34,135 bases of DNA, from positions 1 to 34,135 of IMG/VR virus record IMGVR_UViG_3300027538_000007. One strand, given 5' to 3'. Below the pieces are notes generated by a model. That model was given only the letters and a program-made list of their open reading frames with translations, was not told the origin of the DNA and ran no database searches. This DNA comes from a virus. The position numbers and the translations under genes are program-made. This document shows, piece by piece, positions 1-34,135 of the stretch; the stretch's first letter is position 1, and each line of letters opens with the position of its first letter.

Positions 1-3000
1 AGTGCAACGGGTTGTCGTTGTCATATATCTTGCCGTCAGACATCGTGGCAAGAGCGGTGTAGTTAAGCGAATCTGCGGTGGGGACCGATAGTAGCTTGTC
101 CAGGTCCTGACCCATTTCGTAAACAATGTCGCTGGCAATACGCTCAACGTCCTCGGGGGTGCGGTCTTTTTGTTTGATGCGGTCACCGAACTGATCGGCA
201 AACTGCTTCATTGAGTTACTACCGGTGTGCAACGCTGCGATGTCTTTGGCAGACATCTTGCGGCTACGCTTGGTCTCGCGGCCCAGGTTCTTGGCGCTAG
301 AGGGAACCATCAACGCATCAATAGCGGTAATCGACGCACCCAGCATGGTCTCCGTCTCGGCATTGGTGAAGCCAACCAAGCGCAAAACAATGCTCTTGAT
401 GGCCCGCAGCATGTCAGTCAGACGCCAGGGCTTCGCACGCAGCTGCTCTTGCAGCTTCTTGTTGGAGAACACTTCAGCCGCAAACTCGGACAGGCTGCCC
501 TTGGCGCTGGCGCTGGTAATACTTGGATCGTCCTTGATCGCGTTGTGGATGTCGGTCAGCTCACGCACGGCAGCGCGTTGCGTCTCGGTCAACTTGTCGG
601 GGTTGTTCTTATATAGTTTGATCACACGCTCGGTAACAGCGTGGGTGCCCTCGTGGAGCAGAACTTCCTGGGACAAACCGCCGTTGCGGCTAAGTTCAAT
701 CTTTGTGCTAATAGCACTACCCAGCACTTCACCACCCGCGTTGTCATATAGGCGGTTCTGAACAACCACGTCAGTTCCGCTCAACATCGTAGCCAGGCGT
801 TTGGCCACAGCGCGGTTCAGCTTGTCGGCGTTGGGGTCCTCTGCAATATCAAACAGCACCGACGTCAGCTTGTTGTTCTCCAACGCCTGAACTTGATCCG
901 GTGTTAGGTCTGGACTTGCAACTTCCACCCCACGGGCAAAACGCTCAGATTCGCGTTCCACTGCCTCTGCTTCACGACGTGCTTGCTGGCGTGGGGTCTC
1001 AAACACCGCTGCGCGTTCTGTGGCAACAGTCTCCGATTGTTTAGCCGTTAGCTTGGCCACGCTATCTTTCAGCTTCTTCTCGTCTTCTTCCAGCTTGCGG
1101 TACGTTGGAGAAATCTTGCCCTTCTCCAGGTGCTTCTTGTTTGTCTTCAAGAAGGTCATACGCCGCTGCACTTCAGCCAGGTCGCTGCGGGCCTTGATGA
1201 GCTTGTTGGTCGTTACCGCTGCGGGCTCCACCATCGGCGTGGGTTTGAGCGGCTGCACGATCTGGTTCGTTCTTACATCACGGTAAGCACCAATACGCTT
1301 AACAGGTTGTAGCTTGGGCGCCTTCTCACCCTTGCGCTTGCGACGCCGCGCTGAAGCCGCATCATAGGCAGCGGCCTGGGCCTCATCAAACTCACGGGCT
1401 TCTTTCTCAGCCTTGCGGGTCAGCAACTCGGTCTTAACAACCGGAGCGTTGGCATAGACGGTATCCAGCTTTTGCTTCTGCTCGTCCAGCTTTGCCTGCA
1501 ACTCAGCCTTGCGGTCTGCGTCTGTCTCGTTGTCAATCTGTTCGTCCAGGCTACCCATGGCACTGCGGATTTCCGCAATCTGTTGCTTGAGGTTGGAGGT
1601 GTCTTTCTCCAGACGCACACCTGGCAGGTTCAAGCCCTCACGCCCAGCTTGTAGCGCACCACGCCACACGGGTTCCGGCGTGGGTTTAGTCTGATCGGTA
1701 ACTGCGGCCTCTTCCTCTGCCTTGGCAGCACGTGCTTTTTCAGCGGCTTCAGCTGCGGCAACTTGTTGCTTTTCTGCTTGCAGGGCTTTGTTCGCCTCGG
1801 CCAAATCTTCTTGCGCAGCGAACAGATCCTTGTTGGCTACCTCCATGCGCTTTTGCAGCGGCTTGACCAGCGTATCGTCGGCGGCAATTGTTGCGTTGAT
1901 AGCGGCTTCTAACTCTCTGCCAACAGCCAGTGCTTCCTCTGCTTGCTTCAGCTTTGCCCGCAGGGCACGCTCTTGTTTGAGCGCGTTGCCTACGTTGACC
2001 AAGGTCCGCACGTCTGCTGGTTCAGACAGCAAGAAAGTTCTGATGGCCTCGATGTCTTGCACTGCTATAGCAGCGCTATCACGGGCTGCCTGGAGAGCCA
2101 GCAACGTCTGGCTAATAGCGCCCAGGTCTTCTGCAAACTCTTGTTTGAAGTTATGCAGCACAGTGCCAGACCTCTGCGCTGTTTTGAGCTTTGACGTGTA
2201 GTGCGCCTTGGCTTTGCGCAACTTGTTGGTTGCGGTAGGTAGCTCCCGGCTTAGACGCTGCAACGCGTCGATGTTGTTCTGACGACGCTTCTCGATGTCC
2301 TCCCGCAGCTTCTGGACTTGACCAGACTCAAGCAACTTCTGGAAGTTACGCACGGTGTCACGCACCGTCTGGGGCATGTCGCCAAACAACTCCCGCTGGG
2401 GCTGCGCTTCAAACTTAGCCTCACCACGAGCAACACGTTCGGTCTCTGCTGCGCTCAAGGCGGGTGCTGCACTACGGCCTGCGGCCTCTTGCGCACGCAT
2501 CATCTCGTCCAGATCACGCACGGCAAACGGGTTAGGCAGGTTGCCTTCCAGGACTTGCTGTGCCTGCTCACGAGCCAATTTAGCAAACTCAGGATCGGTC
2601 GAACCAGGCAGCGCTTCACGCAGGCGCTCAAGCAAGTCAATGGACGCCTGGTCCATCTTGGCAGCGTTGCCACTTGTTTTGTCCTGCTCAAACAGACGAG
2701 CCATCTCGGCCAGCGATCCCACTTTGGCGGGGGCTTTTTCTCCCACTGCCGGTGCTGCACGGGTGCGGCGATCAGCCGTAGACAACGCCTGCTCGATCAG
2801 GTTTAGGGCATCTTGCTTGTCCTCGGCAGCACGACGAGGCGCACCACGCAAAGCTAGTTCGGCAGGGGCAGCAATACGCGGTCCAGTCTCCCGAGGCGTT
2901 TCCATCGTCTTGCCTTCAATGCGCTTGCCTTCTTCGTCTTCAAAGAAGAACTGCTGGCCACGGCGAGGCTCGTTCTTTTGCTCGGTCTTGGCGGCTTCGG

Positions 3001-5368
3001 CCAAGTTAAAGCGCTGCGCGGCATCAAGGACGTTGTCAAATGTAGACTTGCGCACGATGCGCTGAAGCTGACGCACGCTAGTAACCGGGTTGTTGAACTG
3101 CCCCCAGTTGTTATCCAGCGTATTCAGTGCCTCCATGGCTCGGGCACGCGCTTCGCCACGCTCCCAGTCCGCCATCTCAGGCAGACCAAACATAGCACGG
3201 CGAGCATTGATCTCATTAGCATGCGCCTCGGCAAACTGCTCCTTGATGCCACTGACACGCTCGCGTTGGGTTTCCGGCAGACCAATACGACCAGCAAGGG
3301 CTTTGACTCGGGCCAACTCAACCATGAGCATGCGCTGGGTGTCGGCATAGGACACCGCCTTTTTCTCTTGCGCGGCGGTATCTGCTGGTTTTGTGCCTAG
3401 CAAGCCTTGTAACTCAGCCGTAGCCTGGCCAGCATCGGCTGTGAGATCGGTACCGAGGTCCTCTTTACTGCGCAGCTCACGGATCAGATTCTGAGCAGTA
3501 GCCTTATCCTTGGTAGCCAGGGCTATCTTGAGCTGCGCACGCAAGTCGTCGATGCTGGCTTTCTTACCGCCAAGCCCACGGTACAACGTACCGGGCATGA
3601 TCTTCCCTGTCTCACGCGGCAGCGTACCCACAAGCGCCTCCACCACGGCTTCTTCATGGTCGCGTTTTGCCAGGCGTTCTTCAGCGGCGATGCGGTTGGC
3701 TTCGGAGAAGCTGTCCTCTGGGACACGTCCAAGGCGGCGGATACCCTCAACCTCGGGCTGGATGCGTTGTGCACGGCGTGCGTCTTGGTCGGCCTGTTCC
3801 GCCTCCTGGGCAAGTCTGTCTGCCTCCGCACGTTGAGCTTCTAGGGCGGCTCGCTCTTCCCCTTCCACCTGACCCAGGCGTTGCTGCGCCGCTAACGTAG
3901 CCTGGCTTCCGGCAATTTTTGCCTCTTTAGCGGCGGCCTTGTCCTGAAGAGTAAGCGTGGACTCCAACGAATTCAGCACACGTTGGCTCTGGGCAGGGGT
4001 CAAGCCGGGGATCGGTAAGCCTGCGGCAACCAACGCCCGTGCCATCTCCGGCTTTGCCAGGATGTAGTCGACGTAGCTACCAACGTCGGCGTAGGGTTCC
4101 CGGTCCTGGGCTAGCTTGACTTGCGCTGCGGCAAACTTTTGGGCATCCGAGTAGGGGGTAATGGGCTGAGTACCCACAGGCTCAGGCATCATGCCTCGTG
4201 GCATTTTGGTCTTGCCCGGTACTTCCTGGGCTTGTTCCAACGCATACTCTTCGGGCGTCATCGCCTTGATGCGCTCATACTCAGCCGTGTCTTTATCGCG
4301 CTGGGCTTGTAGCAAAGCGTAGCGTTGCAGATATTCTTGCTGCTCTTTCTCCAGCTTGCGAGCACGTGCTTCCTCGGCCTTGGCTGCTTTTGCCGTAATC
4401 TTGGGCTCAGGCTGCGCGGGTGTAGGTGGTTGGCGCAGGGTAGGCTCGGGTATGGCCTCGGTCCCGGGAACGACTTCGGGAGGTTGCTCGCCCGGTTGTG
4501 CCGCTTGTTCTGCCGGTTGTTGCCCGGCAACGGGGCCAGGAGGTGTGACAGGCTTAGCCCGACGACCGATGGCCAAGTCCAGCAGACCCTGAACCAACGC
4601 GCCAGTAGCGCCGCCGTAGGCAGCAGACTCACCAACTTGCTCAATGATCGCCTGGTCGGGTTTGTAGATGCCCTTGGCAATGAGGTTCTGTGCAATTTGA
4701 GCTGCGGCTTCTTGCGCAGCTTCTTCGCCACCTGCCAACAACGCACGACGAACTGCCGCCGCAGCTCCAGCCTGCACAGGTGCAGATAGACGGTTCAGAA
4801 TCCGGGCCGGAGCAAACATCTCTGTTGCGCCCACCACACTACCCAAGGCCGTGGCTAAGCTGCGTTGGTCGGCTGTTGCGCCTTCTTGCTCGGCCCTTAC
4901 TCGTGCTTCACCTGCGCCAGCGCCTACACCCAGTCCGGCCATACCCAAGCGTCCGGCTGCTCCAAGCGGGCCCAACGCCAAGAACGGTCCTACTGAGCCG
5001 AAGGATTCACCTAGCTTACGACCAATGGTTTCTTCGTATCCGGGAGCGGCAGTAAACGGCTCGCGTGCCGCAGCCGCTAGGCTGCGAATTTTGTTGCGTG
5101 CGATTAACTCTTGCTGGTCGGGCAGTAGCGCAGAAATACCCGTGCCTGCTGACTCCACCATTCCGATGGCGCCGGGGATTACACCCTTGGCAAATTCTTT
5201 GAACTGCCCTCCGATGGTCGGAGCTTCTTTGGCTTTTGGCGGTTCCGCTGGGGTTTCAAACCCAAGCATCTCGCTGATCATTCGCTGCGCTTCTTCCGGG
5301 GAAGTGCCAGCGGGTACATCAAAGCGGGCTATCCGCCCGTCCGGCATTTCAAAGCGTGCGATTGTCAT
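1..5368 (-). CDS. Giant internal virion/ejection-type protein with HEXXH metallopeptidase motif (3' end beyond window)
   Basis: The frame is open from an ATG at 5368 to the left edge: 1789 codons with no stop, so the C-terminus is missing. The N-terminus (MTIARFEMPDGRIARFDVPAGT) resembles a short opening motif common in phage internal proteins. Hydrophobic Gly/Ala stretches follow (about residues 50-150), then a Pro/Gln-rich linker (about 240-290), then more than 1100 residues rich in Ala, Glu, Lys, Arg and Gln that look like helical coiled coil. Near the visible end is LLHEGTHAV, with HEGTH at residues 1572-1576, a zincin HEXXH. About 50 residues later comes SEFAAEVFSN, whose glutamates (1628, 1632) could supply the third zinc ligand. 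This spacing matches the metallopeptidase domains of phage 'polyvalent' proteins as I know them. The start lies 5 bases past the stop of the muramidase gene with only a weak ribosome site, which suggests translational coupling. I infer a protein packaged in the head and injected into the host; the protease substrate is unknown. Confidence 0.8.
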   Translation of the reverse strand, partial: MTIARFEMPDGRIARFDVPAGTSPEEAQRMISEMLGFETPAEPPKAKEAPTIGGQFKEFAKGVIPGAIGMVESAGTGISALLPDQQELIARNKIRSLAAAAREPFTAAPGYEETIGRKLGESFGSVGPFLALGPLGAAGRLGMAGLGVGAGAGEARVRAEQEGATADQRSLATALGSVVGATEMFAPARILNRLSAPVQAGAAAAVRRALLAGGEEAAQEAAAQIAQNLIAKGIYKPDQAIIEQVGESAAYGGATGALVQGLLDLAIGRRAKPVTPPGPVAGQQPAEQAAQPGEQPPEVVPGTEAIPEPTLRQPPTPAQPEPKITAKAAKAEEARARKLEKEQQEYLQRYALLQAQRDKDTAEYERIKAMTPEEYALEQAQEVPGKTKMPRGMMPEPVGTQPITPYSDAQKFAAAQVKLAQDREPYADVGSYVDYILAKPEMARALVAAGLPIPGLTPAQSQRVLNSLESTLTLQDKAAAKEAKIAGSQATLAAQQRLGQVEGEERAALEAQRAEADRLAQEAEQADQDARRAQRIQPEVEGIRRLGRVPEDSFSEANRIAAEERLAKRDHEEAVVEALVGTLPRETGKIMPGTLYRGLGGKKASIDDLRAQLKIALATKDKATAQNLIRELRSKEDLGTDLTADAGQATAELQGLLGTKPADTAAQEKKAVSYADTQRMLMVELARVKALAGRIGLPETQRERVSGIKEQFAEAHANEINARRAMFGLPEMADWERGEARARAMEALNTLDNNWGQFNNPVTSVRQLQRIVRKSTFDNVLDAAQRFNLAEAAKTEQKNEPRRGQQFFFEDEEGKRIEGKTMETPRETGPRIAAPAELALRGAPRRAAEDKQDALNLIEQALSTADRRTRAAPAVGEKAPAKVGSLAEMARLFEQDKTSGNAAKMDQASIDLLERLREALPGSTDPEFAKLAREQAQQVLEGNLPNPFAVRDLDEMMRAQEAAGRSAAPALSAAETERVARGEAKFEAQPQRELFGDMPQTVRDTVRNFQKLLESGQVQKLREDIEKRRQNNIDALQRLSRELPTATNKLRKAKAHYTSKLKTAQRSGTVLHNFKQEFAEDLGAISQTLLALQAARDSAAIAVQDIEAIRTFLLSEPADVRTLVNVGNALKQERALRAKLKQAEEALAVGRELEAAINATIAADDTLVKPLQKRMEVANKDLFAAQEDLAEANKALQAEKQQVAAAEAAEKARAAKAEEEAAVTDQTKPTPEPVWRGALQAGREGLNLPGVRLEKDTSNLKQQIAEIRSAMGSLDEQIDNETDADRKAELQAKLDEQKQKLDTVYANAPVVKTELLTRKAEKEAREFDEAQAAAYDAASARRRKRKGEKAPKLQPVKRIGAYRDVRTNQIVQPLKPTPMVEPAAVTTNKLIKARSDLAEVQRRMTFLKTNKKHLEKGKISPTYRKLEEDEKKLKDSVAKLTAKQSETVATERAAVFETPRQQARREAEAVERESERFARGVEVASPDLTPDQVQALENNKLTSVLFDIAEDPNADKLNRAVAKRLATMLSGTDVVVQNRLYDNAGGEVLGSAISTKIELSRNGGLSQEVLLHEGTHAVTERVIKLYKNNPDKLTETQRAAVRELTDIHNAIKDDPSITSASAKGSLSEFAAEVFSNKKLQEQLRAKPWRLTDMLRAIKSIVLRLVGFTNAETETMLGASITAIDALMVPSSAKNLGRETKRSRKMSAKDIAALHTGSNSMKQFADQFGDRIKQKDRTPEDVERIASDIVYEMGQDLDKLLSVPTADSLNYTALATMSDGKIYDNDNPLH

Positions 5369-5373
5369 AGATT

Positions 5374-7482
5374 TTACTCAGGAGGCTTGCTCTCAAACCC
5401 AAGGAATCGAGGCTGTCCTCCCGTAGCAGGACCGCTTCCAAGCATTGTAGGCGAAATCCCATATTGCATAAACTTTTCCATGCGCAGGCGGTTGTACAAC
5501 TTGGTTCGCTCGGCGGGGTTGAGCATCAAGTCAAAGTTGTCTTTTGACAACGCCGTAAACGCATCATGCGCGGCTTTCTCTGCGGCGGCAACAAGGTCGC
5601 GCTCTTTTGACCCACGCTCAATTGCTTCGGCCCCAGCGGTGTAGTACTTGCCCAAAGCGTCACGGTAGGCCGAGTCGGCTTCTTCTTTGATGCGGGCTTG
5701 ACGCATGGCTAGGCCTTTGAGGCCGCCTTCACCAATGTTGGTAAGGGCGTTGGGGCTTTGCCCGCTCAAAATGCCCAGACCAATTGCAATAAAGTCGTCT
5801 CCGGTAAAACCCTTAGTCTTGCCGCCAGCTTCTTTGACGGCTTCTTTGCCCAGAGTTTTTAGTTCAGCCGTGTCGCCTTTTGACAAGAAGTTTTCACGGC
5901 CTGCGGCGCCCAGACTTGCATCTGTAGCACCCAAATCAATGTCACCAAACGGAGCACCGATACCCATATTGCCTGCGGCAGTAGCCGCAGCAGCCACTAA
6001 CCCAGCGCCTGTCTTGGCAGCTTGGCCGGTCTGTGCTGCGGATGTAAGTCGCGCTGCTTCTTCTGCCTCACGCAGCATCGAGGCCTTCTGAATCTTCTCA
6101 GCTGCGCTTTCACCAGCGGCAACATCTTGCGCCAGACCAGCGGCTTTGGTAGCTGTGGTGCCTGTCTCAGCACCCTGCGCGGCTTGTGCAGCCTTGCGAG
6201 CATTGGCGGCTGCGGCCATTTGTTCCAGGCGTGTAGCTTCCGGTCCGGGCGGTACCATGCGAGCAGGCTGAACCAGACTGGTAATACCTTCGCCGGCTTG
6301 CGTAACCGGGATAGTGGTTCCAGGCAGTTTGGCTTGGGGGCCGGTCAGTAGGAGCTGTGCTTCAGGCGTAATCTTGCGGGCCAGTTCTGACTCTGCACGC
6401 AATGCTGCAATACCCTCGGGGCTTAGACCGGCGGCGGGAACAAAGCGGTTGTAAGTCTTCTCACCCAGCGTTGCAAGCAGACCAGGCCCTGCTTTGGGTA
6501 CCGTAGTAGCGGGGGCCAACGGCGTTGGTGCCATCATCGTGTTGAAAACATTACGCCCAACATCACGCGAAAGACCAAGCGCCTCAGCGCCACGTTGGAA
6601 GCTGTCCGCAGACATGAACCCGCCCTCGGGTTGTTTGGCAGGAGCAGTTACGCTCTGCCCAGGGATGGCGCTGGCTTTGTCTACAGAAACCGCAGCAGCT
6701 TGTGCCGGAGGGATCATCGACATAAACGTCTTTTCCAGCTTGGCGCCGTAGTTGGGGTCCGTTGCGTACGCCCCGCGTTTGCCCTCTTGCAACCCGGCAG
6801 AAAACGCTTTGACGTCGGAGCCCGCCCCAATTGCCTTGGGAAAGTTGCGTTCAATTAAACTGGCGTAGTCATTGGCAAATGCTTCTGGCGAGTCGTAAGA
6901 CTTGTAAGAAGACTTGCTCTTTTCCATCTTGTCGTACGCGGTTGGGCCTTTGCCGGTCACATCTTTGATGTTGCCAAAGTTGTATTTACCGACTGTCTTC
7001 CGGCCCCAGTCAGTCTCATGCCCCCACTGAGCAATCAAAACACCGGGATCAACGCCCAGACGCTGGCCAACCTGCTCAGCCACTGCACGGTACTGGTTTG
7101 CAAATCTTTGGACAGGATCTTTAACAGCCACACCATCTGCGTAACCAGGCACCTCACCGCCGTCATCAAACGCCACGATGCCGCCTGCGGCGCCGGTAGC
7201 AATACCTTGCAAGTTGTTAGCCGGGAGTTGAGCAATACCTACGTCCTCGGGCAACGGCTCGGCAGCCATAGCTGCCAAATTCTGGTCAACTACTTTTGCC
7301 TGGGGTTGCTGTTGCTTAGCCTGTTCTTCCGCACGCACCTGTTTGCGCATCTGGCTTTCTTGGAACGCCAGCGGAAAGATAAATGGGTCGTTTTTGTGCA
7401 TTGCAGCATACTGCTGCAACTCCGAGTCCTTCATAAAGCGGAGCGACGTCAGGATGCTTCTAGTATCTGGGGTCATTGCCAT
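5374..7482 (-). CDS. Virion-associated peptidoglycan hydrolase / ejection protein with GH73 (FlgJ-like) domain
   Basis: 702 aa. Residues about 122-258 read as a glucosaminidase/FlgJ-type muramidase: RLGVDPGVLIAQWGHETDWG carries the expected catalytic Glu at 156. It is followed by KYNFGNIK (167-173), the SYDSPEAFANDYASLI segment, and YATDPNY (239-245), a typical late GH73 motif. The remaining C-terminal 440 residues are Ala/Thr/Gly-rich and low in complexity, with no domain I recognise. Residues 105-111 hold an FDDGGEV motif that recurs in variant form in other proteins of this window. The start is supported by AAGGAACG seven bases upstream. The gene sits between two other large internal proteins and far from the lysis cassette. 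This supports a virion enzyme that opens the cell wall during DNA entry rather than an endolysin. Confidence 0.85.
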   Translation of the reverse strand: MAMTPDTRSILTSLRFMKDSELQQYAAMHKNDPFIFPLAFQESQMRKQVRAEEQAKQQQPQAKVVDQNLAAMAAEPLPEDVGIAQLPANNLQGIATGAAGGIVAFDDGGEVPGYADGVAVKDPVQRFANQYRAVAEQVGQRLGVDPGVLIAQWGHETDWGRKTVGKYNFGNIKDVTGKGPTAYDKMEKSKSSYKSYDSPEAFANDYASLIERNFPKAIGAGSDVKAFSAGLQEGKRGAYATDPNYGAKLEKTFMSMIPPAQAAAVSVDKASAIPGQSVTAPAKQPEGGFMSADSFQRGAEALGLSRDVGRNVFNTMMAPTPLAPATTVPKAGPGLLATLGEKTYNRFVPAAGLSPEGIAALRAESELARKITPEAQLLLTGPQAKLPGTTIPVTQAGEGITSLVQPARMVPPGPEATRLEQMAAAANARKAAQAAQGAETGTTATKAAGLAQDVAAGESAAEKIQKASMLREAEEAARLTSAAQTGQAAKTGAGLVAAAATAAGNMGIGAPFGDIDLGATDASLGAAGRENFLSKGDTAELKTLGKEAVKEAGGKTKGFTGDDFIAIGLGILSGQSPNALTNIGEGGLKGLAMRQARIKEEADSAYRDALGKYYTAGAEAIERGSKERDLVAAAEKAAHDAFTALSKDNFDLMLNPAERTKLYNRLRMEKFMQYGISPTMLGSGPATGGQPRFLGFESKPPE

Positions 7483-7491
7483 GGTCGTTCC

Positions 7492-8619
7492 TTACATTTT
7501 CGACAGGGCCAGGGCTTGCAAGCCGCTGGGGGCGTCGTCTTTTTTCTTCTCAAAGTCTTTGGGCAGACCGCCTTTCTTACCCATCAGCTTGCTCAAGCCG
7601 TAGGCGCCCATACCCAAACCTGCCGCCTGGGACAAGTAGCTCGGCGGGGCCTGATACGACTGGGTCGTGCTTGACTGCATGGGCAGACCGCGAAGCTGGG
7701 CATTCATAAACGCCAACTGTTGTTGCGGATACTGCTGGGTCATTGCGTAGTTCTGAATGGCCTGGTTCAGCACGTTCTGGTCATATGCTTGTCTCTGAGC
7801 GCCGTACTGGCTCTGCAAACCGAGGTTGCCTGCGCCTTGGCCATACAGCTGCTGGCCGCCTGCAATACCTGCCTGGGCGCCTTGAAGACCTAGATTGGCG
7901 CCAAACTGCTGAGCCTGACGTGCCTGATCAAACGCAGACTGTAAGCCTTGAGCCTGGATAGCCCCTTGTTGCGTAGCCAGATTGCGCTGACGTTCAGCCT
8001 CCATAATGGCTTGACGGCTACCGCCAAAAGCCCCGGCTTGAGTAGCCTGCCCGCGCTGCTGTGTACCCGCAATATCCGACATGCGCCGGGCTTCGCGCTG
8101 CTGTACATCCACCACGTTTTGCATGTACGGAGACATGTAGGCGGCAGTGGCGTAGGGGTTGGTTGCCTGGCGTGCGTATTGTTGACCCGCACCCAGAGCT
8201 TGTGCCGTACCAGCAGCCGTGCCGCCCATGCCTGCTTGCATAGCGGTGCCGGTTTCCAAACCGCTTGCCGTCTGGTACGCCTGGTTTTGCAGGGGGTCAA
8301 ATTGAGCATAGGCAGAACGCGCCGCAGCCATTTCACCGGGGCCAAGACCCGCTTGACCGCCGTCTACTTGCGCACCAAACGCCTGATATGGCTTGACGCT
8401 GGTAATCTGCGTAGTTCCGTCGGGACCGGGAGCAGTGTTGAACAACTGCTGCTGGGTGGCGCCCAGCATGGTCTCTACGTACGGACGGGCGTACTCGGGG
8501 ATGTTTGACGTCTGCGTTGTGCTCGTAGTCGGGCCGCCACCACCACCGCTGCCTCCGCCCCAAAGGGTGAAATTTTTAATAATAGCCAGCGGGTTCCAAA
8601 ACGATTGGAGCAAGTTCAT
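7492..8619 (-). CDS. Gln/Ala-rich internal virion (ejection) protein, putative
   Basis: 375 aa, dominated by Ala, Gln and Gly, with long stretches of predicted helix (about residues 95-300) and a Gly run near the N-terminus (residues 22-29). The C-terminus is positively charged and hydrophilic (GKKGGLPKDFEKKKDD). No catalytic motif is visible. The ATG overlaps the stop of the GNAT-like gene by four bases (ATGA at 8616-8619). Its composition and its place between the 468-aa protein and the muramidase match the internal-core proteins of short-tailed phages. A minor structural protein elsewhere in the virion is possible. The role is inferred from context and composition. Confidence 0.65.
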   Translation of the reverse strand: MNLLQSFWNPLAIIKNFTLWGGGSGGGGGPTTSTTQTSNIPEYARPYVETMLGATQQQLFNTAPGPDGTTQITSVKPYQAFGAQVDGGQAGLGPGEMAAARSAYAQFDPLQNQAYQTASGLETGTAMQAGMGGTAAGTAQALGAGQQYARQATNPYATAAYMSPYMQNVVDVQQREARRMSDIAGTQQRGQATQAGAFGGSRQAIMEAERQRNLATQQGAIQAQGLQSAFDQARQAQQFGANLGLQGAQAGIAGGQQLYGQGAGNLGLQSQYGAQRQAYDQNVLNQAIQNYAMTQQYPQQQLAFMNAQLRGLPMQSSTTQSYQAPPSYLSQAAGLGMGAYGLSKLMGKKGGLPKDFEKKKDDAPSGLQALALSKM

Positions 8620-9047
8620 AGCAATGCCTCGACCAGAGTGTTGCGGGGTTCAAAGTTGTAGCGTTTCCACAACCGGACGATGGCGTCTCGTCCTGACCCT
8701 TGGATTTTCGTAGCGCCTCGGCTTTTCAGGATTACCTTGAGCTGCTCAAAGGTCTCCTTACTGGAAATCAGTTTGCCCCCAATACAGGTGACAAACGCCA
8801 CACGGTGCAGGGGGTAGTTGATGAACGACACGGTGGCCGCCCCTTGGATTTTATTCTCTTCGTCCGCTGCCACCAAGAGAAGCCACTGCCCGCCCGTCAC
8901 AAATTGCTGGACGTGGTGGATGTTGTAGCAAGCGGCCCAGTCGGGGAAGTCCACGCCCTTGGTCAGCGCGTCGTTCAGGAAAGGCTCCACCAGCGGCCAG
9001 ACTTGCTGGACGTGGTTTGTGTCGACGTGCTGAACCGTCAGTTTCAT
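8616..9047 (-). CDS. GNAT-like acetyltransferase-fold protein
   Basis: 143 aa, a usual length for a single GNAT domain. The central part (about residues 55-85) alternates strands in the pattern of the GNAT core: QWLLLVAADEENKIQGAATV, then VAFVTCIGGKLI. The C-terminal part has a GRDAIVRLWKRYNFEP segment like the last helix and strand of GNATs. The classic acetyl-CoA loop (Q/RxxGxG/A) is not obvious; the closest stretch is IGGKLISSKETF, so activity is uncertain. The gene is nested by ATGA overlaps between two internal-protein genes and so is translated with them. It could modify a virion or host protein, or be a structural reuse of the fold. I am fairly sure of the fold and unsure of the function. 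Confidence 0.6.
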   Translation of the reverse strand: MKLTVQHVDTNHVQQVWPLVEPFLNDALTKGVDFPDWAACYNIHHVQQFVTGGQWLLLVAADEENKIQGAATVSFINYPLHRVAFVTCIGGKLISSKETFEQLKVILKSRGATKIQGSGRDAIVRLWKRYNFEPRNTLVEALL

Positions 9048-10450
9048 GCGGGTGTGTACTTCTCAGGCTTGATCTGCTTGCCTTGCTTCTTGGTGCCAGT
9101 ACGGGCAGAGCGGACCTTGTCTAGCATCTTGTACAACTGTTTGGCGCCTGCCTCTGTGGAGCCGTTGCCCAGACCAGACACAACATCTGCCGGAACCACA
9201 AACTCACCGTCGGCCAGACGGGCTGGCTGCTTACGCCCAATCGTAGCGGGGATGTTGTCAGACATGCCATCCCCTGGGCCTTTGAGCAGGCGCCCGCCAT
9301 CAGAATAGCCGCCAAGGTTGGCAATACCGCCACCCGCCATGCGCTCCATACCCGTCATCTGATCAACGCCGACATCTCCTGCACCTGCCACGACATTGCG
9401 TGACACGGGGGTTTGCCAGGGCGTAGCGTACGCACCCTGCTGGATGTCAGATTGGGGATAACCCGTATTGGCTCCGATAGCGTTGCGGTTGGACATCTCT
9501 TCCACCGGGCCGCCAGCAACATAGGGTTTATACGTATACGGGGTGTACGTGTCGGGGCTGTACCTAAACTTGGACAGCGGACCGTCGTATTTCTCGGGAC
9601 CTGCCACGCCTTGGGGTTTGTTCAGGTATTTGGCGGCTTGCAGTGCACCAAGGCCCATACCGCCGTACTTCATGACGCCCTGTGTCAACGGATCTTGTTC
9701 TTTATAGATTTTGTAGATGGAGGACAGGGGGCTAGAGAAGGGGAAACTGGATTTGGCGGCAGCGGCAGTGTTGGCCTCCAGTTGTGCTTGCGCCATGCCT
9801 GTAGGGTCTGCGGACATTGCTGCCGGGCTTCCGGCAGGCACAGCATTGCCAAAAGCATCAAACGAAGTTGGTGTCGATGGTGCAGCAGCGGCGGCTTCAT
9901 TGGCCATACCGGCGGCTCCCAAACTACGATCTGTAGCTTCCAGGTCATACAACCCCTGCCCTTGTGTGGCGTCGGGCATATAGCTGTTCATGAACTCCGG
10001 GCTGATGTTCTTCATGACATCCGCTGTCTCTAGCGCATTCATCTCATACAGAGGGGCTGCCGGATTTACGTTGGCAACACCACTTCCAAATTGCTGGGCC
10101 AACAAAGCAGGGTCACCAATCTGACCCGCACCCAAAGCGGCATCAACGCCGGGCATAGCACCCATGTTGGCAAACTGAGCCGTCTGGGCTGCAACTTCCG
10201 GCATAACAGCGGCGGTTTGCCCAAGGGCGGTTTGGAAAGCAGGGCTCAGTGCGCCTAGTCCGCCAGCACCGGCCCCCGCCAGCGCGGTACCAAGACCCGC
10301 GCCCGTGCCAAGACCAAGACCGGCAACACCCGCACCTTCAAGCGCAGAGACACCTGCCATGCCTTCGAGAAAGCCAGCACCCGCAGTAGCAGCTTCAGCT
10401 GCCCCAACCGCTTCCGCCGCCAGGGCGGCTTCACCTACACCAGTACCCAT
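9044..10450 (-). CDS. Ala/Gly-rich internal virion protein with conserved basic C-terminal domain
   Basis: 468 aa. The first 75 residues are almost only Ala, Gly, Val and Leu and could form membrane-interacting helices. The middle is low in complexity. The last ~100 residues are distinct: RMAGGGIANLGGYSDGGRLL, then IPATIGRKQPARLADGEFVV and PADVVSGLGNGS, then a basic tail (GTKKQGKQIKPEKY). This C-terminal block resembles one I recall as well conserved at the end of putative ejection proteins of aquatic phages. The start has a strong AGGAGA site. The gene opens the internal-protein block together with the GNAT-like protein. The hydrophobic N-terminus suits a protein that forms part of a channel through the host envelope; that is inference. 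Confidence 0.65.
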   Translation of the reverse strand: MGTGVGEAALAAEAVGAAEAATAGAGFLEGMAGVSALEGAGVAGLGLGTGAGLGTALAGAGAGGLGALSPAFQTALGQTAAVMPEVAAQTAQFANMGAMPGVDAALGAGQIGDPALLAQQFGSGVANVNPAAPLYEMNALETADVMKNISPEFMNSYMPDATQGQGLYDLEATDRSLGAAGMANEAAAAAPSTPTSFDAFGNAVPAGSPAAMSADPTGMAQAQLEANTAAAAKSSFPFSSPLSSIYKIYKEQDPLTQGVMKYGGMGLGALQAAKYLNKPQGVAGPEKYDGPLSKFRYSPDTYTPYTYKPYVAGGPVEEMSNRNAIGANTGYPQSDIQQGAYATPWQTPVSRNVVAGAGDVGVDQMTGMERMAGGGIANLGGYSDGGRLLKGPGDGMSDNIPATIGRKQPARLADGEFVVPADVVSGLGNGSTEAGAKQLYKMLDKVRSARTGTKKQGKQIKPEKYTPA

Positions 10451-10486
10451 GGTGTTCTCCTGTAAATTGGTTGAATCGTAACATTT

Positions 10487-11161
10487 TCAGATCTTTGACA
10501 CAAACGTCGCCGTGAAGATCACGGACGGTATTGCCGGGCGTGTAGGGGTAGCCGCCACGGGCTCTGACTGGATAAACGCGCTGGTATTTGTGGTATGCCA
10601 CTGTAAGCTGACGTTGTCCCCTGCGGCCATATCAACAAGCAAGTTCACCGTACCTACCGCATAGAACGGCGTTGCTGGGTTCTTACGGGCGGCCATACCA
10701 ATCCGGGTGTTGGAGCGCGGTATGTTGGTGCCGTTATAAAGAAACCAAACGTCGATGGATTCCGTGGAGTTGGCCAGGTTGGCGCACTGAATACTGTACT
10801 GAAAGTTATACCGCCCCGCTTTGGCAGTAGTTACTTGATACCCGCTTACCAACGAAACGTAGTTAGACGCGTCGGTGTCAGTAAACGTAATATCGTAAGC
10901 CGCTGTGGTGCTGGCTGCCGTTTGTGAAGCCGAAGATGAAAACGCCCCGTTGGGGAAATAAATGGCCGACCCATCATTGATGGGGGACAATGCGGTTGTA
11001 CGCAGCTGGCTGTTAAAGCTGTCCAGTTGGTTGAAGTACAGGCGCAGGATGTTGGTGTACTGATCCATAAACCGCTGGTCGTACTCGACCGGGGCGGCTG
11101 CCAGACGCGGAGCAACGAACCTGTTGAGGTCTTGCTCGGTATAAACAAACAAGTTGCTCAT
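10487..11161 (-). CDS. Tail protein with N-terminal adaptor segment and C-terminal beta-sandwich
   Basis: 224 aa. The N-terminal 55 residues (YTEQDLNRFVAPRLAAAPVE then FMDQYTNILRLYFNQLDSF) form a helical block that resembles one I recall as common next to gp10-like genes of aquatic phages. The remainder is beta-rich (YDITFTDTDASNYVSLVSGY; AGRYNFQYSIQCANL; VWFLYNGTNIPRS) and ends in VIFTATFVSKI. It reads as a C1q/TNF-like or jelly-roll sandwich of the kind used in tail tips. The start overlaps the propeller gene by ATGA (11158-11161), so the two are probably made in matched amounts. The likely role is a small tail or needle component attached to the gp10-like protein. The function is inferred. 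Confidence 0.6.
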   Translation of the reverse strand: MSNLFVYTEQDLNRFVAPRLAAAPVEYDQRFMDQYTNILRLYFNQLDSFNSQLRTTALSPINDGSAIYFPNGAFSSSASQTAASTTAAYDITFTDTDASNYVSLVSGYQVTTAKAGRYNFQYSIQCANLANSTESIDVWFLYNGTNIPRSNTRIGMAARKNPATPFYAVGTVNLLVDMAAGDNVSLQWHTTNTSAFIQSEPVAATPTRPAIPSVIFTATFVSKI

Positions 11162-13332
11162 CGACGACCATCCGGGCGCACATCCATACGCGGGGTTCCC
11201 AGCTGCCAGGCCACACCAAGTTCAGTGGACTCCACGCGAAACGCCATCTGACGACCACGCAGACGGACATAGACCTGCTCGGTGAATTGCTGCACGTTAT
11301 AGGACTGCTGGCCTGCGTAATTCTGCGTGCTCTTGACTGCCGGGTTGTCCGACGTGCCATAGTTGGTGCCGGGGAACTGCCGTGGGCGCACAGTAAAGTT
11401 GGCCTGGGGTTTGTTGACGTTCGAGCCGTCAAACGTAATGTCAGGGATCATGCGCCACACAAAACCGAAGTTGTGGCCGTCGCCAATATCAAAGTCCGAG
11501 GACTGCACGTAAGCAGTGATGGGGGACGCCGGGTTTGTTGTGCCGTCATCATTACCCGTCTCGTGGTACACCAGCTGGCCGTTTGACCCGGCGTAAGGGG
11601 TGGCCATCGGCTGCGAGCGCAGCGGGCTATCCAGCCAAGAACTGCGAGCCAGCGTGCCGTAATACCAAGTGCGTTCCAAGTAGTTGTACACAACGTACTT
11701 GTCTACCGTGGAAGAAGAAGCAGAGCAATAAAACCACCAGATTTCGTTATAGCCCTCATTGGTTCCGGCAAACGCCTGGAAGCCCTGCGTGGTATTGATG
11801 TCGTCATAGATGTACTGACGCAAGGTACAAGGGAGGGTTTCCACTCGACCGGAATACATGTAGAACTTGTCGACACCCATCCAGTACGTGATGTTGTTGA
11901 CTGTAGTAACGCAGTTGGGGCCCAGGATGGAGATGTTGTCTCCCATGATTTGAACACCCCAGACGTACGGCGCTCCAAGATACTGCATGGAATAAATGGC
12001 TGCATCGGTCAACACCAATACTTCCTGACGAGTCTGAATGGCCGTAATAATCTGCGACCCCCGGCTCAGTCGATAGCTGCCCGCTTGGTTGGTAATGGAC
12101 GGCGTCCACACATTGGGGCTTTCTTGGTCGGACCAGCGCACCAACATCGGGTCTTGCGTGGTCGATCCGTAGTCGTTAACGCCAAATGCCAAAATAAAGC
12201 GAGAGGCGTCAGACACCATGACGTAGTTGCAGAGGGATGGCGCGTTGGCCACCCGCATGTAGCTTGCCCCCGTCGTGGAGCCGGTCATGGTGACAGGTGT
12301 TAGCAAGTCAACAGTTGAGGAAAGCGTGTAGACCAACGGGGTAGCGGTAGAAACAAGGTAGTACGGAGTGTTCGCAACAACCCCAGTCGGGAGCGTTCCG
12401 TTGGTTGTAAACGAAACACCAGTACCCTCCGCCAAGTAGCTAGCAAGGGTGACTTCAGAAGTCGCTATATTAAAAGTTACCGTCTGCTGAGTCAGCTGCA
12501 CAGCCCGGTTAAATTGCGTTGGGACAACCGTGTTGAACGCCCAGTAGTAAATAGGACCGCCACGGGGGTTGAACACCAAGTCCTGGCCAAAGTTGGACTG
12601 GCTCCATGTGCGCAATTGAACACTGATGCCAGACGCAGCTTCCTCGCCCCAGCCAGTATTTGTTCCGGGAGAAGCCACAACGCCGCCCCAAGTACCTGCG
12701 CCCCAACCGTTGACGGCGCCAAAGACATCTGCGCCCGAGGCAATTGGGTATTGGGCGACTGTAAGCGACCCACCGTTTCCAACGTCGCTGGCGTTAGCCG
12801 TTGCGCTGGTCGTGATGCTGTAGGTGTTTGGACCAATGTACGTGACTTGGAACTCGCTGTTGAGGACGGCAGCCGTGATGTTGCCACCCAGAGAGGCCGC
12901 TCCACTGAACGTTACAAAGTCGCCCGTGTTGCCACCCCAACCCGAGTTGGTAACCGTGACAATGTTTGAGCCTGACGTAGCGGCAAAGGTCACCTGCCCT
13001 GCCAGCGTAGTTTTACGCAGCGGCGTCACATCGTTAATGTTGCCACCGACCCCGTTCTGAATATAGAACTTCAGGTTGGTACCAAGGCTCAACAGGTTGA
13101 ACCCGTTCAAGGACACCCAGTTCCACATGGAGCGGCAGATGCCCCAGAACATGCCAGTAGGCGGCACAGCGGGCTCGGTGACCACGCCAGCATCCTTTAC
13201 CCAGCCGCCGATCTTCTCAGGATAGCCGGAACGGAACCGCACCTTATCGGACTCAAACCAACCGCCCTCGTTGGCCAACGTGGTTGATTCCCGGTTGACA
13301 CCCGGTCGGAACTGAAGCTTCTGTAAGGGCAT
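11158..13332 (-). CDS. P22 gp10-like neck/tail hub protein (beta-propeller), with inserted beta-domains
   Basis: 724 aa, longer than the ~470 aa of P22 gp10. The N-terminus (LQFRPGVNRESTTLANEGGW, then DKVRFRSGYPEKIGGW) is the entry typical of this family in environmental phages. The C-terminal half has propeller-like strands (VLTDAAIYSMQYLGAPYVWG; INNITYWMG-like VNNITYWMGVDKFYMYSGRV; YLERTWYYGTLARSSW). Two segments look inserted: about residues 112-195, a TGDFVTFSGAASLGGNITAA module, and about 283-361, a TGVSFTTNGTLPTGVV module. Family knowledge: gp10 closes the portal channel below gp4 and carries the tail fibres or needle. The start has a clear TAGGAG site. It follows the lysozyme gene by eight bases. 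Confidence 0.72.
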   Translation of the reverse strand: MPLQKLQFRPGVNRESTTLANEGGWFESDKVRFRSGYPEKIGGWVKDAGVVTEPAVPPTGMFWGICRSMWNWVSLNGFNLLSLGTNLKFYIQNGVGGNINDVTPLRKTTLAGQVTFAATSGSNIVTVTNSGWGGNTGDFVTFSGAASLGGNITAAVLNSEFQVTYIGPNTYSITTSATANASDVGNGGSLTVAQYPIASGADVFGAVNGWGAGTWGGVVASPGTNTGWGEEAASGISVQLRTWSQSNFGQDLVFNPRGGPIYYWAFNTVVPTQFNRAVQLTQQTVTFNIATSEVTLASYLAEGTGVSFTTNGTLPTGVVANTPYYLVSTATPLVYTLSSTVDLLTPVTMTGSTTGASYMRVANAPSLCNYVMVSDASRFILAFGVNDYGSTTQDPMLVRWSDQESPNVWTPSITNQAGSYRLSRGSQIITAIQTRQEVLVLTDAAIYSMQYLGAPYVWGVQIMGDNISILGPNCVTTVNNITYWMGVDKFYMYSGRVETLPCTLRQYIYDDINTTQGFQAFAGTNEGYNEIWWFYCSASSSTVDKYVVYNYLERTWYYGTLARSSWLDSPLRSQPMATPYAGSNGQLVYHETGNDDGTTNPASPITAYVQSSDFDIGDGHNFGFVWRMIPDITFDGSNVNKPQANFTVRPRQFPGTNYGTSDNPAVKSTQNYAGQQSYNVQQFTEQVYVRLRGRQMAFRVESTELGVAWQLGTPRMDVRPDGRR

Positions 13333-13340
13333 CTGGACTC

Positions 13341-13817
13341 CTACGACATGAACAGGGCGCGTTCGTCAAGTCGACGGTTTTGTAACCCTTTCAGTATTTT
13401 GCCACCAGCCATGCAGTACTTCAATAGTTCCTGTCCTGCGCCCTCTTTGTCCCCGCGATTGAGCTTTTGACGAAGCGTCGAACGCTGGAGTGTTCCAAGA
13501 CCGACGTTAAAACTGAAAGACACAAGAGCATCAAACATGCCTTGTGTAAGAGGAGCAGTGATGTAGGTGTGAACCCCTCGCTCAAAGCGAGCCAGATCTG
13601 CGCGAAGTATTCCATCAACTTCCTCCATGCTGAAGATCCTGAAATCCTCGATCTTCAAGGCAAACCCATCCCGCTGGTCGATGGGCAACTTCCCCTGCTC
13701 CGGGTACAACACATGTCCAACGCCAATTGTCCAGAGCTTGGCCGGGCAACGGTAAGGCTTTTGTCTTACACCCTCATGGTGCTTGATCATGGCCACGGCT
13801 TGGGGGCTGACGTTCAT
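13341..13817 (-). CDS. Endolysin, GH24 lysozyme (T4 E-like)
   Basis: 158 aa, close to T4 lysozyme (164). The active-site block IKHHEGVRQKPYRC then LWTIGVGHVL aligns without gaps to the T4 sequence: Glu15 matches T4 Glu11, Thr30 matches Thr26, and Cys24 stands where T4 has Asp20. A Cys at this place (YxCPAxxWTIG) is a known natural variant of phage GH24 enzymes. The C-terminal helical part holds MFDALVSFSFNVGLGTLQRS, a typical GH24 core, and KGLQNRRLDERALF, its usual end. No signal peptide or SAR segment is seen, so it should depend on a holin. The ATG overlaps the stop of the 3TM holin (ATGA, 13814-13817). It cuts peptidoglycan between MurNAc and GlcNAc. Confidence 0.93.
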   Translation of the reverse strand: MNVSPQAVAMIKHHEGVRQKPYRCPAKLWTIGVGHVLYPEQGKLPIDQRDGFALKIEDFRIFSMEEVDGILRADLARFERGVHTYITAPLTQGMFDALVSFSFNVGLGTLQRSTLRQKLNRGDKEGAGQELLKYCMAGGKILKGLQNRRLDERALFMS

Positions 13818-14329
13818 TTGCCGAATGCCCGACCGCCGAAGTGGAACGCAATAATGCTGGCAAACAGCGCCTGGGTCTCGTCATCCCACAACTGGTCGGC
13901 CATGTCTTGGAACCCAACGCCGGTGCTGAGGCCGTGGTATATCAGGGCGCAATCAATTCCGACCAACAGGAAGAAAAACCCGTAGGTGATCACCGGGCGT
14001 ACGCTGGCACGTAGGTTCTTCATCCACTGGCTGGTGCCTTCGTTGAGCGCCGTATCGTGGGCGTATATAGCCTGCATCTCGGCTTGCTGGGCGGCAATCA
14101 GGGACACCTTCTCGTTGGACTTGGTCTCGATCTCAAGCTGCTGGGTGTGGACATGCTCGACCCGCTCCTGGGCTTCAAACCCCAGCTTGCGCATCTCAAG
14201 CTCCCGGGCGATCTGCATCTGGGCCAGCTCCAGCTCATGTTTTTTGTCGCTGCGGTCTTGGAAGAAGTCCAGAATCTTAGGCAAGCCGCCCATCAAAAAC
14301 GAGATCAGGGTAGAAAATAGTGTCAGCAT
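13814..14329 (-). CDS. 3TM holin (GTA-type holin family), putative
   Basis: 171 aa with a hydrophobic N-terminus (residues 1-23), a long charged helical stretch (about 26-95) and two further hydrophobic segments at about 112-133 (VITYGFFFLLVGIDCALIYH) and 152-166 (TQALFASIIAFHFGG). The RASVRPVITYGFF entry to TM2 and the GGRAFGK end match the 'holin of 3TMs' family first named from gene transfer agents. The gene lies directly upstream of, and overlaps, the lysozyme gene, and its ATG overlaps the stop of the T4-type holin gene (TAATG at 14331-14327). It may be the pore former, or the partner or antagonist of the T4-type holin. The family call is good; the exact role in the pair is open. Confidence 0.78.
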   Translation of the reverse strand: MLTLFSTLISFLMGGLPKILDFFQDRSDKKHELELAQMQIARELEMRKLGFEAQERVEHVHTQQLEIETKSNEKVSLIAAQQAEMQAIYAHDTALNEGTSQWMKNLRASVRPVITYGFFFLLVGIDCALIYHGLSTGVGFQDMADQLWDDETQALFASIIAFHFGGRAFGK

Positions 14330-14943
14330 TAGTAACTCTTTTTGGTTAACATTGATGAAGCAATGAGCAGCATGGACTGGGCATCCTCTACGCTCTCAGG
14401 TCGATCTTTGTACCCGACGGTAATTTGACCGATGAAACGTGTTGCGTCGGGTGGTACAGAGATTCGACAACCGTAGGTGACACCAGCCTCGACGTACCAC
14501 AGGCCGACTTCGCTTTGTGGCTTTGCGTAATCACTGCATGGCGTCTCTCCTGCCATAAGGCGTACAACATCTGCGTTGTTGTTTGGATTTTGGGTAAAGA
14601 GACCGACATCGATGCCCTCCATGCGCTTGTCGCGCCCTTCCTTCGTATACGCCCGGTACAAGACCCGGGTGCCAAATAACGGGTTTACCTTGAAGATGGC
14701 CACAGTCTGTGCACCACCGTACTTGAAGAGGATTGCCGCTGCGTCGTCCACCCGGGACTCATTGATGCTGGGTAGCTTCTGGCTTTCCTTGTAGGCCCCG
14801 ACCAACAGCTCTTGGTGGCTGTAAACAAACCAAGCGCAGAACCCAAAGACGAACATGACCAAGAGGGCGATGAGCTTGAACGGACTATCCACATACGTCA
14901 GTATGCGGTCCAACACCCCCAGTGTCTTGTCCTGCTCACTCAT
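14329..14943 (-). CDS. T4 gpT-like (class III) holin, putative
   Basis: 204 aa from the ATG at 14943, chosen over 14970 because AAAGGA lies 8 bases upstream and the overlap with the previous gene is then only 4 bases. One membrane segment (about 22-41, FKLIALLVMFVFGFCAWFVY) follows a short N-terminus with LGVLDRIL. T4 gpT (218 aa) has FGVLDRLF at the same place, one TM, then a periplasmic domain. The rest here (42-204) would be periplasmic, with two cysteines (136, 159). The end, YGCRISVP then FIGQITVGYKDRPESVEDAQ, parallels the gpT end, a Cys followed by GTITMYWYRND. T4 gpT triggers lysis and is blocked there by antiholin RI. The resemblance is by eye and from memory, but order, length and motifs agree. 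No RI-like gene is seen nearby. Confidence 0.62.
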   Translation of the reverse strand: MSEQDKTLGVLDRILTYVDSPFKLIALLVMFVFGFCAWFVYSHQELLVGAYKESQKLPSINESRVDDAAAILFKYGGAQTVAIFKVNPLFGTRVLYRAYTKEGRDKRMEGIDVGLFTQNPNNNADVVRLMAGETPCSDYAKPQSEVGLWYVEAGVTYGCRISVPPDATRFIGQITVGYKDRPESVEDAQSMLLIASSMLTKKSY

Positions 14944-15488
14944 CTCCACAGTCCTTTTGAAATCCCCCACTGCACCAGCCAGTACATCGCCAAACCAAAC
15001 GCCGCGATGACTGCCACTGAGAGCTGGATGTCTTGGATCATGTCCTTGCGGTCCTGCGCTTTGGCTGCGTCAATGATCTTCTGCTTGACCGCCTCGGCTT
15101 CTTCCTTGGCAATCTGCTTTCGCATCTCATCCCGGGTCTTGACCATGTCGTCCCAGAGCTGCCCCTGGCCAGACCACACCAGCATTTCGTACAGCTCGTA
15201 CTCATGCCGCTCCAGCTCCCGCCGTTTCTGAACTACCTCAAACGCTTCAGCGGTCAGCTCAGCGTCTGTCTTTTTGGGCTTGACCCCGTTGGCCTTGTCC
15301 CACAGCGCCTCACGCTTCTCTCGCTCCTTGACCGCCTCGGCTTTCTCAATGACTGCCTTCTGGTCAAAATAGCCAGCGATGCTCTGGGCTATCTCGTTGG
15401 TGTCCTTGCCGAGCTTGATAACCTCCTTGATGGTGGCTACCGCAGCTTTGGCTCCGGCAAACGCTAGGCCAATGGTGATCGGGTCCAC
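14940..15488 (-). CDS. Coiled-coil membrane protein of the lysis cassette
   Basis: 182 aa. It begins with GTG at 15488; the ATG two bases upstream is in another frame. The N-terminus (DPITIGLAFAGAKAAVATIK) is a mildly hydrophobic helix. Residues 45-150 are strongly charged and helical (EKAEAVKEREKREALW; KRRELERHEYELYEML; EMRKQIAKEEAEAVKQK), a probable coiled coil. A single membrane segment follows (about 155-175, IQLSVAVIAAFGLAMYWLVQ) with a short WGISKGLWR tail. It overlaps the T4-type holin gene by four bases. Location and topology suggest a role in lysis or envelope passage, for example as a regulator or spanin-like tether, but it has neither a lipobox nor an N-terminal signal anchor. I do not recognise a named family. 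Confidence 0.6.
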   Translation of the reverse strand: MDPITIGLAFAGAKAAVATIKEVIKLGKDTNEIAQSIAGYFDQKAVIEKAEAVKEREKREALWDKANGVKPKKTDAELTAEAFEVVQKRRELERHEYELYEMLVWSGQGQLWDDMVKTRDEMRKQIAKEEAEAVKQKIIDAAKAQDRKDMIQDIQLSVAVIAAFGLAMYWLVQWGISKGLWR

Positions 15489-15489
15489 A

Positions 15490-15768
15490 TTAGTAGCTAC
15501 CCTCTTTGAAGATGTTCACAAAAACCGTGCCGTCCTCAAGCGCCTCGATCTCATGCGGGATGTCGGCGGGGAGGTCCAGCGGCTGGGTTTCCGCATTCAT
15601 CACAATCTCTTTGCCTTTAACGCGAACAACGCAGGAACCCACTTGGCACACATTTGCGTGGTTGAAGTTGTGCTGGTGCATTGGCAACCCATCACCCTTG
15701 TCTGCGTGATAGACATTGATCTGCGCCCCCGCATACATAAAACTGTGGTACGGGAGTAGTTGCTTCAT
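15490..15768 (-). CDS. Small cupin-fold protein
   Basis: 92 aa, a single conserved beta-barrel domain. The first cupin motif is GDGLPMHQHNFNHANVCQVG: His31 and His33 sit in the HxH position and His37 replaces the usual Glu. The second motif is LDLPADIPHEIEAL, with His72 as the likely third metal ligand, followed by the strands GTVFVNIF. No signal peptide is present. The ATG overlaps the stop of the preceding small gene (ATGA, 15765-15768). Such minimal cupins can be metal-dependent enzymes, sugar isomerases or plain binding domains; nothing in the sequence picks one. Its place between the fibre genes and the lysis cassette suggests a virion part or a late host-modifying protein. Confidence 0.75.
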   Translation of the reverse strand: MKQLLPYHSFMYAGAQINVYHADKGDGLPMHQHNFNHANVCQVGSCVVRVKGKEIVMNAETQPLDLPADIPHEIEALEDGTVFVNIFKEGSY

Positions 15769-16073
15769 ACGGTTTGAGTCCCAGTCGTTCCTGTGCTAGG
15801 GTAAGGCGGCGCTGCTGGTATCTGTATAATTGCCATGGTTTCCGTGTTGTAATACCATTTATCAGCCACAACATCATCCGCACAGTCGTCCCAGAACAAC
15901 GGAGGAGCAATGGGAAATTCGGATCCATTGGCCACCACTTCGGCCACTCTGGCACCATCTACAATGGTTGTAAATTCTGGAACATACTGTTGTGAGCTTG
16001 TTGGGTCTGGATTGGGTATCCAAGCACTAATATAACTCACACTTTCATTGGGGCTAATTAAGGCTTTTTTCAT
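15765..16073 (-). CDS. Small fibre-associated protein, possible fibre assembly factor
   Basis: 102 aa, acidic, with no signal or membrane segment. Readable pieces are MKKALISPNESVSYI, a beta-rich middle (RVAEVVANGSEFPIAPPLFW), then DDCADDVVADKWYYNTETM and a Pro-rich tail. The FWxDCxDDVVADxxYY pattern recalls small proteins I know from beside tail-fibre genes in aquatic phages. It follows the 499-aa fibre by 15 bases, with only a weak A/G-rich ribosome site. By analogy with tail-fibre assembly proteins it may help fold or trim the fibre, but no recognised chaperone motif is seen. Confidence 0.5.
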   Translation of the reverse strand: MKKALISPNESVSYISAWIPNPDPTSSQQYVPEFTTIVDGARVAEVVANGSEFPIAPPLFWDDCADDVVADKWYYNTETMAIIQIPAAPPYPSTGTTGTQTV

Positions 16074-16088
16074 ATTCTTTCTTTCAAA

Positions 16089-17588
16089 TTACCACTCTAC
16101 AATAACACCACCAGTGCCACCGCCACCGCCACCACCACCGCCGATAGTAGAACCGTTGGTAGGTAGCCCGGCACCACCGGCGCCCCCCGCAGGGCCTCCT
16201 CCTGCTCCGCCTGCTCCACCACTATGACCACTAGGGCCGGTGGATGGAGAACCAGCGGAGCCAACAGATCCCGCTCCATAGACAGTGCCTGCTACTCCGC
16301 CACTGCTCAAGGCGCCGCCGCCGCCACCGCCAGTGCTAAAGCCGCCGCCGCCGCCGCCACCACCACCGTAAATACCGTTGGGGGCGCCATTGCCACCGAT
16401 GCTACCACCACCCGTGGAAATAACAGAATTTCTCAGAAGTATTGTTCCCGAGGTAGTGAAGGTTCCATTAGTACCAACAGCAGTATTGCTGCTAGAACCA
16501 CCTGTGGCAGTTACCAGCGCACCAAAACTGGTGGTGCCTCCTGAAGTGCCAACACCACCTGCAATAGTTCCAGAGGCGCTTTGGCCTCCTGCTCCACCAC
16601 TACCACCAGCACCAACGGTAACTGTGTAGGTAGCGCCTGGGGTCACTGTAACAACCGCAGTGCCACTGCCCCCGCTGCCCCCATAAAATCCTGCTACTCC
16701 GGGGTAAGAAGGAGTGCCTGCACAAGGATTACCTGTATATTGGGCGCTGCCACCCGATCCGCCAGCACCGCCACCAAACGCAGTGACTTTTATCGAATTG
16801 ACGCCAGCCGGAACTGTAAACGTTCCGCTCGTTGAAAAGAATTGGAATGAGGTTCCACCAGAAACTGCGTTTGCCAACACAAAAGCCGTTGTTGCTATCG
16901 TTGTGTTGTTGGTGCCAACGCTTTGCGTGGTTGCCGTTACGTTGCTGGCAATTGTGCCCCCGCTCACCACGTTGGTTGCGTTCGTGGCATTGGTTGCGTT
17001 CGTGGCATTGGTAACCGCTGTAGATCCGATAGCGGACGCGATCTGCGCTCCTGTTGCTGCCGTGAAAGCAGATGTGCCGTTGCCGTAAGCAACCCCGGTC
17101 AAAGTCGTAACGCCCGTACCGCCGTTGGCGACGGGAACTGTTGATGTCAAACTGCCCGCGTCCACAGCGTAGAAATTGGTTCCGTCCGAGAACACCAGCA
17201 GTTTTTTACCCGCCGGGACCTGCACGCCTGTACCAGCAGCCGTCGTATTACCGATAATCGTACTGTTATAGATAGTCAGTACGTATGAGCTGTTGTTCCA
17301 GAGAACGTACTGCTTGGGGTTGGGCGGCGCATAGACGGCGAAGTTGGCGCCGGTGCTGGTAGTAAAAGCCAGCGAAGCGTAGATTGACTGGTTGGCTGAC
17401 GCCGTTGCAGTGGAACCGCTGACGTACGTCAATGCCTGGTTGGCCGACGAGACCGCCACAGTTTGGAACCCCGAGATGGCGGGGTCAATCACGTACGCGA
17501 GCGTGTCGTTGGTCGTGGTTCCCCAGGTGCCAGCCTGAGAACCGTTGGGGATCAGCTCTATCCGTAAATCAGGAGAGTAAGTTGACAT
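16089..17588 (-). CDS. Tail fibre with glycine-rich receptor-binding C-terminus
   Basis: 499 aa. The N-terminus (YSPDLRIELIPNGSQAGTWG then TTTNDTLAYVIDPAISG) is a fibre-attachment domain common in short-tailed environmental phages. A beta-rich shaft follows (about 50-190), including VANGGTGVTTLTG and an Asn-Ala-Thr repeat at 192-206. At 253-271, TSGTFTVPAGVNSIKVTAFG opens a ~230-residue Gly/Ser-rich region with runs of up to nine glycines, ending in GGVIVEW. This resembles the glycine-rich adhesin tips of some phages (S16 gp38-like polyglycine sandwiches) and the Gly-rich domains found at fibre ends, which vary to change host range. The start has AAGGA eight bases upstream. The Gly-rich tract is coded by GCC/ACC/GGC-type repeats that may vary in length by slippage. 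Confidence 0.78.
   Translation of the reverse strand: MSTYSPDLRIELIPNGSQAGTWGTTTNDTLAYVIDPAISGFQTVAVSSANQALTYVSGSTATASANQSIYASLAFTTSTGANFAVYAPPNPKQYVLWNNSSYVLTIYNSTIIGNTTAAGTGVQVPAGKKLLVFSDGTNFYAVDAGSLTSTVPVANGGTGVTTLTGVAYGNGTSAFTAATGAQIASAIGSTAVTNATNATNATNATNVVSGGTIASNVTATTQSVGTNNTTIATTAFVLANAVSGGTSFQFFSTSGTFTVPAGVNSIKVTAFGGGAGGSGGSAQYTGNPCAGTPSYPGVAGFYGGSGGSGTAVVTVTPGATYTVTVGAGGSGGAGGQSASGTIAGGVGTSGGTTSFGALVTATGGSSSNTAVGTNGTFTTSGTILLRNSVISTGGGSIGGNGAPNGIYGGGGGGGGGFSTGGGGGGALSSGGVAGTVYGAGSVGSAGSPSTGPSGHSGGAGGAGGGPAGGAGGAGLPTNGSTIGGGGGGGGGTGGVIVEW
16311..16368. repeat. GCC/ACC simple repeat coding for glycine runs
   Basis: The plus strand shows runs of GCC/CCG and ACC trinucleotides (for example GCCGCCGCCGCCGCCGCC at 16341-16358), which read as Gly codons on the minus strand and code the longest poly-Gly runs of the 499-aa fibre. 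A similar run is at 16112-16145. Such tracts are prone to polymerase slippage, which would keep the frame when whole triplets are gained or lost. Confidence 0.85.
16974..17009. repeat. Two exact 18-bp tandem copies in the fibre gene
   Basis: GGTTGCGTTCGTGGCATT occurs twice back to back (16974-16991 and 16992-17009). On the coding strand it specifies Asn-Ala-Thr triplets (residues about 192-206 of the 499-aa fibre). The two copies are perfect at base level, which implies recent duplication or conversion. The copy number could change by slippage and alter shaft length by six residues per copy. Confidence 0.9.
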
Positions 17589-17636
17589 GGTGTGTCCTTA
17601 TCGAAAAAAGGCCAAAAATCCAAATAACTGCTGGTT

Positions 17637-17870
17637 CTACGACGGCGGTGACTCAGTGTTTTCCACAGCAACCATGTACACCCAGTCACCCTCCAGCACG
17701 GGATCGCAGGGCACGAGGCGCTGCGTCTCACTATCATACTCTCGAAACAGGTTTACGCGCACCAAATTCCGATCCTTGAGCTGCTCATCCGTCGGGGGAT
17801 ACCACTCGCACAGCTCCCGGCAATCAGCCACCTTGGTCACAACTCCGTCAATAACTTCAGCTACTAGCAT
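17637..17870 (-). CDS. Small protein following the LamG fibre, unknown
   Basis: 77 aa, acidic, no membrane segment. Readable parts are VAEVIDGVVTKVADCRELCE, then YPPTDEQLKDRNLVRVNLF, and a C-terminal DPVLEGDWVYMVAVEN. The start has TGAGGT close upstream, eight bases after the stop of the 930-aa gene. The pattern (an initial hairpin 'xVVTxVA', a YPPTxEQL turn and a 'xLxxxWVYxV' strand) is like small proteins set after tail fibre genes in other phages, which may be assembly factors. I cannot name the family. The frame is accepted because it fits the tight operon and has good amino-acid balance. Confidence 0.5.
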   Translation of the reverse strand: MLVAEVIDGVVTKVADCRELCEWYPPTDEQLKDRNLVRVNLFREYDSETQRLVPCDPVLEGDWVYMVAVENTESPPS

Positions 17871-17878
17871 GGTCTACC

Positions 17879-20671
17879 TCAGAAGTTGGGAAACGCCGCT
17901 GCTGGCGGGGTGAAGTTGGCCGTGTAGCGAGCCACACCTTTGGTGACTCGCACGTCGTCAAGGTATCCGTTAAGATACTGCGTTGTGCCCGTTGATGTGG
18001 CATATACACGACCAAGCGCTTGTGCGGTTTCGTAAAAATTTACCGACGACGTACCGCTGGCCTCAAGGGTTCCGTCGAGGAACAAACGCGCCGTAGTGCC
18101 AGACCGAGTTAGCGCAAAGTGATACCATTGGCCCGTCGTGACGTTATTAGTTGAAGTCAAAGTAAGTGTGGTTGCGTTATCGGCTTGCAAGATCGCTATC
18201 AGTTTTGTTGTGCTTGCACGAATTAAAACACCGTGATCGCCAGGGCTTGCCAACTGTACAAGGGTGGAATACAGACTATGGAACGTTGATGCAGGAGCAC
18301 CAGCAAAATACACCCAACCTTCAACCGTAAAATCACCCGTGCCAAACGTGATTGCCGGCTGGCTGGCCATAATTAGGGCGTCTGAAAGGCCATTAAAGTA
18401 CATCGACCCCGTGCCATATTTGACAATGGTGGTATTTACCTGGGCGCTGCCAATTGTCTCTAGGTCGTTGACCGTTGTGTTGTCAAAGATGCCTGCGTTG
18501 GTTCCATTGACTAGCAGTTGTGTGCCGGAGACCGCTGTTACCGGGGCTGTTGGTGGCACGAAAGGACCCGTGTAAACTGCTGTGCCGTTTACGACACGCA
18601 AATTTGAAAGATAGCCCAACATGTTCAACGTTGCGACGTTACCGCCGTCTGCACCAATAATTGGGCGCGCCGCGCCATTCGCATAATTGGTTGCGTCTAC
18701 GTAAGAACCTAATAAAGCGCCGTTCAAATACAATCTTGTGGTGCCGCTGGATCGAACCAACGCTATATGATTCCACGCATAATACTGTATGGTTCCACCA
18801 ACAATTCTGTTGGCCCCGATTGTATAGTAGAATACCTGATTGGTTGAGCCGATATACAGCGTTGGATAAGGACCCGTAATAGAGTTTGGCCTACCGTCAT
18901 AAATCATTCGGTCGGCGGCTACGGTTGGGTATATCCACACCTCGATTGTGAAGTTGTTTAATCCAAAAGCAAGGTTGGATGATCCAGTAAGCGTAAGGTA
19001 ATCGCCGCTGCCGTCAAAGTACGCAGACCCAGCGTAAGTTGACCCTGTGTACGATGTTGGCCCCGTCACCGTGTCGGTGAACGGGTTGGCGCGTTTGGGT
19101 GTTGCGTTGCCGTTCACTGTGATGGTGAACGCGTTGGTGCTGTTGTCAATGAACGAGGTTGATTGACAGGTAAGTAGGGATGTACCTGAGATTGCCGTCA
19201 ACGGCGATGTGGGCGGTGTGAAAGCGCTTGTATATACCGCCGTGCCTTTGACAATACGGAAGTTGGAGATAGACCCCAACAGAGGGTTGCTTGCGCTTTC
19301 GCCTCCAATGGTTAGAGTGCCCGTAGAAAAATCGGTCGAGTTTGTTACTGACTGCGCTACCGCGCCGTTGATGTACAGCGTTAGTGTTGTTCCGTTTCTT
19401 ACCAACGCAAAGTGATTCCATTGCCCAGCAGTTGGCCACGCAGGGTTCAGTATTACGGATGTGCCCGAAAACACTTCAATTTTTGAAGTTGCTGCCGTAT
19501 TAAAAACACGCAACACAGAACCAGAAGTCCCGTAAGAAAAATGCGTGTAATACCCAGCACTGGGGTTGGCGGGTAGATAGAGCCAATACTCAATAGTAAA
19601 ACTTCCAGATCCGGGCCAGATAGTTGAATTGCTGGCAGGTGCAGTCAAATAATCCCCCGTACCATCAAAGTACCCGCTGTAACTTGCTGGATTGGTTTGA
19701 TAGAACGTAAACGGGGCGAACTTAGACACCTGAACGCCGCCGACTCTAGTAAGCGGCCAGCCTGCGCCGCTTATGTCGTTAAACCTGTTTTGGTTATTAA
19801 CCAGCAGCGTCGTGTCGGTCGTGGCAATTAACGGCGTTGTAGATGGAGTAAAGTTAGCGGTGTATACAGCACGCTTACCGATCACGCGCAGGTTGCTGAT
19901 GTATCCGTTAAATCCCTGCCACGTGGTGCCAGCATACAAGTAACCGCCAGAGGATATGTAGTTAGTGGTTGTCGATGAGGCAGTTGTGCTGGTAAGCCCG
20001 GTCAGTGTCTCTTGCACACCGTTAACAAACATTCTAATTACGCCGTTGCTTACACTGAGCGCAATGTGTGTCCATGTATTGAGGGGGATTATAGAACCTC
20101 CCTTGGAAATTTGGTCACTTCCTGCGTACCAAAACAAAACTAGGTTGCCGTTGCTATCAGGACCAAAAGACCAGTCAACCGCAGATCCCGCCAATTGCAT
20201 TTGACCAACTACATAGCCGAGGACCGCGCCGCCCCCACTATGACGAGAAAGCGGGTAAATCCATGCCTCCGCTGTAAACGTGACGGTTGCGTTAAACGCG
20301 CTGCCAATAATTGTGCTCGCGCTGTTTGTTGGCGTTGTCCACCCCGACTGCGTGGTTGCGTAGAAGTTACTCCAGTTACCCGGTCCGACGTACGGGTTGA
20401 ATGCTCCCTGAGTCGTGTTGCCGTTACGGGTGATCGTGAAGTTGTTGACGCTGCTGTCTACGAAGCTGTTGTTCTGCGCGCCGTTGGTGCCGTCCCCGTG
20501 CAAGAGCAACGTGGTGTTTTGAAAGTACGGGTCCGCGCCAGATCCCGGAGGCCACAGGCCCGCCTTTTGATAGTACTGCGCCTCTTCCAGGTTCCACACA
20601 CCGGAAGCGCCTGACTGCGATACCGTCGGCGCGGTGGCGGAGATTACGCCGCCTGTATAGCGGTTCGTCAT
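17879..20671 (-). CDS. Large fibre/adhesin with four LamG-like (concanavalin A-like) domains
   Basis: 930 aa. A short N-terminal segment (SGVWNLEEAQYYQKAGLWPP) with a conserved look, probably the attachment site, is followed by four beta-sandwich units at about 105-265, 330-475, 545-695 and 755-920. Each unit has the LamG signature: FxxExWxY near the start (FTAEAWIYP, FTIEYWLYLP, FTIEVWIYPT, FTVEGWVYFA), a WxHxAL strand (NTWTHIALSV, QWNHFALVRN, AWNHIALVRS, QWYHFALTRS), and a closing VxKGxAxYTxxFxPP (for example RIVKGTAVYTSAFTPP, RVTKGVARYTANFTPP). LamG-like domains bind sugars, which makes this a strong candidate for the receptor-binding or decoration protein. The ATG overlaps the stop of the preceding gene (TAATG, 20673-20669). 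There is no enzyme motif. Confidence 0.85.
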   Translation of the reverse strand: MTNRYTGGVISATAPTVSQSGASGVWNLEEAQYYQKAGLWPPGSGADPYFQNTTLLLHGDGTNGAQNNSFVDSSVNNFTITRNGNTTQGAFNPYVGPGNWSNFYATTQSGWTTPTNSASTIIGSAFNATVTFTAEAWIYPLSRHSGGGAVLGYVVGQMQLAGSAVDWSFGPDSNGNLVLFWYAGSDQISKGGSIIPLNTWTHIALSVSNGVIRMFVNGVQETLTGLTSTTASSTTTNYISSGGYLYAGTTWQGFNGYISNLRVIGKRAVYTANFTPSTTPLIATTDTTLLVNNQNRFNDISGAGWPLTRVGGVQVSKFAPFTFYQTNPASYSGYFDGTGDYLTAPASNSTIWPGSGSFTIEYWLYLPANPSAGYYTHFSYGTSGSVLRVFNTAATSKIEVFSGTSVILNPAWPTAGQWNHFALVRNGTTLTLYINGAVAQSVTNSTDFSTGTLTIGGESASNPLLGSISNFRIVKGTAVYTSAFTPPTSPLTAISGTSLLTCQSTSFIDNSTNAFTITVNGNATPKRANPFTDTVTGPTSYTGSTYAGSAYFDGSGDYLTLTGSSNLAFGLNNFTIEVWIYPTVAADRMIYDGRPNSITGPYPTLYIGSTNQVFYYTIGANRIVGGTIQYYAWNHIALVRSSGTTRLYLNGALLGSYVDATNYANGAARPIIGADGGNVATLNMLGYLSNLRVVNGTAVYTGPFVPPTAPVTAVSGTQLLVNGTNAGIFDNTTVNDLETIGSAQVNTTIVKYGTGSMYFNGLSDALIMASQPAITFGTGDFTVEGWVYFAGAPASTFHSLYSTLVQLASPGDHGVLIRASTTKLIAILQADNATTLTLTSTNNVTTGQWYHFALTRSGTTARLFLDGTLEASGTSSVNFYETAQALGRVYATSTGTTQYLNGYLDDVRVTKGVARYTANFTPPAAAFPNF

Positions 20672-21063
20672 TAGCTGATGTCCTCGTAGGAGATGCTAAA
20701 CGTGAGCGAGCTACCAATCGCAGACGTCACCGTGATTGACGTGCCCTCTTGCAAATAAATGGCCGTTGACTTGTCCACGCAGATCAACGACGCGTTACCA
20801 GGCACCGACACCTGATACACAACCGGAAACGCCGTGCCGCCTGTAGGGGCGGAGCCCTGAGCCACCGCGCCGTTGGTGTACAACGATACCGTAGCATTAC
20901 AAGCGACTGCCGTAACGTTTGATGCCACGATCTGGTTGATCTTGAATACCTTGCCTGAAGACGCGGCGTTTGGCAGCAATACAACAGCAGTTGTGCCGCT
21001 AGGCGTGAAGTATGTCGTTGTGCCGTAAATGGCCGATACGTTGACAATATTTGGGTTTGCCAT
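20671..21063 (-). CDS. Small beta-rich structural protein
   Basis: 130 aa, nearly all beta-strand by pattern: TTTYFTPSGTTAVVLLPNA, KVFKINQIVASNVTAVACNA, AFPVVYQVSVPGNASLIC, STAIYLQEGTSITVTSA and LTFSISYEDIS. It has no charged tail, no signal and no catalytic motif. It fits a single jelly-roll or Ig-like domain, as in decoration or fibre-trimer proteins. The gene overlaps the start of the four-LamG gene by TAATG, so the two are probably translationally coupled. That suggests it is an adaptor or collar piece for that fibre. The function is inferred from location. Confidence 0.55.
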   Translation of the reverse strand: MANPNIVNVSAIYGTTTYFTPSGTTAVVLLPNAASSGKVFKINQIVASNVTAVACNATVSLYTNGAVAQGSAPTGGTAFPVVYQVSVPGNASLICVDKSTAIYLQEGTSITVTSAIGSSLTFSISYEDIS

Positions 21064-21075
21064 GAGTGTCTCGTT

Positions 21076-21585
21076 TTAATAGCCAAAGATCATTGCAAAC
21101 GCAATAGATTTTCCGGCAGTAATCCCACCGCCCCCGCCCGGAGGTGTGGCCCACGTCCCGTCACCACGCCAGAACGTAGAAGATGATGCGCTCGTACCGC
21201 CGTTGAGGTTTGCAACAGGCAAATTGCCGATTGCCTGTGTTGACAAATCGACTTGATACACTCCCGCCGCGTCTTGGTATATCGCCCGTTCGGAAGGGTA
21301 AGTAACAAACACGTTTTTTTGACCAGCGGCAAACGTAACCTTGGCGCCGCCTGCACTGGAAGCCAGAATCGTGTCGCGCGTAAGCGTAGGTCCGGTGGAG
21401 GAATACGTACCAATACCAACTTCCCAGTCTCCAGCACTGGGGTCGAACGCCGTATAGTAAGTGGTGTTGGTGTTGCCAATGGCAGAGAAAGCCTGGTAGG
21501 AGAATACAGCTCCGCCAAGGGTAAAGTCGCTTGTACCCGTTGTCGTGGTCGTTTCTTGGACCCGGTCTTTTAGAACTAAAGCCAT
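21076..21585 (-). CDS. Tail fibre N-domain protein
   Basis: 169 aa. The N-terminal block ([20 protein letters not shown], then [20 protein letters not shown] and [21 protein letters not shown]) is a fibre/baseplate-attachment domain common in aquatic phages. Later pieces, [20 protein letters not shown] and [11 protein letters not shown], match the 'WRGDGTW' knob segment that usually joins to a long fibre tip. Here the protein ends soon after, with [15 protein letters not shown]. It may therefore be a short fibre with the tip supplied by another protein such as the LamG product two genes downstream. The start is supported by GAGGAT eight bases upstream. Confidence 0.65.
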
Positions 21586-21594
21586 CGTTTATCC

Positions 21595-22422
21595 TCAACA
21601 CAATTCCGTCACAACAAGGTCCCACTCGGCGTCTTGGTTGTTTTGGACAGTCTGCCAACTGGACGCTTGTGCGGCCTGTATCACCTGCCAGCTTGCGTTC
21701 TGGGCGGTGTCGATTATTGTCCAGTTGCGCGGGCAGACGTCACCCACTATACCCACTGCTTCCAGCCCCGTCAAGGTGTGGGCATGGATAACACCCATCG
21801 TACCGACAGCCCCGGTGGCCTGCACGCCAGTAATGGGGACCGTGATGACTGGGGCGAGGGTACCAAGCTGCCCAGTAGCCTCAACGCCAGTCAGCTCGTT
21901 TGTCTTGGTAGACGCAACATCCCCTACAGAACCTGTAGCAGAAACCCCGGTAAGCTGGGACGCCACGGCTTTGACGACGGTTCCAACCTCACCGTATGCA
22001 ACCGACGGGTTATGGTTTTGGCAGCCACCCCATGCAACGTCGTAGTAGCCACCGCTGGAGGTGTCACCGCTCCACGGACCCAGGCCCCAGCCCAAGCAAT
22101 CTTCTGTACTTAGCTGAACAACGACAGGGATGATGTACGTAACCGTCCCGACACTGCCCGTGGCCGCCACACCTACAAGTTCTCGGGCCGGAACTACATC
22201 GCCAGCCGCGCCTGCACCCTGAACCCCAGTAATCGGCCAAGAAACTGTGTATACGGGGGTGCCAACCGCCGTGGTGGAAGAAACCCCCGTTATCCCAACA
22301 GAAGCCGAGAACGCAACAGAACCTACAGCCCCAGTAGCTGTAACTCCTGTGAGTGCAACAGAGACAGTCTCGCCTGCAAGAGATGCAAACGGCGCTGCTG
22401 CAAATGGGGCTATACCAAGCAT
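21595..22422 (-). CDS. Repeat protein with eight ~20-residue LTGV-ATG-VG units, structural
   Basis: 275 aa. Eight units of consensus (L/I)TGV-x-ATG-x-VG-x-V begin near residues 24, 44, 64, 82, 157, 177, 197 and 217. The spacing is close to 20 residues except for one insert (about 100-155) between units four and five. That insert has two cysteines (109, 134) and many Gly, Trp and Tyr (GWGLGPWSGD; GGYYDVAWGG). The C-terminus (233-267) changes to a Trp/Gln repeat with tryptophans about ten residues apart (ASWQVIQAAQASSWQTVQ). The start has a strong GGGGAGG site. It probably forms a regular beta structure in the virion, with the insert as an exposed loop or binding part. I have no family name for it. 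Confidence 0.6.
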   Translation of the reverse strand: MLGIAPFAAAPFASLAGETVSVALTGVTATGAVGSVAFSASVGITGVSSTTAVGTPVYTVSWPITGVQGAGAAGDVVPARELVGVAATGSVGTVTYIIPVVVQLSTEDCLGWGLGPWSGDTSSGGYYDVAWGGCQNHNPSVAYGEVGTVVKAVASQLTGVSATGSVGDVASTKTNELTGVEATGQLGTLAPVITVPITGVQATGAVGTMGVIHAHTLTGLEAVGIVGDVCPRNWTIIDTAQNASWQVIQAAQASSWQTVQNNQDAEWDLVVTELC

Positions 22423-22447
22423 GACCCTCCCCTATACCGGGGATGGC

Positions 22448-22903
22448 TTACGCCAGGCGCAGCAGGGCGGTCGTATTCGTATTGGCAGGCATCGTCAAAA
22501 TAAACGTGCCAGCCGTAATCGTCTGCGAACCGAAGGTATGAACACTCACTGCCTTGTTGCTCTGAGTCTGGTTGTAGATCAGAACAGTGTCGAAAGCCGT
22601 GGTCAAAGTCACGCCGGTGTACACCAGACTTGCGGACGGGGTCCAGTAAGCGGTGGTGCCCGAAGAAGTCGGGGGCGTAGCGTTGGTAACAGCAATACCG
22701 CCAGCTGAATAGCCGGGGCCGCTCACCTCACCAGTGGCAGTGTATGCCGTGGTGCTGGCGTTCAACGTAGCGGAAGCCAAGTACAACGCACCGTAAAAGG
22801 TGTCAGCCGTACCGGTTCCGCGCGTAGGGGCGGTGCCGAAATTATGCGTTGCTGTCAGCAGCTCCGTTTTGAACGAAGTGCACATTGCCTGGGTATTTGC
22901 CAT
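22448..22903 (-). CDS. Virion structural protein, paralogue of the 144-aa protein at 23120-23554
   Basis: 151 aa, beta-rich, no signal or membrane segment. It begins NTQAMCTSFKTELLTATHNF and contains ATLNASTTAYTATGEVSG followed by YSAGGIAVT. The other copy has ATLNADTTAYTTTGEASG and YAAGGLALT. Both end in similar strands (FILTMPANTNTTALLRLA here, FVVQFPTSGSTTSIIRLV there). The two genes are therefore diverged duplicates, split by a 64-aa gene. The start has AAAGGA upstream. Proteins of this look are listed as structural proteins in other phages; a place in the tail or a collar is likely from context. Confidence 0.65.
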   Translation of the reverse strand: MANTQAMCTSFKTELLTATHNFGTAPTRGTGTADTFYGALYLASATLNASTTAYTATGEVSGPGYSAGGIAVTNATPPTSSGTTAYWTPSASLVYTGVTLTTAFDTVLIYNQTQSNKAVSVHTFGSQTITAGTFILTMPANTNTTALLRLA

Positions 22904-22915
22904 TTTTCAGTCCTT

Positions 22916-23110
22916 TCAACCGATCATTGCGGCCACTCCGTCGGCCAGCACGTTTTTCTTGAGGTGCACATGCACCGAGCGGTGAACAAGCTCACCATCC
23001 AACCAATACTCCACCCAACGGGTCAGCTCGTTATCGTTGTCAACGGAACCCTCGCGCTTCTCCAGCAACGAATCGTCCATTTCACCCTTGGTTGTTGTAA
23101 TGAGCGCCAC
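22916..23110 (-). CDS. Small conserved protein between two structural paralogues
   Basis: 64 aa starting at GTG 23110; TAAGGA six bases upstream decides this start. The sequence is acidic at the front (MALITTTKGEMDDSLLEKRE) and beta-like later (TRWVEYWLDGELVHRSVHVH), ending LKKNVLADGVAAMIG. It looks like a small soluble domain; the EYWLDGELVHRSVHV stretch resembles two strands of a hairpin and a histidine-rich edge. It sits between the two paralogous structural genes, with 9 and 12 bases of gap. Its role is not known. I regard it as real because of the ribosome site and operon fit. Confidence 0.55.
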   Translation of the reverse strand: MALITTTKGEMDDSLLEKREGSVDNDNELTRWVEYWLDGELVHRSVHVHLKKNVLADGVAAMIG

Positions 23111-23119
23111 AGTTATTCC

Positions 23120-23554
23120 TTACACAAGACGGATGATAGAAGTCGTGCTGCCCGACGTTGGGAACTGCACAACAAACGTGTTGGCCGAGGTCTTGTTTGA
23201 GCCAAAGTCCAACACACAAACTGCCGGGTTGCCACCGCCGTTTTTGTAGATCAACGCACCACGCGCCGTGATGGCGCCAGTCCACGAGGCGTTGGCAAAC
23301 GAGATGTACACCACTGCATTCTGTCCGGTCTGGTTACCAATCGTGGGCACTTGCGTCACGGTCAAGGCCAAGCCGCCAGCAGCATAGTTTCCACCAGAGG
23401 CTTCCCCCGTGGTGGTGTACGCGGTAGTGTCGGCATTGAGCGTAGCTGTGTTTGTATACAGTGCAATCTTGAACGTGTCCGTCGTGAAGTCGAACATGCC
23501 GTTCATCAAGCCGGTCTTGAAGCTGTTGCAGGTGTAGTTGCCGGTGAAAGCCAT
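23120..23554 (-). CDS. Virion structural protein, paralogue of the 151-aa protein at 22448-22903
   Basis: 144 aa from ATG 23554. The frame also has a TTG just upstream at 23557, but the ATG overlaps the previous stop as TGATG and is preferred. It opens AFTGNYTCNSFKTGLMNGMF, matching SFKTELL of its partner, and carries ATLNADTTAYTTTGEASG, then YAAGGLALT. A middle stretch, QNAVVYISFANASWTGAITA, adds strands, and the end is FVVQFPTSGSTTSIIRLV. It has no membrane segment. By context it belongs to the connector/tail region directly after the second adaptor; exact placement is unknown. Confidence 0.65.
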   Translation of the reverse strand: MAFTGNYTCNSFKTGLMNGMFDFTTDTFKIALYTNTATLNADTTAYTTTGEASGGNYAAGGLALTVTQVPTIGNQTGQNAVVYISFANASWTGAITARGALIYKNGGGNPAVCVLDFGSNKTSANTFVVQFPTSGSTTSIIRLV

Positions 23555-24531
23555 CAACGCACCCCGTTATTCTGCGGCAACGGCGCAACACGCGCCTGGC
23601 CACTGCGGTATGCGTCGCTACGCTCCAGACCGTCACCCAGACGCTGGGCCATCGCCATAGCTTCCTTGTACTTACCGTCGTACAGGGCAATGATGTCAGC
23701 CTCACCCTTCATGAAGGTGTATGCCTCAACCAGGCAGCCGTACAGCAACACCGTGTCAAAGTTGTCGCCAAGCCAAGAGGTGCCCTGGGCATTGTTTACC
23801 TGGGTGATCGGGACACTGAAGTCAACCGTAGCCGTGCCACCAAGGTAAGTAGCGTCGGCAGATAGGCTGTCGGCGACCGTGTACAGGCAACCGGAGTTCT
23901 TAATGAATATCTCGTCTACTGCACCGCCAGTCACAATTATGTCGGCCACAGCACCCTGGCCAGTGCCGCCCGTGAGCGGGACGCCGTAATACTTGCCGTT
24001 CGTATACCCAGACCCGCCAACAATAACGCCTAGCGCGTTAATAGAGGACTGCACAATAGATTTGGGGTAGTAGTAAAAGTGCAGTTCAACAGGGTAGTTG
24101 CTGTCGGGTGTAGGACCGACAATAAAAGATAGCTCGTTGGTAATAGTGCTGCCAGATACAGTGGGACCAAATAGCGCATAGTACTTGGGCACGCCCGTGT
24201 CCGTGGTCGGATTGGGGTATGCCTGCCGGATGAAGTTAACGTCTTTGTTGAGCAAGTACTCGTACGACCCGTTGACGATGACCGCCAGTGAATACGTAGA
24301 GAGATAGTCGTCAGGCGCAGACAGATAGGGTATGGTCGATGTCAGGGTGCCCGTCATGTTTTTACGCAACGACGGGAACTGAACTGTGTTGTAGATGCGC
24401 TGCTCTGCCTGCTCGATGAAACGGTTGATCTGAGCGTTTGGCCCAATCACCGTCCCGTTCGAGAGGTACGTATCCGGGAACGCGTTCTCGGTGTACGACT
24501 GAATAGCAGAAACAAGTTCGCTGTAGTTCAT
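23554..24531 (-). CDS. Phage neck adaptor protein with inserted beta-domain
   Basis: 325 aa. The N-terminus (MNYSELVSAIQSYTENAF, then NRFIEQAEQRIYNTVQFPSL) and the C-terminal GTSWLGDNFDTVLLYGCLVE followed by AYTFMKGEADI are the marks of an adaptor family common in aquatic short-tailed phages. The core is interrupted at about residues 166-246 by a Gly-rich beta-module (VIVGGSGYTNGKYYGVPLTG; GGAVDEIFIKNSGCLYTV), after which the core strand pattern resumes. Adaptors of this kind form a ring below the portal. The start follows the previous stop by one base with a weak TTGAG site, so translation is probably coupled. The core call is sound; the insert has no known role. Confidence 0.72.
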   Translation of the reverse strand: MNYSELVSAIQSYTENAFPDTYLSNGTVIGPNAQINRFIEQAEQRIYNTVQFPSLRKNMTGTLTSTIPYLSAPDDYLSTYSLAVIVNGSYEYLLNKDVNFIRQAYPNPTTDTGVPKYYALFGPTVSGSTITNELSFIVGPTPDSNYPVELHFYYYPKSIVQSSINALGVIVGGSGYTNGKYYGVPLTGGTGQGAVADIIVTGGAVDEIFIKNSGCLYTVADSLSADATYLGGTATVDFSVPITQVNNAQGTSWLGDNFDTVLLYGCLVEAYTFMKGEADIIALYDGKYKEAMAMAQRLGDGLERSDAYRSGQARVAPLPQNNGVR

Positions 24532-24532
24532 C

Positions 24533-24733
24533 TCAAGCCATCGGCCCGCGAGCCATCACGCCTTTGGTAGCGCACCCGGTACCACGGATTTTGATACCGT
24601 CAGTCTTGGTGCCTTTGTAGTCGTTACTGTGAATATTGGCGACAGCCACGTTGGCGTCACGCAAATATTTTTTGTTGTTCTCCACGCCAACGACGGGAGA
24701 AGCGGTTTTTGTGGGTTGCTTGTATGTTGCCAT
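24533..24733 (-). CDS. Small basic protein with RGTG-ATKG C-terminal motif
   Basis: 66 aa, basic and probably unstructured at the front (MATYKQPTKTASPVVGVENN). The C-terminus is TDGIKIRGTGCATKGVMARG followed by PMA. It is preceded by GGAGG eight bases upstream, within the end of the previous gene. The DGI-x-x-RG-x-x-ATKG string is similar to the ends of the 147-aa and 131-aa proteins of this window (DGIAVRGKTKG, DGVATKGKTKG). Such tiny proteins next to neck genes are frequent in aquatic phages. It may be a virion part or a DNA-binding packaging aid because of its charge; that is speculation. Confidence 0.55.
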   Translation of the reverse strand: MATYKQPTKTASPVVGVENNKKYLRDANVAVANIHSNDYKGTKTDGIKIRGTGCATKGVMARGPMA

Positions 24734-24734
24734 C

Positions 24735-24926
24735 TCAGCCTCCGCGACCAGAGCTGCGTTGATTAGCAGCGCGAGCCAGGTTACGGCCCATTGACATCAT
24801 GGCCTTGGAGGTCACGCCGCCCTTAGCCAGTTTGGTCGGGGCCTTGCCCGGGTGCATGCGAGCTTCGTGCTTGTGCACGGCGGATGCCACCATTTTCTTG
24901 TCTTGCGCCAGGTCTTTCTTGTCCAT
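24735..24926 (-). CDS. Small basic protein, unknown
   Basis: 63 aa, very basic: DKKDLAQDKKMVASAVHKHE, then ARMHPGKAPTKLAKGGVTSK and a GRNLARAANQRSSGRGG tail. The N-terminal half should be one amphipathic helix. A LAKGGVT stretch carries the xxGGx pattern also seen in other proteins of this window. The start is supported by AAGGAG six bases upstream. It lies between the four-cysteine protein and the 66-aa protein, with gaps of 10 and 1 bases. No family name is known to me. A role in packaged-DNA binding or neck assembly is possible but not shown. Confidence 0.55.
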   Translation of the reverse strand: MDKKDLAQDKKMVASAVHKHEARMHPGKAPTKLAKGGVTSKAMMSMGRNLARAANQRSSGRGG

Positions 24927-24936
24927 GATCGACTCC

Positions 24937-25365
24937 TTACGTCGTTACTACCGTTACTGTACCAAGTTCTACGCGGGACACCAAGTTATTTGGTGTTTCA
25001 ACCGACGTAAAAAACGTTGATCCGCCAACCGGATTCCACCCCCACTGAATTACACGTGAGCCGCCAGACGGTGTGCCGTTCTCATCCGGGCCCGTGCCCA
25101 CTACCTCAGTGATCTGCAAGCCCGTGTTGCCGCCCAACAAATACGTGATGTCAGGACGAGGATCGCGGACACCCTGCGGGTCATCAACCGGGTACATGCC
25201 CAGCTGCAACTGCGGATGGTCCGGGTCCCAGCACGTGCTGCACACTTTCAGCTGGTACGGCTTGGTCTTGATGATCTCCGTCTTCAACTGGTGCAGCTTA
25301 AACCGGAAGTTACACCGGTCACACTGCGCAATCGAGTTCTTGCCGGACGAAAACCGGTTGCCCAT
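24937..25365 (-). CDS. Putative zinc-binding neck/tail protein
   Basis: 142 aa. The N-terminal 50 residues hold two CxxC pairs, Cys15/Cys18 (QCDRCNFRF) and Cys42/Cys45 (VCSTCWDPDH), 23 residues apart. This is the layout of a zinc ribbon such as those in tail-completion and neck proteins. The rest is a beta-rich region (QLQLGMYPVDDPQGVRDPRP; TYLLGGNTGLQITEVVG; VETPNNLVSRVELGTVTVVT). The ATG overlaps the gp4-like adaptor stop (TAATG, 25367-25363), so the two are translated together. The zinc is inferred from the cysteines. A structural role at the portal end is more likely than DNA regulation, given the gene order. Confidence 0.65.
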   Translation of the reverse strand: MGNRFSSGKNSIAQCDRCNFRFKLHQLKTEIIKTKPYQLKVCSTCWDPDHPQLQLGMYPVDDPQGVRDPRPDITYLLGGNTGLQITEVVGTGPDENGTPSGGSRVIQWGWNPVGGSTFFTSVETPNNLVSRVELGTVTVVTT

Positions 25366-26318
25366 TACGTACCGCCCCCTATGAACATCTGGCGCGGCAC
25401 AAGCCGGATTGCTGCTCGTTCTTGATCCTCATCGGCTGCCGTCATCCACGCCTCGTCATACTGGGCTTTTAGGATCGCCAGGCGCTCCATGCCACCAGGC
25501 ACCTTGAGCGCGATGTAGTAGGCCAGGCCAGCGGCCAGACAGGGGATAAACCGGAACGGGACGTCAGCGATATTCACGCCACTGCCAGCATCCTGAATAC
25601 GGCGCATACGCCAGTAGACGAACTGATACTGGGTCCCGGGGTCCGGCGTTGGCCAGACCGTAATTGACTGCTTCTGGGTCAGCTTGATGGCCGTACCGGA
25701 AGGGATTGAGGCCGCCGTGGTACCGTCTTGGCCCCGGCAGCAGTTGTATAGATAGAACGGTGCTCCGTCCTGGGGGTTGCTGGTCTCGTTGTAGCTGATC
25801 AGCTCGGTGCCAATCGTCAAGAAACCTGCTGTGGGCAGACCCGCCAGGGTTGAGACCTGGATTGTCGTTGCGTTTGCTGCCGTCGTCCCACCCGTCGTGG
25901 TGGCAGAAGTCAGCGCTGTATTGGCCGTCAAACGCTGAATCCAGACCTGGATGGGGCGCCCGGTTGTCAGTTTGTTGGGGATCGTCGCGTAGGTAGAAAC
26001 ACTAATACGCGTGATGGTGAGGTCCGCCTGATTGCTGGGCTGGTTTGCCTGGGTACGAATCACATGGTCCAGGATGTCTACCGTGTCGTCAGGCAGTGCA
26101 TACGTGGGTTGTCCGGTCACCAGATTGATGGTGTTTTGCTCGAACGTCCACATGTTGACGCCACGGTTGGCCCAATCTGCAAACAAAAGATTTAACGACC
26201 GACGTGCGGTGCGCAGGTCGTAGCCCGTGCGAAGCTCGGAGCCTGCACGCTCAAACGCTTCCTCGACGATCTCAGACAGGTCGAGGTTGAATGCTGCTAC
26301 GCCGGACGTTGTTGCCAT
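25365..26318 (-). CDS. P22 gp4-like head-completion adaptor with inserted beta-domain
   Basis: 317 aa; P22 gp4 is ~166 aa, so this protein is much larger. The helical front (FNLDLSEIVEEAFERAGSEL, then DLRTARRSLNLLFADWANRG) and VTGQPTYALPDDTVDILD are typical of the gp4-like family. The strand GRPIQVWIQRL (120-130) normally runs on to something like QSITVWPTPDPGTQYQFVYW (218-236), but here about 85 residues are placed between them (GTTAANATTIQVSTLAGLPT, FLTIGTELISYNET, YNCCRGQDGTTAASIPSGTA). The C-terminal helices (FRFIPCLAAGLAYYIALKVP) close the family fold. It attaches below the portal after packaging. The start overlaps the previous stop (TAATG). Confidence 0.75.
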   Translation of the reverse strand: MATTSGVAAFNLDLSEIVEEAFERAGSELRTGYDLRTARRSLNLLFADWANRGVNMWTFEQNTINLVTGQPTYALPDDTVDILDHVIRTQANQPSNQADLTITRISVSTYATIPNKLTTGRPIQVWIQRLTANTALTSATTTGGTTAANATTIQVSTLAGLPTAGFLTIGTELISYNETSNPQDGAPFYLYNCCRGQDGTTAASIPSGTAIKLTQKQSITVWPTPDPGTQYQFVYWRMRRIQDAGSGVNIADVPFRFIPCLAAGLAYYIALKVPGGMERLAILKAQYDEAWMTAADEDQERAAIRLVPRQMFIGGGT

Positions 26319-26551
26319 TATCTGAACCCTGCTGTTTTCTTGGCAATTGATTTGGGCTGCGCGACAAACTGTTTGCCCGCCGCCTTGCCTGCGCGTTTCG
26401 CTTTGGTGGTGGCTGCGTACTCCGCAGGGCTCAGGGCTTTGATGGCCTTCTCAGGCAGGTACCGCTCCCCCGTCTTGGAAGACGGTTTGCCGGACTTGGT
26501 GCGCCACTTCTGGTCGCCCCAATCCTTCAGGGATTTCTGCGGTGCTTTCAT
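26318..26551 (-). CDS. Small lysine-rich conserved protein (KWRTKSGKP type)
   Basis: 77 aa, very basic. The order is SLKDWGDQKWRTKSGKPSS, then TGERYLPEKAIKALSPAEYA and ATTKAKRAGKAAGKQFVAQP, then KSIAKKTAGFR. I recognise this pattern from aquatic phage genomes and from some virus and bacterial proteins of unknown function; from memory it may be DUF5872, which I cannot verify. AAGGA lies five bases upstream of the ATG. The next gene's ATG overlaps its stop as TAATG (26320-26316), so it is coupled to the gp4-like adaptor. The charge suggests nucleic-acid contact; the fold is probably small and helical. Confidence 0.6.
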   Translation of the reverse strand: MKAPQKSLKDWGDQKWRTKSGKPSSKTGERYLPEKAIKALSPAEYAATTKAKRAGKAAGKQFVAQPKSIAKKTAGFR

Positions 26552-26552
26552 C

Positions 26553-26828
26553 TCAGTCCTTGTACCCGCCGCCAGCTTCCTTGTACTTCTTGGCCACCAG
26601 CTGCGCCTTACGCGCAGACCACTGACCCGCCTTGGTACCGTGGGTTGCCGCAGCTTTTACCTGCGACACAATGCGTTTGCGCAAGCCTGGCTTCGTGTAG
26701 TTGCCCGCAGCGTTGACTTTGCCGCCCTCAGCATACTGCGTGAAGTCAGTGTCGTCTCGACGTGCTTTTTTCACGCCCTTGGGCATCTTGGAGGGAGCGA
26801 TGGCCCCCATCCCACGGGAGGCCATCAT
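26553..26828 (-). CDS. Small lysine-rich conserved protein (WSARKAQLVAKKY type)
   Basis: 91 aa. The front is a disordered basic stretch (PSKMPKGVKKARRDD), then a YAEGGKVNAAGNYTKPGLRK segment, then GTKAGQWSARKAQLVAKKYK and EAGGGYKD at the end. The QWSARKAQLxxxxYxxxGGGY pattern is one I know from many phage and some bacterial small proteins of unknown function. It includes a GG pair (AEGGKV) of the type seen in six other proteins here. The start is one of two consecutive ATGs at 26828 and 26825, with a weak AAAGG site far upstream. It lies 1 base from each neighbour. The function is unknown; a DNA-binding or head-packing role would fit its charge. Confidence 0.6.
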   Translation of the reverse strand: MMASRGMGAIAPSKMPKGVKKARRDDTDFTQYAEGGKVNAAGNYTKPGLRKRIVSQVKAAATHGTKAGQWSARKAQLVAKKYKEAGGGYKD

Positions 26829-26829
26829 T

Positions 26830-27225
26830 TCAGCACTTGCCTTTTGCGTAGCCGCCCTTGTTCATGCCAAGCGGCTTGCTCCCGCTCATGACAATCTGTT
26901 TGCCCTTGGTTTTACCCTTGGTTGCAACGCCGTCTTTGCTGGGGGCTGCGGTCTTGACTGCGCCCATCTTGGCCTTGGTGATACCACCGGAAGACATCTT
27001 TTTCATATAACCACCTTCTGAGAAAAGTGCCGACTTCCCGTGATCGGTTTTCGGCTTGTTGAGACCTTGTTGGTTGGCCCGGCCCCCGGTGCCAAACTTT
27101 TTACCTTTATCCGCCGCAGCGAACTCTTTGCCCACAGACTGTGGGACACCTACCTTCTTTGAAAAAGCCGGGTTATGCGCCACGGCTTCCATGAAGTTGT
27201 GCTGTTTACGACTAGTTGAGGGCAC
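26830..27225 (-). CDS. Small basic protein with repeated GKTKG and GG motifs
   Basis: 131 aa from a GTG at 27225. I choose this start because GGGAG lies 7 bases upstream and the reading PSTSRKQHNFMEAVAHNPAF matches the entry I know for this family; an ATG at 27252 is possible but would overlap the previous gene by 41 bases. Residues 8-40 (NFMEAVAHNPAFSKKVGVPQ, then SVGKEFAAADKGKKF) look like a small helical domain. The tail is basic and disordered: SEGGYMKKMSSGGITKAKMG, then SKDGVATKGKTKGKQIVMSG and GMNKGGYAKGKC. It shares the DG-x-A-x-x-GKTKG string with the next gene downstream, the 147-aa protein. The function is unknown. Confidence 0.6.
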   Translation of the reverse strand: MPSTSRKQHNFMEAVAHNPAFSKKVGVPQSVGKEFAAADKGKKFGTGGRANQQGLNKPKTDHGKSALFSEGGYMKKMSSGGITKAKMGAVKTAAPSKDGVATKGKTKGKQIVMSGSKPLGMNKGGYAKGKC

Positions 27226-27466
27226 TTCTTGACTCCCGGATGAACATGTCAATCTTGTCGTTCAACTTGTCGAACCGGCTGTCGATGTGCGCCACAATCT
27301 TGTCGATCTCCGCCTGTGTCACGTTGTCCCGAGCGATCTCCTCCCGCGTCCTGTTCAACAGGATCGTGATTCGTACCAGCTCCGCCGACTTTTCCTTCAG
27401 ATTCCAACCTAGTAACCCGATGAATGTAGTCAGCAAGACGTTCCACAGCATCATCTCCATTGTCAC
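27212..27466 (-). CDS. Small membrane protein with C-terminal coiled coil
   Basis: 84 aa from GTG at 27466 (GTGA overlap with the previous stop). An in-frame ATG at 27460 is equally plausible and is the usual entry for this kind of protein. One membrane segment at about 6-22 (MLWNVLLTTFIGLLGWN) is followed by a charged helix (KEKSAELVRITILLNRTREE; IDKIVAHIDSRFDKLNDKID). No signal peptide cleavage site is visible. It is an N-in or N-out single-pass protein with an ~60-residue coiled coil. It resembles small membrane proteins common in aquatic phage operons. Among basic, soluble neighbours it is the only membrane protein of the block. The role is unknown; envelope contact or a second lysis function is possible. 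Confidence 0.6.
   Translation of the reverse strand: MTMEMMLWNVLLTTFIGLLGWNLKEKSAELVRITILLNRTREEIARDNVTQAEIDKIVAHIDSRFDKLNDKIDMFIRESRSALN
27233..27237 (-). promoter_or_regulatory. Ribosome binding site that decides the GTG start of the 131-aa gene
   Basis: GGGAG on the minus strand (27237-27233), with 7 bases to the GTG at 27225-27223. It lies inside the end of the upstream 84-aa membrane-protein gene and favours this start over the ATG at 27252. Confidence 0.55.
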
Positions 27467-27906
27467 ACCATTCGGCCTTTGGTCTTGCCTCTGACCGCAA
27501 TACCGTCAGCACGCTTGGATGCGGAAGAGACGGAGCCGCCTTTTTTCATACCAGTCAATTCACGAATTTTGCCGCGCACACTAGTGTCTTTTACACCGCG
27601 AGTTTCACGCTTGTACTGATCCGCAAGTTCGCTAATTTTTTGACGCTCATCGGACAAAACTTTTTTAGCGTATGGCCGTAAGCTGTCGCCTTCTTCAGCT
27701 TCATCAGACGCGTAACTCCGTATAGCGTACCCCATGGGTTGCTCACCCGCAGCAAGCCGCGCCGCATCAGAAGCAGGGGGCAACTTGCTTTTAGCGGAAG
27801 GAATCCTTCCCCCAACAGGTTCTGACGGAATACGCATGTACTGCCCCAGTTTTTCTTCTGGAGAAACTTTTCCGCCATTATCAAACTTGCGTTTGTAAGC
27901 ACCCAT
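27463..27906 (-). CDS. Basic protein with RADGIAVRGKTKG C-terminus
   Basis: 147 aa, basic. It begins GAYKRKFDNGGKVSPEEKLG (with a GG pair at 11-12), continues through a low-complexity middle (PSAKSKLPPASDAARLAAGE), then a helical part (YAKKVLSDERQKISELADQY) and ends KKGGSVSSASKRADGIAVRG followed by KTKGRMV. The last 14 residues resemble the ending of the 131-aa protein (DGVATKGKTKGKQI) and the 66-aa protein. GAGGT lies 4-8 bases upstream of the ATG. I know this C-terminal string from many aquatic phage small proteins but not a function for it. Confidence 0.58.
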   Translation of the reverse strand: MGAYKRKFDNGGKVSPEEKLGQYMRIPSEPVGGRIPSAKSKLPPASDAARLAAGEQPMGYAIRSYASDEAEEGDSLRPYAKKVLSDERQKISELADQYKRETRGVKDTSVRGKIRELTGMKKGGSVSSASKRADGIAVRGKTKGRMV

Positions 27907-27913
27907 GGTTACC

Positions 27914-28159
27914 TCAGCAGTTCCAGGCCCGAAGGCTCTTGTTGATCCGGCTGTTTGGATCTTTTGCTGTCTTGGCGGAGGTCAGCTTCTTCTTCATACC
28001 ACTCATCCTTGCGCAGAAAGAGTCGCGGCGTGAGCCGCCTTCCGGCTGGGGAGGTTTCAAGTTCATGCCCTGTTTTTTGGCAGAGGCTCGCCCCTTGGCG
28101 TTCAGGCCGCCGTTGGGGTTCTTGCCTTCCTTGCGTTGCCATGCTGGGGATTTAGCCAT
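27914..28159 (-). CDS. Small basic conserved protein (AWQRKEGKNPNGGLN type)
   Basis: 81 aa. The front is well marked: MAKSPAWQRKEGKNPNGGLN, then AKGRASAKKQGMNLKPPQPE and GGSRRDSFCARMSGMKKKLT, ending NSRINKSLRAWNC. The AWQRKxGKNPxGGLNxKGR and NLKPPxPE patterns occur in many phage small proteins; I recall a domain of unknown function (DUF6321) with this look but cannot confirm it. The start overlaps the end of the 96-aa gene by eight bases, with a weak ribosome site. The protein is too basic and small for an enzyme. Its role is unknown. Confidence 0.6.
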   Translation of the reverse strand: MAKSPAWQRKEGKNPNGGLNAKGRASAKKQGMNLKPPQPEGGSRRDSFCARMSGMKKKLTSAKTAKDPNSRINKSLRAWNC

Positions 28160-28442
28160 AGAACACCGTCACTGACGCAATGTTGGTCAACGTGGCGTAG
28201 ATGTTCGTGTAAAAACGCACACCTTCGCCAGGCACCAGTACGTAAAAAGAATTAGGATTTGTGTTAGCCGGGATGTCAATCTCAATGAGTGTCGTCCCGC
28301 CCGAACCGCCGTCCTTGAGCAGCAACGTGCCAGCGGCACTAGCCGTGGCACAGATGGAAAAGCCCTTCACACGTGCAGGCTGAGCGTACACGCTACCCGA
28401 CGCATTTAGGTGGGCTGACTTGACGTCATACTGCATCGTCAT
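28152..28442 (-). CDS. Small beta-sandwich structural protein
   Basis: 96 aa, all beta by pattern: YDVKSAHLNASGSVYAQPAR, then VKGFSICATASAAGTLLLKD, TTLIEIDIPANTNPNSFYVL, VPGEGVRFYTNIYATLTNIA and SVTVFYG. There is no charge-rich tail and no signal peptide. TAGGAGC lies seven bases upstream. The strand order (surface-ready Ig or jelly-roll) matches small virion decoration proteins. It lies downstream of the 151-aa protein by 12 bases. The strand pattern resembles the 130-aa protein at 20671-21063, though the sequences do not match. I infer a structural role from the fold and place. Confidence 0.55.
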   Translation of the reverse strand: MTMQYDVKSAHLNASGSVYAQPARVKGFSICATASAAGTLLLKDGGSGGTTLIEIDIPANTNPNSFYVLVPGEGVRFYTNIYATLTNIASVTVFYG

Positions 28443-28454
28443 GAGATGCTCCTA

Positions 28455-28910
28455 TCAGACGTTTTGCTGGCCGAGCAGGGGATCAACCACAAAATACGTG
28501 ATGTAGCCGCCGACAGTGCCTGCGCCAGAGGTATTGTCCGTCACAGTGACGTAGGACATCTCGGTCAAGGGGGTGCCGGTCACAACAGAACCAACGCTGG
28601 TGGTGCCAACCGTAGCGGCCAGGCCAGAAGCAATCGAAGCGCCGGAAGCGGTGCCAGAGTTGTAGCCGGTGGTGCCCAGATCAAACGTGCCCGTGCCGCC
28701 ATCGTTGATGGAGACAGACAAAACAACTGCGCCAGCGGGGAGAATGAGAGCAGCGCCGCCGTTAGAGACAGTCACGTTAGTGCCAGCAACAGCGGGGGAG
28801 GCGTCAGCAATGTAGAAAGAGGCAGCCATGACGCCGGAACCGCAATATGCGGTACGAGTCTGGTCGCCGCCGCCCGAACGCCAAATACTTTGGGTGGTAG
28901 ACAGAGCCAT
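28455..28910 (-). CDS. Putative head decoration / virion structural protein
   Basis: 151 aa, rich in Thr, Gly, Ala and Val. Readable parts are LSTTQSIWRSGGGDQTRTAY, then SGVMAASFYIADASPAVAGT, GGAALILPAGAVVLSVSIND, GTFDLGTTGYNSGTASGASI and TEMSYVTVTDNTSGAGTVGG; the end is ITYFVVDPLLGQQNV. It has many Ser/Thr and few charges. It is the first gene after the MCP terminator and the TTGATGCAC inverted repeat, and has AAGGA upstream (TAAGGACAATTTATC before the ATG). It probably has its own promoter in the 135-base gap, although no consensus is visible. Similar proteins follow the capsid gene in other phages. Confidence 0.6.
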   Translation of the reverse strand: MALSTTQSIWRSGGGDQTRTAYCGSGVMAASFYIADASPAVAGTNVTVSNGGAALILPAGAVVLSVSINDGGTGTFDLGTTGYNSGTASGASIASGLAATVGTTSVGSVVTGTPLTEMSYVTVTDNTSGAGTVGGYITYFVVDPLLGQQNV

Positions 28911-28937
28911 GATAAATTGTCCTTACGTACAAGATCA

Positions 28938-28980
28938 GTGCATCAATCGGTACGTCGTCTGCCGGGTCAGTTTGATGCAC
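28938..28980. repeat. 9-bp inverted repeat in the MCP-downstream gap
   Basis: GTGCATCAA at 28938-28946 and TTGATGCAC at 28972-28980 are exact inverted copies separated by 25 bases. The pair lies between the MCP terminator and the 151-aa gene, in the largest gap of the window (28911-29045). It could be a regulator binding site or form a second hairpin. It is unlike a Rho-independent terminator because no T-run follows either arm. No other copy was noticed elsewhere in the window. Confidence 0.6.
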
Positions 28981-29018
28981 CGGGAACCCCGGGCTTGATC
29001 GCAATATACAACAAAAGA

Positions 29019-29041
29019 AAAGGGGGCACAAGGCCCCCTTT
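29019..29041 (-). terminator. Rho-independent terminator after the major capsid gene
   Basis: On the minus strand a 9-bp stem (AAAGGGGGC / GCCCCCTTT, arms 29033-29041 and 29019-29027) encloses a 5-base loop and is followed by TCTTTTGTTGT. The stem has six G-C pairs and three A-T pairs. It starts five bases after the MCP stop at 29046 and is the only clear terminator in the window. Its place after the MCP suggests a boundary between capsid genes and later genes, either to set levels or to end a transcript. Readthrough or a new promoter must serve the next genes. Confidence 0.85.
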
Positions 29042-29045
29042 CTGC

Positions 29046-29975
29046 TTACGCTCCGGCAGAGCCCCAGATTCCCAGGGGATCAGACCAGCCGAACGAATAA
29101 CGCTCGCGGGCCTTGTAGCGGACGTTGCCGGTGTCGAAATCACCGTCCATCGAGTTAGCCAGAGGCATACGCTCGAAGTGCTTCATGCCGTTGGGCACGT
29201 CGGTCAACAGGAACCAAGCGTTGCTATCGGTCAAGAAGTGGTTGACGGTGTAACCTTCCGGCACAGCACCCATCTGCTTCAGCGCGTTGATGTCGTTGTC
29301 GTTCGTGCCAACACGCAGCTCGGTGTCAAGCAGACGCTTGGCAACGAACATCAGTGCCGGGGGAACAACCATCTTACGCGGCTTGGCAGCGATCAGCAGA
29401 CCACGTTCATCGGTCCACGCAGCGATCTGAATCACAGCGTTTTCCAAGGAGGTCTCGTTCAGGTCAACGGCCACGGTCGGGCTGTTGTAGTTCACACCAC
29501 CGTTAACCAGGGGGTGACCAACACGAACGCTGCTAGAGTTAACACCGAACAGCGACACGCCGTCACCGCCGGGATAAGAACCGCTGAAACCGTTGTTGAT
29601 AACGGAGGCGGCTTTTACCTGCTTGGTGTAGGACATGGCGCGGGCCAGGGCCTTGGTGTAACGAGCAGACAGGCTGTCGTACAGGTTATCTTCGATCGCC
29701 TCTTCGGTGATCGAGAAGCCCAAGGCGATGGTCTCGTGGGTGTAGCGGGCGGTGAACGCTTCCTGCGCGTTGTCGTAAGCGATGGCAGAGCCTTCGTTCT
29801 TGACAGGAGCAGCCTGGAAGCCAGCCAGCTTGGTTTCTTCTTCAAAGCTACGCTCCGACTTCTCGGTTTCGTAGATTTCCTTGTGCTCTTCGCCGTAACG
29901 GGCGTACTCCATGCCGAACAGAGCGTTCAAGCCAGGGAGCAGTTCCTTGAGCAGTTGTGCGCGTGAAATTGCCAT
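29046..29975 (-). CDS. Major capsid protein (HK97-fold)
   Basis: 309 aa. The order of features is that of an HK97-like capsid protein: an N-arm (AISRAQLLKELLPGLNALFG), the YETEKSERSFEEETKLAGF stretch, a long alpha region with TARYTHETIALGFSITEEAI and SARYTKALARAMSYTKQVKA, a Gly-rich loop (SGSYPGGDGVSLFGVNS), a P-domain part (AAKPRKMVVPPALMFVAKRL) and a C-terminal end YSFGWSDPLGIWGSAGA. There is no clear N-terminal delta domain, and a separate scaffold gene lies upstream. AAGGAGTAAACC before the ATG is the strongest ribosome site in the area, as expected for an abundant product. The gene is followed at once by a terminator. Confidence 0.9.
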   Translation of the reverse strand: MAISRAQLLKELLPGLNALFGMEYARYGEEHKEIYETEKSERSFEEETKLAGFQAAPVKNEGSAIAYDNAQEAFTARYTHETIALGFSITEEAIEDNLYDSLSARYTKALARAMSYTKQVKAASVINNGFSGSYPGGDGVSLFGVNSSSVRVGHPLVNGGVNYNSPTVAVDLNETSLENAVIQIAAWTDERGLLIAAKPRKMVVPPALMFVAKRLLDTELRVGTNDNDINALKQMGAVPEGYTVNHFLTDSNAWFLLTDVPNGMKHFERMPLANSMDGDFDTGNVRYKARERYSFGWSDPLGIWGSAGA

Positions 29976-29985
29976 GGTTTACTCC

Positions 29986-30588
29986 TTAGATGCCGACGGC
30001 GTTGGTATAGGCGTGAGCGCCGGGGTTGAACTTCACCAACACTTCAGTGTAGGTATCGGTCAGCGGGGAAGCAAAACCGATGATCTTGAAGGCGGCAGCC
30101 GTGGTAACAACGGTAGACTCCAACGCGCTGGTAGAGTTGCCAGTCTGGGTAGAACCAGTGCTGGTGCTCTGAGCGGCAGCGAAGAAAGTGTTTGCGCCAA
30201 GAGCGGCTTGGGTGACCTGGCCATCCAGCTGAGCGGCAAACGTCACGTTGGGGTCAGTGATGACATACGCGGTAACCACGCCGGTGGTGCCGGAAGGGTA
30301 GTACTGAGCGTAAATCTGCTGGCCTTGCGCGTTGATGTAGGAACAGCCAACGAACACACCCCAAGCGCCAAGGGTATTGCCGCCAAGGTTGTTGGTTGTC
30401 AGGTCCGCGCCAGTAGCGGTAGACAGAGCGATGTAGCCGTTGGCGTTAATGATAACGACTTGGCCATTGAAAAGATTGGAGCCCAGGCCTGCCGGGTCAA
30501 TCAGGAACTGACTCGTAGCTCCGGCATAGGGCATGCCGTCGTTACGGTTTACGGCACGTAGGCCGTAGGGGGCATTTGTGTTTGCCAT
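29986..30588 (-). CDS. Probable head decoration / structural protein
   Basis: 200 aa. It begins ANTNAPYGLRAVNRNDGMPY, an opening common to a family I know as phage structural proteins next to the capsid gene. It continues with beta-rich parts (ATSQFLIDPAGLGSNLFNGQ; VVIINANGYIALSTATGADL; GAWGVFVGCSYINAQGQQIY; VVTAYVITDPNVTFAAQLDG) and ends with a Ser/Thr stretch and LTDTYTEVLVKFNPGAHAYT. It has few charged residues and no signal peptide. The ATG has AGGAG eight bases upstream, and the gene is 10 bases before the MCP gene. A decoration or trimer-cap role is likely; the sequence does not prove it. Confidence 0.65.
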   Translation of the reverse strand: MANTNAPYGLRAVNRNDGMPYAGATSQFLIDPAGLGSNLFNGQVVIINANGYIALSTATGADLTTNNLGGNTLGAWGVFVGCSYINAQGQQIYAQYYPSGTTGVVTAYVITDPNVTFAAQLDGQVTQAALGANTFFAAAQSTSTGSTQTGNSTSALESTVVTTAAAFKIIGFASPLTDTYTEVLVKFNPGAHAYTNAVGI

Positions 30589-30601
30589 TTAGAAACTCCT
30601 G

Positions 30602-31054
30602 TTATTTAGAACCAGAACCAAACCCGTTTCCGCGACTGGACGAGGACTTGCGGTCCGAGAACAGAGGCATGCGCGGGTCATTGTTTCGCATGAAGTGGTT
30701 GTCCACTGAGTTCATCTGATCCGACGCTTGCTTGGAGTAGTACTCATCGCGGGCACGGGCTTGTTCAATCGGCATCTTGCAGAGCATGAGGCCTCCAATT
30801 TCCACGTTTCCGGTCTTTTCATTACCAAGCAGCATAAGTTCAGGATGATCAACTGCCTTCACCGGTTCCCACCCTTCGCGCATCTTGCGACTCACGTTGG
30901 TAGGTTCAGCCTGGCCCAGGATGTGCGTCGCTACCCAGCGATACAAATACCCAGGTTCGGGGGTCGGATCGGGCAAGTTTGTGGGCGGTACGTATACAGC
31001 CCGAGCGGTTTTTGCGCGTGACTCCAGGTCACGAGGGGTACGGTTTTCAGCCAT
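30602..31054 (-). CDS. Conserved head-module protein of unknown function
   Basis: 150 aa. The main block is YLYRWVATHILGQAEPTNVS, then RKMREGWEPVKAVDHPELML, NVEIGGLMLCKMPIEQARAR and DEYYSKQASDQMNSVDNHFM. The ends are basic and disordered (SDRKSSSSRGNGFGSGSK). The ATG overlaps the scaffold stop (TAATG), so the two are made together. I know the YRWxxxxxxGxxxxxxVxxKMxxGWEPV string from proteins found between scaffold and capsid genes of aquatic phages, but no function is established as far as I know. A minor head protein or a scaffold partner is likely. Confidence 0.6.
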   Translation of the reverse strand: MAENRTPRDLESRAKTARAVYVPPTNLPDPTPEPGYLYRWVATHILGQAEPTNVSRKMREGWEPVKAVDHPELMLLGNEKTGNVEIGGLMLCKMPIEQARARDEYYSKQASDQMNSVDNHFMRNNDPRMPLFSDRKSSSSRGNGFGSGSK

Positions 31055-32022
31055 TATTGATTCTCCAGTTTTAGAACTTCAGCCACATACTTCTTGGGGT
31101 CCAGGTTGTACTTTTTGATTAACGCAGCTTGTGACGGCGTTAGTTGTACTTTCTTCGCTCCAGTTGTGCGAGTCGCGGGTGCGACCACTGCGGCAGGTTT
31201 CCTTGCCGAAGTCTCAACCGTACGGGACGGCTCGTCTCTTTTACCACCGAAAACCTCGGGGAACGTTGACTTCACGCGAGCGTCTATTTGCTCGAAATAC
31301 TCATCGGAGCGGGGATCTACCCCGTTGTTGACTAGCTTTTGATGCAGCCCTAGTGCGTAGCTGGTGATTTCCTCAAATCCCTGGGCGCCGAACCACTGGT
31401 TTTTTGCTTGCCAGCGCAAGGTCTTTTCGTCGGCTTGAACCCGTTGGGGTTGCGATGGAGTAGTTTGTACTACAGGTTCTTCACGCTGTAAAGGGGGTGC
31501 TTTGAAATTTTTTGCACTCTTTACTTCCCACGTAGCCTCAGCCAGGGCTTCCTGGGCTGCCACGATGGCGTCAGCGTCAAACGATTCCTGGGCCGCTTTC
31601 AGGTCACGCCTGGCTTTCTCCAGCTTGGCTTCCGCCGCCTGGTTGGCCATGGTCATGTACTGCTGCGTACCGGAGTCCACGTACGCCTTGAGGCGTTTGT
31701 TCTCCTCGATCATGTGCTGAGCAAGACGCTCAAGCTCCTCTTTCTCACGAGCCAGGGCTTCCTTGGCTCGGCGCTCGTCGTGGCGGGCATGCGTCAGCTC
31801 CTTGATCCGCTTTTGCGCACCCTGGGTATATGACTCAATCTCGTCGTCCGTGGGGTCCTCAACCTCACGGTCCAGGGGGCGACGGCCACGATCTCTCTCG
31901 GGAGTGTCGTCAACGATCTCGATCTCAACGTCGTCTCCTGCGACGGTGATCTCTACGTCATCCGCCGGGGCGGACCTCTTTTCTTCTTCCAGCTCGTCTG
32001 GAAACTTATATGCGTCGTTCAT
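31054..32022 (-). CDS. Scaffolding protein
   Basis: 322 aa. It has a strongly acidic front (residues 1-60: DELEEEKRSAPADDVEITVA, DDVEIEIVDDTPERD), a coiled coil at about 60-165 (RIKELTHARHDERRAKEALA, EELERLAQHMIEENKRLKAY, AAEAKLEKARRDLKAAQESF), a linker and a basic C-terminal helix (VQLTPSQAALIKKYNLDPKK). An acidic coiled-coil body with a short basic C-terminal domain that contacts the capsid protein is the usual plan for phage scaffolds. It lies three genes upstream of the MCP. AAAGGAG lies 6 bases upstream of the ATG. A DEKTLRWQAKNQWFGAQGFE block (about 207-226) is similar to parts of scaffolds of other aquatic phages. Confidence 0.82.
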   Translation of the reverse strand: MNDAYKFPDELEEEKRSAPADDVEITVAGDDVEIEIVDDTPERDRGRRPLDREVEDPTDDEIESYTQGAQKRIKELTHARHDERRAKEALAREKEELERLAQHMIEENKRLKAYVDSGTQQYMTMANQAAEAKLEKARRDLKAAQESFDADAIVAAQEALAEATWEVKSAKNFKAPPLQREEPVVQTTPSQPQRVQADEKTLRWQAKNQWFGAQGFEEITSYALGLHQKLVNNGVDPRSDEYFEQIDARVKSTFPEVFGGKRDEPSRTVETSARKPAAVVAPATRTTGAKKVQLTPSQAALIKKYNLDPKKYVAEVLKLENQ

Positions 32023-32033
32023 CTACCACTCCT

Positions 32034-32468
32034 TTAAGCGCGGGTAATCCCACGAGGATCTTGCACAACACACTCCACCTGATCGTCATTGATCACGCGG
32101 AACTCTTTGCCAAAGATCTTGAAACGCGTACCGGTATAGGTACGAACAAGAATGAAGTCTCCCTCCTTACACCACGGGCCGGTGGGGAACCGTTCCGGGT
32201 CTTTGTAGGCAGACTCGCCCATGCGCAAAACAAACAACACCGTGGTGGCGTGTTCTTCTTGGCGTATGGTCGCAGCGTCTCGAACCAGGTCGAGACTCGT
32301 ACCGGCGATCTTTTCATCGACCTCGGGCACGATACACAGCAGCTTGTGGCCAGCTGGGATTGGCAAGGCTGACGCCTTGGTTTCTGCATCCGCGTTGTCG
32401 TCCGGCTGGTCGACGGGTTGGATGTGTTTGGGTAGTTGAATACCCGGGGGGAGGAGGATTTCACTCAT
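32034..32468 (-). CDS. GroES-like co-chaperonin
   Basis: 144 aa from ATG 32468; this start is preferred over an upstream one at 32579 because it keeps the overlap with the previous gene to 8 bases. After a Pro-rich N-terminal arm (1-38) a Cpn10-like domain follows: HKLLCIVPEVDEKIAGTSLD, a loop rich in charged residues up to about 75 (the place of the GroES mobile loop), VLFVLRMGESAY, then CKEGDFILVRTYTGTRFKIF and GKEFRVINDDQVECVV. This tracks GroES, whose VLAVG...VKVGDIVIF...EEVLIMSESDILAIV order is the same. Phage co-chaperonins such as T4 gp31 take over GroEL to fold the capsid protein; a head-gene location suits that. Confidence 0.7.
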   Translation of the reverse strand: MSEILLPPGIQLPKHIQPVDQPDDNADAETKASALPIPAGHKLLCIVPEVDEKIAGTSLDLVRDAATIRQEEHATTVLFVLRMGESAYKDPERFPTGPWCKEGDFILVRTYTGTRFKIFGKEFRVINDDQVECVVQDPRGITRA

Positions 32469-32655
32469 CTGCTTTTTCGACTTTCTCTGCAAGGTCAATG
32501 ATGTAACGCTCTGCCATCGCCAGACCCTGGATGACGCCACAGAGTTTTTGATACTGCTCAAAAGATTGACATGAACCACCCGCCAAGTCGTCCGCGTAGT
32601 TGTTCAGGTCGGTGCGTATTTGTTCGCGCAATACGCGTGCGAAGTCTTGGATCAT
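32461..32655 (-). CDS. Small helical protein between portal and co-chaperonin
   Basis: 64 aa, all helical by pattern: IQDFARVLREQIRTDLNNYA, DDLAGGSCQSFEQYQKLCGV and IQGLAMAERYIIDLAEKVEK. The ATG overlaps the portal stop (ATGA, 32652-32655). AAGGAGAAG lies 10-13 bases upstream, so reinitiation after the portal is likely. The product could be a small head part or packaging helper. The QSFEQYQKLxGxIQGLAMAER string is one I know from equivalent positions in other aquatic phages. No function is known to me. It overlaps the co-chaperonin ATG by eight bases. Confidence 0.6.
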   Translation of the reverse strand: MIQDFARVLREQIRTDLNNYADDLAGGSCQSFEQYQKLCGVIQGLAMAERYIIDLAEKVEKADE

Positions 32656-34135
32656 TTAGTGGGCTTCTCCTTTGGTTGGTTTTGATCACGCATCATCTTG
32701 ACCTTGGCTCGCGCCTGGGACTCTTGGTGACGCAACTTCTGGTCATGCGCCGCTTGGCGATGCTCCAGGTCCTGTGCGTGGCTGCGTGCAGCCATCTCTT
32801 GTTCCATGCGTGCGGTCTCGATGTCAAACCGCCCGGTGTCTCGACGCGCGTCGATGGCCGCTTTGGTCGCGTCCACGTTTAAGCGACGGCTGTCGATGTT
32901 CTGACGTTGCAGCAGCTGCGCGGCGGTACGTTGCTTCTCCAACTGAATCTTGGCAAGCGCCTCGGCAGCGTCTTGCTGGAGTTTCTTCTGGGCGATCGCC
33001 AGGTCTCCCTGGACCTTCTGCGCCTTGGTCTGAGCCTCCTGTTGGCGGATGGCCAGCTCTTGCTGCTGCATCTGAAGCACCGGGTCCTGGGCCTGCTGTT
33101 GAGCCTGTTGCGCTTGGGCCTGCGCTTGGTTCTGCTGGAGAACCTGCTGGGCGGCCTGGGCCATCATGCCCGAGAGCGCCACCTCCACCTCGGGCGGCAA
33201 CTTCTCGTCTTCCGGGGGCAGGGGCATACCGAGCTGCTGCTCGATCTTCTGGCGATAGCCAAACCCAACGTGCTCGGAGATGTGCGCTTGCATCGCTGCC
33301 TGCATCTGCGGGGCGCGGGGGTTCTGGCCGATCAACTGCATGATCAGGGGGTCCTGCATCGCGGCCATGTGCACCTTGATGTGCGCCTCGTGGTCCTGGT
33401 ACATGAACGCCTTGACCGGCTCGCCCTTGAGGACCGCCATGTTCTCTGCCACCGGATCGCGTGGCTTCTGGTCGTCCGGCAGGGGCACGAGCTTCTCAGC
33501 GTGCTTCACACCCAACACCTCCAGCATGCGGCGGTGCAGCTGCGGCAAGTCATAGATGTCCGGCGCCATCTGCGCCATCTGGATCACGGCTTGATACTGC
33601 ACTACCCGCTGGCTCATGGTTGCCGCGTTGGGATCGCTCACCGGAATGATGTCGACCTGGGAGTAGTCTTCCTTGCGGGCCGTGCGGCGGCCTTCTTCCG
33701 GCTGATAGTCGTAGTCGGGGTCGGTGTAGTCCTCGATGATCTTGACCAGCAACTTCAACTCTTGCTTGAAGCTGTAGTGCAGGCGGGCTTGCACCGCCGT
33801 CATGACCTTGAGCTGACGCTCCAGAAGAGCCAGCGTGGTGCCCACCGGGGCCTGCGCAGACATGTCCGACACCTTCATGTCGGCTGTTGCGGCAAAGCGA
33901 CGACCCTCGTCGACGATCGTGGTCAGCAGGTTGTACAGGGTGGCGCTTGGCTCCTTGTACGGCAGGGGCATGATGCTGTCACGCAGCGCCCCAGAACTGA
34001 TGTCTACGTCCCGCCACTCGCCCGGGGCAATCGGCGTGTCATCACCTTTAATCCGAAGCCCACGGGTTTTGAGTCCCCCGGGCAGGTTCGATAGGGTACC
34101 CGCATCCACCAGCTGGCGCATGATGGAGGTTGCAG
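32652..34135 (-). CDS. Portal protein, C-terminal part (5' end outside the window)
   Basis: The frame is open to the right edge; 493 codons are visible, so the N-terminus is missing. P22-like portal proteins are ~700 aa, which suggests that about 200 or more residues are cut off. The visible part has RQLVDAGTLSNLPGGLKTRG, then ALRDSIMPLPYKEPSATLYN, RRFAATADMKVSDMSAQAPV and GTTLALLERQLKVMTAVQAR. This is the portal pattern common in short-tailed aquatic phages. The C-terminal ~170 residues are Gln/Ala-rich and helical (QQVLQQNQAQAQAQQAQQQA) and match the portal barrel of P22-type portals. The portal ring is the DNA entry channel and binds terminase and the gp4-like adaptor encoded farther on. 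The terminase genes should lie beyond the right edge. Confidence 0.85.
   Translation of the reverse strand, partial: ATSIMRQLVDAGTLSNLPGGLKTRGLRIKGDDTPIAPGEWRDVDISSGALRDSIMPLPYKEPSATLYNLLTTIVDEGRRFAATADMKVSDMSAQAPVGTTLALLERQLKVMTAVQARLHYSFKQELKLLVKIIEDYTDPDYDYQPEEGRRTARKEDYSQVDIIPVSDPNAATMSQRVVQYQAVIQMAQMAPDIYDLPQLHRRMLEVLGVKHAEKLVPLPDDQKPRDPVAENMAVLKGEPVKAFMYQDHEAHIKVHMAAMQDPLIMQLIGQNPRAPQMQAAMQAHISEHVGFGYRQKIEQQLGMPLPPEDEKLPPEVEVALSGMMAQAAQQVLQQNQAQAQAQQAQQQAQDPVLQMQQQELAIRQQEAQTKAQKVQGDLAIAQKKLQQDAAEALAKIQLEKQRTAAQLLQRQNIDSRRLNVDATKAAIDARRDTGRFDIETARMEQEMAARSHAQDLEHRQAAHDQKLRHQESQARAKVKMMRDQNQPKEKPTK

Follow-up and report, generated by a model that had tools for sequence, protein, structure and literature searches.

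A zincin-like peptidase domain in a probable giant polyvalent ejection protein of an uncultured short-tailed phage

The minus-strand frame at the left end of the window (the whole stretch of DNA analysed here, 34,135 bases, which is an entire IMG/VR virus record and lacks end repeats) very probably encodes an ejection protein of the phage polyvalent type that contains a zincin domain. The explanation that we consider best, and probable as a whole, is that this protein is ejected and that its zincin would cut between its own modules; the identity of the protein is much firmer than this mechanism. The protein class, its domain and the overall concept are already known (Iyer 2017, PMC5512222); the part that a specialist might not expect is a pattern of interchangeable N-terminal tags. 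One peptidase domain, with its site intact, apparently occurs in three quite different ejection proteins, namely the window giant, the N4 virion RNA polymerase (vRNAP) and phiKMV gp37, and it ties the uncultured lineage to the latter two. No report of activity of this zincin domain was found in the literature searched.

A giant frame among the late virion genes

The frame (positions 2–5368, minus strand) runs for 1,789 codons and leaves the contig at its left edge without a stop, so that it covers the front part, 1,789 residues from the N-terminus, of a giant modular protein of polyvalent type. The initial annotation had described a single open frame of at least 1,789 codons with HEXXH at residues 1572–1576 and SEFAAEVF about 50 residues further on, and these positions were confirmed. 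It had also proposed following the frame leftwards to its stop, which succeeded in part: two IMG/VR contigs (L002 and L003), 100% identical over the frame, carry the protein to residue 2166, where it is still open and the stop is not reached. Four relatives with 43–47% identity are complete, from stop to stop, at 3,270–3,388 residues; among about 45 relatives most complete frames span ~2,800–3,680 residues, and two more distant groups measure 2,280 and 2,533 residues. Judging from the complete lengths of the relatives, the whole window protein would have about 3,300 residues, and the window therefore covers only slightly more than half of it. A tblastn search of phage isolates with the window protein gave no match, isolates being reached only through a distant C-terminal region queried by tblastn from a full-length relative, and a scan of genome contigs revealed no prophage relatives.

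The three full-length relatives scanned have LPD38 (PF18857) at their C-terminal end (E about 1e-28; 102–104 bits in L007 and L012 and 99.6 bits in L006, against a cut-off of 27). The frame of the window protein itself stops short of the LPD38 region, so that an LPD38 end is predicted for it by homology. In the relatives, the zincin domain, a downstream module named here after its GTxWCT motif and the LPD38 region lie within one frame, the first half of which is covered by the window. LPD38-bearing polyvalent proteins (Iyer 2017), such as that of Synechococcus phage MinM2, are likewise giant multidomain late products that combine an HEXXH zincin with a C-terminal region of LPD38 type. The MinM2 protein differs in having a second HEXXH and a RelA/SpoT annotation, and the GTxWCT/repeat module, for which there is no Pfam model, sets the window family apart from MinM2-type proteins.

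Between its N-terminal tag and the peptidase, the window protein has an Ala/Gly-rich segment (residues 41–300, positions 4469–5248, minus strand; A 21%, G 14%), possibly a membrane or channel part, and no Kyte–Doolittle window in the protein exceeds 1.6. This is followed by a long region rich in Ala, Glu, Arg, Lys and Gln and of lower conservation (residues 301–1476, positions 941–4468, minus strand), which is probably helical. More than 1,100 residues of probable coiled coil had been suggested here; a crude heptad test over residues 301–1476 selects only three short stretches (506–536, 1171–1209 and 1251–1280), leaving a weak case for coiled coil that does not establish it.

The gene stands among late virion genes, after those for capsid, portal, stabilization and wall-cutting proteins, all on the minus strand. 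Just upstream lies a gene for a 702-residue protein with a Glucosaminidase domain (positions 5374–7482; PF01832, E 4.5e-18), likely a wall-cutting ejection protein, and farther upstream are Ala/Gln-rich proteins, a lysozyme, tail genes and a stabilization-type virion protein (11158–13332; phrog_3287, E 4.7e-56, and a tblastn match to the ‘stabilization protein’ of DSL-LC04). The major capsid protein (29046–29975) shares 71% identity with its counterpart in Planktothrix phage Pag-Yong1 and 62–63% with those of Pelagibacter phages HTVC023P and HTVC027P. The C-terminal part of the portal protein (32652–34133) was recognized by tblastn to annotated portal or head-to-tail connecting proteins of isolates from the same circle as the capsid matches; the P22_portal profile gave no match. 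Sequence relationships thus point to a short-tailed phage related to Pag-Yong1 and HTVC023P.

Two other minus-strand genes deserve mention. Within the ejection-protein train, positions 8616–9047 encode a 143-residue protein; the equivalent set of genes in CRP-901 and Alcaligenes phage QDWS535 includes an annotated GNAT acetyltransferase. Several stretches of a 930-residue protein (17879–20671) match repeated domains of baseplate and virion structural PHROGs, and this is probably a tail protein that binds the receptor and is built from repeated domains.

The giant gene had been placed at the end of the train of internal-protein genes, and isolates of the same lineage bear this out with a comparable gene order. 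The last large gene of their trains encodes 722–2,803 residues. In MinM2 the corresponding position is occupied by a protein of 2,803 residues in which HEXXH occurs twice, at 590 and 1748; its C-terminal 800 residues are homologous to the window family, with E 1e-33 by BLAST and E 4e-47 by hhalign. HEXXH is absent from the short versions in CRP-901, HTVC023P, DSL-LC04, QDWS535 and Caulobacter phage RW. Judged by this synteny, the giant looks like an enlarged occupant of the standard ejection-protein position, and its packaging in the head and subsequent ejection are suggested by the gene context together with the N-terminal tag. P1 DdrB/DarB and, in Bcep22-type podoviruses, the giants resembling DarB are very large proteins that virions carry, as is proposed here for the window protein; they differ in being annotated as antirestriction proteins. 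One of these DarB-like giants, JC1 gp69 with 4,515 residues, is listed in a virion protein analysis of its phage (PMC9144972) and offers a precedent for giant virion proteins in podoviruses.

The zincin-like domain and its relatives

The zincin-like metallopeptidase domain occupies residues 1487–1691 (positions 296–910, minus strand), as delimited from a 41-sequence alignment (A2; 32–65% identity to the window protein), an AlphaFold2 model, Foldseek and hhalign. Its HEGTH motif (residues 1572–1576, positions 641–655) supplies the predicted zinc ligands H1572 and H1576 and the predicted general base E1573, while SEFAAEVF (residues 1627–1634) contains two Glu residues, E1628 (485–487) and E1632 (473–475), 52–56 residues past HEXXH. 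In 41/41 aligned family members the two His and the Glu of HEXXH are kept without change, as are both Glu of SEFxAE, so that the motif and its downstream Glu, whose loss in close homologues had been named as a counter-indication, show no loss at all. Within the N-terminal half of the protein, conservation is highest in the peptidase region, the flanks of which diverge. Zinc binding and catalysis are inferred for the domain. The third zinc ligand is most likely E1628, which aligns with the Glu of the NEF helix in N4 vRNAP, rather than E1632, because the latter is replaced by Trp in N4.

The AlphaFold2 core model of residues 1487–1691 has a mean pLDDT of about 90 and comprises, in model numbering, a helix (40–52), three strands (57–61, 74–77 and 80–84), a helix bearing HEXXH (91–112) and a helix bearing the Glu (150–159). 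The topology given for polyvalent peptidases consists of an N-terminal helix, three strands and two C-terminal active-site helices (Iyer 2017, PMC5512222), and the predicted model appears to match this core, consistent with a zincin-type fold. In a Foldseek search of the PDB, the top 12 matches were all zincins of the lethal-factor/PPEP group (E 0.06–0.5; best E 0.059, none ≤0.001). The best solved-structure matches are ATLF/M34-type zincins (the lethal-factor peptidase domain and PPEP-3), with probabilities up to 0.90; at 11–16% identity and E 0.06–0.9 this is a likeness at the level of the fold only. Among viral models in BFVD the best E was 2.3e-10, and the top matches include polyvalent-domain, internal core, virion-encapsulated RNA polymerase and crAssphage zincin-fused proteins. 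The initial annotation had expected a profile search to return a zincin. Curated Pfam and NCBIfam models returned no peptidase family at any reported E-value, either for the window protein or for the full-length relatives, whereas profile–profile alignment with N4 vRNAP and phiKMV gp37 and fold comparison did. A PF10026 match (8e-4) in the downstream module of one relative was judged spurious. The broader proposal of the initial annotation, a zincin-type peptidase within a phage polyvalent protein, is upheld by the fold model, the structure matches, the N4 and phiKMV profile alignments and the LPD38 regions of the relatives.

The motif is short and has no Pfam match, as would be expected had HEXXH arisen by chance in a coiled-coil structural protein. 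Against this stand 5,000 shuffled proteins, in which HEXXH occurred in 0.36% and HEXXH with E-h-x-A-E in 0, the invariance of the motif in relatives at about 60% identity and the confident zincin-type model, which together make a chance motif exceedingly improbable.

Since the nearest solved folds belong to secreted zincins with specific proteins as their targets, the peptidase might instead be an effector that is ejected and cleaves host proteins (of defence, transcription or protease control), leaving its own chain intact. The invariant catalytic residues fit this reading, Iyer 2017 (PMC5512222) lists it as a possibility, and a giant relative bearing the same tag (L146, 7001–14105) has other candidate effector domains, namely ART-PolyVal at E 4.7e-16 and RelA/SpoT as a match below threshold. 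However, likeness of fold to effector proteases does not confer their specificity, and the target is hypothetical; we regard an effector role as unlikely, if worth keeping in view, and rank self-processing after ejection above it.

The domain profile aligned by hhalign with N4 vRNAP (gp50) at HELVH 2228 and the following NEF helix with 33% identity and E 1.1e-5 (range 1.1e-5 to 6.5e-5; 0.1–0.74 for shuffled N4), so that HEXXH and the Glu helix of its C1 part are matched to those of the window domain. The N4 structure preprint independently places a conserved HExxH in residues 2124–2375 (C1), and a term search of its text found no description of cleavage (PMC12633501). Both N4 vRNAP and the window family are giant proteins of short-tailed phages, and phrog_2206, which is labelled as virion RNA polymerase, matches 8/10 family members (best 8e-12). 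However, no T7-like RNA polymerase domain was found in three full-length relatives of the window protein, and the match in the window is limited to the HEXXH region; identification as a virion RNA polymerase was therefore rejected. Homology of N4 C2 and of the phiKMV C-terminus to the LPD38 region was also considered and rejected, no relation being found.

phiKMV gp37, a gp16-like ejection protein (PMC8954989) and internal virion protein, likewise has an HEXXH domain that aligned with the window domain (HEAVH 423, E 9e-6). It differs in its smaller size (1,337 residues), in other flanking domains and in lacking an LPD38-region match. The gp37 sequence matches a solved chain annotated as internal virion protein, PDB 9sfn chain G, over the matched stretch, and a solved relative of the HEXXH domain may thus already exist; this chain is not among the best fold matches listed for the predicted domain model.

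Interchangeable N-terminal tags

Relatives that align over the remainder of their length begin with ~35 residues of at least three unrelated kinds (types A, B and C). The window protein has type A (residues 1–36, positions 5261–5368, minus strand; ...PDGRIARF.VP.GTSPEEAQ...), which is swapped within the family and is common to N-termini of non-homologous proteins. Among isolates, tblastn located type A at the start codon of frames for a Microcystis phage lytic transglycosylase, a ‘DNA injection protein’ and a coil protein of more than 3,000 residues, and type C at residue 7 or 8 of P22-gp16-like injection or DNA-transfer proteins in phages Emek and phiSG1 and a Vibrio phage. Type B had no tblastn match among isolates. 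For the gene just upstream (5374–7482), a search with a second N-terminal motif gave a single weak match only.

Type A is encoded at 262 places in IMG/VR; the best 80 of these 262 all begin at a Met no more than 13 codons past the preceding in-frame stop, a figure to be read with the bias toward starts of one of the two search patterns, which itself begins with Met. With a Met-free pattern for type C, the preceding stop was at most 15 codons away in 73/80 matches, where uniform placement would predict 2.2. Families within L018–L056, L125–L204 and L205–L284 carry such N-termini. Outside the tag, the tagged proteins form 11 BLAST clusters for type A in its strict form and 10 for type C; a remote relationship may link some clusters, phrog_5880 being common to two of the type A groups. 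One tagged protein (L201) matches injection transglycosylases.

According to a P22 study (PMC8402733), gp7 and gp20 enter the head by virtue of their N-terminal parts, the scaffold is required, and for T4 IPIII ten N-terminal residues are enough. Head loading is the reading that suggests itself for the ~35-residue N-termini, which could be portable tags that either bring proteins into the procapsid via the scaffold or determine which protein is ejected when; we put this idea forward tentatively. Their role would be comparable to that of the T4 capsid targeting sequence, with the difference that the tags would be modular across short-tailed phages; no description of such tags was found in the literature searched, coverage of which was incomplete. 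If they do direct head loading, they would be relevant to the selection of unrelated proteins for packaging, would make ejection proteins recognizable from about 35 residues and would offer a handle for putting cargo into phage heads.

Proposed course at infection and module turnover

In the course that we favour, the short N-terminal tag would help to load the giant protein into the procapsid, and at infection the protein would pass the tail largely unfolded. The zincin domain would then refold in the host, binding zinc via H1572, H1576 and probably E1628, and would cleave its own chain at the junctions of modules, so that the downstream GTxWCT/repeat module and the LPD38 end come free. Self-processing has been proposed for this class of polyvalent peptidase (Iyer 2017, PMC5512222); as the main role of the peptidase in the window protein it is a plausible suggestion that falls somewhat short of an even chance, and no conserved cleavage sequence was identified in the family.

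The strongest evidence against this course is that N4 vRNAP, which bears a related domain, is reported to be packaged unprocessed and to need the region containing the domain for its encapsidation (Iyer 2017, PMC5512222). Cleavage of host or phage internal proteins at infection, as the initial annotation had suggested, thus does not follow from the presence of the domain alone, and the two observations leave room for processing after entry, for a target in the host or for a structural role. The same findings would suit a domain that is mainly structural, aiding encapsidation or packing against adjoining modules, with catalysis minor or absent. By contrast, the retention of H, E, H and the Glu in 41/41 sequences goes beyond what a scaffold needs, and HEXXH is absent from the available part of three giants with tag and LPD38 region (L151, L157 and L170), so that the domain is not required in every giant of such layout; we consider a chiefly structural role rather improbable. 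The packaging of intact N4 vRNAP also argues against a protease that is active already ahead of infection and trims its own chain or further internal proteins while still in the cell or the procapsid. P1 DdrB, for which this has been proposed, is reported to be processed before packaging (Iyer 2017, PMC5512222), and for the window protein such early action seems less probable still.

The GTxWCT module, one of the two parts that self-processing after ejection would free, begins in the window (residues 1700–1789, positions 2–271, minus strand; alignment A3). Its core, ~residues 1776–2098, extends beyond the window contig (L003, 15326–16294) and reads GTxWCTG...GDFYVYY...VAVRM, followed by a repeat-like stretch. 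The module was modelled with a pLDDT of 84, has no Pfam or PDB sequence relative and is, within IMG/VR, largely confined to the family of the window protein. A Foldseek search of the model, which covered the viral structure library, returned weak PcfJ-like entries; a PcfJ identity was rejected, PF14284 giving no match in six records. In most relatives the module separates the LPD38 region from the peptidase, whereas L047, L051, L054 and L056 lack it, their C-terminal region following almost directly after the peptidase. Modules have thus been gained and lost across the family, as expected for polyvalent proteins. An LPD38-type C-terminal region is also present in a 2,684-residue protein of Achromobacter phage CF418P1 (OQ817832; L112, 2959–11013; hhalign E 3.5e-42), where the label ‘putative portal’ looks wrong.
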